From NCBI RefSeq assembly GCF_026151205.1, contig NC_087084.1, positions 10,755,453 to 10,815,452 on the forward strand: a stretch of 60,000 bases of DNA. Direction: 5' to 3'. The notes under the pieces are model-generated. The model made no database searches and was not told the origin of the DNA. It was given only the letters and a program-made list of their open reading frames with translations. Shown one piece after another: positions 1 to 60,000 of the stretch. The stretch is from Bolinopsis microptera (lineage: Eukaryota > Ctenophora > Tentaculata > Lobata > Bolinopsidae). Position numbers and translations under genes: made by a program. How positions within the stretch are numbered: position 1 is the first letter of the stretch; each line of letters opens with the position of its first letter.

Positions 1-90
1 TAATACTCCAGTCAGTACTTCAGCGGCAAAATTGAGTTGAAATTCCTGGATAATATTCATTCACACTGTTCAGAAGTGATACTGATAGGA

Positions 91-345
91 ACGCTAGGGT
101 TGGCGGGGGAGTTTCACTTTATTCACATGACCAACTCCCCATAACTGAAACTCATGTTGAGATGCATATGATGACCAAATATGCCAAGCTCTTATCTGCA
201 AATGTGAACTGACAAAATCTATTATCTGCCTGCTCTACCGCTCACGGTCCATGCCTAACTGTTCAGTATTCAGCTTCAGACCTTGTCTTGATTTCCTCAT
301 TCCTTGATCCGATCCTGGTCCTCTCATACTGCGTAACTGTCATGT
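91..345 (+). pseudogene. LINE endonuclease remnant (CR1/Jockey type)
   Basis: A broken reading frame here gives an ARVGGGVSLYSH-like stretch and, after a frame change, a LLYRSRSMPNCSVFSF-like stretch. Both line up with the endonuclease region of the LINE at 24227-26073 of this window ([18 protein letters not shown]). In-frame stops and the frame change make it a dead fragment. It runs off or ends near the left window edge. Confidence 0.55.
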
Positions 346-690
346 TTTCTTATTGCACGCTATCGCATGATTTGTATTACCCAATCAATAACGAAATAAA
401 TAGAGTCTTTACTAATATTTACCAGTACTCTTTGATAAAACTCAAATGAAGGTGTTTATATAATATGTAGATCGTATATATTGAATCTGTTGGGCCCTCA
501 TAAGAAATCTTAAAGTTTTAGTGTAGACTGTAGAGAGATTTAGTGCGTTCGTTATGCGATATAATGATCTAATTTTGAAGAATCTATTCTGTTCTTGTTC
601 TACTTCTGGAATTTAAATTATGTAAACAGAGCCCGGTTATTAGTTTTTGTGTGTACAATCCTTTCCTCATCTCGAGGTCTCGGGTTTCGT
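343..690. repeat. Copy 1 of a duplicated block flanking the 15-bp arrays
   Basis: This stretch (from the TTATTGCACGCTATCGCATG region through the CTCGAGGTCTCGG region) recurs in the same orientation at about 6166-6770 with small differences. Each copy abuts an array of the 15-bp GGTTAACAGAGCCC repeat. No gene is visible in it. Copy 1 has a single TAATGATC where copy 2 has about twenty. Confidence 0.8.
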
Positions 691-692
691 TC

Positions 693-1016
693 GAGCCCTG
701 TTAACAGAGCCCGGTTAAAAGTGCCCGGTTAACAGAGCCCGGTTAGCAGTGCCCGGTTAACAGAGCCCGGTTAACAGTGCCTGATTAACAGTGCCCGGTT
801 AACAGTGCCCGGTTAACAGAGCCCGGTTAAAAGTGCCTGGTTAACAGAGCCCGGTTAACAGAGCTCGGTTAACAGAGCCCGGTTAAAAGTGCCTGGTTAA
901 CAGGGCCCGGTTAACAGAGCCCGGTTAACAGAGCCCGGTTAACAGAGCCCGGTTAACAGAGCCCGGTTAACAGAGCCCGGTTAACAGAGCCCGGTTAACA
1001 GAGCCCGGTTAACAGT
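693..1016. repeat. 15-bp minisatellite array, block 1
   Basis: About 21 tandem units of a 15-bp repeat, consensus CCCGGTTAACAGAGC with AGTGC, AAGTGCCTGG and GAGCTCGG variants. The same family forms block 2 at 5511-6150; the two blocks were probably one array split by the inserted element at 1017-5510. Confidence 0.95.
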
Positions 1017-1151
1017 GGGGGGGGGGGGGGGGGGGTAGGAAGCTCAATCTTTTCAATCTCAATTTTGGAAAAATCGTGTTTCAGAATTTAGAAAATTGAG
1101 AAAATTGAGAAAATTGAAAAATGGACATCTTTATCTTTCCAAGTAACTAAT

Positions 1152-1544
1152 TCATACACGAGCTAAATGTATGATGAAAATATGTTTCAAACTTATTACT
1201 GTGAAATGATTAATTATCTTATATTTGAGTTTGATCCTTTTGAACAGCTGCTGAGCAATAAAACGCATGCATAATATTAAATAGTAGAAATGATTAGGTA
1301 AAATATGATCAAAGTAATCATCACGTGAACGACCCATGGTTTTGCTAAAGGGGACAGATATGATTGTTAGTAGGTAATGTATAAGGGGGAGATAACATTT
1401 TTTTTGTTTTTTGTTTTTTCAAAAATTTACTTTAACCATAACAGAAAAATCAAAAATTCATTTTGAGCTATTTCGAAGGAAATAGTAACTAGTAAAGGTT
1501 GAGACTAGCTAGAGGTCTGTGGTCACCGATGGAGATGGCATTTT
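1152..1544. other. AT-rich spacer, nothing recognised
   Basis: Sequence between the left inverted end and the ORF fragment. It contains a short G/T-rich stretch and a palindromic ATCACGTGA, but I see no coding, RNA or repeat feature that can be supported. Confidence 0.5.
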
Positions 1545-2033
1545 TTGATATTAGGGTTTTACAGCCCGGAGCCAAATCCAACACTAATCAAGACACCCCA
1601 GAAAAGTTGTACAGTAAGCATGAGAGAGAGAGAGAAAGAAAGGAAATATGGAGACCGCTGTGTAAAGATTGAAAAAGGAACCTGCAATGGTCTTGTATTC
1701 TCTACCAACGGAGGTATGAGCCCACGGGCTACCATGTTCCTTAAAAGAGTAGCAACACTTCTGGCAGCCAAGACCAGCCGGGACAAAAGCCTCATCATGG
1801 CGAATCTAAGACATCGTTTGAGGTTTGAGCTACTTAAAACAGTTTTGATAGCAGTGAGAGGACACAGAGGACGGTATTATGAGAAAGCAATACCTGTTGA
1901 CGAACTCGACCTCAATCTTGCACACACCACCAATGATGAAAACAGGGGTGATGATGTTGATGAGGAAGATGAGGAAGATGATGAAGTTGAGAATGAGGTT
2001 GAGAATGTAGAGGGAGAGCTTTTAGAAGAGTGA
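1545..2033 (+). pseudogene. C-terminal fragment of a retroelement protein
   Basis: An open frame of about 160 codons with its first ATG at 1620. Its middle reads GLVFSTNGGMSPRATMFLKR and then LRFELLKTVLIAVRGHRG. From memory, this pattern (GG-M-x-A-x-x-F-x-[KR], later LL-x-x-x-[LI]-x-x-[LIV]-RG) recurs at the C-terminus of uncharacterised retroelement-like proteins in cnidarian and mollusc genomes; I could not check this. The tail is very acidic (EDEEDD runs). There is no reverse transcriptase upstream, so this is most likely a 3' relic carried in the larger element. A short AT-rich stretch with AATAAA (2086-2091) follows. Confidence 0.45.
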
Positions 2034-2229
2034 GCTGAATAGAAGACAAGATTCTATTCCATTTTATTGATTATTATATTTATTGAAATAAAGATATAAT
2101 ATCCATTACTCCAGGAGTGGTGACAAGATATATAAAAAAAAGTAAAGGTTGAGACAGCCTTGTTACACAAATATATCATTAATATAACTTTCAGAGAGAT
2201 TTCAGGGCTCATGTTTGTTTTTGTCCGTT

Positions 2230-5190
2230 CGATTTTGTCCGTTTTTAGAAAATGAGGAGGAGGAGTACTGAGGAGGAAGACGGCACTGAGGAGGACTGAG
2301 GAGGACTGAGGAGGAGGAGGACTGAGGAGGAGGAGGAGGTGGAAGTGGAGGAGGACTGAGAAGGAAGAGGAGGAGGAGGACTGAGGAGAAGGGGGAGGAC
2401 TGAGGAGGATGAGGTTTGGGGAGGAGGAGGAGGAGGACTGAGGAGGACCGAGTATAAGTAGTAGGATGAGGATTGAGGAGGAGGAGGAGGAAGAGGAGGA
2501 AGAAGACAGAGGAAGAGTAGAACTGAGAATGTGTCTTATATACAAGGACTGAGGAGGAGGAGGACTGAAGAAGAGGAGGACCGAGGAAGAGGTGGAGGAG
2601 GAGGAGGACTGGGGAGAAGGAGGATGAAGAGAAGAGGAGGAGGATGAGTAGGAGGACTGAAGAGGAGGAGGAGGAGGAGGACTGAGAAAGACTGAGGATG
2701 AGGATGAGGATTGAGGAGGAGGAGGAGGAGGAGGAGGAGGAGGAGGAGGAGGAGGAGGAGGAGGAGGAGGAGGAGGAGGAGGAGGAGGAGGAGGAGGAGG
2801 AGGAAGAGGAAGAGGAAGAGGAAGAGGAAGAGAAGGGAGAGAACTGAAGAAGAGTAGAACTGAGAATGTGTCGCACATACAAGGACAGAGGAGGAGGAGG
2901 ACAGAAGAAGAGGAGGACCATGGAAGAGATGGAGGAAGAGGAGGACTGGGGAGGAGGAGGATGAATAGGAAGAGGAGGAGGATGAGTAGGAGGACCGAAC
3001 AGGGGGAGGAGGAGGAGGAGGACTGAGAAAGACTGAGGAGGAGGATGAGGATTGAGGCCTGAGGAGGAGAAGGAGGAAGAGAAGGGGAAGAACTGAAGAA
3101 GAGTAGAACCGAGAATGTGCCGTACATACAATTACTGAGGAGGAAGAGGATGACTGAGGAAGAGGAGGACTGAGTAAGAGGTAAAGGAGGAGGAGAACTG
3201 GTGAGGAGGATAAAGAGGAAGAGGAGGAGGATGAGTAGAAAGACCGAAGAAGAGGAGGAGGGCTGAGAAAGACTGAGGAGGAGAATAAGGATTGAGGACT
3301 GAGGAGGAGAAGGGGGAAGAGAAGGGAGAAAACTGAAGAAGAGTAGAACTGAGAATGTGTCGTACATACAAGGACTGAGGAGGAAGAGGATGACTGAAGA
3401 GGAGGAGGACTGAGGAAGAGGAGGACTGAGGAAGAAGTGGAGGAGGGGAGAACTGGGGAGAAGGAGGATAAAGAGGAAAAGAAGGAAGGAATGGGACTGA
3501 GGAGTACGAACACTGAGGAGGATCAGTAGGACTGAAAAGGAAGAGGACTGAGGAGGAAAAGGAGGAGGAGAAGGAGAATGACTGAGGAGAAGGAGGACTG
3601 AGGAGGAAGAGGATGAGGATGGGGAGGAGGGGGACTGAGAACGATGACTGAGGAGGAAGAGGACTGAGGAGATGGACTGAGGAGGAGGACTTAGGAGGAG
3701 GAGGACTGAGGAAGAGGAAAGGGAGGAGGGGAAAGGAGGAGGAAGCATCTACATGTTATTTCCGTATCAGTTTTTGTCCGTTTATGATCATTTACGTCTG
3801 TTTCTGTCCGTTTTTGAGGAGGAGGAGGATGAGGGTGGGGATAAGGAGGACTGAGAATGTACTGTACAGTGTACATGCAAGGACTGAGAAGGACTGAGGA
3901 GGAGGAGGATGCGTAGGAGGACTGGAGAGGAGGAGGTTGAGAAGGTCTGAGGAAAAGGAGGACTGAGGAGGAGGGGGAAGAGGTAGAGGAGGACTGAGGA
4001 GAAGGAGGACTGATAAAGAGGAGGATGAGTAGGAGGCCTGAGAAGGATGTTAAGGAGGAGGAGAACTGAGGAGGAGGACTGATGAGGAGGAGGGGGAGGA
4101 GGGGAGAAGGAGGATCTAAATGTTATTATCGTAACAGTTTTTGTCCGTTTATGTCGATTTACGTCCGTTTCTGTCCGTTTTTTGAGGAGGAAGAGGAGGA
4201 TGAGGGTGGGGAGAAGGAGGACTGAGAATGTACTGTACATGCGAGGACTGAGGAGGAGGAGGAAAAGTAGGAGGACTGGAGAGGAGAAGGTTGAGAAGGT
4301 CTGAGGAAAAGAAGGACTGAGGAGGAGGGGGAAGAGGTTGAGGAGGACTGATAAAGAGGAGGATGAGGAGGAGGATGAGTAGGAGGACTGAGAAGGATGA
4401 TAAGGAGGAGAAGAACTGAGGAGGAGGAGGAGGAGGAGGAGGAGGAAGAAGAGGAGGAGGAGGAGGAGGAGGAGAAGGAGGGGGGGAAAGGAGGATTTAA
4501 ATGTTATTACCGTAACAGTTTTTGTCCGTTTTAGTCCGTTTTTGATGAGGATGGGGAAAAGGAGGACTGAGAAGGTATCGTACATGTGATGACTGAGGTG
4601 GACTGAGGGGAGGAGGATGATTAGGAGGACTGAAGAGGAGGAGGTTGAGGAGGACTGTGGAGGATGAGGAGGAGGAGGATGAGGAGGACTGAGGATGAGG
4701 AGGACTGAGGAGGAGGAGGACTGAGGAGGAGGACTAAAGAGGAGGAGGAGGAGGGGAAGGAGGAGAAGGAGGAGGGGTAGGAGGGGAGAAGGAGGGGGAG
4801 GAAGCATCTAAATGATATGTCCGTAAGGAGGAGGACTGAGGAGGACTGAGGAGGAGGACTAAAGAGGATGAGGAGGAGGATGAGTAGGAGGACTGAGAAG
4901 GATGATAAGGAGGAGAAGAACTGAGGAGGAGGAGGAGGAGGAGGAGGAGGGAAGGAGGATCTAAATGCTTAAATGTTATTATCGTAACAGTTTTTGTCCG
5001 TTTTAGTCCGTTTTGATGAGGATGGGGAGAAGGAGGACTGAGAAGGTATTGTACATGTGATGACTGAGGAGGACTGAGGGGAGGAGGATGCGTAGGACGG
5101 AAGAGGAGGAGGTTGAAGAGGACTGTGAAGAGAAGGACTGAGGAGGATGGGGAGAAGGAGGAGGAGGATGAGGAGGAGGAGGATGATCCA
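2230..5190. repeat. Purine-rich (AGGAGG/GACTGAGG) minisatellite with higher-order repeats
   Basis: About 3 kb of almost pure A/G on the plus strand, built from GGA triplets and GGACTGA units. A pure (GGA)n run of roughly 100 bp lies at 2714-2800. Higher-order units of about 370-430 bp are marked by two landmarks: GAGAATGTGTCGTACATAC-like words near 2508, 2860, 3110 and 3350, and GTTTTTGTCCGTTT words near 3770, 4136, 4517 and 4990. The long Ser/Pro/Leu-rich minus-strand frames here are composition artefacts. Confidence 0.95.
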
Positions 5191-5394
5191 TCTGGTCTTA
5201 CAGTGTCTAAGTACTGAATTTTATTAAGTTTTTTGATCATGGTTGCTACCAGAGTCAATTTTATCATCTATAATGTCCTAGTAACAGCGATACATACAGA
5301 TTATTGTACTCCTGTATGCGTAATTTCAACAGTAATCGGAACATTATGGACTGATCAGTGAACTGAGTTAAACGGAAAAATTATTTTATAAGAT
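5191..5394. other. Spacer inside the inverted-end element
   Basis: About 200 bp of ordinary AT-rich sequence between the purine array and the right inverted end. Nothing recognised. Confidence 0.5.
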
Positions 5395-5510
5395 TTTAAA
5401 TTTTTTAAATTTTTTCAATTTTCTCAATTTTCTCAATTTTCTCAATTTTCTCAATCTCAATTTCGGAAAAATCATGTTTCAGAATTGAGATTGAGCTTCC
5501 TACCCCCCAC

Positions 5511-6150
5511 AGTGCCCGGTTAACAGAGCCCGGTTAACATTGCCTGATTAACAGTGCCCGGTTAACAGTGCCCGGTTAACAGTGCCCGGTTAACAGAGCC
5601 CGGTTAAAAGTGCCTGGTTAACAGAGCCCGGTTAACAGAGCTCGGTTAACAGAGCCCGGTTAAAAGTGCCTGGTTAACAGAGCCCGGTTAACAGAGCTCG
5701 GTTAACAGAGCCCGGTTAAAAGTGCCTGGTTAACAGGGCCCGGTTAACAGAGCTCGGTTAACAGAGCCCGGTTAACAGAGCCCGGTTAACAGTGCCCGGT
5801 TAACAGTGCCCGGTTAACATTGCCTGATTAACAGTGCCCGGTTAACAGTGCCCGGTTAACAGAGCCCGGTTAAAAGTGCCTGGTTAACAGAGCCCGGTTA
5901 ACAGAGCTCGGTTAACAGAGCCCGGTTAAAAGTGCCTGGTTAACAGAGCCCGGTTAACAGAGCTCGGTTAACAGAGCCCGGTTAAAAGTGCCTGGTTAAC
6001 AGGGCCCGGTTAACAGAGCTCGGTTAACAGAGCCCGGTTAACAGAGCCCGGTTAACAGTGCCCGGTTAACAGTGCCCGGTTAACAGAGCCCGGTTAACAG
6101 AGCCCGGTTAACAGTACCCGGTTAACAGTGCCCGGTTAACAGTGCCCGGT
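5511..6150. repeat. 15-bp minisatellite array, block 2
   Basis: About 42 units of the same 15-bp family as 693-1016. It contains a longer-period pattern: a block of about 225 bp with the CATTGCCTGATTAACAG variant is repeated (near 5536 and 5817), showing segmental duplication inside the array. Confidence 0.95.
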
Positions 6151-6165
6151 TATTAGTGTGTGTAA

Positions 6166-6770
6166 CTTTTTTCTTATTGCACGGTGTTGCAGCACGCTAT
6201 CGCATGATTTGGATTACCCAATCAATAACGAAATAAATAAAGTCTTTACTAATATTGACCAGTACTATTTAATAAAACTCAAATGAAGGTGTTAATGTAT
6301 ATTGTATATATTGAATCTGTTGGGCCCTCATAAGAAATTTTAAAGTTTTAGTGTAGCTGACTTAGTGTAACTGACTTAAAGAGATTTAGCGCGTTTGTTA
6401 CGGTTATGCGATATTACTATTAGTATTACTATTAGGGTGGTGACGGTGTCTGAGGTTGAACTCGTGCGCGTTTTGGTCTAATGATCTATGATCTAATGAT
6501 CTAATGATCTAATGATCTAATGATCTAATGATCTAATGATCTAATGATCTAATGATCTAATGATCTAATGATCTAATGATCTAATGATCTAATGATCTAA
6601 TGATCTAATGATCTAATGATCTAATGATCTAATGATCTAATCTTGAAGAAGCTATTCTGTTCTTGTTCTGGAATGTAACTTATGTAAACAGAGTCCGGTT
6701 ATTAGTGTTTGTATTGTGTGTGCAATTCTTTTCTCATCTCGAGGTCTCGGTGTTTCGTGCGGTTCTAGCC
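6166..6770. repeat. Copy 2 of the duplicated flanking block
   Basis: Direct repeat of 343-690 (same order and strand), with a small extra block (CGGTGTTGCAGCA) and an internal expansion of TAATGATC units at 6472-6640. Confidence 0.8.
6472..6640. repeat. (TAATGATC)n microsatellite, ~20 units
   Basis: Perfect 8-bp tandem units. In the homologous copy near 560-575 only one unit is present. Confidence 0.98.
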
Positions 6771-6870
6771 TTTGTCATTTGAACAGCTTAACTAAGCCGT
6801 TACTTAGTCACAGATATTGCGGTCTAAATAATTTGATAATATCTTAAGATAATTTATTAATTTATCAAAT

Positions 6871-6872
<2 letters not shown>

Positions 6873-6917
<45 letters not shown>
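6873..6917. repeat. Poly(T) run of 45
   Basis: Uninterrupted T tract on the plus strand, possibly the poly(A) tail of a minus-strand retroposon. The adjoining sequence was not recognised. Confidence 0.9.
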
Positions 6918-6921
<4 letters not shown>

Positions 6922-7599
6922 ACTTAAATCTCGCATTTGCGAGAGTTGTCCCAAAGGTGTGAAAGTAGGTCAAGATTTGTTCACACCAAGCCCTAGCATC
7001 GCTATTTGCTGACCATCTGCCTTCACTGAAGGTAAGTTTTTAGAGAGTGGAGGCCGACCGTCAGCTTGGGATGCAGGGCCAAGTGGTCAACAACGTCAAG
7101 GCCCCCTTCCACATGGGCCATGTTGGTTTTGGCAGATACTGTGGTAATAAGATATGAAGTGAATGAGTGAAATGAAGTGATTGAAAAGGGTGTAAAAGAG
7201 GAAGAGCTTGTAAGGTAGTTTAGGAAAGGAAGGAAGCAGGGCATGTACTACAAAAAACGGTTAGTAGTACTGTAAGATAGTAACAATAACCATTGATAAT
7301 AAAATAACGAAGACAGCAATATAAATGGGGTGGACAATTTGCCCTAATCGGCCAAGATCGACACAATAGAACTTTTGTGGCCTATTTTGTCTCCAGTAAG
7401 TGAAAGTTTAAGAAGTTTGATTATTTAAGAAGTTTGATAAATTTTAAGAAGTTTGATTCTTTAAGAAGTTTGATCAAATATAAATAATTTCTTAATAAGT
7501 TTTACGTTAGATGATATCAGCATTATACATACATATATTAAAAGGTTGTGTTTTGTTCCCATTATGTTATTTTTACATCGAGATGGCAGGGCCTATTAA
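6918..7599. other. No gene seen
   Basis: AT-rich stretch with a small AAGAAGTTTGAT-type direct repeat (about 7408-7475). A short minus-strand frame at 7023-7244 gives a peptide I do not recognise. Nothing else can be supported. Confidence 0.5.
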
Positions 7600-7690
7600 C
7601 TCTGAAAAACTGGGGACAACTGGGGAATGATCCCAGAACCTCGACATATCGCGTGCCTTGCTTTACCTATTGAGCTACTGTCCTTGATTT
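7600..7690 (-). repeat. tRNA-like sequence (SINE head or tRNA pseudogene)
   Basis: Read on the minus strand it starts GGACAGTAGCTCAATAGG, a good Pol III A-box (TAGCTCAATAGG), and about 35 nt later has a degenerate B-box (GGTTCTGGGATC). The T-stem is imperfect and no cloverleaf closes fully, so this is more likely a tRNA-derived SINE head or pseudogene than a working tRNA. Confidence 0.4.
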
Positions 7691-7865
7691 TCAGAGCGAA
7701 ATCACCACTCATATATTTTGTAGCACGTTCAAAAATGCTTATATAACAGTCCTATTTTAGCTTGTGATTGGCAGCCAGAAAGTGAAACTGAAAACGATTT
7801 GGTAAGCATAAATGATTCCAACCATTTAGTGGTTACCACACTATATTACTACGGTACCATTTTAT

Positions 7866-8392
7866 AGAGCACCTACCTAGTATACCCACCAAGAGTACCT
7901 ACCAATAGTACCTACCTAGAGTACCTACCAAGAGTACCTACCTAGAGTACCTAACTAGAGTACCTACCAAGAGTACCTACCTAGAGTACCTACCTAGAGT
8001 ACCTACCAAGAGTAACTGCCATGAGTACCTACCAAGAGTACCTACCAAGAGTACCTACCAAGAGTACCTAACTAGAGTACCTACCTAGAGTAACTGCCTA
8101 GAGTACCTACCAAGAGTACCTACCTAGAGTACCTACCTAGAGTCCCTACCTAGAGTATCTAACTAGAGTACCTACCAAGAGTACCTACCTAGAGTATCTA
8201 ACTAGAGTACTTACCTAGAGTTTCCAACTAGATCGAGTACCTATCTAGATAACCTACCTAGAGTACCTACATATAGTACCTACCTAGAGTACCTACCTAG
8301 AGTACCTACCTAGAGTACCTACCTAGAGTACCCACCTAGACTCTAGAGTTCCTACCTAGATTACATAGAGTATCTACCTAGAGTACCTAATA
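7866..8392. repeat. Minisatellite of GAGTACCTACCTA units
   Basis: About 40 units of a 13-bp repeat alternating CCTACCTAGAGTA and CCTACCAAGAGTA, degenerating at both ends. Confidence 0.95.
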
Positions 8393-9476
8393 CTAAAATA
8401 TTAACATTACGACAGTTCTTAACCCTAACAGCCAACCTAATCTCTATTGATATATTTCTATGTGTTTATGTTTAAATTGATTGTAATTTAATCACTAATT
8501 AATTATTTGAACGTGTTTGTGCCCAGTACTTATTTCGGTATAAAGTATAAACAAACTGTATTAATTTTTTAGGTTTTACAAAATTAAACTTGGTTTAATT
8601 TTTTAAAATGTTTAATAAAACTGTCAGTGTCAAGTGTCATTTGCAGGTTAAATCAGTGCTCTATAAAACAAAGCCGAACAAGAAGGAAAGGACTACTAAA
8701 CAGCTTAAGGTTATTGTAAAAACTGTTTTTAACTTTTCATGATCGTTGATCGTAACTAACTGTGTAAAAACGGATAAGTTCATATTTGACTTACAAATAT
8801 TTCAATGCTCTAAAATTGTTCATTTTGACCACTGCAAAAATAACTAAAAAATTTCAGAATAATTTCACCCACCGCTTCACGTGAGATTGTCAAGAAACAA
8901 GCTGGTTTTTACCCCTCAAAAATCTGTTCTGAACACAAGGTAAACCAAGTAATCCCCTTATAGTTATATTTTAGCATGTTAATTAAAAATCTTCATAAAA
9001 TTGATGTTTATATATAATACGGCAAATGCTGAAAACGAAAAAATAATTTACCAAATGATGGCGAGATATCGGCGAAAAAGTGTCTCAATCACGTGATATG
9101 ACCATATAAGGAGGTTGCAGGTCTAATTTCCCGTTACTGTTAGGATTGGGGTTTTAGCATATGCTTCGGTTAGATATTGCGTTAGGGTTGGTATCCGTGT
9201 AATGTAGAGGGTTAGGTTTTCGCTGAGAAGAGAGCAGTCAAATGTACGATTCTCAGAGTCAGACAATGCGAGAACTCGCCGTTGTGATGGTGAGCGGTTC
9301 TGGTGCAATGACGCCAGGACTGACGACAAGAAGCCTCGTTGGTGTCGTCTGTTTCTCTTGTTTGTGCCGGGGTCTTCTAGCTGCAGTCTAGCTTTAAGGA
9401 TTGGGTTATGGTTAGAGTTGGGATCAGATTAGAGGGTTAGGGTTTCGAATAGGAATTCAGGGCCAGCTAGAGAACG
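8393..9476. other. No gene seen; degenerate TTAGGG-like words
   Basis: AT-rich sequence. From 9120 it carries scattered GTTAGGGTT-like words that continue past the palindrome to about 9720. Several CACGTG palindromes lie here (8878, 9092). No coding evidence. Confidence 0.5.
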
Positions 9477-9532
9477 GATTAATCACTCTACACTCGAAAG
9501 TCACGTGACAGTCGAGTGTAGAGTGATTAATC
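9477..9532. repeat. Perfect 21-bp inverted repeat around GTCACGTGAC
   Basis: Arms 9477-9497 and 9512-9532 are exact reverse complements. The 14-bp loop contains the 10-bp palindrome GTCACGTGAC, so the whole site can form a cruciform. Confidence 0.97.
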
Positions 9533-10575
9533 ATCATCCATTTGCGTGACTGAGAAGATTTGTAGAATACAATCGCTCGCCTTATGCATAAGCTAAAAAA
9601 TTGTTTTTGCCCAAAAAACTTTTTTGGCCACGTGACAGGCTAGTAAAACACGAATTCGATTGTTCAAGCTAGGCCCTAGGGTTATAGTCAGGGTTATGTT
9701 TAGGGTTATGCATAGCTTTAGGGTCTATGTAAAACCGTTTTTTCGGCTGCAAAAAAGTAATACAAGGTCACAGGAAAAATGTTTCATCCTTTTATTTGTG
9801 GTCGATAGAGTCGGCCTGGGTCAACTGCTTTATACTGTTAATGTTAGTGTTATAGAGCGAAAAACTATCTGTCCATTCCTATAACTCATCTTATATAGTT
9901 AAACCTCATATGCATGCTGTTATCAATCTACCTTTTTGTTCGTATTGATTCGTGATCAAAGGGAGAGTTACAATATTACGACCCATTTTCTTGTACGATT
10001 TTGAAGGTTTTTTTTTTCGAGTATGAGTGTTGTGCCTTATAACCTGCCTACCTAGCTCATAGGCTTGTACACCCTGTACACCCGCTAGCTGAAAGTGTTT
10101 TTCGAGGAAATTAAAAATCAGTTAAGTATGTTATATAGTTTCTTGTTATCATTATATATGATCTAGGCTCTAGGCTCTAGCTCCGTAATATAAATTGCAT
10201 AGATTTTTACTTGCCAATGACGACAAAGGTTTAAATATTGTCTAATCGATACTTTTTACTTCATCAAAAAAAATCAATCACAACCAAAATTATGGATAGT
10301 CATAGCGTAAATTGTAATTTGAGCTAGTTATGACGTAGTTTTAAACTAATTACAACTTTACAACACTACAAATTTATTACATTTATTGAGAATTGTGTAA
10401 TGTAACGTGATGGAAATATTTTAAACGGGCATATCCTGTTCAAAGGTTGCACAACATGAAAAGATCGTTGTAACTTTGTCAGAAAAGCATTGCCATTAGT
10501 ACCATAAAGCATGGCAACAAGCTTTGCTAACCTTTGGCTGTACTGTGGTTGCTCGCGCACGTATAATCTCTTGAT
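9533..10575. other. No gene seen
   Basis: Intergenic sequence with a few AGGGTTA-like words and short palindromes. No frame or RNA gene that I can support. Confidence 0.5.
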
Positions 10576-10738
10576 GTTGCTACTAGGAACCGACCGGAAA
10601 TCCAGCTGAATCCGGTTCCGGCCGGATATCCGGCTTCAAAATCCGGTTCCGGTTCCGGCTCCGGCTGGAAAAAAATTTGCCGGATTTTTGCCGGATTTCA
10701 GTTTTTTTACCGAAAAAAAATCAAAAAAATATTTTCGG

Positions 10739-12290
10739 CTAATAATGAACAGGGTAGCCTGAATCGTGGAAAAAAAAGTGGTTTTCAGAAAAACTTTAAA
10801 AAATTTTGACTTAGAAGTTTTTCGGTCCGAGTCGTTCTCGAGACGTACCTCCTGTATCGAGAGCTCCCGCTTCCGAGCTCGTGTTGCAAAGGGGAGGCCT
10901 GCCTTCCAAGATCACATTACCGGGGGAAACCTCGAGTCCAGAATTGTGTATCGATGGGTAGGTGCGGACTTCGAAAAACCGAAAAAATATTTTCGGCTAA
11001 TAATGAACAGGGTAGCCTGAATCGTGGAAAAAAGTGGTTTTCAGAAAAACTTTGAAAAATTTTGACTTAGAAGTTTTTCGGTCCGAGTCGTTCTCGAGAC
11101 GTACCTCCTGTATCGAGAGCTCCCGCTTCCGAGCTCGTGTGTCGTGTTGCAAAGGGGAGGCCTGCCTTCCAAGATCACATTACCGGGGGAAACCTCGAGT
11201 CCAGAATTGTGTATCGATGGGTAGGTGCGGACTTCGAAAAACCGAAAAAATATTTTCGGCTAATAATGAACAGGGTAGCCTGAATCGTGGAAAAAAGTGG
11301 TTTTCAGAAAAACTTTGAAAAATTTTGACTTAGAAGTTTTTCGGTCCGAGTCGTTCTCGAGACGTACCTCCTGTATCGAGAGCTCCCGCTTCCGAGCTCG
11401 TATCGCAAAGGGGAGGCCTGCCTTTCGAGATCACATTACCAGGGGAAACCTCGAGTCCAGAATTGTGTATCGAGGGGTAGTTGGGGACTTCGAAAAACCG
11501 AAAAAATATTTTCGGCTAATAATGAACAGGGTAGCCTGAATCGTGGAAAAAAGTGGTTTTCAGAAAAACTTTGAAAAATTTTGACTTAGAAGTTTTTCGG
11601 TCCGAGTCGTTCTCGAGACGTACCTCCTGTATCGAGAGCTCCCGCTTCCGAGCTCGTATTGCAAAGGGGAGGCCTGCCTTTCGAGATCACATTACCAGGG
11701 GAAACCTCGAGTCCAGAATTGTGTATCGAGGGGTAGTTGGGGACTTCGAAAAACCGAAAAAATATTTTCGGCTAATAATGAACAGCCTGAATCGTGGAAA
11801 AAAGTGGTTTTCAGAAAAACTTTGAAAAATTTTGACTTAGAAGTTTTTCGGTCCGAGTCGTTCTCGAGACGTACCTCCTGTATCGAGAGCTCCCGCTTCC
11901 GAGCTCGTATTGCAAAGGGGAGGCCTGCCTTTCGAGATCACATTACCAGGGGAAACCTCGAGTCCAGAATTGTGTATCGAGGGGTAGTTGGGGACTTCGA
12001 AAAACCGAAAAAATATTTTCGGCTAATAATGAACAGCCTGAATCGTGGAAAAAAGTGGTTTTCAGAAAAACTTTGAAAAATTTTGACTTAGAAGTTTTTC
12101 GGTCCGAGTCGTTCTCGAGACGTACAGCTCCTGTATCGAGAGCTCCCGCTTCCGAGCTCGTGTTGCAAAGGGGAGGCCTGCCTTCCGAGATCGCATTACC
12201 GGGGGAAACCTTGAGTCCAGAATACAGAATAGTGTATCGAGGGGTAGGTGCGGACTTAGAAAAAACCGGAAAATATTTTGGGCCACCTCC
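10739..12290. repeat. Six tandem ~251-268-bp repeats inside the hAT-like element
   Basis: Units begin near 10739, 11000, 11262, 11519, 11776 and 12027. Each contains GGCTAATAATGAACAG, a CGGTCCGAGTCGTTCTCGAG core and ends in GACTTCGAAAAACCG. Copies 3-5 are almost identical, showing recent expansion. Each unit keeps an 80-90 codon open frame, which I treat as chance conservation of a young repeat. Confidence 0.95.
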
Positions 12291-12709
12291 CTGTGCTAGC
12301 CCCCGGCTATAATCGCAAAATTGGCAGTATTTAATCTTCTGATTATGAAATACGAAATATGAAGGTCACGTGTTCAGGGTCTGGGTAGCTACTTAATTAG
12401 CTCATTACTGCAATCATGTGACTCAGCTCTATTAGTACTGTACTAGACAGTGCCTGCTTACGAACAACCTTATTAAGCACCTCTGGTTGTAAGTCACGTG
12501 ACCCAATGATACTCAGACTTGCATGAAAAAAAGGGAATTCGCACAAACGCGCTCAATCAGGGGTCTGGCAGCATATGCCAATTAGATATCATTTCTGATT
12601 ATTACTCGTCTAGTGTCGTGACTCGTGTCTACTCGTGTTACATTGTGTCTGCTACGTACTGCTTGTTTAAGCAATGTCTAGTAGTATATAGGAAGATTTG
12701 TAAAAAAAC

Positions 12710-12757
12710 TATATCTGTTCGGACGTTGAAGCCGCCCTAAGTCGAGTCGAGTAGTAG
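12710..12757 (+). repeat. Short match to the 3' end of the LINE at 44362-47887
   Basis: The stretch TCGGACGTTGAAGCCGCCC followed by TAAGTCGAGTCGAG matches the 3' terminus of the window's RTE-like LINE (CGGACGCTGAAGCCGCCTTAAGTC). The sequence upstream is not LINE coding sequence. It is a 3' relic or a SINE sharing the LINE tail. Confidence 0.5.
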
Positions 12758-13034
12758 TAAATCTAAAACATCGTCCGTCTGGTAGTTCTACTCAGAAGAA
12801 AATGGGATCCCTTATGCAAGCTGCAAGAAGTGCTCGATGAAGATTAGGCGTGGAAAGGAAGGAAATTTTCCGGCAACATCCGGCAAAAACCGGCAAAATC
12901 CGGCTGCCTTTTATTTCACTCTGAAACCACCGGTTCCGGTCCGGCAAAATCCGGCTTGCCGGATTTGAGATCCAAATCCGGCTGAATCCGGTCCGGCAGC
13001 CAAAACCCCAATCCGGTCGGTTCCTAGTTGCTAC

Positions 13035-13872
13035 GCAATGACCTAGTTAACCTTTGATAAAAAAGCACCATTATTCTAACGTTTATTTTACTTCACTTCC
13101 AAAGTTACTTAAACAAAATCTAAAGCCTTAATCAAAATTCTAAGAATGCCATCTCCTATTCCTGTCCTGTTTTTACAACCCTGCTAACAATCGATAGGTT
13201 TCAACTCCATTTGCGAGCTAGAATTGGTAACGCTAGAGGGCAATTTCTTGATAAATTAGTAGTGTTTTCCCCCGTTTTTCCCCGTTGCCGGGGGGATTTA
13301 TTCAATTTTATGATATAGATATACCAAAGTTCTAAATTACAGATAGTGTAAGCACAACGCTGCTATCTAATCTTTCTTTTAAAGAACAGAATTATAAAAG
13401 TTGCATTCGGTGCCAATTTGCTCTGTCAAAAGCAATATTCCTAAGATAATTAATAAATTCCGGCAAATTAAGTCGCGCTTTATAGACTAGAAAAAAACGC
13501 TTGGGCCTCCAGCGTCCAATTTATGTCCGCTCAAATAAAATCCGAAAAGTTAGCTCAGTTTTACGCCCACGTTATCACTTCTCATAACTTTGGTTAATGT
13601 GATAGATATTTTTGATGTGGTGAAATACTTGAAAATTTGTTGTCATTGTCCAATAAGGTCAAATAACAACCATACTTTCTACAGTGCGGAGCTAGATGAA
13701 GAGAAATTAAAACATAACTGATTTTAAATATCCTCGATCGAGTAAGCTTTCGACTAGCGCATTTCTAATTCTAATCTAATGTGAAAAGTCTGAAAACTTT
13801 TCATAATACATTTCAGTCGAAGATAAGAACAGTCTGATAAGAATAGACAATCCAGAGCAAGAAGTAGGTAAG
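13035..13872. other. Upstream region of the ARM-like gene
   Basis: AT-rich sequence. The frame of the gene stays open upstream of its ATG to a TTTCAG at about 13810-13815, so the ATG at 13873 may lie inside an exon that begins at this acceptor, with an unseen upstream exon. No clear TATA box. Confidence 0.4.
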
Positions 13873-16800
13873 ATGATTACTATAAATAGTAAACTTGGTA
13901 CAAAAGAGGAAATATCTTCTCTCGCTACCAAACTTCGCTCAGTTCCTGATGATAAAGATAAAATAGTGTGCCCAGATGTGATAAAGAAGCTGAAACAAAC
14001 TGATTTTTACAGTGTGGTTGTTGATTTGTATAAGAGTAATGAGGAGTTGCAATTTAGGAGGGATGCAACTTTCTTATTGAGAAGGGTCGGATCCTACGGT
14101 GATAAGGAAGATTTAAAGGAGCTAGTTCATAGAGGTATAGTGAGGCTCATCCTTACAGATTGTGTTCACTCAACAGATGCAGATATCATAATAAACATAG
14201 TGACAGTCTTAAGAGATGTATCTTCCGAACATAACAAGGTTCTTTTGTCAGACATTGCTGAGGAAGGTCTTTATGATAAAATGATATACCTGCTGGAGAC
14301 CTGGAAAAGAAACGATGATATAGCTGGGAGAATACTTTTCATGATCAACACGATAAGTATTTATGAGATGTCATTAGGTGAAGATATTGTTTCCTTAAAC
14401 CAGCCTAGATTGGTTGATATGCTGAGAAATAAACATCAACTTCTTAGAGAAATAATAAGTTCGGACACCAGCTGTAAAGTAACCGCTGCGATACTGTTAA
14501 ATAAATACCTGGACAGTATTAAGGAAAGTGAGATATTACAACTGTTAATACCACCGACAAATGAAATGTTCACTGAGGGAGGTATTGTTAAGTTAGCTAG
14601 TAACATAAGAGCGATACCTGATGAAGAAGAAGAATTTGGAAAACAAGTAATCAAAGAGGTTGTTTCAGCTGACTTTATCAGAAAGTTTAGCGAAAAGTAC
14701 GACAGTAATACTGAGGAGGTGTATCGTAGAAACCTGACATATGTGATGGCAATAGTAGCTTCTATAGGAGATAAAGCTGTAATAAGCTCACTGGTTAAAA
14801 GTGGTGTTATAAAAACTTTGATAACAACATTTGAACATTGCACTGACAGTGAGGTTATGTGCAATATATCATATATTCTCGAGAACATTGCATTTGATAA
14901 CGGTGAACACGCACATGTTGACCACCTTGTTGAGGAGGGAGTTCTAAGCCTTATATCTAAACTACTACAGAAGTGGAGTAAAGATGACAATGTGATGGTT
15001 AGGTTACTTTACACTTTACAGACAATTACCTGTTATAAGCAGGATATCAAGGAGTTAGCAAACAGTACAGAGTACGGAAATATAGCTCTACTCCTACAAG
15101 AGTTATTAGAAACAGCTTCCTGTGACAGTGTTATTGTGCAGACTATTGATGCGATCAGGAGTTTAGTACTGTGGACTGATGTACTTCACACAGTGTTTCT
15201 ACACGCAAGCTTCTTTACCACAGCTTTCCGACACCTGCAATCAACTAAGCTAAGCAGTGATAGTAAGCAGTACCTACTGTGTGATATTATATGTACATTA
15301 GCAAACAACAATACTGATACTATAAAAGATCTGCTGATTCCTTACTCTCAACCACTGAAAGAATTTGCAAAGACGGGGAGTGATAGTGGGTTAAGTGTAA
15401 ATGCTGCAATACTTCTATTCAAATACCTGGACAGTATTGAGGAAACTGAGCTATTACAACTGTTAATACCACCGACAGATGAAATGTTCACTGAGGAAGG
15501 TATTGTAAAGCTAGCCAGTAACATAAGAGCAATACCTTATGAAGAAGAAGAATTGGGAAAACAAATAATCGGAAAGGTTGTTTCAGCTGACTTTATCAGC
15601 AAGTTTAGTGAAAAGTACGACAGTAATACTGAGGAGGTGTATCGTAGAAACCTGACATATGTGCTTGTAAGAGTAACTTCTCTAGGAGGTAAAGCTGTAA
15701 TAAGCTCACTGGTTAAAAGTGGTGTTATAAAAACTTTGATAACAACATTTGAACATTGCAATGACAGTGAGGTTATGTGCAATATATCATATTCTCTAGA
15801 GAACATTGCATATGATAACGGGGATTCCACAAATGTTGACCACCTTGTTGAGGAGGGAGTTCTAAGCGTTATATCTAAACTACTACAGAAGTGGAGTAAT
15901 TGTAAAGACGACACTGTGATGGTTAGGTTACTTTTCACTTTACAGAACATTACCGGTTATAGTGAAGATATCAAGGAGTTAATAGCAAACAGTACAGAGT
16001 ACGAAAACATAGCTCTACTCCTACAAGAGGTATTAGAAACAGCTTCCAGTGACAGTGTTCTTGTGCAGACTATTAATGCGATCAGGAGTTTAGTACTGTG
16101 GTCTGATGTACTTCACACAGTGTTTCTACACGCAAGCTTCTTTACCACAGCTTTCCGACACCTGCAATCAACTGCACTAAACACTGATTATAGTAAGCAG
16201 TACCTACTGTGTGATATTATATGTACATTAGCGAACAAGAATACTGATAATATAAAAGATCTGCTGATTCCTTACTCTCAACTACTGAAAGAATTTGCAA
16301 AGACGGGGAGTGATAGTGGGTTAAGTGTAAATGCTGCAATACTTCTATTCAAATACCTGGACAGTATTGAGGAAACTGAGCTATTACAACTGTTAATACC
16401 ACCGACAGATGAAATGTTCACTGAGGAAGGTATCGTAAAGCTAGCCAGTAACATAAGAGCAATACCTTATGAAGAAGAAGAATTGGGAAAACAAGTAATC
16501 AGAAAGTTTGTTTCAGCTGACTTTATCAGCAAGTTTAGTGAAAAGTACGACAGTAATACTGAGGAGGTGTATCGTAGAAACCTGACATATGTGCTTGAAA
16601 GAGTAACTTCTCTAGAAGATAAAGCTGTAATAAGCTCACTGGTTAAAAGTGGTGTTATAAAGCATTTGATAACAACATGTGAATATTGCACTGACAGTGA
16701 GGTTATGTGTAATATATCAGATACTCTGCAGTATATTGCATATGATAACGGGGATGAACACGCACATGTTGACCACCTTGTTGAGGAGGGAGTTCTAAGC

Positions 16801-17313
16801 CTTATATCTAAACTACTACAGAAGTGGAGTAAAGATGACACTGTGATGGTTAGGTTATTTTGCATTTTACGATCCATTACCTGTCTGCATAGGCAGGATA
16901 TCAAGGAGTTAATAGCTAACAGCACAGAGCACGGGAATATACCTCTACTCCTACAAGAGTTATTAGAAACAGCTTCCAGTGACAGTGTTATTGCGCAGAC
17001 TATTGATGCGATCATGTGTTTAGTACTGTGGACTGATATACATCACACAGTGTTTCTACACGCAAGCTTCTTCACCACAGCTTTCCGACACCTGCAATCA
17101 ACTACCCTAAACAGTGATAGTAAGCAGTTATTACTGTGTGATATCATATGTACATTAGCAAACAAGAATACTGATAATATGAAAGATCTGCTGATTCCTT
17201 ACTCTCGACCACTTAAAGAATTTGCCAAGACGGGGAGTGATAGTTTGTTAAGTGTTAATGCTACAATACTGTTAAATAAATACCTGGGCAGTATTGAGGA
17301 AAGTGAGCTTTAA
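13873..17313 (+). CDS. ARM/HEAT-like repeat protein with three near-identical modules
   Basis: A 1146-codon uninterrupted frame. The sequence is helical with ARM-like motifs such as SLVKSGVIKTLITTFEHC and LVEEGVLSLISKLLQKW, spaced as in armadillo/HEAT proteins. The first ~231 residues are a divergent unit. Then come three modules of about 306, 310 and 300 residues (starting at the MFTE motif, DNA 14566, 15484 and 16414) that are nearly identical in DNA, so they arose by recent tandem duplication. The last module stops exactly where the next would begin, at GAGCTTTAA in place of GAGCTATTA. No signal peptide or membrane span is visible, so it is probably an intracellular scaffold. Family unknown to me. 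ATG at 13873 is the first in frame, but an upstream exon is possible. A poly(A) signal AATAAA lies at 17590-17595. Confidence 0.8.
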   Translation: MITINSKLGTKEEISSLATKLRSVPDDKDKIVCPDVIKKLKQTDFYSVVVDLYKSNEELQFRRDATFLLRRVGSYGDKEDLKELVHRGIVRLILTDCVHSTDADIIINIVTVLRDVSSEHNKVLLSDIAEEGLYDKMIYLLETWKRNDDIAGRILFMINTISIYEMSLGEDIVSLNQPRLVDMLRNKHQLLREIISSDTSCKVTAAILLNKYLDSIKESEILQLLIPPTNEMFTEGGIVKLASNIRAIPDEEEEFGKQVIKEVVSADFIRKFSEKYDSNTEEVYRRNLTYVMAIVASIGDKAVISSLVKSGVIKTLITTFEHCTDSEVMCNISYILENIAFDNGEHAHVDHLVEEGVLSLISKLLQKWSKDDNVMVRLLYTLQTITCYKQDIKELANSTEYGNIALLLQELLETASCDSVIVQTIDAIRSLVLWTDVLHTVFLHASFFTTAFRHLQSTKLSSDSKQYLLCDIICTLANNNTDTIKDLLIPYSQPLKEFAKTGSDSGLSVNAAILLFKYLDSIEETELLQLLIPPTDEMFTEEGIVKLASNIRAIPYEEEELGKQIIGKVVSADFISKFSEKYDSNTEEVYRRNLTYVLVRVTSLGGKAVISSLVKSGVIKTLITTFEHCNDSEVMCNISYSLENIAYDNGDSTNVDHLVEEGVLSVISKLLQKWSNCKDDTVMVRLLFTLQNITGYSEDIKELIANSTEYENIALLLQEVLETASSDSVLVQTINAIRSLVLWSDVLHTVFLHASFFTTAFRHLQSTALNTDYSKQYLLCDIICTLANKNTDNIKDLLIPYSQLLKEFAKTGSDSGLSVNAAILLFKYLDSIEETELLQLLIPPTDEMFTEEGIVKLASNIRAIPYEEEELGKQVIRKFVSADFISKFSEKYDSNTEEVYRRNLTYVLERVTSLEDKAVISSLVKSGVIKHLITTCEYCTDSEVMCNISDTLQYIAYDNGDEHAHVDHLVEEGVLSLISKLLQKWSKDDTVMVRLFCILRSITCLHRQDIKELIANSTEHGNIPLLLQELLETASSDSVIAQTIDAIMCLVLWTDIHHTVFLHASFFTTAFRHLQSTTLNSDSKQLLLCDIICTLANKNTDNMKDLLIPYSRPLKEFAKTGSDSLLSVNATILLNKYLGSIEESEL

Positions 17314-18413
17314 ATGAATCTGCGATTTTGACATCCTGAGTAGATAGCCCCTTTGTATTATTAGTTAGTGAGTTAGTTAGTATTACATTTAGTGGACGGC
17401 TTCCTTAGATGTATGTTAGTTCTTTTCAGGCATTAAAACATCTATAAGCTCTCCATTCTAACTATATATATATGTACAGTCATTTTTTTTGTAGTTAGAA
17501 TGGAGAATACATTTAGAATATATATATTTACAAATAAGTATTTAAAAACTTACATAATCTCATATCCTCATATTCTCTATTTTATATTCAATAAACCACA
17601 CCTTGTTCGATTGTGTAATCTATTAGTAATGATATTACTTTATCGGTAATAATTAGGTAATAATGATATAATTTTATTAGAAATGATGTTACTTTATCGA
17701 TAATGATATTGGCATTGCTTTATTAGTACTTGTATTACTTTATAGTTTATTAATAATAAGGTAATATTATGGTCGTATCCAGATCTCGGATAATATCTGT
17801 TTTTATTTGGATCTATCGGCAACTTATTTCCCTTTTGTCGATATGATCTATCGCCATTATAAACGTACCAATTATTTTGGTTAATTTGACCTGGGTACAT
17901 CGCTTGCACCTTCTGTAATTTTCCATCTATCCATCGATAGAAATGAGACTTATCTCTATAAATTTACCTTACGTTTATTATGTCGCTTTTCTCCACGGTT
18001 ATAATGTATTTACCAATTATTATACGTTCGTTATATGAGTGAATCAGTGAATGTTACTGCTTTATTGTTGGTGTATACTGTATATATTCAGTTGAATACT
18101 ACTACTTTACTGTATCTGAGCATATGTTACAGACTAGTTATTTAAAAGTTTTACTTGTGTTTGATTACTGAGTTTGTCTGAATAATGCCCCCCCCCCCCC
18201 CTGAAAATTATCTTTTAAAACTTCAGTTTTAATCAGTGTTCAATTGTAAAGATCTTTCTAATTTCCAATATACACTATACTGCAGTATAGTCAATAGTTT
18301 GATTATATTATTCTAACAGTGAAATCATTTAACAATATATGATATGTCTAGACTCTAGAAGATCAGATGATATCAGATACAAGACAGAGATCAGATCTGA
18401 TCAACTAAAACAG
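17314..18413. other. 3' flank of the ARM-like gene, AT-rich
   Basis: Contains a 14-bp inverted repeat (17451-17464 with 17492-17505, CTCCATTCTAACTA), an AATAAA at 17590, and a region of TTACTTTATCG/TAATGATAT repeats at about 17620-17770. Confidence 0.5.
18076..18236. repeat. Dispersed repeat, copy 1 (copy 2 at 50359-50480)
   Basis: The words GTATCTGAGCATATGTTACA, GACTAGTTATTTAAA and TGATTACTGAGTTTGTCTGA occur here and again at 50359-50480 in the same orientation. Copy 1 has a poly-C insertion (about 18187) that copy 2 lacks. Confidence 0.85.
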
Positions 18414-18959
18414 CGTTTCTGCACGCGCGAAGAAATATCTGGTGAAGTGGTAAGTTAAAAACGTGCAGTATGATTTTTGTGAGATTAATTTTTAAAATCT
18501 ACTTTTTAATAACCATCTGATTGTGTCTTGTATTATACATATTATATTTATATTCAAATATTGATCTCCTTAGTGACCGGGTAGTGTATACACTACTTGT
18601 TACTGTGTTAGCATTACTTCTGGGTAATGTATACACTACTTTATAATTATATTTAATTTTTCAGAGTAAAAATCATGATTTACGTAACTTCCCGCCAAGT
18701 CATAACGACAATATTAAAAGCTTAGTTTTAAATGTCTTATATCAAATATCATGAAACTATATAATAGTAGATATAAACTATATATATTAAATGTCTTATA
18801 TTTATTTATAAAGATAAAACATAACACTGTAACAGCACCAAACTCAGACAGCCACTATTTCAGTTTGGCAACTCTGTGGATAAGAAAAGTTTATCAGAAG
18901 AACTGTTAGGAAGGTGCCAGGATACAGAATCTCAGAACCAACTAACAATTAAGAAGTAG
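18414..18959 (+). CDS. Candidate pair of small exons (uncertain)
   Basis: AACAG|CGT at 18414 opens a 36-nt frame ending at GTG|GTAAGT (18449). TTTCAG|TTT at 18864 opens a frame of 31 codons to TAG at 18959 (peptide ends NQLTIKK). Both are phase 0 and would join in frame. The second reads like real coding sequence (DKKSLSEELLGRCQDTESQ). It could be the 3' end of an alternative transcript of the gene upstream, or chance. No recognisable domain. Confidence 0.25.
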
Positions 18960-19059
18960 AACCTTGACAGTATGGCGGGGAACATGAACAATATTCAAAT
19001 ACGATTATCCGAACACTTCCAGAGTGCTTGATATTTCAGTGACTTATTATATTATATTA

Positions 19060-19500
19060 TATTTTGAATGCGATTAAATATTTTGAATGAGATTAAATAT
19101 TTTGAATGCGATTAAATATACGGTTAGATATTTTGAATTCGAATAAATATTTTGAATACGATTAAATATTTTGAATGCGATTAAATATTTTGAATACGAT
19201 TAAATATTTTAAATACGATTAAATATTTTGAATACGAATAAATATTTTGAATGCGATTAAATATTCATATTTTGAATGCGATTAAATATTCATATTTTGA
19301 ATGCGATTAAATATTTTGAATGCGATTAGATATTTTGAATACGGTTAAATATTTTGAATTCGAATAAATATTTTGAATTCGATTAAATATTTTGCATGCG
19401 ATTGAATACTTTGAATACGATTAAATATTTTGAATGCGATTAAATATTTTGAATACGTTTAAATGTTTTGAATGCGATTGAATATTTTGAATACGATTAC
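19060..19500. repeat. Minisatellite of ATTTTGAATRCGATTAAAT units
   Basis: About 24 units of an 18-19-bp repeat (TTTTGAATGCGATTAAATA with variants), AT-rich and moderately diverged. Confidence 0.95.
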
Positions 19501-20540
19501 ATTTTTTTAATCGGTTTATTTATGAAAATTACAATTTTTCTTATTTAAATTTATAGTTTAAATTTGTATATCACTATGATCTGCTTCCAATATTTGTTTG
19601 AAATAATTTACATATTCCATACTGTTTATTTGGATGTGCTTTCTGTAGATAATAATAATCTCCACTGCACTAATATCCACTGGAGATATGGTGGAGATAC
19701 GAGCGAACATGTTGCTCAAATAACAGTCTTAAAGCGAGGTGGGGCCGATATATGATATACTTCCAAATGTTTCGTTGAATAGTGCTATTCACTATTGCTA
19801 TATTGTATCGCTTACAAATTTCTACTTAAGGGGGCCGGGGGGTGGGGGGGTCTTCATCAAAATTCTCTCGAAATCGACTTTATAGTTGTTTCCAATCGAG
19901 GGGCCCCCTTAATAAACAAAAAAAAATAGGATAATTGTAATGTTTCGGTAGATTCCAATGAAATGTAACTGAAATACAACAATATAAATATAAATACAGT
20001 CCAAGTTAAGCATAATACATTGCGACTATAAATAAGGTCTTAAAGATGATGGTACAAACAAAAGGTGCAGGATTTAAAATGCTGCTCTAAAGATTTGAGA
20101 TATTAACCAATCAGAGCACAGTATTCACACCACGTGACACAAGCTAACCAATGTCAGTACTTCAGTACATAATTTCAAACGTAAATATCTTATAATAAAC
20201 TGAGAAGTAATGATGATTGTTTTTATTAGCACATTTTTTATTAAAGTCAACGGCATTACCATCAACTAGGGGAAAAGTAAGATAACTAAAAAAGAACAAG
20301 AAATTTAAAAATTGTGACTTAAAAACTGGATCGTTTAAAATTTACAAAGAAAAAAGCTTTGAATCTAAATCAACCGATTAAAAGTATTTATTTTATATTA
20401 AATATAAGACACACGTAGATAAATACCACGTGAGGACAATTAACTATAACAAATAATGAATAGTCACAGTATATATTACTTTTACTTTTTAACACGAGCA
20501 CTCAATACATAAGGTTGTAAATGTAAGCCTGCTTTGCAAA
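19501..20540. other. No gene seen; one isolated CCAAT/CACGTG unit
   Basis: Mostly AT-rich. At 20108-20149 there is one isolated copy of the 41-bp unit (ACCAATCAGAGCACAG ... CCACGTGACAC) that forms the satellite at 21226-22168. Confidence 0.6.
19830..19908. mobile_element. Tiny TTAA-flanked inverted-repeat element
   Basis: Begins GGGGGCC and ends GGCCCCC, with TTAA on both sides (19826-19829, 19909-19912), as expected for a piggyBac-type MITE. Only 79 bp; the inverted ends are just 7 bp, so the call is tentative. A related sequence without the second end is at about 51755. Confidence 0.35.
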
Positions 20541-20866
20541 GTGTGTTATAATACTATCGTTGTTAAATACGTCAAAAATCGGCTCAAAATACGGCGTATT
20601 CAATGTTCGAGAGAAATACGTAAGTTTCCAATCAATAAGCCCGAAAAAATTGAACTTAGACCCTGTTAAATTTTGTCCGGAATACGTTTAAAATTTGTCC
20701 GAAATACGTGCAGATCAAATATTGTAAAATATTTATTGTAAAAAATCGTTCTTACTCCACAGTGGAAATCGAAATACGCGAATTTTCGACGACAAATACG
20801 ATTGCGTACGCATACGTTTGCTTGAAACGCTACGTATTTAACAGCATTGTATAATACTAAACAAGA
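20541..20866. mobile_element. MITE-like element with TGTTAAATACG ends
   Basis: Left end TATAATACTATCGTTGTTAAATACG; the right end is an imperfect inverted copy (CGTATTTAACAGCATTGTATAATAC, with about four differences). The interior is studded with AAATACG words. Target duplication not resolved. Confidence 0.45.
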
Positions 20867-21082
20867 GAAAGTTAGCAACTCAGTGCTCCCTAGTCATGTA
20901 CACACTTGTAGTCATTAAGCCGCGCACTGATCTTGATACGCAGTTTTAATAATCCGTAACCATGGTAACACCACCTTAGTTCTCAACTTGACAATTTGCA
21001 TAATTTAAAAAGAAGCTACTTGAATAGCAACTGTTTAAAAAGTAAGACTACGTAGGTTTCACATCACCAGTCACCATGGAAA

Positions 21083-24000
21083 CTAAACCTTTTGTTTTTT
21101 GTTTTTCTTAACGAGCGGCTGAATATTCTCCTTCTCAGACAGAACAGGTTTTGTGGAGGAATGTTGAGTGTGTCGTGTAACAGCTGATACTCCGTCAACA
21201 AACTTCGTCCTGATAGGATGAGGGTCTTATTATAACCAATCAGAGCACAGTACTCACACCACGTGACACAAAGTAACCAATCAGAGCACAGTATTCACAC
21301 CACGTGACACAAAGTAACCAATCAGAGCACAGTACTCACACCACGTGACACAAAGTAACCAATCAGCGCACAGTATTCACACCACGTGACACAAAGTAAC
21401 CAATCAGAGCACAGTATTCACACCACGTGACACAAACTAACCAATCAGAGCACAGTACTCACACCACGTGACACAAAGTAACCAATCAGAGCACAGTACT
21501 CACACCACGTGACACAAACTAACCAATCAGAGCACAGTATTCACACCACGTGACACAAAGTAACCAATCAGAGCACAGTACTTACACCACGTGACACAAA
21601 CTAACCAATCAGAGCACAGTATTCACACCACGTGACACAAACTAACCAATCAGAGCACAGTATTCACACCACGTGACACAAAGTAACCAATCAGAGCACA
21701 GTACTCACACCACGTGACACAAAGTAACCAATCAGCGCACAGTATTCACACCACGTGACACTGCACAAAGTAACCAATCAGAGCACAGTACTCACACCAC
21801 GTGACACAAAGTAACCAATCAGCGCACAGTATTCACACCACGTGACACAAAGTAACCAATCAGAGCACAGTATTCACACCACGTGACACAAACTAACCAA
21901 TCAGAGCACAGTACTCACACCACGTGTCACAAAGTAACCAATCAGAGCACAGAACTCACACCACGTGACACAAAGTAACCAATCAGAGCACAGTATTAAC
22001 ACCACGTGACACAAAGTAACCAACCAGAGCACAGTACTCACACCACGTGACACAAAGTAACCAACCAGAGCACAGTATTCACACCACGTGACACTAAGTA
22101 ACCAATCAGAGCACAGTACTCACACCACGTGACACAAACTAACCAATCAGAGCACAGTATTCATAATATAAATATTCAATCTACCTGAAGAGAACGTTAG
22201 CATTCTGGAACATGCCATCTTTGAGGGAGACCACGACGAATTGAGAATGTTTGAAGTGAGCCCTCAACATCTGTCCGATGTTCTGAGTGTGGGACAAGTC
22301 TAGCGCTGCGTCCACCTGGAAAAAAACACGTGTCAGTATTCCATAACAGAAACGTTTTATTATTCCCTAACAGAGGAGTATAATTAGTATAATAAGTATA
22401 ATTAATATAATTTGTATAATTAGTATAATTAGTATAATTAGTATAATAAGTATAATTAGTATAGTAAGTATAATTACCTCGTCCAGAATGTATAGAGGAG
22501 CTGGTTTGAAGAGAAGAAGAGATAAGATAAGAGAGAGAGCTACTAAAGATCTCTGTCCCCCGCTCAGTTCTGTTAGTGACTCTTTCCATACCTCACCGAA
22601 CCCAACCTGCAATTGTAAACTATTAAAGTAAGGTAATATAGAACCCAACCTGCAATTATAAGCTATTAAAGTAAGGTAGTATAGGTTTACAAAGTAAGAT
22701 ATATGTATACGATACTCGTTATACTCGTTTAATACGTTGCTATTTTTTGTCTCCCTTATCTTTAAAAGCTTATCAGCTCGATACTGCTGCATACTGTGGC
22801 GGTCTGTGTACATATTGGAAATAGTACATATTATCGAGTACATTTGAAGAATAAGACGTGTACATTTGAAGAATAAGACGTGTGAACTGTCAATTTTTGT
22901 CAATATGGAAACAGAGAATCAGATTAAAACTGCGATTGGGGGCCTGCTTCTCCGGGCAGAGTCTAATGTACTAGTTAAACGTGTCCTCACTGCATTTGAT
23001 CCATTTGCTAAGCGTACCGTCAACTACAAACAACTGAATCAGTTCAATCTCGATATTCTGGAGCCATGTGCAGAGTTTCTCAGTATTAACCTTGCAGACG
23101 AAGATGACAATAAACTGTACACCAAGGAGTCATTGGTATACCGCATCATATTTGGTATCTCTTCACTTCTTCCAACTTCCTGCGGTGACTGCAACGAATC
23201 ATATGTTGTCGAATTGAATGCTGAAGAGCCACCCTTATTTGTTTGCTACACATGCTTCCGGGGTTCTCACAACTGCGAGAATGTCAAAACTTTCCACAAA
23301 TGTATGTTGGAAGCATCTATAATCAGTCTCCTATCTGGGCACGTGTGGATGTGTAAGGACTGTAAAGCTACACATAACCCCCTCAAACCCAGAAAGTCTA
23401 AATCAAGACATAACAGCGTCACCAAACCTGATCCCACACTATCCAGGATTATGAGTGAGCTTAAAAGTCAGACCTCCTCCCCTACTCATCAGTCTTGCAA
23501 TAAAAGTGTTGTTGAACCTGAGTCTGAGGAGAATAGTCAGACAACTCATATTGATCAGCACAATTCTCTCGACGAAGACTTTCAATCCAAACTTCAAGAT
23601 AAACTTGAAATAGTGGCTAAGGATCAAAATGTTTGTCCGCAATACAAGAAGGGAAAATGTCCTCATGGCCTGAAAGGCAACAAGCTTGTAGACGGCAGTC
23701 CATGTGAGTTCAATCATCCCAGATATTGCCCTAGATTTTGCAGCTTTGGCAACCAAAACAAGGGTGGTTGTAAGAAAGGAGCTAGGTGCCAGCTCGTCCA
23801 CCCAGTATTGTGCAAATACTCAGTCAAGAATAAACTTTGCACCAACCTTGAATGCACGTTTATTCATCTGAAGGGAACCAGACGAAAAGAGGCTAGGAGT
23901 ACAAACGCGAATGAGAAGCGTCCCAGCCCCGAGCGTTCAGATTCAGTCCCAAATGATTCTAAGGATCATTTTTTAGAGTTGAGAGGGCTGGTCGAGACAA

Positions 24001-27000
24001 TGCAGTCAAACTTCCTTCGGGAGATTGCAGACATCCGATCCGGCCTGGTCAATACTCTTTACCAACAGCAGCAGATGCAACAAATGTCGAGGTATGCTCT
24101 CCCACCTCCAACAGGAGCGGCACTAAACCAGTATCATCACATGCACCAGCCGCAGTTTCAACAAGCGTACCTTCTGTCGCAGAGACCACCCAACATGCCT
24201 CCAACCATGCCCTTCATTCCTCCTGCATGCTCCTAAATGTGCAGTCAATGAACCCGAGTGCAAACAGTACAAGCAAGTGGAAAGTCCCTGAAATCATTTC
24301 CTTCGTTCAAGAAGAAAAGTCAAAAAACCACTCTCTGCCTTTTATTGCACTCACCGAGACTTGGCTTAAGTCTTATATATCAGATGCACAATTACACGTG
24401 CCTGGATATGTATTATGTGGTTTCCCGCTCGGACCGAGATGCTAGAGTGGGTGGAGGTGTGCTCCTCTACTCCCATATGAACATTCCTGTTAGTGAATGC
24501 CACACCTTTGATGATGGTATTTGCGAAGGAATTTTCTGTCGTTTTGACACCATCAAGACGTGCTACGTCGTGGTTTATAGACCACCAAATGCCCAAGTGG
24601 AAAGTTTTACCGCACTCCTGAAGTTTGTGTCAAATTGTATACAACAGGTCAATGACGACAGTTTTGATCATAACATAACGGGGGACTGTAACTTACCTGC
24701 AATTAACTGGGAAACTTCAACTTTGAAATCAGACGGATTTTCAGAGATGCACAAATCATGCCGTGCCCTTTTGTCATTTATGTCAGAACATTTCTTAAGT
24801 CAATACGTCACATTCCCAACTAGAGGTAATAATGTTCTAGACATATTCTTGACTAATAACGATAGACTTATCACTAATGTCGTTTCTGAGAAGACAGAAC
24901 TATCTGATCACAACCTGATCGATATCATGTTTGCATGGAACCCGCTTAGTTCTGAAGAATCAGCTATTCCAAAGTTTGATGAGAACTCCTTCAGATCATT
25001 AGATTTCAGCAAAGCAGACTATGAAGTTCTGAAACAGAAACTGGATGAAGTGGAGTGGCCTACGATGCGAAATCTTTGTTCATTTGAAGAATTCCCCGCA
25101 CTCTTTACGGATACATTGTTCCAGATTTGCCAGTCATGTGTCCCCCAGAAGAGAGTCCCGTCAGGTCGCCCAAAGCATGTCAATGCATTAAGACGGAAGA
25201 AAGCACGTCTTAAAACACGTCTGGATGCACTCTTAGCTATGAACGGGAACCCAGTTCACATTAGGAATGTTAAAGATAAGCTTGCTCTCATATGCTATGA
25301 TATAAAAGAGGCATTCCTTAACGAAATGGATAAAAAGGAAGATAAAGCGTTGGAAAAAATCAAGACCAACCCTAAATACTTTTATAGTTATGCCAAGTCC
25401 TTATCAAAAATCAAATCGTCAATTAGCATGCTGTTCAACAAACGTGATGAAATAATCACTGATCCTAAGTCAATGGCAGATCTTCTACAAGAGCAATTTA
25501 GCTCTGTTTTCAGTGATCCAGATTGTCCCGATGTTCAAGATCCCCAGTTCATGGCAGCAGATATAACGCAACCACTAACTGACGAAGATTTTGTTATTTC
25601 TGATGAAGACATCATATCGGCTATTTCTGCAATCTCACCCGATTCGGGTTGTGGACCAGATGGAGTGCCAGTTTGTCTTCTCAAGACATGTGCTCAAGAA
25701 CTGTGCCAACCCATTAAACTTATCTGGACGGAATCATACACCCTGGGTCTTGTACCCAAATTCTATAAGGAGACACATATTTCTCCTCTCTACAAAAAGG
25801 GAAACCGGGCACATGCAGTGAACTACCGTCCCGTTGCCCTCACCTCACACATCATCAAGATCTATGAGCGCATTCTACGGAGCACCATGGTCAAGTACTT
25901 AGATGAAAATGAAATTTTGTGTGATAATCAACATGGATTTCGTTCGGGAAGGAGCTGTTTGACTCAGCTTCTTAGCCACTTCGACGACATCATGAGTGGC
26001 CTTTTGAGTGGGTCAGATACTGATGCAATATATCTAGACTTTGCGAAGGCCTTCGACAAGGTGGATCATCGTCAGTAGTATGTCAGGGATTTTTCAATAG
26101 CCATTTTGGGAAAAAAGTAGGTACAGGTGCTTGGAGTAAGCATATTACGTAATGTTACCGGCGGCGACCTTGTAATTAGTGTGATATCATGTTCCATGTG
26201 GACTCTATATTGGATGTAACTTGATTATTACGTCATGTTCATTGCACACGGTACTATTGTGATCTTATCGTGTAACGATCTTACCAGATTAGAGTGGGTA
26301 AAAGTGAAGTTATAATGTGTCACAAGCGATCCTTATCCTATAAATCACTTGAGTGACTCATTCAATCGTCTCTTGTGATTAATTTACACCATCTGTCAAT
26401 AAAACTGATTGATGCTTTTAAAAGTAAAACAAATGATTCGTAACTGGTTGGAAAATAAATGGAAATGAAGGTTTTTACAAATAACATTAACTGAATATTA
26501 TTTACACGATACACATCCAAAAATACGTTTTGACAGAATTAAATTAAGGTCTTAGTTTAAATCTATAAATATCAAATCGTACACACACAATTCTTTCCAC
26601 TGTCCATTTTGTTGATGGTCTGTGCAGTCGAGCATAGTCAAAGGCGTCTTGTTGTTCAATATCCTCAACAAATTGTCTATAATCAGATGGAGTTTCTAAT
26701 AATCGAGGGAGTGTAAACAGCATCGTGTTGTTTGACGGATGAAAAAACTTTAGTTCATCTGTAGTCCTGTCCTTGAGAATAAATCCAAACGCCACATTAA
26801 CTTTGAACTTCTCGTTGTATTTTGCAACAACTTCTTCAGCTTTTCTCAAGATCGCACTATTATCAGTGGTGATTATAGGAAAATGGTAAACATCTTTCAA
26901 TCGACCCTGTCTCACACTCGTTTTAATTGTTTTCCAACTCCTTTTGTAAATATCCTGATATTCTCCAGGAATTTGTGCAAGTGTGGAACGGTCCATAACT

Positions 27001-30000
27001 AATAATATTGACAATAGAGGATTCATTTTGAAAACCAGTTCTCCCAGATGCTTTTATAGTCTTTGTTCCGGAGGTCAATTTTATTCATTAATTTCAGTCA
27101 CTTTGATCCTCAGATTGTGAAATGGAATGATTATCTAGCGTGCTTTCTGATTCTGACTGATCAATTTCACTAATATTAGAATCCGATGAGTACTGTTCTT
27201 CTTCCTTGTCTGATGCCGTTTCAGATCCTGACTGATCAGTCATAGAGTTATTGTCATCAATCTCCGATTTCTCTTCTTCATTTACAGACTTTATTTCCTG
27301 TTTCTCAGAATCAGATGGCTCAAATAATTCATCAATATCGGTTTTCATCCGGTCAAACATGTTCACGAGATGATTAAAATTTTCGTGTATCATTGCTTTT
27401 GCCATTAACTTCGAAGCATTAGATATTTCATTTAGCAGCTGGATTTCCTCCTCACTCAGTTTACTTAGATCTACCGTTTTCAGTATTAACTTGAGGACAT
27501 TACGGAGTTTAGGAATATCTGCAGTCACTTCGTCTATGTCATTTTCAACAAAAGAGTTCCTTATTTCAATCATACCATCGATAAGATCTTCAGCTGCCAG
27601 TTCGTTCAAATCAACACCAACCTCTTGACCAACGTTTTGATCGACAGTATTATCCATAGTATCTAGAATATCTCTTATATCATTTTTGTTTGATTCTACC
27701 GTAAGTTTGAGTATTCTGAGTTCATTTGATGGAAGAATGCTGTCCTCATATCTAACAAAGTGAGTTTTATTACTCACACTGTCATTACTTTTCATCTCCT
27801 CACTCAAGTTCCTGACAAGTCTGTCTAATTCATCGACAGTCGATTGCAGAATATTTAGGTCTGCTTTCATTAGTACAATGTCCGTAACTTTATCCTGTAA
27901 ATAATCGTATCCAGGACCATCTGTTGTGAATTCGTTGGCTGCTGGAAGCTTATTCTTAGTAGCGTAATCAGTACCATACTCGTAGTCGAGACTCACGGAA
28001 TCATTGGGTAAACTGTAGACCTTATTTATATTTCTGCTATCTTTCTGTGCCCTGTGATACGAGTAGCGGTGGGTACGAAGACTTTTAGAATTTTTGTACT
28101 GCCTTCCACAACTATCACACGAGTATGATTTACTACTCATTTTCAAGCTAGATGAAAAACTATTGAATTCATATCAGCTGTCAAAAGTCCCTTATATACC
28201 TCTCAGATGAGAGTGACATTAATTGAAAGAATTAGTCGCATCGTTATTATAATACAAACGACAATGTTAGTTGTATTATCAATAATGACGGGTATTAATG
28301 ACGGGTATTGTTAATAATGACGGGTGTTATTAATAATGACGGGTTTAGTGACGGGTATTGTTAATAATGACAGGTATTATTATTATTAATGACGGGTATT
28401 ATTATTAATGACGGGTATTATTATTATTAATGACGGGTATTATTATTATTAATGACGGTTATTATTATTAATGACGGGTATTATTATTATTAATGACGGG
28501 TATTATTATTAATGACGGGTATTATTATTATTAATGACGGTTATTATTATTATTAATGACGGGTATTATTATTAATGACGGGTATTATTATTATTAATGA
28601 CGGGTATTATTATTATCAATGACGGGTATTATTATTATTAATGACGGGTATTATTATTAATGACGGGTATTATTATTATTAATGACAGGTATTATTATTA
28701 TTAGTAGTAGTAAACCCGCGATGGGGTGGCATGTGCCTTAATAAAAATATTACAATCATTTATTATTATATCAATTTATCGTTAAATATTTCAAAAATAT
28801 CAATAACGTATGGTTGATCCTTCACACTTGGTAAAATATATAAAAATAAAGTTAATCTACACTAAAGAATAAATAATCTATATTATATAAATCAACAATA
28901 TTAACTCCCCATCTTCTTGTAGTCATTTATCAAAGCGGTAGAAATCCAAGTAATTTTAGTACGCGTTGCGCAAGGAATTTCGTTTTTTTTTTAAATGTGT
29001 AGGCAAGATAAGCCTAAGTGTGACAGTGAAAATTGAAAAATAAGTTGCAGAATAAATTGCAGTGACTGACTGTCAAATGTATTATCGCAGTTCATTTATT
29101 TGACTGCACTAACGTTTAGGATTCTTACAGCTGTTATATTTTGCTAATATTTTGTTTAAAAGTTGTAAAGGACAAAGTTCTTGTCCGTCCACGAAAGGTT
29201 TTCTAGGTCAAGTTTTTGTTTGTCCTGTAAGTAACGTACAATGTTGTCCTTGTATGAATTAATAAAGTTATCTTGTAACTTAGGTACGTTGAAGGGAAGG
29301 ATTTTATTTATTTCGTTTATCGTGTTGTTATATAATCGTGGTCCTACGTTAGAGATGCTATAATCGGTGATCCGTAATCTGTTGAACTTAATTTCAAAAT
29401 ACTTTGGATTTCTCCTTTCCGTTTGTCTAAGCGGTGATTTTTCAAATATACTACAGATACTCGATGGTGCTATTCCCATATAAACCTTGTGCATCAAAGT
29501 TAGACAGCTTTTAGCAATGAGATTAGGAAGAGCCAAAATTCCTATTTTGTTGAAGATGGATTTTGTGTGAGATGGTAGTTTACGTTTTTCTTTGTCGTAA
29601 AAATAGTTATGATATTCTGAATCAGTGGCGCGAATAGCTTTCTTTTGAGCAGAGAATAAAGACTGAATGGAATTTAAAGATTTAGTACCCCAAATAGTAG
29701 CGCAGTAATACAGGTGAGATTGAATTAAACTATTGTATAGCATTTTTTAAGCTTTTTTTTTAATGACGGGTATTATTATTAATGACGGGTATTATTATTA
29801 TTAATGACGGGTATTATTATCAATGACGGGTATTATTATTATTAATGACGGGTATTATTATTAATGACGGGTATTATTATTATTAATGACGGGTATTATT
29901 ATTATTAATGACTGGTATTATTATTAATGACAGGTATTATTATTATTATTAATGACGGGTATTATTATTAGTGACGGGTATTATTATTAATGACGGGTAT

Positions 30001-33000
30001 TACCAATGAAGACGGAATAATGACGGATATTATTATTATTAGTGACGGTTATTATTATTAATGACGGGTATTACCAATGAAGACGGAATAATGACGGATA
30101 TTATTAACAATGACGGATATTATTACTAATGACGGGTATTATTATTAATAACGACGGTATTAAACATTTTAACTTACAAAATGAAACAAGCTATGTATCA
30201 TGGAAAATGTTTATATCCGAAACAAAAATAAAATAAAATAAAACCATGGTAAATTTTCATCTCAATTAATCCTCAAATATCTAAATAAGTCGTGCTAATA
30301 CCGTTATCTAAAATCTTCCTCTTGACATATAAATGATTCTGGTTTTAGATAACGGTATTAGCACGACTTATTTAGATATTTGAGGATTAATTGAGATGAA
30401 AATTTACCATGGTTTTATTTTATTTTATTTTTGTTTCGGATATAAACATTTTCCATGATACATAGCTTGTTTCATTTTGTAAGTTAAAATGTTTAATACC
30501 GTCGTTATTAATAATAATACCCGTCATTAATAATAATATCCGTCATTGTTAATAATATCCGTCATTATTCCGTCTTCATTGGTAATACCCGTCATTAATA
30601 ATAATAACCGTCACTAATAATAATAATATCCGTCATTATTCCGTCTTCATTGGTAATACCCGTCATTAATAATAATACCCGTCACTAATAATAATACCCG
30701 TAATTAATAATAATAATAATACCTGTCATTAATAATAATACCCGTCATTAATAATAATAATACCCGTCATTAATAATAATAATACCCGTCATTAATAATA
30801 ATAATACCCGTCATTAATAATAATAATACCCGTCATTAATAATAATAATATCCGTCATTAATAATAATACCCGTCATTAATAATAATAATACCCGTCATT
30901 AATAATAATACCCGTCATTATTAATAATACCCGTCATTAATAATAATACCCGTCATTAATAATAATAATACCCGTCATTAATAATAATACCCGTCATTAA
31001 TAATAATACCTACTACTACTACTACTACTATGTCGGAGCTAAGTCCGATCTACGCCAGAAAACCCCCTCCATATATCCCTGTCCCGCATCAGGGTTCGCA
31101 GTTCCTCTTTAGAGTTTGTCCCAACTTCCTTCAGTAACATAGACAAGTAGCTTTGTCTTGGTCGGCCTTGCTGTGCTCTACCGTGCGTAGGTTCCCATAA
31201 GACTAAATCACTGGCAAGTAGCTCAGGATGTCGGATGCAGTGTCCCGCCATTTTTAATCTCCTGCTTCGTAACTTGTTTGACAGCCTTGGGAGGCTACCA
31301 TACAAAGTTATATTGCTGACCTTGTCCTTCCATGAGATACCCAGCACCATACGCAACATCTTTGTGTATGTCCCGTCCAAACTTTTCTCTTGAGCCTTTG
31401 TCAGTGTCCAGGTTTCTGATCCGTAGAGCAGTACTGATTCACAAGCCGCTATGAACAATCTAATCTTTAGGCTCTTTGACAGTTTGGATTTCCAGATATC
31501 CTTCAGTCTATGTAGGGCACCCCACGCTTTTCCCTTTCTAACCCTTATCTCCCTATCTGTGCTCTCAATCCAGGAGCCTAAGTAGATGAAATCATCTACA
31601 TTTTCTATGTCATTTTCTACGTCATTAATAATAATAATAACCGTCATTAATAATAATAATACCCGTCATTAATAATAATACCGTCATTAATAATAATAAT
31701 ACCTGTCATTAATAACAATACCCGTCATTAATAACAATACCCGTCATTAATAATAATACCCGTCATTAATAATAATAATACCTGTCATTATTAACAATAC
31801 CCGTCACTAAACCCGTCATTATTAATAACACCCGTCATTATTAACAATACCCGTCATTAATACCCGTCATTATTGATAATACAACTAACATTGTCGTTTG
31901 TATTATAATAACGATGCGACTAATTCTTTCAATTAATGTCACTCTCATCTGAGAGGTATATAAGGGACTTTTGACAGCTGATATGAATTCAATAGTTTTT
32001 CATCTAGCTTGAAAATGAGTAGTAAATCATACTCGTGTGATAGTTGTGGAAGGCAGTACAAAAATTCTAAAAGTCTTCGTACCCACCGCTACTCGTATCA
32101 CAGGGCACAGAAAGATAGCAGAAATATAAATAAGGTCTACAGTTTACCCAATGATTCCGTGAGTCTCGACTACGAGTATGGTACTGATTACGCTACTAAG
32201 AATAAGCTTCCAGCAGCCAACGAATTCACAACAGATGGTCCTGGATACGATTATTTACAGGATAAAGTTACGGACATTGTACTAATGAAAGCAGACCTAA
32301 ATATTCTGCAATCGACTGTCGATGAATTAGACAGACTTGTCAGGAACTTGAGTGAGGAGATGAAAAGTAATGACAGTGTGAGTAATAAAACTCACTTTGT
32401 TAGATATGAGGACAGCATTCTTCCATCAAATGAACTCAGAATACTCAAACTTACGGTAGAATCAAACAAAAATGATATAAGAGATATTCTAGATACTATG
32501 GATAATACTGTCGATCAAAACGTTGGTCAAGAGGTTGGTGTTGATTTGAACGAACTGGCAGCTGAAGATCTTATCGATGGTATGATTGAAATAAGGAACT
32601 CTTTTGTTGAAAATGACATAGACGAAGTGACTGCAGATATTCCTAAACTCCGTAATGTCCTCAAGTTAATACTGAAAACGGTAGATCTAAGTAAACTGAG
32701 TGAGGAGGAAATCCAGCTGCTAAATGAAATATCTAATGCTTCGAAGTTAATGGCAAAAGCAATGATACACGAAAATTTTAATCATCTCGTGAACATGTTT
32801 GACCGGATGAAAACCGATATTGATGAATTATTTGAGCCATCTGATTCTGAGAAACAGGAAATAAAGTCTGTAAATGAAGAAGAGAAATCGGAGATTGATG
32901 ACAATAACTCTATGACTGATCAGTCAGGATCTGAAACGGCATCAGACAAGGAAGAAGAACAGTACTCATCGGATTCTAATATTAGTGAAATTGATCAGTC

Positions 33001-36000
33001 AGAATCAGAAAGCACGCTAGATAATCATTCCATTTCACAATCTGAGGATCAAAGTGACTGAAATTAATGAATAAAATTGACCTCCGGAACAAAGACTATA
33101 AAAGCATCTGGGAGAACTGGTTTTCAAAATGAATCCTCTATTGTCAATATTATTAGTTATGGACCGTTCCACACTTGCACAAATTCCTGGAGAATATCAG
33201 GATATTTACAAAAGGAGTTGGAAAACAATTAAAACGAGTGTGAGACAGGGTCGATTGAAAGATGTTTACCATTTTCCTATAATCACCACTGATAATAGTG
33301 CGATCTTGAGAAAAGCTGAAGAAGTTGTTGCAAAATACAACGAGAAGTTCAAAGTTAATGTGGCGTTTGGATTTATTCTCAAGGACAGGACTACAGATGA
33401 ACTAAAGTTTTTTCATCCGTCAAACAACACGATGCTGTTTACACTCCCTCGATTATTAGAAACTCCATCTGATTATAGACAATTTGTTGAGGATATTGAG
33501 CAACAAGACGCCTTTGACTATGCTCGACTGCACAGACCATCAACAAAATGGACAGTGGAAAGAATTGTGTGTGTACGATTTGATATTTATAGATTTAAAC
33601 TAAGACCTTAATTTAATTCTGTCAAAACGTATTTTTGGATGTGTATCGTGTAAATAATATTCAGTTAATGTTATTTGTAAAAACCTTCATTTCCATTTAT
33701 TTTCCAACCAGTTACGAATCATTTGTTTTACTTTTAAAAGCATCAATCAGTTTTATTGACAGATGGTGTAAATTAATCACAAGAGACGATTGAATGAGTC
33801 ACTCAAGTGATTTATAGGATAAGGATCGCTTGTGACACATTATAACTTCACTTTTACCCACTCTAATCTGGTAAGATCGTTACACGATAAGATCACAATA
33901 GTACCGTGTGCAATGAACATGACGTAATAATCAAGTTACATCCAATATAGAGTCCACATGGAACATGATATCACACTAATTACAAGGTCGCCGCCGGTAA
34001 CATTACGTAATATGCTTACTCCAAGCACCTGTACCTACTTTTTTCCCAAAATGGCTATTGAAAAATCCCTGACATACTACTATCGTCTTCTCATTGATAA
34101 ATTGCAAAAGTATGGATTTAACGGAAGGATTCTTAAGTGGCTGGAGTCGTTTCTGTCGGACCGTCATCAACATGTTGTTCTGAACGGGGTGTCTTCCTTC
34201 GCAGCCTTGGTTATCAGTGGAGTCCCCCAAGGAACCGTTCTTGGACCCCTCCTTTTTATACTCTTCATAAATGACATGAAGCTTTGTGTTACTGGTTCAA
34301 TTATAAGATTCTTTGCTGATGACACCCGTATACTGAAGCACATATATACAGAACAGGATGTTATCGTTCTTCAGCAAGATCTCGACCATGTCATTGCATG
34401 GGCCAAACGTAATAACATGGTTTTACATGAGGATAAGTTTGAGCTCCTAGTTCACCGGGGGAATCCTAATGAGAGTCTGTATGAGCTGCCTTTTGTATGT
34501 CAAACACAAACATACAAGGTGTCAGGCGGTAATATGCTCTATCCTACAGACCAAGTTAAGGATCTTGGAGTTATAGTGTCTTCTGATATGTCGTGGTCAC
34601 ATCATGTCAGTTCTATGGCATCTCGAGCTAGAAAAGTGGCAGCCTGGGTGCTTAGTGCGTTCAAGTGCAGAAATAGAATAACAATGTTGACACTTTACAA
34701 GTCACTTATCCGAAGTCATTTAGAGTACTGCTGCCCTCTGTGGAATACCAGTAAAATCTCAGACATCCAACAGATTGAAGGAGTACAGCGTACTTTCACC
34801 TCAAGGATTTGGGGTGTTCAACATCTTGACTATTGGCAGCGGCTCAAAGCACTAAATCTAATGTCGATGCAAAGGAGGAGAGAGCGTTATATTATCATCC
34901 ACATGTGGAAAATCTTACATCAACGCTGCCCAAATGACCTTGGGATTCTTTTTTCTACTCCATCAAGACACGGAATCAAGGCCACCATTCCAAGTCTCAG
35001 CAAGAGCAGTACTCAACGTCAACAGTCATTGTATGATGGTTCATTTGCAGTAATGGGGCCACGTTTATGGAACACCATTCCATCAGATCTTCACCTCATT
35101 AAAGACCCACTGCTGTTCAAAGCAAAACTATCCGCATTTCTTAAACCGTTTCCAGAGAACCCACCTGTGAGCAATTACAGCTGCCCTAATGGAAATTCTT
35201 TGCTGGACTGGAGTATGAATAAGGCAGCAGCGATGCTGCAAGGGCGGTCGAACTTTTCGATGACCCAGTAGAGGAATCTACGAATCTCTCCAAAGTATCC
35301 AAAGTAAGTATGTTTACTTAGCAACAATAATAACCTATATAAAGATATAAACATTAGCACTTACCTTGACTTCTAGACCATCAGTAACAGGTCTCCCCTC
35401 CAAAGGTATAAACATTAGCACTTACCTTGACTTCTAAACCATTAGTAACAGGTCCTTCCTCCAAAGATATAAACATTAGCACTTACCTTGACTTCTAGAC
35501 CATCAGTAACAGGTCTCCCCTCCAAAGATATAAACATTAGCACTTACCTTGACTTCTAAACCATCAGTAACAGGTCTCCCCTCCAAAGATATAAACATTA
35601 GCACTTACCTTGACTTCTAAACCATCAGTAACAGGTCTCCCCTCCAAAGATATAAACATTAGCACTTACCTTGACTTCTAAACCATCAGTAACAGGTCTC
35701 CCCTCCAAAGATATAAACATTAGCACTTACCTTGACTTCTAAACCATCAGTAACAGGTCTCCCCTCCAAAGATATAAACATTAGCACTTACCTTGACTTC
35801 TAAACCATCAGTAACAGGTCTCCCCTCCAAAGATATAAACATTAGCACTTACCTTGACTTCTAAACCATCAGTAACAGGTCCCCCCTCCAAAGATATAAA
35901 CATTAGCACTTACCTTGACTTCTAAACCATCAGTAACAGGTCTCCCCTCCAAAGATATAAACATTAGCACTTACCTTGACTTCTAAACCATCAGTAACAG

Positions 36001-39000
36001 GTCTCCCCTCCAAAGATATAAACATTAGCACTTACCTTGACTTCTAAACCATTAGTAACAGGTCCCCCCTCCAAAGATATAAACATTAGCACTTACCTTG
36101 ACTTCTAAACCATCAGTAACAGGTCTCCCCTCCAAAGATATAAACATTAGCACTTACCTTGACTTCTAAACCATCAGTAACAGGTCCCCCCTCCAAAGAT
36201 ATAAACATTAGCACTTACCTTGACTTCTAAACCATTAGTAACAGGTCCCCCTCCAAAGATATAAACATTAGCACTTACCTTGACTTCTAAACCATCAGTA
36301 ACAGGTCTCCCCTCCAAAGATATAAACATTAGCACTTACCTTGACTTCTAAACCATCAGTAACAGGTCTCCCCTCCAAAGATATAAACATTAGCACTTAC
36401 CTTGACTTCTAAACCATCAGTAACAGGTCCCCCCTCCAAAGATATAAACATTAGCACTTACCTTGACTTCTAAACCATCAGTAACAGGTCCCCCCTCCAA
36501 AGATATAAACATTAGCACTTACCTTGACTTCTAAACCATCAGTAACAGGTCTCCCCTCCAAAGATATAAACATTAGCACTTACCTTGACTTCTAAACCAT
36601 TAGTAACAGGTCCCCCCTCCAAAGATATAAACATTAGCACTTACCTTGACTTCTAAACCATCAGTAACAGGTCTCCCCTCCAAAGATATAAACATTAGCA
36701 CTTACCTTGACTTCTAAACCATCAGTAACAGGTCTCCCCTCCAAAGATATAAACATTAGCACTTACCTTGACTTCTAAACCATCAGTAACAGGTCTCCCC
36801 TCCAAAGATATAAACATTAGCACTTACCTTGACTTCTAAACCATCAGTAACAGGTCCCCCCTCCAAAGATATAAACATTAGCACTTACCTTGACTTCTAA
36901 ACCATCAGTAACAGGTCCCCCCTCCAAAGATATAAACATTAGCACTTACCTTGACTTCTAGACCATCAGTAACAGGTCTCCCCTCCAAAGTCTGCAGTTT
37001 AACCCTCGCTCCAGGAAGCAGCGTAGAGAATATAGAGCCGAAATCCTTGTTCACCTGCTCCCAGGCTCTCCTGACTGCCCGGTTCTTCTTCTCGTCCAGT
37101 TCCTTGATCACCTTGTTTATCTTGTGCTTGTCGTTAGTCACAATGTCCTTCCTTTTCACCAGGTCGATGTACCGTTTCTCTGCCTCTCCTAGCAGGTGCA
37201 TTGCTCTCATGTTCACATTCTTGGACAGTTTCTCTTTACTTGCCTTCAGACGCTCCAACTTCTTATCACTTTCTTTCAGGTCCTGTTTCTCAAAGTCGTA
37301 GGCAGTGTCCTTCTGTCCGAAGTACTGTTTTTCAGAAGCAATCCACTCATAGTTGTTGAGGTAGTACTGGACCTGCTGCTTTGCTTCGCTCGCTTCCTTG
37401 TTCAGTTTACTCAGCTTGTGGGTCAGCTCCTTCAGCTTTATCCCGCAGCTACTTATCTGCTTCTCCGCTGCTTTCTGCTCCTTCACAAAGTTCTCTATCT
37501 CAGCAGAACACTGTTGTATCAGTTCACGCTGAGCCCCAAGTTCAGCAGCCAGTGTCTCCCTCACCGCTGCGCACTCTGTCAGCTTTAACTGGGCTCCCTC
37601 CACTAGCTCCTGAGCAGCGGCTATAGCCTCCTCGCATTTAGGCAGCTGCTCTCGCAGACCCTCCAACTCCTTAGCTAGCTCACTGCTCACCTCCAACTCT
37701 AGTTCTTTCAACTTGTTCACCTTTGCTTTCGCCTCCTTCGAACACTTGTTTAATTTACTCTTTGCGTCTAATATCCTCTTCTCCGACTTCTTCAGTTCTT
37801 TCTCTTGTTCAGATTTGAAGTTCTTCATCTTAGCTTCCACTTCCGCGCACTTCTTTAAGAGACTCTTTTCTTTGTCGTTAAAATTGTCCACAATTTCCTT
37901 TTGCTTTGCCAGGTCCTCCTTAGTCCTTCTCAACTCCTCTATGTCTTTGTAGTGAGAGGTCTGCTTCAATCTTTCTTCTAATAAATCCCGCTCGTGCTTC
38001 TTCAACCTCAGCTGTCCTGTCAGTTCCTCCCACTGGTGAACAACTCTTTCCATTTTACTCAACTCTCCCTCTACCTGTCTGTACTGCTCTTTGTACTGGG
38101 TGAGATCAGATCTGGACTGTTTGCAGGCAGAGAGTTCTTTAAGAACACATCTAGAAGTGTTCCTGGACCCTCCCGTTAGAGTACCTGCCGGATCGTATAC
38201 ATCTCCCTCCAGAGTAATAACCTTCCTCTTCACTGACTTGTCGAATGCTACTTTCTTAGCTTGCTCCTTAGTTTTACAGATGAGAACCCCTCCAAAACAG
38301 AACTTCATGGCCGGTTCCACCTGTTTATCAAACTGGATGACGTCCAGAGCTAGGTGACAGTTGTCACCACCGACCAGTCTCTTGGCGCTGTTAACCACCT
38401 CCCTGTCTATAACATTGCTGCGGATCTTGTTGAGGGGTATCATGACGTACCTGCGGGGTTACCATAGTTACACTACTAGTTACTATAGTTACACTACTAG
38501 TTACTATAGTTACACTACTAGTTACCATAGTTACACTACTAGTTACCATAACTTTACACTACTAGTTACAATATCATGACGTACCTTCTGCGGAGTTGGC
38601 CGTGTTTGATGAGTAGAGCACTGGTGTCCTCGTTGTCTGTCACCACGTTATACAACCTCCCCCCAGCGGCAACCTCTAGAGCCATCGCGTACTGGTTATC
38701 CGGTACAGTGAAGAGATCAGCTACCAGCCCCTTTACGCGGGACCTATCAAAGTGCCTGTCTGGGGACACGTAGTCGAACTGGAGTTGCGGGAACTTGTTC
38801 ACTAGCTCGTTTACCTGTTTTGAAGCTTTAGCCACCTTGTTTTCTAGTTCACATTTCTCATTTTGTAGCTCACTGTGCACCTCTTGAGAGAAGCCAAGCT
38901 TCTCAATTCTCCTCTCCACTCCTTCCACAACTGTTACAGCCGTGTCAAACTCTCCCTTCTCCCGGGCTATTTCCCACTCCGCCTTCTTGCAGTCAGTCTC

Positions 39001-42000
39001 CATCTTCTTTATAGTGCTCTGAGAGTGTGCTAGTTTCAGGTTAGCTTGTTGGTTTGCTGTCTGTGCCTCGCTCAGCGAGTCTTTTAGCTTCATCAGATGT
39101 TCTGTGTATGTCAGCTGCTCTCCGTCTTCTCCCTCCATCTGTCCCGCTTGTACCTGGGTGTAGTTAGACAGTTAGCATAGTTACACTCAGTGTTTACACT
39201 ACTAGTTACTAAGGTTAGTTACACTACTAGTTACCATAGCTACACTACTAGTTACCATAGCTACACTACCAGTTACCATAGTTACCTGGGTGTAGTTAGA
39301 CTCTGCTCTCTCCACGTTTCCTCTCTCTTTCTCCTCCAACTCCTTGTACTTCTCTGCCTCTTCTCTCACTGCTGTCAACTCCTCTGATTTATTAGAGATG
39401 AGTTTCTCAGTGTTAGCGATACTCCTCAGCGTGCTCTCCTTCTCCTTCTCCTCCTGTCTAACAGCGTCCAGCACGTTATCCAGATCTGACGTAGCCTTTA
39501 CCTCCCTCTTACTAATATCCGTCATCTCAGTCTCCAGCTCCTCCAACTTAGAAGAAGCCTGTCCTTTCCTGGTCTGTTCCAGTCTACTTATCTCCTCCTT
39601 CAGCCGTTCTATCTCACTCTTACTTGCAACCACTTCGTTATCCATGGTGTTTATCTGGTCCTGTAAAGACAACACCTCCCCCGCTGCGTTCTGGTCCACG
39701 TGTTGAGCACGTGTGTATTTGTAGGCAACCACTAGTCGGGTTAGTGTCTCTATGTGTCGCTGTATCTTCTGGTACTCCAAATAGGACGCTCTCTCTGCTT
39801 TCAGCTTCTCTGAAGTGAGCACAAATCAGAACTGAGTCTTGGTAGCACGTAGTAATATGTGAGCACCAATCAGAACACAGTATTGGTAGCACGTGGTAAT
39901 ATGTGAGCACAAATCAGAAGACAGTATTAGTATTTATTAGTATAAATATACAACGTGATAACAAATAAAATTGTAAATAACTCAGCAAACTAAGTTTGGT
40001 TGTGGGATAATAAAACAGTATAAAAAACAAGAGTATTGCTGTGTATTAAATAAATGTATATGTACCAAGAGTAGGGTTCAGCTCTTCATCCAGTATCTTG
40101 TTTATATCAGTTAGTTTGTTATCTTTCTTCTCAATAGTTTTAAGAGCAGATTGTTTCTTACTCTCGTAAAGAGACGTTCCAGCTGCCTCCTCTATCATCG
40201 ATAATATCTCTTTAGGCTTCATGTTTAGAACCTACAGAGTTACATTGATAGTTACCATAGTTACACTACTAGTTACACTACTAGTTACCATAGTTACACT
40301 ACTAGTTACCATAGTTACACTACTAGTTACCATAGTTACACTACTTATACTAGTAACCATAGTTACACTACTAGTTAGCAAAGTTAAACTACTAGTTACC
40401 ATAGTTACACTACTAGTTACCATAGTTACACTACTAGTTACCATAGTTACACTACTTATACTAGTAACCATAGTTACACTACTAGTTAGCAAAGTTACAC
40501 TACTAGTTACCAATTACCATAGTTACACTAATAGTTACCATAGTTACACTTTTAGGTACCTTGGTAATGCGACCCTGCATTATTAAGAAGTGAGGGTTGT
40601 TTATGTTCAGCTGAACAGATCGGAACAAATCAGAGACTCTGTTATTGTTTGCATTAGATCCGTTTATCAGATATCTGTTTCTTCCTCCGACCACTACCTA
40701 GGATAGGTTTTAAATTTTATTTTTTCCAGTCGAGTACAACATTAATATATTAATATTTAAAGAAAATAGGGACAAGTTGTGTTATACCAATAACACCCCA
40801 GTTCCATGGCCGGATATTATGCCAAATTATTAGACGGAGGTCCATTTCCCGTAGATCATCTCCGGAGATGATTCTCCGGCTCCGTCTACTGTATTAGACG
40901 GAGATGAAGCTCTCCGGGAATTTCTCGGAGATTAATTCATACAGAATCAAGAAATTTCTGTAGATGGTCTTCGGTCGTGGAACTGCAAACCGGAGAAATA
41001 TCAGTAGACGAGCTCCGTCTAATGATTTGGCACAATATCCGGCCATGGAACTGGGGTGTAAGTCTAAATACTTCGTCTCAAGAAAGGCGCCAGAATCGTT
41101 GGAAGTGCGCGCGCAAATCAAAATTATCTGTGTTCTTAGAACAGAATCTTTGTATATCAAGGTCTCGTGGCCGAGCGGTCTAAGGCGCCAGTTTAAGGCA
41201 CTGGTCCTCCGGGGCGCGGGTTCGAATCCCGCCGAGGCCTATTTTATAATGCGAGAAGTACTGCATTTTAACAACTTGCAGTTTGTAGAAAATGTAAGCA
41301 CACAATTTTCTGGTCATTTATTTTAATGTAGAACACATTAACATTTGATTTAATTGATAAATTGTAGAAAATATTATAACGAATATTTAGAATGAAAAGC
41401 GCACCTGTCGTGTAATAGTAAGTTCGTCAAAGTTCTCGTATCCCACGGGAGTTTGTTTCTTGTCGGAGTTATCGAACACGATCGTAACACTCGCTTTAGT
41501 TATTCCTGCCTGGCCGTTCTTGTAAACCAGTTCTTGTAGGCTTGTAGCTCGCACCTGTGGATATCCTCGCTGAATAATTATTTTTCAAATATTAATACCC
41601 TATGGTCACGTGGCCGAGCGGTCTAAGGCGCCAGTTTAAGGCACTGGTCCTCCGGGGCGTGGGTTCGAATCCCACCGTGGCCTCTTTTTGGAATGTGAAC
41701 AGATATTACATCTGGCGACATATTATGATTGTTTTGTTTTAAAGACCCGAGGGCCACCAATAAGGGCTTTGAAACCGGTTTATTGAATACAATATAATAT
41801 AAAAATAAACTGCAATAATATCGTAACATTGATGTCGATACTAACTGAAATAATATAATCTGTAGGTAAAATAATAATAATAAAATATATATATAAAATA
41901 AAAATGATAATCTTTGGGATCACATGAAAATAGGTTGGCTCAGATTTCGGACAAAGAGTTGCTGGTTTAAGTACTCATTAAATATTTGAGGGCTTGGGTA

Positions 42001-42909
42001 AGACTGAGACTGTATGTCGTAATTTGTTCTTGACAGGAAAAAGTAGAGGAAAACTGGTGATCAGATTTTATAATGTGAAACAGGGTTTCAAAACGTTTGG
42101 TACAACTTTTAGATCGGGTTTTTGTTGCCCCCCCCCCCCTCTGATGGCGCCCCATAGCGGGGCCCTTTGTTGCGCCACTGACTGTATCCAACAAGTTTTT
42201 TAAATGTAAGAAACTGTTTATCAAGTGGTATGTACAGTTGCTTGCAGGTTGGTATTATATTCGCGTTTAAATGTTATTGTCATAATATTTACATTGGACG
42301 CTCGCCTATATATCAAGCCAGGCCTCGGTCACGTAAATGCAAATCTTCCCTCACTTTCCCCATGAATTGAATGAATTTACGCGCCACGCGCGCACATTAC
42401 GCGCCGCGCCGAAAATGAAACATGTAAAAAACTCGTTCGGCGACCGCGACTGCCGTAAAACACAAGTGTGCAGTGTGACTATGGCACATCATTTCGTCAC
42501 ACTAAAGAGAAATACACGCTATTCATGACCCCCGATAGCGCTAACCTACATGTGCGAGAATGGAACCTAATCACCCGAAAAGCAATATTTTGAGGGAAAA
42601 ATGTTCTCTGAATCATTCCTACACATTCAGCTTATTTGCGATGGAGATAAAAATCATAGGCGGTGGAAAAAACAGAGACCATCGTCAAAAATGTTAGTTT
42701 AAAAAAAGTGATGTTAAGCGGTGATGCCGCTTAAAACTAACCTGAGATAGATTTGAGATGCCCAATACGAAGCAGATAGCGTCTAATATGTTGCTTTTAC
42801 CACTTCCGTTAAGACCCGTGATAGCATTAAACATGGGGTCAAAATTCTTGACATGAGTCCTATGAGCGTAGGACTTAAACCCATCAATAATCACTTCTTT
42901 TATATACAT
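21083..42909 (-). CDS. SMC2: Structural maintenance of chromosomes 2 (condensin core), ten exons
   Basis: Core ATPase of condensin, which compacts chromosomes in the nucleus. Exons (coding order): 42742-42909, 41405-41554, 40560-40697, 40066-40231, 39286-39809, 38585-39153, 36950-38450, 22478-22606, 22185-22315, 21083-21209. All junctions are GT..AG and phases agree, giving 1200 aa, close to 1197 in human. Visible motifs: Walker A GLNGSGKS (residues 32-39), two long coiled coils, a hinge (about 500-640), signature [11 protein letters not shown] (about 1084-1094), and Walker B ILDEVDAALD split by intron 8. The tail ends in a Lys-rich stretch (NKKQKV). ATG 42909 was chosen because it matches the family start (MYIKEVII); TTTGTCTCAG directly before it could be an acceptor of a 5'-UTR intron. 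Introns hold two tRNA genes, MITEs, a LINE with a nested palindromic element, and several minisatellites. The gene appears intact. Confidence 0.97.
21226..22168. repeat. 41-bp satellite in SMC2 intron 9 carrying CCAAT and CACGTG sites
   Basis: About 23 tandem units of 41 bp: AACCAATCAGAGCACAG, TAYTCACACC, then ACGTGACACAAAGT. Each unit contains AACCAATCAG, a perfect match to the NF-Y consensus, and about 18 bp later CCACGTGAC, an E-box (USF/MITF type). Nearly the whole intron between exons 9 and 10 is this array. Whether the sites are bound is unknown. Confidence 0.97.
22378..22472. repeat. (AGTATAATT)n minisatellite in SMC2 intron 8
   Basis: About ten units of a 9-10-bp AT-rich repeat fill most of the 162-bp intron that interrupts the Walker B coding region. 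Confidence 0.9.
22597..22682 (-). repeat. Duplicated 3' splice-site region of SMC2 intron 7
   Basis: The segment holding the acceptor TTGCAG|GTTGGGTTC and about 40 bp upstream is repeated in tandem with the copy centred near 22645 (GAACCCAACCTGCAATTATA). Only the copy at 22606 leads into an open exon. Confidence 0.8.
22905..24236 (+). CDS. LINE ORF1: PHD-like plus three CCCH zinc fingers
   Basis: 443 codons from the ATG at 22905. Residues about 85-165 hold a Cys/His cluster of PHD type (CGDC ... CYTC ... HNC ... HKC ... CKDC). Residues about 245-325 hold three CCCH-type fingers (C-x7-C-x14-C-x3-H; C-x12-C-x5-C-x3-H; C-x8-C-x4-C-x3-H). The C-terminus is Gln/Pro-rich. ORF1 proteins of LINEs bind element RNA; the CCCH fingers would suit that, which is inference. 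It overlaps the start of ORF2 by 10 bp. The frame is intact. Confidence 0.8.
24227..26073 (+). pseudogene. LINE ORF2, first part: endonuclease and N-terminal reverse transcriptase
   Basis: Starts at ATG 24227 ([10 protein letters not shown]). The apurinic-type endonuclease shows [27 protein letters not shown] and SDHNLI. A frameshift near 24418-24425 moves the frame from that of 24227 to that of 24258. The reverse transcriptase begins with [33 protein letters not shown] and [13 protein letters not shown]. It is cut at 26073 by the Polinton-like insertion, so no functional enzyme can be made. Confidence 0.88.
26068..26073. other. Left 6-bp target-site duplication (ATCGTC)
   Basis: ATCGTC immediately precedes the element; the same word lies at 34082-34087. 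Removing the element and one copy makes the LINE reading frame continuous, which fixes the ends to the base. Confidence 0.95.
26544..27026 (-). CDS. 160-aa protein of the palindromic element (left arm copy)
   Basis: ATG at 27026, 160 codons, identical to the right-arm copy at 33129-33611. Mixed alpha/beta-looking sequence ending in a motif [20 protein letters not shown]. From memory, similar S-T-W/K-W...V...F endings occur in uncharacterised repeated proteins of aquatic invertebrates, some linked to Polinton-like elements; this is unverified. No enzyme motif, signal or membrane span is seen. Function unknown. A TATA box (TATAAAAG on the minus strand, 27051-27058) lies about 25 bp upstream of the ATG, and the preceding gene ends about 67 bp upstream. 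Confidence 0.75.
   Translation of the reverse strand: MNPLLSILLVMDRSTLAQIPGEYQDIYKRSWKTIKTSVRQGRLKDVYHFPIITTDNSAILRKAEEVVAKYNEKFKVNVAFGFILKDRTTDELKFFHPSNNTMLFTLPRLLETPSDYRQFVEDIEQQDAFDYARLHRPSTKWTVERIVCVRFDIYRFKLRP
27094..28140 (-). CDS. C2H2 finger / coiled-coil / acidic-tail protein (left arm copy)
   Basis: 348 codons from ATG 28140. Identical to the right-arm copy at 32015-33061. One classical C2H2 finger at the N-terminus (C8-x2-C11-x12-H24-x4-H29), a helical middle with heptad-like Leu/Ile spacing (residues about 85-280), and a very acidic Ser/Glu/Asp tail with DQSGSE and DQSESE repeats. This suggests a DNA-binding or chromatin-associated protein; the role is inferred, not known. Its TATA box is TATATAAG at 28191-28198 (minus strand). 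Confidence 0.78.
   Translation of the reverse strand: MSSKSYSCDSCGRQYKNSKSLRTHRYSYHRAQKDSRNINKVYSLPNDSVSLDYEYGTDYATKNKLPAANEFTTDGPGYDYLQDKVTDIVLMKADLNILQSTVDELDRLVRNLSEEMKSNDSVSNKTHFVRYEDSILPSNELRILKLTVESNKNDIRDILDTMDNTVDQNVGQEVGVDLNELAAEDLIDGMIEIRNSFVENDIDEVTADIPKLRNVLKLILKTVDLSKLSEEEIQLLNEISNASKLMAKAMIHENFNHLVNMFDRMKTDIDELFEPSDSEKQEIKSVNEEEKSEIDDNNSMTDQSGSETASDKEEEQYSSDSNISEIDQSESESTLDNHSISQSEDQSD
28257..28704. repeat. Inner-arm minisatellite, left, outer block
   Basis: Units of 16-19 bp, consensus TTATTATTAATGACGGGTA. It is matched in inverted orientation by 31644-31898. Confidence 0.97.
28705..29757 (-). pseudogene. LINE 3' fragment inserted in left inner arm
   Basis: The minus strand encodes about 195 residues (29156-29743) typical of the end of a CR1/Jockey-group ORF2 ([35 protein letters not shown]). 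It is 5'-truncated next to an A/T run at 29750 and followed by about 430 bp of AT-rich 3' sequence. It lies inside the minisatellite and has no counterpart on the right arm. Confidence 0.75.
29758..30160. repeat. Inner-arm minisatellite, left, inner block
   Basis: The same TGACGGGTATTATTATTAA family, ending with variant units (CAATGAAGACGGAATAATGACGGATATT) that are mirrored exactly on the right arm at about 30500-30660. Confidence 0.97.
30161..30495. repeat. Centre of the palindrome with 29-bp spacer
   Basis: About 150 bp on each side (30161-30313 and 30343-30495) are exact reverse complements. The spacer 30314-30342 (TCTTCCTCTTGACATAT...) is the only unpaired sequence. Confidence 0.97.
30496..31013. 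repeat. Inner-arm minisatellite, right, inner block
   Basis: Reverse complement of the left-arm family (ACCCGTCATTAATAATAAT). Copy number differs from the left arm. Confidence 0.97.
31014..31643 (-). pseudogene. RTE-like LINE 3' fragment inserted in right inner arm
   Basis: The minus strand gives about 200 residues ([64 protein letters not shown]), the same family as the C-terminus of the intact LINE at 44374-47517. It is 5'-truncated and ends in a TAGTAG microsatellite (31010-31030). A different LINE family sits in the left arm. Confidence 0.85.
31644..31898. repeat. Inner-arm minisatellite, right, outer block
   Basis: ACCCGTCATTAATAATAAT units, the mirror of 28257-28704. Confidence 0.97.
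31957..31964 (+). promoter_or_regulatory. TATA box of the C2H2 gene, right arm
   Basis: TATATAAG, 51 bp upstream of the ATG at 32015, within GAGAGGTATATAAGGGAC. The mirror copy at 28191-28198 serves the left arm. Confidence 0.6.
32015..33061 (+). CDS. C2H2 finger / coiled-coil / acidic-tail protein (right arm copy)
   Basis: Mirror copy of 27094-28140 and identical in protein sequence (348 aa). The ATG at 32015 was chosen because the in-frame codon at 32009 is TTG. A poly(A) signal AATAAA (33070-33075) follows the stop by about 10 bp, so the transcript unit is very compact. Function unknown. The N-terminal finger and acidic tail suggest a nuclear protein. Confidence 0.78.
   Translation: MSSKSYSCDSCGRQYKNSKSLRTHRYSYHRAQKDSRNINKVYSLPNDSVSLDYEYGTDYATKNKLPAANEFTTDGPGYDYLQDKVTDIVLMKADLNILQSTVDELDRLVRNLSEEMKSNDSVSNKTHFVRYEDSILPSNELRILKLTVESNKNDIRDILDTMDNTVDQNVGQEVGVDLNELAAEDLIDGMIEIRNSFVENDIDEVTADIPKLRNVLKLILKTVDLSKLSEEEIQLLNEISNASKLMAKAMIHENFNHLVNMFDRMKTDIDELFEPSDSEKQEIKSVNEEEKSEIDDNNSMTDQSGSETASDKEEEQYSSDSNISEIDQSESESTLDNHSISQSEDQSD
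33097..33104 (+). promoter_or_regulatory. TATA box of the 160-aa gene, right arm
   Basis: TATAAAAG starts 32 bp before the ATG at 33129, so a transcript starting about 30 bp downstream would have almost no 5' leader. Confidence 0.6.
33129..33611 (+). CDS. 160-aa protein of the palindromic element (right arm copy)
   Basis: Mirror copy of 26544-27026, identical in protein sequence. It follows the C2H2 gene by 67 bp in the same direction and has its own TATA box. The frame ends 470 bp from the element terminus. Function unknown; see the left-arm copy for motifs. Confidence 0.75.
   Translation: MNPLLSILLVMDRSTLAQIPGEYQDIYKRSWKTIKTSVRQGRLKDVYHFPIITTDNSAILRKAEEVVAKYNEKFKVNVAFGFILKDRTTDELKFFHPSNNTMLFTLPRLLETPSDYRQFVEDIEQQDAFDYARLHRPSTKWTVERIVCVRFDIYRFKLRP
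34082..35271 (+). pseudogene. LINE ORF2, second part: catalytic and C-terminal reverse transcriptase
   Basis: Resumes directly after the insertion; 34082-34087 is the second target-duplication copy. It shows [27 protein letters not shown], the catalytic FADD box, thumb-region [11 protein letters not shown], and the usual end [12 protein letters not shown]...FKAKL. The stop is TAG at 35269-35271. The frame is open from the insertion to the stop. Confidence 0.9.
35341..36985 (-). repeat. 27 tandem copies of the exon 7 / intron 7 boundary of SMC2
   Basis: The unit is 61 bp: the last 41 nt of SMC2 exon 7 (ending AAGTCAAG) plus the first 20 nt of intron 7 (GTAAGTGCTAATGTTTATAT). The true boundary is the copy at 36950. 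Every downstream copy keeps an intact AAG|GTAAGTG donor. Outer copies have CTAGAACC-type wording (TTCTAGACC) like the true exon; inner copies have TTCTAAACC. One unit near 36240 is 60 bp. Confidence 0.97.
38459..38570 (-). repeat. Minisatellite filling SMC2 intron 6
   Basis: About five units of a ~21-bp repeat (GTAACTAGTAGTGTAACTATG in sense). The intron is 134 bp (38451-38584). Its two ends both contain AGGTACGTCATGATA, a direct repeat spanning both splice sites. Confidence 0.95.
39165..39284 (-). repeat. Minisatellite filling SMC2 intron 5
   Basis: The same ~21-bp family and orientation as intron 6. The intron (39154-39285, 132 bp) is bounded by the exact 19-nt direct repeat GTCTAACTACACCCAGGTA, which contains the 5' splice site at one end and the 3' splice site at the other. 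Confidence 0.95.
39812..39940. repeat. Three ~53-bp units with CCAATCAG and CACGTG in SMC2 intron 4
   Basis: GAGCACCAATCAGAACACAG, TATTGGTAG, CACGTGGTAATATGT and two variants. This is the same pairing of CCAAT-box and E-box words as the 41-bp satellite, but a different unit length. Confidence 0.85.
40240..40555 (-). repeat. Minisatellite filling SMC2 intron 3
   Basis: About 14 units of the same ~21-bp family (GTAACTAGTAGTGTAACTATG), with a duplicated ~107-bp higher-order block. Its ends do not form the clear direct repeats seen in introns 5 and 6. Confidence 0.95.
40794..41058. mobile_element. Harbinger-like MITE with TAA target duplication
   Basis: 265 bp. It starts CACCCCAGTTCCATGGCC and ends with the complement; the inverted ends extend about 45 bp with few mismatches. 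It is flanked by TAA (40791-40793, 41059-41061), as in PIF/Harbinger elements. The interior is rich in GACGGAG/CTCCGTC palindromes. It lies in SMC2 intron 2. Confidence 0.75.
41161..41240 (+). tRNA. tRNA-Leu(AAG), copy 1, in SMC2 intron 2 (antisense)
   Basis: A full cloverleaf: acceptor GGTCTCG/CGAGGCC, A-box TGGCCGAGCGG, anticodon loop TTAAGGC (AAG), a long class-II variable arm, T-arm GCGGG/CCCGC with B-box GGTTCGAATCC. TTTT follows at 41243. The discriminator base is T (41240), although eukaryotic tRNA-Leu normally has A73, so function is probable but not certain. Confidence 0.88.
41604..41683 (+). tRNA. tRNA-Leu(AAG), copy 2, in SMC2 intron 1 (antisense)
   Basis: Same body as copy 1, with paired changes in the acceptor (GGTCACG/CGTGGCC) and T-stem (GTGGG/CCCAC) that keep base pairing. 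The discriminator is again T. A Pol III terminator TTTTT starts at 41685. Confidence 0.88.
41684..42741. other. Rest of SMC2 intron 1
   Basis: AT-rich. At 42120-42182 a sequence starting on the minus strand with CAGTGGCGCAACAAAGGGCC resembles a hAT terminus, but the partner end was not found. Several GCGCGCC-type words lie at 42380-42415. No gene. Confidence 0.5.
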
Positions 42910-44052
42910 CTGAGACAAAGCATGATTAGTAATAATTCTAAGTATAATAAAATAATAATACTTAATACATGATACTTACTTTAGGAGATTTCTTCATTAA
43001 GCTGTGTGAGAATATCAAATAAACACCATTTACATCTTTAAATGTTTACATTGAACGATTTCAACCTATTTCAACCTAATTCAACCTATTTAGTTGTATG
43101 TCAAATGAGAGAGATTCTAAAAAGGCAGGAGCAAGAAAAATGTTAATGATATAAAGCAAAAATAAAGCAAAAATGCTTTTAAATAAATTGACTCAACAAA
43201 CATCCGAATAACACAAAAGTAAAATCCAGAAATATTTGGATAAAACATTTTCACCAATCGTTGGAATTTCCCAAGAGCATTATGAACTGAGGTGGGTTGT
43301 ACAACAGCTACAATGTAGCTACAGCTACATATTAATGAGGTTTACTTAACTAACTGAGGCACAAAACATATATACTATACTATTAACATCACTTTTCTCT
43401 TTTTCTTAACTTGCTCAACTGCTCATCAGGACGTATTTTCATTCTACCTGCAGTGGGAATATTAGCGTTACTATGGTGAGGAAACTATTTCTACCTGCAG
43501 TGGGAATATGTTATTGTTAATATCATAGTATTGTTATATTATAATTAGTTATTAGTGTTACTATGGTGAGAAAACTATTTTTATTGTACTTTATTCATGT
43601 CTACCTACATTTTCAAAAGACGAAATTCTGATATTTTTCAGTTGAAACTTTCATGAAACAATAAATGATAGAGGTTAGATCATCATCATCATTAAAAAAG
43701 GAAAATATTTGCTCCTACATAAATGTTATCATTCAACTTACTTGCAGAAAGATTTAATCTATGAACTGTCAGTCATTGCAAATTATAAGTTACATAATGT
43801 TCATGTACGCATGTCAGCCCTTAAAGGTTAACTACTGAAGAACTGTAATTCACCCCACCTTGGCTGGGTAACCATGGTAACCATATCTAATAACTTATTA
43901 TTAACGTAAAACTGTAAATAAACATACCAGAAAATTAATCATGGTTATTATTCAAATTTGCATGTAATAAAGAAAACCATTATTATCAAAATTTCACCAT
44001 TTTTCATCGAAAAGAATTTCAAAATACATCTCAAAAAGCTGAATCAAAACTA
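42910..44052. other. Region between SMC2 and the zinc-finger gene
   Basis: 1.1 kb containing the SMC2 upstream region and the zinc-finger 3' flank. A ~60-bp block (TTTCTACCTGCAGTGGGAATA ... ACTATGGTGAG) is repeated at 43436-43580. The minus strand has a possible poly(A) signal near 43590. No clear TATA box. Confidence 0.5.
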
Positions 44053-44351
44053 TCATAACTTATCACGCACAGCAGTTACATTTTGTTCTGAAAACGGAAT
44101 ATTACATTGGGACTGGGGAAGCAGCGGAGGTTGCCCAATAAATGGCACGTTCTGACGAGATGCTCCAAAGGTAGGTCGAATAGAAGTCTGGTTTTGCGAA
44201 CTTCCAGAAGAATATCCTGAGTTATTTTGAACAGGAGTCTGGTTTTGCGAACTTCCAGAATATCCTGAGTTATTTTGATGGGGAATATGGACGTGAACCT
44301 CGCTGGGAGAGAACATACCAGAGTTATGAGGTACATTGTTAGTTGCCATAG
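44053..44351 (-). pseudogene. Separated C-terminal coding segment of the zinc-finger gene
   Basis: About 99 codons in the same frame as the upstream zinc-finger reading frame, Asn/Ser/Gly/Gln-rich with NNSGYSGSSQNQT repeats, ending at TGA 44053. It begins in the same coding minisatellite (TMATNNV) in which the upstream part ends, so it was the original C-terminus before the LINE insertion. It can now be used only if the LINE is spliced out. Confidence 0.75.
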
Positions 44352-44361
44352 TAACATTGTT

Positions 44362-47300
44362 GACTTACTTGACTTAAGGCGGCTTCAGCGTCCGAGTATT
44401 GATGCGCTGTCTCCATAAAACTCTATCCGCCATAAGTCCGCCCATTTCTCCAGTGTCGTTGAGACCCGTGTCAGCTCGTAGGCTATCAACATAGGTCATG
44501 GCTGGTCTCCCCCTACTCCGCACCCCATGAGTTGGTTCCCAGAGTAGCAAGCGGTTTGCGACTAGTTCTGGGTGCCGGTGGATATGGCCTGCTAGTCGCA
44601 TCCTGCGCTCTTGGATCTTCATGGTTGCTCTCGGTAGGTTGCCATAGACTTCTTTGTTGGTTTTTCGCTGCTTCCAATCCACATTAAGTGCCATCCTTAG
44701 CATTCTAGTGTAGCAGCCATCAATGCGTTTCTTCAATTGCTCTGTCAACGTCCAGGTTTCAGAACCATAAAGAAGTATTGACTCCACAGTAGCAACAAAT
44801 AGACGGATCTTTAGTCCTCTTCTAAGGTCAGACTTCCACATCTTCTTTAGCTTGTGGCAGGCTGCCCAAGCCTTAGCTTTTCTGACCCGCAGGTCCCTCT
44901 CTGTTGTTGCTATCCAAGCTCCAAGGTAAACAAAGTCTGTCACCTTTTCCAGCTGGTTTCCAGAACAGCTATTAAGACTACTCGCCTCCTCTGTCATGTT
45001 CAGAGTCATGAACTTAGTTTTAGAGCCGTTCATGGCTAGCCCAACACTCAGTGCTGCTTTCTCAAGCCTGTCCAGGAGTAGTTTTGCCCCTTCAATGGTA
45101 TCAGTGATAAGGGCAACATCATCTTCAAACTCGACGTCTGCGATCTTCTCGGCACCAATCCTTCTACTCCGTGCAGGCCTGAGGGTAAACCCAGAGTCCG
45201 AGTCATCATCGTCTATAGTCACTGTCATGATATAGTCAATCACGATAATGAACAAGTACGGGGCAAGAGTGTCTCCTTGCAGTACTCCAGCCAGGATATC
45301 AAAAATTTCTGTTATACCATCGGCTGTAACTACTTTAGCCTTTGTGCTCGTATAGATACCCTCAATGAGCCGCACTATGGCTTCTGGTATGCCATATGCT
45401 TTTAATATCTTCATGAGCAAACCTCTATGCACACTATCGAACGCCTTTTTGAAATCAATGAAAACCATGGTGGCCTTAAGATTTTTGGCTCTAGCACCCT
45501 CCATAATTCTTCGTAGAGCAAGGATGTGCGATGTTGTAGAGCGCCCAGGTCTAAAGCCATTCTGGTTGTCCCTTAAAACTTCCTCAAGACTTGGCTTCAT
45601 CCTGTTCAGCAACATTTTGTTCAGAGTTTTACTGACTATCGATGTCAGAGATATTCCTCTGTAGTTGTCGGTCTTAGTGAGGTCCCCTTTCTTTGGCACA
45701 GGAACAATATTACTGAGCTTCCATTGATCGGGCATGAGACCATCACATAATGCATCGTTGCAGAACTTCAGGATGACGTCATCGATGTCCACCCTCTTCA
45801 TCACTTCAGGTGAGATACCATCATCACCATAAGCTTTGCCTTCTACTATCTGCTTTTTGGCAAGACGTAGTTCCTCAATGGTGAACGGGCCATCCTCTAT
45901 ATTCAGTGGAGGGTGTATATTCCTGATCGGAATACTATTGTCAGGGACTGTGGGTGGCTGTCCAAGTAACCCAGAGAAGTGCTTCCTCCAGTTCTCAAGA
46001 CGTTCTGTTGAGCTGCCCCCTTCCACGAGTCCACAGCTGGGATTTGTCCTCCCTGAAATATCGTTGACAAGCTTCCAGGATTCCTTGTTCTTACAACGAT
46101 CAGCAGTATCCTCAACTTTCCTGATCTTTCCTTTCAGGATCTCCTCCTCTACCTCTTTGTAGCAGGCCTTTAACAAATCCTTTTTAGTGGCGACTTCCTC
46201 TCTCTTCTCCTCACAAGGCTCCTGATGGTATTGGTCCTTGGCCAAGAACAGTCCCCTCCTTGCACTGTCCACTCTTGGGTCACTTGAGGGGTCAATCTGC
46301 TTTTGTCGAGTCTTCTTTGGCAGAAGGCTCTTGTTTGCCGCCTCAATAGCAACCATAAGCTTCCCGTAGCTTTCAGTGGCCCCATCATCCTCCTCTACCA
46401 GGCCAGAGAATCTATTCCGAACTTCAAATGCATACTTTTTTTGAAGCTCACCATCCGACTTCAGGGCACTATAATCATAGTTAACTTTTTTCGGAGGCCT
46501 GTGTCCTTTCCTAAAGCTAACTTTGATCTTACACACTACAACTCTGTGATCAGATCCCAACGACTGAAAAGTGTTGTAAACTTCAGTGTTCTTTAATGAG
46601 TTTTTCCACTTCCGCCGTATGAGGATATAGTCAATCTGACCTTTGTTAAGTGTCCCATCGGATAAGAAGGTCCACCTCTTGTTGACCTTCTTTCTGAAGC
46701 GGATATTGGTAATTTCCATATCGCACTCCAGGGCAGTGTCTCTCAGTAGCTCTCCATTCCGATTGGTACGAGTATGAAAGTACCAACGGGAATCTTCTTC
46801 ACTCTCCTTTCCAAGCCGGGCGTTCATATCTCCCTCTGTGATCAGCAGGTGGTGCGCTGGCACATCATTCATAGCCTGTCTAAGGGTGTTATGGAAATCC
46901 TCCGCTTCTTCAACTAGTGCTGCCTCGGTAGGACTATAGGCAGTTATAGTTGTGAGTCTGGGATTTCCGTTGAAAGAGATAGTCAGCACTCTTGAGCCAT
47001 AGGGTTTAATGAGGCTGATTGCGCTGTATGCTCTTCTAGTCAGCAGAAAGCCCACTCCGCCGGTGGCTGCTCCTGCTCCATTCCTCCATGCTGAAACAGT
47101 TACCAAGCTAACCCCCTCCTTGAACTTTTCGATCTTGATCGGCTCCTGGTGGACAATCCTATGTTCTTGGATCCCAAGGATCTCCATGCCACTCTCCAGA
47201 AACTGAGTCACGAGTTCAAGGCGCTTGTAACCTTCTCTAGCAGTTCGGACATTAAATGTCCCTACTAGAGCTACCTCACTACAAGAAACCAATGCATCCC

Positions 47301-47887
47301 CATCCTTTTTTTGTTGTTTTATGTTATTTTTTGTGCCGGGTGAAGGAGCCGGCATATCATCTGTCACCCCTCTCCTAGGGAGTTTTAGGGTGAGAGAGTC
47401 ATCAATCCGGTCCCCTCCGACATCTAAATCAGTGGTAGGGACTTTAACCCTAGTGTTATTATAAGACATCATCAAACTTTTCAATGGCTGGTGTCTCATG
47501 CGCAGTCCCCTGCACATCAGGCAAAGTGAGACACCTACTTAACGCCGGGCGCCACTTGAGCGTTAAATGACTTATCCATCTTGGCCACGTGAGTAACAAC
47601 TTCCGCTAGAACACTTGTTGCTACTAATCAGTAAGAGTGGGTTTTGTGATGATGTCCTGTCGTTGTATTATTTCTTCTTTCTTCACCAATTCCAATAAAT
47701 GACTATACGCTTTTGTCCCAAAGCTTAGGGAGATTAGAGTGTGAGCCAAGGCTCCACTTTTACGGGGGCTAACCTTCCCCCTGACTACCTCGTTACCCCA
47801 GGCATGGGGGGCCGATCCTGTTACCAGAGCGTGGTCCAGTTTACCTGGGTCATAGAAACAAGGTCAGAGGCAAACGGCCAATACCTC
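44362..47887 (-). mobile_element. Full-length RTE-like LINE inserted in the zinc-finger coding sequence
   Basis: 3526 bp with one long ORF. It is flanked by a 10-bp direct repeat TAACATTGTT (44352-44361 and 47888-47897; the target is itself repetitive). The 5' leader is about 370 bp. The 3' end follows the stop by about 12 bp (AAGTCAAGTAAGTC) with no poly(A), as in RTE-type elements. The intact ORF and flanks imply a young insertion. Confidence 0.85.
44374..47517 (-). CDS. LINE endonuclease-reverse transcriptase, intact (1047 aa)
   Basis: The N-terminal ~85 residues are low-complexity. An apurinic-type endonuclease follows (VGTFNVRTAREG, IQEHRI, ITAYSPTE, GDMNARLG, SDHRVV). The reverse transcriptase comes next (NYRGISLTS, QNGFRPGRST, FIDFKKAFDSVHR, AGVLQGDTLAPYLF, catalytic FEDD in place of the usual FADD). 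The C-terminal domain is typical of this clade ([39 protein letters not shown]). No frameshift or stop. The FEDD substitution keeps both catalytic aspartates. Family assignment to the RTE/Proto2 group is from memory. Confidence 0.9.
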   Translation of the reverse strand: MCRGLRMRHQPLKSLMMSYNNTRVKVPTTDLDVGGDRIDDSLTLKLPRRGVTDDMPAPSPGTKNNIKQQKKDGDALVSCSEVALVGTFNVRTAREGYKRLELVTQFLESGMEILGIQEHRIVHQEPIKIEKFKEGVSLVTVSAWRNGAGAATGGVGFLLTRRAYSAISLIKPYGSRVLTISFNGNPRLTTITAYSPTEAALVEEAEDFHNTLRQAMNDVPAHHLLITEGDMNARLGKESEEDSRWYFHTRTNRNGELLRDTALECDMEITNIRFRKKVNKRWTFLSDGTLNKGQIDYILIRRKWKNSLKNTEVYNTFQSLGSDHRVVVCKIKVSFRKGHRPPKKVNYDYSALKSDGELQKKYAFEVRNRFSGLVEEDDGATESYGKLMVAIEAANKSLLPKKTRQKQIDPSSDPRVDSARRGLFLAKDQYHQEPCEEKREEVATKKDLLKACYKEVEEEILKGKIRKVEDTADRCKNKESWKLVNDISGRTNPSCGLVEGGSSTERLENWRKHFSGLLGQPPTVPDNSIPIRNIHPPLNIEDGPFTIEELRLAKKQIVEGKAYGDDGISPEVMKRVDIDDVILKFCNDALCDGLMPDQWKLSNIVPVPKKGDLTKTDNYRGISLTSIVSKTLNKMLLNRMKPSLEEVLRDNQNGFRPGRSTTSHILALRRIMEGARAKNLKATMVFIDFKKAFDSVHRGLLMKILKAYGIPEAIVRLIEGIYTSTKAKVVTADGITEIFDILAGVLQGDTLAPYLFIIVIDYIMTVTIDDDDSDSGFTLRPARSRRIGAEKIADVEFEDDVALITDTIEGAKLLLDRLEKAALSVGLAMNGSKTKFMTLNMTEEASSLNSCSGNQLEKVTDFVYLGAWIATTERDLRVRKAKAWAACHKLKKMWKSDLRRGLKIRLFVATVESILLYGSETWTLTEQLKKRIDGCYTRMLRMALNVDWKQRKTNKEVYGNLPRATMKIQERRMRLAGHIHRHPELVANRLLLWEPTHGVRSRGRPAMTYVDSLRADTGLNDTGEMGGLMADRVLWRQRINTRTLKPP

Positions 47888-50357
47888 TAACATTGTTAGT
47901 TACCATAGTAACATTGTTAGTTGCCATAGTAACATTGTTAGTTGCCATAGTAACATTGTTAGACTTGTAGCGGAACGGGGAGTTGTGAGTGTTCATTGAG
48001 TTGACAGTAGAATCTGGAGTGGGTTCCCCAACAGACTGAATCACAGAACTGTTGACTGGTTTAGTTTGATGGTTTTCTAGAACGCATATGATGCTAGAAG
48101 ACGGTGAGGCAACTGTAGATTTGTTCTTGTCTGATATGGGAGACGTGATGCCCGTATAAGGGGTGTCACGTGTCAAATCAGAACTGTTGTTGCCCGTATA
48201 AGGGGTGTCACGTGCCAAATCAGAGCTGTTGTTGCCCGTATAAGGGGTGTCACGTGTCAAATCAGAGCTGTTGTTGCCCATATAAGGGGTGTCACGTGTC
48301 AAATCAGAGCTGTTGTTGCCCGTATAAGGGGTGTCACGTGTCAAATCAGAGCTGTTGTTGTCTGAGATAGTTAAAGTTTTACATTCAGTGTGAGCAGTTG
48401 CTTTCTTTGCCTCCTCTCTAGCGTATCTCTCAGGGTACAATATCGGGTAAACGTCTCTGTGGTTCTTCTCGTAGTGCCTCCGCAAGTTCTGGGAGTAAGC
48501 CGTTCTGAACACACAAGATTGACATGACAATGTTTTCTCCTTGGGAGGTCTCGCTTCTTTTGGAGGTGTTTGTACAACAACTCTCTCAGAAACAAGAGTG
48601 ACGGGGTTCCCATGGTTACCACCAGAGTCCTCCACTGGACTAGCTTGTGGAGAAGCTTGCAGAGGTTGCCGGTGAATCCTATTAACATGTTTCTCAAGAC
48701 TTTGCTCACTGTTGGTTCTGAATTTGCAATACTGACATACCACATTGTTCAGAATCAAATTGTTTGGCGTTGCGGCCAGGCCTTTAAACTTATCCCGATG
48801 TTTCTTTTGGGCGTGTCTGCGGAGGTTATAGCTAGAGTTTGTGGTGAACTCACAGTACGGGCAGGGAACAGTAGGAGTGGAGGTGACCTCTATCATCTCC
48901 GGGTGCCTGTTCTTGATGTGACGTTTCAGGTTACCTAGAGTCATCTTCTCGTTACAATATTGACAGATAACCCCGTTATCTTCCCTCACCTCCTGCTGCT
49001 GCTCCTTGTGCCGGTTCTTGATGTGTCTCTTCAGGTTGAACGTGGTGGTTGTTTTAAATTCGCAGAATTCACAGTGGAAGTTCTTCTCCTTAGGGCTGCA
49101 TTTAATGCTGTCTATCTTGTCCTGGATCACATAGGACATGTCCTGGCGCCGTTTGCCAGCGCACTTTGGTCGCCCGATCACAGTGGTGGAAGTAAAGGTG
49201 GGGGATGAGTCGGGCGGTAAAAACTCTAAACTCTCAAAATTACCAGACTCGACACAGCTAGCGCGCAAGTCGATCTTACCAGGACAAGCAGGCTTATTTA
49301 CTTTCTTAACCGCCACTTCAGGCTCACTGAACTTCCTGTCAAAGTCAAATGTGTTCAAGTGACCAAACTTCATGTGGTTGTTAACCTCGGACGGTTTCTG
49401 AGATTTGAAAGGGCAGTACCTGCACAGATGGAACCCATCCAGAATATCCTTCTGCCTTGAAGGAGTCATCATCATGGGCTGCAGACTAGTGTTTGTAGGG
49501 TGTCTACGTGGCATGTCCGTGGTAGGTGGCGTGTGTGATACTGCTTCTTGAGTAACCATGGTAACATTGTTAGTTGCCATGGTAACCGTAGTATCTTGAG
49601 GAGGAACAAAGCCCATTCGTACAGGAATGTTCCCTGAAGTCAGCTGATATTTGGGATGCTTCTCTCGAAAGTGTTTCTCTATGTCCTCTACAGCGTATAT
49701 AATATTGTTGCAGAGCAGACATGTGTAGCACTTTGGAGGCCGCAGAGTACACTGGAAATCCAGGTGGGTCTTAATATCATCCTGCATTTTAGTCTTGAAG
49801 GAGCAGTAGTTGCAGGAGTAAACAGGGGCGTGGTTAACTTTAACATGCAGAGCAAGAGCATCAGTACTAACAGCCACGAAACTACACAACTGACACTGCA
49901 GGGAGTTGTGAGCAGAGGAGGACTGGTTGCTAGGGGTGACGAACCTAGCCATGTTAACCTGCTGGTTGCAGGCTATCAGATCAGCAGTAGAGAGTTGAGG
50001 TGAAATGAGCCGGACAGTTTGTCCAGGATACACCATGTTCACCAGATCAGAGTTTATCATCAACTGCTGACCCATTCCAGCAGGTCGTGCGAAAATAAGA
50101 GTACCTTTAGGAATAGCAGGGGGTCCCTGTATCTGGCAGATAGTTTCGTGATATCTCAGCCATCTGAGATGTCTGGACTGGTAGCCACATATCTGACACA
50201 TAAAGGGCTCTCCTTTAATGTTCACCAGTTTTATCACTTTGGGCTGGAAGTCAGCTTCATTATAGGATGCATCGTATACCTCTTCTTTTATTTCTTCTTT
50301 GATGTCTGACTCCTCCTTAGGGCACGTGATGCCCATATAAGGGCACGTGATGCCCAT
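47850..50357 (-). CDS. C2H2 zinc-finger protein, C-terminus cut by LINE
   Basis: 835 codons from ATG 50357; about ten C2H2-type fingers, e.g. CQICGYQSRHLRWLRYH, CEFCEFKTTTTFNLKRHIKNRH, CQYCNEKMTLGNLKRHIKNRH, CQSCVFRTAYSQNLRRHYEKNH. A likely nuclear DNA-binding protein. The N-terminus is a duplicated MGITCP peptide. After the fingers come five 14-residue repeats (NNSSDLTRDTPYTG, DNA 48158-48362) and a TMATNNV coding minisatellite. The last 12 residues (RGIGRL...) come from the LINE, which supplies the stop. Without the LINE the frame would run on into 44351-44053 for about 922 aa in total. Family member not identified. Confidence 0.85.
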   Translation of the reverse strand: MGITCPYMGITCPKEESDIKEEIKEEVYDASYNEADFQPKVIKLVNIKGEPFMCQICGYQSRHLRWLRYHETICQIQGPPAIPKGTLIFARPAGMGQQLMINSDLVNMVYPGQTVRLISPQLSTADLIACNQQVNMARFVTPSNQSSSAHNSLQCQLCSFVAVSTDALALHVKVNHAPVYSCNYCSFKTKMQDDIKTHLDFQCTLRPPKCYTCLLCNNIIYAVEDIEKHFREKHPKYQLTSGNIPVRMGFVPPQDTTVTMATNNVTMVTQEAVSHTPPTTDMPRRHPTNTSLQPMMMTPSRQKDILDGFHLCRYCPFKSQKPSEVNNHMKFGHLNTFDFDRKFSEPEVAVKKVNKPACPGKIDLRASCVESGNFESLEFLPPDSSPTFTSTTVIGRPKCAGKRRQDMSYVIQDKIDSIKCSPKEKNFHCEFCEFKTTTTFNLKRHIKNRHKEQQQEVREDNGVICQYCNEKMTLGNLKRHIKNRHPEMIEVTSTPTVPCPYCEFTTNSSYNLRRHAQKKHRDKFKGLAATPNNLILNNVVCQYCKFRTNSEQSLEKHVNRIHRQPLQASPQASPVEDSGGNHGNPVTLVSERVVVQTPPKEARPPKEKTLSCQSCVFRTAYSQNLRRHYEKNHRDVYPILYPERYAREEAKKATAHTECKTLTISDNNSSDLTRDTPYTGNNSSDLTRDTPYMGNNSSDLTRDTPYTGNNSSDLARDTPYTGNNSSDLTRDTPYTGITSPISDKNKSTVASPSSSIICVLENHQTKPVNSSVIQSVGEPTPDSTVNSMNTHNSPFRYKSNNVTMATNNVTMATNNVTMVTNNVRGIGRLPLTLFL
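48158..48362 (-). repeat. Coding 42-bp repeat (x5) with CACGTG and CCTTATANGG words
   Basis: Five units of 42 bp (minus strand: CAACAGCTCTGATTTG, ACACGTGACACCCCTTATACGGG) encode NNSSDLTRDTPYTG. Every unit contains an E-box CACGTG. One unit has CCTTATATGG, which fits the CArG-box consensus. The start of the gene (50325-50357) is built from a related CACGTG/CCTTATATGG unit. Confidence 0.95.
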
Positions 50358-50358
50358 A

Positions 50359-50480
50359 TTCAGTCGAATATAAAAACTACTTTTCTAACTGTATCTGAGC
50401 ATATGTTACAGACTAGTTATTTAAACGTTTTACTTGTGTTTGATTACTGAGTTTGTCTGAATAATTATCTTTTAAAGGGA
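50359..50480. repeat. Dispersed repeat, copy 2, directly upstream of the zinc-finger gene
   Basis: Same family as 18076-18236. It forms the immediate 5' flank of the zinc-finger start codon, so a repeat may supply the promoter or leader. Confidence 0.85.
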
Positions 50481-51254
50481 TCATGAAGTGTCCCCGACTT
50501 AATCGTCAAAACATTTCACATATACTTTCACATAGAAACAATAATATAAGAATAGGGCTCGGAATTCCCAGATTCGTAACTTAATTATGCATGTGTCGCG
50601 TGCAAAATGGATACTACTTCGAAGAAAATTAGACGAGTAACATCCGTCAAGTACACATCAATACACTACGCGTGCCACATATAAATTGTTACTGGGCCGC
50701 GCTCAGCCTGTCATTCCGCCGAATCTCTATTCGTTTATGAACATAATAGCCTGAGGTCCCCTGGTAAAATATTCTGGGGTCCCCAGGTAAGGTATAACAA
50801 ATTTGGTACTGTGAAAATTCTTACAGTCTCTAGATCGAAAACAATGCACAATGGTACACAAATTTTGAAAATCCGAGCAAGTTTATTTTTATCGTGCACC
50901 CCCTACTACATCATACATTGGTCAAATAAATCGTTAACGGGTGACACTCGTAAAATATTTGCAATTTGTTTTAAACATATACTCATATATATTATATATA
51001 CCGTCGACGAGTCCAAAGCTCGGCGCGCGTTTTGGTAGATTATACTCAGTATATAACTTTACTGGCTGGCAATATTATTATTACTACAGGTGAAATTGCG
51101 TCTTCACAGCTTGTCGGTTCTAACTAATTCGCTCGCCCAAAAATTTCACGTGACTTAGGTTTTTATGGTTTTACAGCCGTACACAACGGTTTTACATAAA
51201 CCCTAATCCCAACCCTAACCCTAACGACCATAACCCTTGTCACGTTGAGCTCCG
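50481..51254. other. Repeat mosaic, left part
   Basis: Contains copy 1 (50689-50790) of a short TTACTGGGCCGCGCTCAGCC...CCAGGTAA family and a B-family word set (CGTTAACGGGTGACACTCG ... CGTCGACGAGTCC, 50933-51015). An AACCCTAACCCTAAC interstitial telomere-like word lies near 51212. No gene. Confidence 0.7.
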
Positions 51255-51600
51255 CGCGCGCTCGTAAGTTCATTGCATTTTTTTGCACGTTTCAAACATT
51301 CCAAGAATACAATTGCACCACGTAATACAATTCAGCCAATCAGAGAAGAAGAATCCGTAAAGTTAAAACTGCGCACTTTTATAAGGCCCAAAATTAAACT
51401 TTTCGCGATAATGCAAAATTTAAATTGTCCCAAATTGTGCTCCTGTGGAGTTAACTTTAGTTTTACGAGACGAAAATTTTGTTGAAAACCAAAACTTTCT
51501 ATTTCTTTTACTTTTGAAGTTCAAGTTGAAAACCAAAACTTTCTATTTCTTTTACTTCTGAAGTTCAAAGTTAGACCCCTATCAGTATGAGTAAGGTTTC
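51255..51600. repeat. Direct repeat unit C, copy 1 (empty site)
   Basis: Runs from GCGCGCTCGTAAGTTCATTGCA to CCCCTATCAGTATGAGTA. Copy 2 is 52305-52700. A 45-bp internal tandem duplication (GTTGAAAACCAAAACTTTC...) lies at 51481-51570. The word AGTTTTAC at 51459-51466 is single here, but duplicated around a 90-bp insert in copy 2. Confidence 0.85.
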
Positions 51601-52304
51601 CTGGGGCCATATACAATATAACCAACGCGCAGTTTAACTAGATTTTTTAAAGCTTACACTTTGACAAAGTCAAAACATAAATCGCCACCAACTAAGTCAA
51701 ATTTAAACTTTAAAATACCAAAAGAACCTAAAAAATGTTGTCAACACAAAAGGGGGCCTTCGGGATGGCCGGGGTTGTAAAAACGCGATCTTCACCCTCA
51801 AAATCGACTTTTAAAATTTCATACTTTTCCCCGTCAAAATAAGCCTTATAGTTATATTGAAATATCCCCCCCCCCCCCTTCTCAACTTCCTACCCCCTTT
51901 CCTGTAATCTCTTCTTCTGCAGCTTTCCTGAACTCTCGCGGCTCTCTCATGCCCAGCAAACTTTACTGGCTGGCGATATTACTACAGGTGATTACGTCTT
52001 CACAGCTTGTTACTGGGCCGCGCTCAGCCTGTCATTCCGCCAAATGAACATAATAGCCTGGGGTCCTCAGGTAACACAGCTTGTTGATTGTAGGTTTACA
52101 ACCTACCAGGTTACCTGAGGACCCCAGGCTATTATGTTCATTAACATAACCGAATAAAGATTTGGCGGAATGACAGGCTGAGCGCGGCCCAGTAACCTAC
52201 CAGGACGCGCGCCGAGTTGGACTCGTCGACGGTCCAATATATGGAACAGATATTTTACGAGTATCACCCGTTAAACTTAACTTATTGAGCTCCACGCGCG
52301 CTCG
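51601..52304. other. Repeat mosaic, middle part
   Basis: Includes copies 2 (52010-52074, plus) and 3 (52111-52195, minus) of the TTACTGGGCC...GGTAA family as a close inverted pair, and an inverted B-family unit at 52200-52282. No gene. Confidence 0.75.
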
Positions 52305-52700
52305 TTATGCGTAAGTTCATTGCATTTGCACGCTTTGAACATTCCAAGAATGCAATTGCACCGCGTACCACGTAATACAATTCAGCCAATCAGAGAACAA
52401 GAATCTGCAAAGTTAAAGCTGCGCACTTTTATAAGGCCCAAAATAAAACTTTTCGTGATAATTCAAAATCTAGGTTGTCCCAAATTGTGCTCCTGGAGAA
52501 GTAACTTTAGTTTTACTTGTCATAAGTTGTATGACCCGCCGCGCCTCCCCCTGTATCGTCACTATAGTGAAGCGACAGTGGGCCTGGGGGTCACCACGTG
52601 ATACAAAGTTTTACGAGACGAACATTTTGTTGAAAAGCAGAACTTTCTATTTCTTTTACTTCCGAAGTTAGGCCCCTATCAGTATGCAGTATGGTTTTCT
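52305..52700. repeat. Direct repeat unit C, copy 2
   Basis: Same order as 51255-51600, plus the 90-bp insertion at 52517-52606. Confidence 0.85.
52517..52606. mobile_element. 90-bp MITE with 8-bp target duplication and a paralogous empty site
   Basis: AGTTTTAC flanks it (52509-52516, 52607-52614). Copy 1 of the host repeat has this word once, giving the pre-insertion state. Ends TTGTCATAAGTTGTATGACC and GGTCACCACGTGATACAA are imperfect inverted repeats. The right end CCACGTGATACAAAGT closely matches part of the 41-bp satellite unit (CCACGTGACACAAAGT). Confidence 0.75.
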
Positions 52701-52704
52701 GGAC

Positions 52705-52835
52705 AAACCTACTAATTGTAGCGCGATGCACTACTGGGTCGCGCGCGCATCCAATAATGCTTCTCGCAACCACATGCAGATCGGCGAGATGCGAAGGATT
52801 GACATCGTGAATCAAACCTACTAATCAATTGTCAA
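52705..52835. repeat. Outer inverted repeat, left arm (pairs with 54150-54290)
   Basis: Contains GTAGCGCGATGCACTACTGG, CTTCTCGCAACCACATGCAG and GCGAAGGATTGACATCGTG. The reverse complement, with few changes, lies at 54150-54290 on the other side of the foldback element. Confidence 0.85.
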
Positions 52836-52955
52836 TTTTTACCATGCATGAATCCTATTTATTTATAAAAAACATACTAGTATGCAGTATGTAAATATAT
52901 GCACTCTTTCCAGTCACACTTTTCACTCAAAAGAATTAATGGTACAATACAAATA

Positions 52956-54139
52956 GGCAACTTGGTCGTTTAGCTCCGGACAGTCTATGCAACGTCTATG
53001 CAACGTCCATGCAACAACAAAAGAACCGTCTATGCAACGTCTATGCAACGTCCCTGCACAATGAACACTCTATGCACACTCCCTGCACGGTCAGTCTATG
53101 CAACGTCTATGCAACGTCTATGCAACGTCTATGCAACGTCCCTGCACAGTACCATATGAACACCGGCTACTAGCCGGCTAGTAGCCACTTTTGTAATAAC
53201 AGCTCCTCAACTTCACATTACCAACCGGCTACTAACCGGCACTTGAAAAGTGGTCACTAGCCGGCTACTAACCGGCTACTAGCCGGCTAGTGACCACAAA
53301 GTGGCTACTAACCGGCTACTAAGCGGTCACTAGCCGGCTATTAGCCGAGCTCTAAAGCAGACCTACTAGTAGCCGGTTCCAAACCGGCTACTAGCCGGCA
53401 CTTAGAAAGCGGTCACTAGCCGGTTTGGAACCGGCTACTAGTAGGTCCGCTTAAGAGCCGGCTAGTGACCGGTTAGTAGCCGGTTAGTAGCCACTTGGTG
53501 GTTACTAGCCGGTTAGTAGCCGGTTAGTAGCCGGCTAGTGACCGCTTTCTAAGTGCCGGTTAGTAGCCGGTTGTTAATGTGAAGTTGAGGAGCTGTTATT
53601 ACAAAAGTGGCTAATAGCCGGCTAGTGACCGCTTAGTAGCCGGTTAGTAGCCACTTGGTGGTTACTAGTAGCCGGTTAGTAGCCGGCTAGTGACCGCTTT
53701 TCAAGTGCCGGCTAGTAGCCGGTTTAGAACCGGCTACTAATAGGTCTGCTTTAGAGCTCGGCTAATAGCCGGCTAGTGACCGCTTAGTAGCCGGTTAGTA
53801 GCCACTTTGTGGTCACTAGCCGGCTAGTAGCCGGTTAGTAGCCGGCTAGTGACCACTTTTCAAGTGCCGGTTAGTAGCCAGTTGTTAATGTGAAGTTGAG
53901 GAGCTGTTATTACAAAACTGGCTACTAGCCGGCTAGTAGCCGGCTAGTAGCCGGTGTTCATATGGTACTGTGCAGGGACGTTGCATAGACGTTGCATAGA
54001 CTGACCGTGCAGGGAGTGTGCATAGAGTGTTCATTGTGCAGGGACGTTGCATAGACGTTGCATAGACGGTTCTTTTGTTGTTGCACGGACGTTGCATAGA
54101 CGTTGCATAGACTGTCCGGAGCTAAACGACCAACTTCCC
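52956..54139. mobile_element. 1184-bp foldback element with 8-bp target duplication
   Basis: Ends GGCAACTTGGTCG and CGACCAACTTCCC are inverted (two mismatches), and TACAAATA flanks both sides (52948-52955, 54140-54147). Almost the whole element is inverted repeat. The outer arms carry GTCTATGCAACGTC units; the centre is a maze of palindromic GCCGGCTAGTAGCCGG units. The 8-bp duplication suggests hAT-type mobilisation. No ORF. Confidence 0.8.
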
Positions 54140-54149
54140 TACAAATACA

Positions 54150-55058
54150 TCGTAGGGAAAATTGATCGTGCGTGGTTATTGATTCACAATGTCAATCCTT
54201 CGCATCTCGCCGATCTGTGGTTGCGAGAAGCATTATTTGATGCGCGCGCGACCTAGTAGTGCATCGCGCTACAAGCGTGGTTATTAACCCAGGAGACCGT
54301 ACTGCCTGGCGGGCTTGCTATAGAGGTGATCATTTTTTGATAGCATGTTTGATGTTTGTCGTCGCGCGTGCAGCGTGACGTATTGGCATTGCTCGCTCCT
54401 CGCGCGCACGCGTTTTACATTTTGAATTCAGCCATATATGAAATAAGCTCGAGTATCAATGACAATATCATGATACACGTTCTTCGTTCTATACTTTTTT
54501 TTCTTGATACACGTTGTTAACGGGTGATACTCGTAAAATATCTGTTCCATATATTGACCGTCGACGAGTCCAACTCGGCGCGCGTCCTGGTAGGTTGTAA
54601 ACCTACAATACACGTTGTAACCCCTTTGGCTTTTGATCGTGCGCGATGGCCCCCGGCCACAGAAGGCATTTTCTCCGGCTGTAATATTAATTCGTTTTTA
54701 CTTACAGTTATACGTTTTACAATTCTCTCTAATCTCAAATTTTGTGAATAATGATATAATCCAAAAAGTAAAATAAATGTCTTATAACTGATTAGATAGA
54801 TATTGCACGGAAATAATTAATTGTAATAGCATGAGCATAAATAATTTAAATAAAACACAGCTAAATTATGCATGACTCGTATCAAGTTGGAGTATGACTT
54901 TCATATTATAATCTGCTTTACAGGATGTGAAATCCAAAACCAAATCACTTATATTAATCTTAGCATTTCTGTAAGTATAGAAAATCCAGAAATATAAGTA
55001 TAAACACCTATGGTCTGTAGCTTGGTATGGTCGCTTTGATTTTCGTTGTGGCCTGGGC
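54150..55058. other. Repeat mosaic, right part
   Basis: Holds the right arm of the outer inverted repeat (54150-54290) and a B-family unit in direct orientation (54513-54600: TTAACGGGTGATACTCG...). The rest is AT-rich with no gene seen. Confidence 0.7.
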
Positions 55059-55169
55059 TTACTGGGCGACGCTCAGCCTATCATTCCGCCGAATCTATAT
55101 TCGAAATCTATCCGAATCTCTATTCATATGTTTATGAACATAATATAATAGCCTGGGGTCTCCAGGTAA
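55059..55169 (+). repeat. TTACTGGGC...CCAGGTAA family, copy 4
   Basis: A diverged copy (TTACTGGGCGACGCTCAGCC) of the family at 50689, 52010 and 52111. Ends TTAC and GTAA suggest a short inverted terminus. Confidence 0.8.
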
Positions 55170-55217
55170 GGCATATCATATGGCAACTTTTGAGAGCACA
55201 ACGTGACAATTATCAGT

Positions 55218-58200
55218 TCACAGATTGCAGTTTTCTATTTTGGTATGAATAATTGCCACTTCGTTACTTGTGTCCCACTCATCTTGCTCGTGCAAAATGT
55301 TCAAATATTTCGGTTCCAGAGCTTGTTTCAGCTTGTTCACCACATCGGGGCACCTTGTCTTAATGAGGGCCCTCACAACCGCCAGCAGTACGAAAACCAG
55401 AGCAAGACAAAGTGAGGGAATAATGACATGGAGGCGGTTAAAAGGAGTTTTAAAGGATACACAAGAGGACCAGGGAGAGGTGGAATAACCATTAGTAGAC
55501 TGGACTCGCAAGGAGTACGTGGTGAACGTGTCCAGGTGTTCCAATCTGGACAGTGGGATCTGGAGTTTAACCAGGTTGTATGAGGGGAGGGGTAGGGCGG
55601 AGAAACACCCATCTCCTGGAAAAAGCTCCAGGTAAGTCTCAACTCCATCTGAAACGTTAGTCGTGACCAACTCAACGTGTGTTAAACTAATGGTTGTCAT
55701 GGTGACTACAGGTCGTTTCCGGAGCTCCACGTGCTTGGTGACGAGAGTGAGGTTGGTAGTGTTGGTGCTGCATCCTATTGAGTTACAGGCTGTCACTGAC
55801 ACGTTGTACTGGGTCGCTTGGTATAGCTTTGTCAGCATCACGTCCTCCGAGTACCTCTTAACAGACCATTCCTTGATCTCTTCGGACCGGTTGGATTTAG
55901 AGGTAACGCGCACGGTGAAGAAGACGAAACTGTCGTGCCACTGCGGCTGTTGGAAGGTGGCCCAAGTTAAATTCAACAATGTTGTTTCTCTGATAACACT
56001 GATTTTACCAACACTCGAGGTTGGGATCGCGGAGGTTGTTCTGAAGACTTGAGGGTCAGTTAAAGGGGTCTGATAAGGGCTCATTACATGCCACGTGTAG
56101 TTGTGATAAGGGGTGAGATGGTTAAAACTAACTGAGTTGTTAGAGGTGAGTAGAGGAGGGTGCTCAGAGAGACTCACCACGTACTGTCCTTGGTAGATGT
56201 GGAAATGTCCGAGTAGAGTGAGAAGTTCCCAGGTTAGGGACGCTGATGTGGCTGACACTGTTGTAGAGGCTCTGTAGGATCTTATAGGCTTCTCCACGTG
56301 AACATACACCGGGGAACTAATGTAAACTACATCGTAACTAATGGAGCATTGGTAGTACCCACCGTCTGATATCAGGGGATACTTTAAAATGATATGGATC
56401 GCTTCATCTGTCATTTCTAACTTGGTTTTCCAATTGTTCAGTAATCTAATAGAGTTTCTGTAGCACTGGAAATCTGAACTCATGGAGTTATAAACGGTGA
56501 ATGTTACAACCGTTTCATCTGAGGGACTGGTAGTGGGGACGTGAACGCCTGGTTTAATAATCGGTGGGATTTTAAGGTCTGTTGTGAATTCTATGACAAA
56601 TAAAGGGAGAGTAGCGTAGCTGTAGTGGGTGGAGAAACTATTGTTGTGAGTGATTCCTGCATAGTTCTGCTCGGCGAGAATAACAGGATTGTTGTACATA
56701 GCATTGAAGCCAAAGTCGAAGGAATCAAAGATGGGGTAGTAGTAGAAGTAGATGCCGCGCGGTTGAGGGTAGAAAACCTCGTCGTAGAAAGCCGGTCTTG
56801 TTGTGTTCAGCTTCCAGAGCTCGTACTCAGTCATTTCTCTTTTTAGCTCTTTCATGGAACCTGTTTTGAAATTTTGGTAAGATCAAAATATTTGGCCAGT
56901 AGAAAATAACTTATTTGTGAAGACTGAAGATTCATACGATTATGATAATGATATGGCTACCCACTACGGTGTTCATACTTCATATTATTTATAGTTTTAG
57001 CCGTTCAGCATTTTTATTATATAAGAACTATATGCTGTTTTATATCAAGTAGACCTATTTATACCGTCAAATCATCGCCATAAGGTCCAACAGTCAACAC
57101 CAGTATATGGACGATAATGGCATTTTTTAGTATTTTAAAAACATAATAATTTGTTACTTACCTAAGTGTTCATCCTCTGTTTCGTTCAAATCGAAGATTT
57201 CGGTTCTACGTGACATAACATAATACTTCTGATTATTCGCCTCCCCACTCAAATCCTTCCTGTTTAGTAAAAGATATTTGGTTCAAACTAACGTTCCTTT
57301 ATAAGATATGTCGCGGTATTTCCGTATTCTTTGATCTTTCACACCCCAGTGAAACTTGTGTTCGTTAAAACGGCACAGTTCCAGAAGTTAAGAAAGTCCG
57401 GTAAATAAATTTGCAAGTTGCAACGTAAGACTGTGCAAAATAACTGGTCTAGTAATCATTTGTCAAAGCAGCTTCAGGGATTAACGTTTTACTGTAAAGG
57501 TACTTAAAATTGGCTCATGTCCAAACCTGACTGTTATAAGGATGGGGGTTGAAGCGAGATTGCCACAAACGTTCCGTGCTTCACATCTGGGAGGAGAAAA
57601 GTTTTAAATTTTGATTGAGGGCATGGTTGGTGGCAACAGTCTATGCTGAACATTTGATTATATTATTATTACGAGGATGTCATGTAGAGAGAGAATGAGG
57701 GGGCAGGGGGGGGGGGGGGGGGGGGGGTACCATTCAAATATTGAGATCTTAGAGGGGTTTTTTTCAGTCTAGTTTTAAGTTTAAACTGATACATATTTGT
57801 AGACGATAACAATTAACAATTGTAATTCCCATTTCAGTTGAAATTAATAATCTTACTATATATAAAGCGAGACGATATATATATATATTTATTTATCCGT
57901 GCCATTTTACTGACACCACGGCATCAACTTTAACGCGAATTTCTGCAAAAACCGTCAAAGATATACAACTGAAACTTTTTTGACTGGGTCAAATGCTTTA
58001 ATGGCCTCCAAATCAGCATGAAAAAATAAAAAATTGGCCAAGAAATAGGAGTTTTAGAGCCCAAAATTTGGTACCCCAAGTGGTGTCAAAAACGCGAATT
58101 AAATAGGTAATAATTGTTTTAGTCTTTTGAGTCTTGACACAATTTTAGGGTTAGACGGGTTCCTGCTAGTAATAATAATTAATAACTCCTACCTATACCA

Positions 58201-59669
58201 TCCTGAGTCAGCTTCAGAAGAGTTTCTGATAACCAAGTGTCCATCCGCTGTCACAACATGGTCAGAAAATCTGATCTTTACAGTTTTTTCGCAGGAGCTG
58301 GAACTGCACCTGATAGAATTTGAATGCTTGCTTGAGTAATTGTTGGTAATTAAGAAAATGGTAGTTAACATTTAATAACAGGTTTAGCATAAGTAAAATA
58401 ACTCACAAATTGACGGATATACATATTACATGGATCACTTCTACATTTTCCTAAATAATCAATACTAATCAACATAACAGAATAATTAATTACCTGACAA
58501 CAGTCTTGTCAGGTGTAGGTATACCGGTCACTAAACACGGCACCAAGGCTCCCAGGCCCGCTTTAAACTCGCTCGGCATTGCCTCGTAGAAGAACTGGTC
58601 TGCCTGGTGTTCTTGGAGCGAACATGCGTGCGTCACCAGACTGTTGGTAGAGTATAACGTACCTGTTGGGAGGAAGTGAAAATAAATAATACTGTTAAAC
58701 TTACTGTATTATTTATTTAATTCGCGATTTTTCAGATCTCATATACGTTTTATCTTACTATATATGAAGCGAGACGATATATATATATATATGGATCCGT
58801 GCCATTTTACTGACACCACGGCATCAACTTTAACGCGACTTTCCGCAAAAACCGTAAAATATATACAACTGAAACTTTTTTAACTGGGGCAAATGCTTTA
58901 ATGGTCTTCAAATCAGCATGAAAAAATAAAAAATTGGCCGAGGAATAAGAATTTTAGAGCCCAAAATTTGGACTCCCAAGTGGTGTCACAAACGCGAATT
59001 AAATAGGTAAAATAGGTAATAATTAATTTAGTCTCTCGAGTCTTGACACAACTTTAGGGTTATACGGGTTCCTGCTAGTAAATATAAATCATGAGTAATG
59101 TGTTTTTAAGAGTAGTGCAGTTGAAATGATACTGAACTTTCAATGATGGCAGAAATGGAACTGCTAATTAACCAATTAATTAACTAATTGATTTATTAAC
59201 TAACTAACTAACTAATTACCTGTTCCATCCTGTATAAGACTATGAAACTGTTGTCTATCTTGTGTGTCCTCCACCACTGCACTCCCTCGTAACAGGTTAG
59301 ATTCCTGAGCTCGGTAATCTGGACTTGTTTTATCTGAGGTAATGATATTAATTAATTGATTGATTGATAATGTTACTTTTTAAGTTTTTATGCTTTGTAA
59401 TCGTTATTTATATCTAGCCTTGTTTCAGGGGATGTATTTAATCGTAGTTGTAGCAGTACTTTGAGAAAACTCAGAAGTAACCCAAAAGTAGACATGTATT
59501 AAATATGATAATCTAAATAATTGTTAAACATTTTGATCACTTACTCACCAATATTCTTAACTAATATCCGAGTGCCAGGTATTGAGACTGGAGAGGCTGG
59601 AGGAAGAGCAACAAAGGTAACTTCACACGTGATCACATCCAGAAGTAGTGCTAAAATCAGGAGCAACAT
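55218..59669 (-). CDS. Ig/fibronectin-III single-pass membrane receptor, six exons
   Basis: Exons in coding order: 59549-59669, 59220-59333, 58494-58662, 58193-58309, 57162-57259, 55218-56860. All junctions are GT..AG and phases agree, giving 753 aa. The signal peptide is MLLLILALLLDVITC. An Ig-like domain is spread over exons 2-4 (PCLVTGIPTP, SSEADSGWYR). Exon 6 has a second Ig-like domain (FQCYRNS...SDGGYYQCSIS) and about three FN3 domains (last one ending STSPWSSCVSF). A transmembrane helix (about residues 683-706) and a 47-residue tail follow. Many N-glycosylation sequons. It resembles cell-adhesion or cytokine-type receptors, but the canonical WSxWS and box motifs are not convincing, and no kinase or phosphatase domain follows. 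Receptor class unknown. Confidence 0.9.
57706..57728. repeat. Poly(G) run
   Basis: An uninterrupted G tract in intron 4 of the Ig/FN3 gene. Similar homopolymer G/C runs occur at 1018-1035, 18187-18200, 42128-42139 and 51867-51879. Confidence 0.9.
57851..58169 (+). mobile_element. Helitron-like non-autonomous element, copy A
   Basis: Starts TCTTACTATATATAAAGCGAG and ends TTCCTGCTAG, inserted between A and T without target duplication, as expected for Helitrons (5' TC, 3' CTAG, A|T target). 85-90% similar to copy B. The usual 3' hairpin is not obvious. It ends 23 bp before exon 4 of the Ig/FN3 gene. Confidence 0.55.
58753..59078 (+). mobile_element. Helitron-like non-autonomous element, copy B
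   Basis: Same termini as copy A (TCTTACTATATATGAAG ... CCTGCTAG) and the same A|T junctions, in intron 2 of the Ig/FN3 gene. It contains CGTGCCATTTTACTGACACC and AAATTGGCC landmarks shared with copy A. Confidence 0.55.
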
Positions 59670-60000
59670 TATTAAGACATTCTACATTCTTCTATCTAGT
59701 CTTCATAGCATCGTCTCGCTTCATGTCATTTCTGGTGAAGATTCAAGATAACTATATAAGCATTTAAACTACACTTTCAAAATCCAACAAAATTAGTTTC
59801 TTGGTCTGGAACTACAAGTATACAATCAACAGGAATATTGAATAGTTTGGTGAAATAATTCAATAGCAGAACAATGAAGTTAATCGTCAGGGTAATTTTG
59901 ACCCAGTTGAAATAGAAAGATGCTAAATCTATTTATAGGATCATTTAAAAATAATATTTCCGTTGATCTGACTAGAAGGATCAAAACGTAACAACAAATA
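59670..60000. other. Upstream flank of the Ig/FN3 gene
   Basis: 331 bp to the window edge. AT-rich. Nothing recognised as a promoter with confidence. Confidence 0.4.

Follow-up and report, generated by a model that had tools for sequence, protein, structure and literature searches.

A palindromic Polinton derivative in the ctenophore Bolinopsis microptera, probably a snap-back by-product of protein-primed replication

The window considered here, a stretch of 60,000 nucleotides from contig NC_087084.1 of Bolinopsis microptera, contains a real palindromic element of about 8 kb (26074-34081). It is a non-autonomous, palindromic Polinton derivative that probably formed as a snap-back by-product of protein-primed replication and was integrated in trans by a Polinton integrase; its derivation from a replication intermediate is what we infer from the comparisons below. 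Twelve further palindromic insertions are present elsewhere in the genome, giving 13 in total across three Polinton families. An earlier note on this DNA had placed the element among the Polintons as a non-autonomous or replication-intermediate-derived form, a view supported by pPolB-bearing relatives with the same ends and by an integrase-bearing Polinton with (AGT)2 ends and a 6-bp target-site duplication (TSD). The limits, AG...CT termini and 6-bp ATCGTC duplication that it reported were likewise borne out when checked against the sequence.

In full, the ends of the element read AGTAGTAT...ATACTACT, that is (AGT)2...(ACT)2, with AGTAGT at both ends. When the element is removed, the flanks join as a 999-aa open LINE frame. 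The features of the locus, in window coordinates, are as follows.

24258-26073, forward strand: 5' part of the host LINE open reading frame (endonuclease and reverse transcriptase), split by the element
26068-26073, no strand: left copy of the target-site duplication ATCGTC; without the element, the LINE frame is open
26074-28445, no strand: left arm of the outer inverted repeat (repeat search), with TIR, ORF1, ORF2 and the start of the minisatellite
26074-26323, forward strand: terminal ~250 bp, beginning AGTAGTAT, the stretch that asymmetric relatives also carry at their pPolB end
26544-27026, reverse strand: ORF1, 160 aa, homologue of the pPolB terminal-protein-domain (D1) region (HHalign 99.6%)
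27094-28146, reverse strand: ORF2, 350 aa, with one C2H2 finger (under the Pfam cut-off) and a C terminus judged acidic by eye
28293-28703, forward strand: minisatellite of TAATGACGGGTATTATTAT-like units, left arm block 1
28704-29759, reverse strand: LINE fragment (recognised as LINE by eye), left arm only, limits approximate
29760-30162, forward strand: minisatellite, left arm block 2
30273-30313, reverse strand: pPolB 3'-end remnant (last ~13 codons), left of the spacer
30314-30342, no strand: 29-bp spacer, the fold-back junction, with ~23 nt of pPolB coding sequence and a few extra nucleotides
30343-30383, forward strand: pPolB 3'-end remnant, inverted copy right of the spacer
30494-31010, reverse strand: minisatellite, right arm inner block
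31011-31628, reverse strand: LINE fragment, right arm only, limits approximate
31629-31862, reverse strand: minisatellite, right arm outer block
31710-34081, no strand: right arm of the outer inverted repeat (repeat search)
32009-33061, forward strand: ORF2, right copy
33129-33611, forward strand: ORF1, right copy
33832-34081, reverse strand: terminal ~250 bp, right copy, ending ATACTACT
34082-34087, no strand: right copy of the target-site duplication ATCGTC
34088-35271, forward strand: 3' part of the host LINE open reading frame

Two inverted repeats with different axes make up the element. The outer one has arms of about 2.3 kb and its axis at 30077.5; in its register (p + q = 60155) a single mismatch, at 26655, is found across 26074-28419, or 2,346 bp, in agreement with the earlier claim that at least 2185 bp of each arm pair in this way. 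Over the half-element, the same register gives 1,167 mismatches, all except one at or past 28420. The inner repeat (29831-30313 and 30343-30825, 98%) follows p + q = 60656, with its axis at 30328. The inverted repeat had been said to extend to the centre with a 29-bp spacer; the spacer is present, but it belongs to this second repeat, on the other axis. Measured from the spacer, the halves are 4,240 and 3,739 bp long, and a single unbroken palindrome reaching the centre is ruled out by this inequality together with the mismatches in the 60155 register. The halves are unequal because each arm carries its own LINE fragment, the two being unrelated to each other, and because the minisatellite has changed in length. 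Pfam gave no match for the 195-aa ORF of the left-arm fragment; the ORF of the right-arm fragment matched DUF6451 under the Pfam cut-off, and DUF6451 adjoins RVT_1 in an intact LINE of the same genome. The outer and inner repeats are one palindrome that was later distorted by arm-specific insertions, and these insertions make an assembly artefact less likely.

Asymmetric relatives of the element are laid out as TIR - pPolB (protein-primed DNA polymerase) - minisatellite - ORF2 - ORF1 - TIR, and the window element corresponds to the ORF2/ORF1 end of such a relative, present twice and head to head. The TIR of the relatives is just ~250-290 bp, while the window arms run through two genes and the minisatellite into pPolB, with the centre lying 13-21 codons ahead of the pPolB stop. 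At the centre is an unduplicated loop that includes ~23 nt of the parental pPolB; by eye, no priming microhomology is obvious at the junction. Such a central loop is a mark of a snap-back genome, but it would equally result from a fold-back in the chromosome. The presence of only two gene types, as proposed earlier, holds for the arms (ORF1 and ORF2) but not for the centre, where the pPolB 3' remnant is also found. The gene itself occurs in relatives that share the TIR, and the N half of its product matches the PF03175-bearing proteins P0047, P0048, P0050 and P0051 at 30-31%.

The element thus shares its ends and internal sequence with a pPolB element, without that element's enzymes, as expected of a non-autonomous form. 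A test for RVE found no integrase in the window element or in the relatives sharing the 250-bp TIR. A Polinton on C1 of the same genome combines integrase, pPolB and an ORF1 homologue with (AGT)2 ends and a 6-bp TSD; its RVE integrase has five further copies in the genome (96-97%), and the TIRs of the integrase-bearing Polinton measure several hundred bp. The anticipated autonomous relative with pPolB, integrase and the same ends is therefore matched in the terminal motif only, and the 300-bp terminus is not shared. By ORF content, the window element, whose arms hold ORF1 and ORF2, contains no capsid, packaging ATPase or maturation protease gene; Pfam is a weak guide to these proteins, as the C1 Polinton itself gave weak P-loop matches and none to capsid or protease.

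The prediction of further palindromic copies with differing 6-bp duplications held for the 12 additional insertions: 9 of the 13 palindromes have a perfect duplication, each different. Of the 18 distinct insertions whose two ends were both read, 14 have perfect 6-bp duplications, all different, although in three of these, C15, C7:10.1 Mb and L039, the target DNA is itself locally repeated and a duplication is weaker proof. Family-1 ends carry AGTAGTAT in 27/27 listed cases, these having been selected for similarity to the window terminus, with the altered C9 left end outside the list. In one study, Maverick ends are given as (AG)3 or (AGT)2 and the (AGT)2 motif is tied to 'jumping-back' initiation (PMC8097293). 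The counts leave out L023 (5,000 N), L024 (one end only), L027 (centre unresolved), a second C8 element from 3426843, the nested C2 locus (L041/L042), the C5:5.0 Mb relic and further ORF1/pPolB matches.

Family 1, to which the window element belongs, comprises 9 palindromic and 3 full asymmetric insertions, and palindromes are also present in a second family. In families 1 and 2 they are built from the ORF1/ORF2 end alone; random snap-back would not demand this pattern. A palindrome on C4 comes from the integrase-bearing Polinton family and doubles the pPolB end, the opposite end to that of the window element (arms of 6,603 bp with one mismatch, TSD GTTACT). Its duplicated arm includes a dispersed host repeat, so its template was already integrated. 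The same transformation is thus found in three families and from either end, which fits a property of replication.

Within family-1 elements, the arms are 99.3-99.95% identical to each other, while different elements are 93.2-98.8% identical (differing by ~1-7%). The starred branches of the family tree require that the form switched twice between palindromic and asymmetric, which suggests at least two origins of the palindromes. A larger tree forces just one such switch. In the tree with the starred forks, 113 of 500 shuffles of the labels call for no more switches than the observed arrangement, so that the labels tell little beyond those forks. Two palindromes of 2.3 kb have their full length in common at 95%, with unrelated flanks on both sides; support for the mobility of palindromes as such comes from this one pair. 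The shared centre of the copies at C13:16.155 Mb and C13:13.63 Mb was rejected as a case of palindrome transposition; the two stem from a single insertion that was duplicated together with the DNA around it, and for that reason were counted once.

ORF1 may bear on how the palindromes replicate. It matches the pPolB region corresponding to the terminal-protein domain over 142 columns, this region being identified as D1 from its position before a vOTU-like Cys/His segment and from PMC11071308. A Ser or Thr occupies the aligned loop position before the last strand in all 14 alignment rows (strand and helix limits were drawn by eye), and it is to this loop position that the priming residue is assigned (PMC11071308). 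Across five palindromic elements, ORF1 has a pN/pS of 0.14. ORF1, which stands alone but is related to the terminal-protein domain of pPolB, probably acts as primer protein or as an accessory to it, and the palindromes may therefore provide some of the machinery for their own initiation. Of 75 pattern matches to ORF1 in viral contigs none was confirmed, a PHROGs search gave nothing useful, and the 14 matches from a PDB sequence search (best E 0.055) were regarded as chance. ORF2 is probably DNA-binding.

In protein-primed strand-displacement replication, a strand with one origin could fold back on itself and be extended; alternatively, a broken linear duplex could be closed into a hairpin. Replication from the sole terminal protein would then proceed around the hairpin and yield a palindromic duplex in which both origins are identical. 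Such a duplex would retain both ends required by the polymerase and the integrase, and for this reason could be copied and integrated with pPolB and integrase provided in trans by intact relatives. The minisatellite was considered as a strong self-folding trigger and rejected: its strand folds no better than shuffled versions (z +0.81; 158/200 of these fold equally well or better), and the C4 copy does not belong to the families that carry the minisatellite. Neither a hairpin nor an extrachromosomal form was seen, which weighs against this route, as do the lack of obvious microhomology at the window junction and the use of a single end in families 1 and 2.

The main rival to the snap-back reading is formation within the chromosome, which we regard as possible but rather unlikely. 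Here, a break in an integrated asymmetric element would be repaired by copying one end to the other via the inverted termini, whether by break-induced replication, gene conversion or fold-back fusion; the TSD and flanks would stay, and the products would be dead and rarely mobile. Both termini and the TSD would likewise be kept, the host repeat in the C4 arms, which points to an integrated template, is explained equally easily, recent conversion fits the near-identical arms, and the duplication with flanks at C13:13.6 Mb and 16.2 Mb shows that such loci do rearrange. Against this stand the two small palindromes found whole at sites with unrelated flanks, though only 95% identical, the excess of palindromic over full asymmetric insertions in family 1, and the recurrence in three families, as expected of a replication property.

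A more speculative extension is that the palindromes are a self-standing replicating form. In each cycle, a hairpin with one origin would turn into a palindrome with two and back again, keeping the arms identical, with ORF1 as the element's own terminal protein and only pPolB and integrase borrowed; the palindromes might then constitute a class of Polinton satellites whose genome is an inverted dimer. It is very improbable that the element is a non-autonomous Polinton of the ordinary kind whose TIRs happen to be unusually long and whose symmetry has no special origin: long TIRs are known in Polintons, including the integrase-bearing one here, but those of the asymmetric relatives are short, the arms span two genes, the minisatellite and part of pPolB, and the recognisable parent-derived central junction contradicts this reading. 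Near-perfect palindromes are a known kind of assembly artefact, but an assembly or library artefact from chimeric hairpin reads was rejected, given flanks that together make up one LINE and have nothing in common but the TSD, LINE insertions and substitutions private to each arm, and 13 palindromic insertions in different places.

Among the literature matches listed, no description of palindromic Polintons was found. Polinton replication has mostly been inferred from gene content and end motifs. If the snap-back reading is true, the occurrence in three families of palindromes bearing Polinton ends and TSDs would amount to a genomic footprint of a hairpin or snap-back replication intermediate, and of the integration of anything bearing two proper ends. 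Protein-primed Polinton replication would become testable from assemblies and long reads. The palindromes would also show a route by which satellites resembling defective interfering genomes arise in a transposon, and would direct attention to a stand-alone terminal protein beside the origin.

Several known systems invite comparison. With Polintons/Mavericks, the window element shares the 6-bp TSD, the (AGT)2...(ACT)2 ends, pPolB in the parent and an integrase-bearing Polinton with this end motif; it differs in its mirror arms, in retaining only ORF1 and ORF2, and in that no integrase, capsid, protease or ATPase was seen in it. Fold-back transposons and MITEs have large inverted repeats, are non-autonomous and produce TSDs, all of which is true of the window element, but here the parent carries pPolB rather than a cut-and-paste transposase, and the TSDs are of 6 bp and the ends (AGT)2. 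A deletion derivative of the kalilo linear plasmid reportedly exists as both hairpin and duplex, to go by the title of a 1992 report by Vierula and Bertrand; it too comes from a protein-primed linear DNA, but one that is a mitochondrial plasmid. In invertron-type mitochondrial plasmids, inverted repeats are made at integration, but they consist of target mtDNA flanking the plasmid, unlike those of the window element (PMC1864894). Adeno-associated virus replication is described as rolling-hairpin (PMC11575299), and its snap-back defective genomes are those of packaged virus particles (PMC8235507), whereas the palindromes described here are integrated and come from a protein-primed element.

The genome searched, probably that of an animal to judge by its genes, comprises 264.65 Mb in 232 contigs, and the window, at C13:10755453-10815452, carries a palindromic element with the following parts:

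26074-34081, the element, which starts AGTAGTATG and finishes CATACTACT
26068-26073 and 34082-34087, target-site duplication (TSD) ATCGTC on either side
about 28704-29759, LINE fragment in the left arm (halves aligned on the spacer)
about 31011-31628, LINE fragment in the right arm, unlike the left one (halves aligned on the spacer)
one per arm, ORF1, 160 aa, no Pfam family
one per arm, ORF2, 350 aa, with a single C2H2 finger under the Pfam cut-off

The element sits within the reverse-transcriptase part of a LINE; its two flanks, fused with a single ATCGTC copy, form a 999-aa open frame. The outer inverted repeat has a single mismatch between 26074 and 28419. The 29-bp spacer is that of an inner repeat, with an axis 250.5 bp rightward of the outer one; alignment of the halves on the spacer attributes this offset to the differing LINE fragments and to changes between the arms in the length of a minisatellite (TAATGACGGGTATTATTAT-like units). 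By ends and TSD this is an insertion of Polinton type, its gene content is not that by which Polintons are defined, and the element is a non-autonomous Polinton derivative. Elsewhere in the window are an SMC gene on the minus strand (36905-39822; several exons, SMC_hinge split over two, minisatellites between exons), an intronless 1,146-aa ORF (13873-17313) with Arm-like repeats and, by eye, an internal triplication, a pair of tRNA-Leu (AAG) genes 0.36 kb apart (41160-41241 and 41604-41684), and large tandem arrays (2254-5183, 5509-6152, 10716-12283, 21233-22163 and 35341-36990; GAG-rich, 14-, 256-, 41- and 61-bp units).

The 90 bp about the spacer match the 3' end of the gene for protein-primed DNA polymerase (pPolB) in all three asymmetric copies of the window's family, family 1 (C11:20701074-20712100, C13:9017941-9042089 and C9:2453316-2466179), which shows the palindrome to derive from an asymmetric pPolB element. 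At the junction, the left sequence extends to about 20.7 codons short of the pPolB stop and the inverted copy begins 13 codons before it; the loop is about 23 nt of the parent plus a few extra nucleotides. Readable centres of other copies, in family 1 and in a second family (family 2), fall inside the minisatellite. The asymmetric copies run in the order TIR (about 250-290 bp), pPolB (several open pieces), minisatellite, ORF2, ORF1 and TIR. A fourth pPolB copy, C13:9184330-9190756 (stretch L025), has kept pPolB and lost the ORF2/ORF1 end, with the right TIR cut to 75 bp; this deletion derivative still has a perfect TSD (ACTGTA), and 75 bp of terminus may be sufficient for integration. The 744-aa N-terminal half of family-1 pPolB had 56 homologues among 7,999 candidates scored, including a protein of the ctenophore Mnemiopsis (40%) and four long proteins with PF03175 (P0047, P0048, P0050 and P0051; 30-31% identity). 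The family-1 pPolB copies showed no integrase, and none of 32 genomic integrase matches falls inside them. In two Polinton families (L025, L033/L035), pPolB is split into several open pieces a few hundred bp apart, as if it were an intron-bearing gene.

Genomic matches numbered 58 for ORF1, 38 for ORF2 and at least 46 for the 500-bp terminus; 20 stretches round the main pairs were taken, and terminus, arm, minisatellite and pPolB were mapped onto each. Among the minisatellite matches listed (154 in the genome), nearly all lay at loci of these elements and about ten lay away from them (e.g., C11:8.11 Mb and C3:17.05 Mb). Palindromes with inverted ORF1 and ORF2 at both ends are the window element, C15:71640-82874, C7:10099556-10104879, C5:21396799-21403579 and C13:16155574-16160488. 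The last recurs inverted at C13:13623699-13637452 and was counted once, since the flanks are 99.4-99.5% identical at both sites. Smaller palindromes, reduced to terminus and minisatellite with no more than remnants of genes, lie at C8:3423494-3426227, C7:6688397-6690408, C13:11838754-11841117 and C9:2901916-2904236; C1:24486064-24493051, similar in look, was left out of the count, which takes in palindromes with a resolved centre. Family 2, with an ORF1 56-58% identical to that of the window, adds three (L029-L031; arms 99.8-100% identical) centred on a similar minisatellite. With a C4 copy of a third family, palindromic insertions total 13. A nested cluster of family-2 arm, pPolB fragment and inverted minisatellite was also seen at C2:1111000-1126500 (L042/L041), where two units of the telomere motif TTAGGG adjoin the left element end.

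Both ends could be read at 18 distinct insertions, and perfect 6-bp TSDs, no two alike, flank 14 of these:

family 1, ORF1/ORF2 palindromes: window ATCGTC; C15 CATAGC; C7 AGTAGC; C5 TACAGA; C13 palindrome AACGTC
family 1, asymmetric copies and deletion derivative: C11 AATACC; C13 TATAGA; C13:9.18 Mb ACTGTA
further copies: C1:24.5 Mb GCCGAT; C13:11.8 Mb CGTAGT
family 2: GATATC; GGCGGC
integrase-bearing family: C4 GTTACT; C1 Polinton CACAAT

Nine of the 13 palindromic insertions are included, and C9:2.90 Mb is without a right end; C15, C7 and C13:11.8 Mb sit in locally repeated DNA, where a TSD proves less. Imperfect TSDs (5/6) were found at C8 and the family-2 C6 copy, and none at the two ends of C7:6.69 Mb. 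The left end of the asymmetric C9:2453316 copy (L019:1012-1030) has one AGT unit rather than two, and this copy has a TSD, CAGCCT, only if one unit was lost.

Over uninterrupted stretches, arm-versus-arm mismatches were 1/2,188 in the window, 9/2,189 in C7, 4/1,810 in C5, 8/2,151 in C13 and 8/1,488 in C15 (13/1,740 with the terminal part). Between elements, identity was 93.2-98.8% (28 pairs, eight elements), and the arms of each element were always sisters in the tree. The window and C15 copies join the asymmetric C11 copy (96/99); a second group unites the palindromes of C7 and C13 with the asymmetric C13 and C9 copies (99/99). Because palindromes lack pPolB and cannot restore it, these groupings are read as two or more origins within family 1, in addition to family 2 and C4. 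Starred branches of the eight-element tree force two palindromic/asymmetric changes, a number not exceeded in 113 of 500 label shuffles, and an earlier tree with more rows forced only one; gene conversion between copies could distort the count. The window arms have two arm-specific LINE insertions yet one substitution in 2,188 bp; a recent move, or conversion of one arm by the other, could account for this. The evidence that palindromes are mobile in palindromic form is a single pair, the C13:11.8 Mb palindrome (L039) and that in L040, which are 95% identical over 2,363 columns, the flanks of one being unrelated to either flank of the other.

The third family includes a Polinton at C1:5562389-5581213, with ends AGTAGTAATG...CATTACTACT. 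It carries the N half of a pPolB (731 aa), a homologue of ORF1 (44%), an RVE integrase (PF00665, E 2.4e-8) and a P-loop ORF (weak matches). By eye it also seems to have ORFs for capsid and protease; Pfam confirmed neither. C4:10346841-10361055 is a palindrome of this family's pPolB end (99% identical), with 6,603-bp arms and a single mismatch, so palindrome formation is limited neither to minisatellite families nor to one end. Both arms contain a 1.92-kb tandem duplication and, near the centre, a 564-bp dispersed host repeat, LTR-like in that direct pairs lie 5-10 kb apart in many places. The template must therefore have been a copy already integrated, which supports the possible alternative that palindromes, C4 above all, formed within the chromosome.

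The stretch of the pPolB N half with which ORF1 aligns spans approximately residues 99-241 (28%, E 4e-20; HHalign 99.6%, 142 columns). PMC11071308 models the matching part of Polinton pPolB as D1, the terminal-protein domain, which precedes a vOTU-like protease; it places the priming Ser or Tyr in the stretch from the second helix to the last strand, near Gly or Pro. At the position aligned to Thr139 of ORF1, two past an invariant Pro, all 14 rows have Ser or Thr, and pPolB rows have a Cys and His segment after D1. For D1, PMC11071308 lists Ser or Tyr and not Thr, although it gives Thr as a priming residue elsewhere. ORF1 had 242 relatives in the protein collection, mostly about 146-150 aa among the 120 listed. 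Stand-alone relatives of the pPolB terminal-protein region, of about 150 aa, occur in the integrase-bearing Polinton (L032:1685-2152) and many database contigs, mostly short. For ORF1, pN/pS was 0.23 (eight elements) and 0.14 (five palindromic), which is no proof of selection in the palindromic state, because palindromes partly share history with asymmetric parents. ORF2, with 18 relatives among 2,252 candidates, had 0.44 and 0.43, and its dN/dS between the window and closest relatives exceeded 1 (C15, 1.87; C11, 1.24; few changes), hence no proof of recent constraint.

Triplet repeats at protein-primed ends agree with the 'jumping-back' initiation that PMC8097293 expects for Mavericks with such ends, and we infer that the single AGT unit on C9 may reflect slippage in such a repeat. 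If the palindromes are snap-back by-products of protein-primed replication, as we favour, a displaced or broken one-origin strand would fold back and be copied to a two-origin palindrome, and integrase would have to come in trans. Among the listed hits of literature searches in open papers, no description of palindromic Polintons was found. A kalilo plasmid derivative is reportedly a parallel, going by the title of a paper. The snap-back genomes of AAV (PMC8235507) offer a parallel to fold-back copying into a palindrome.
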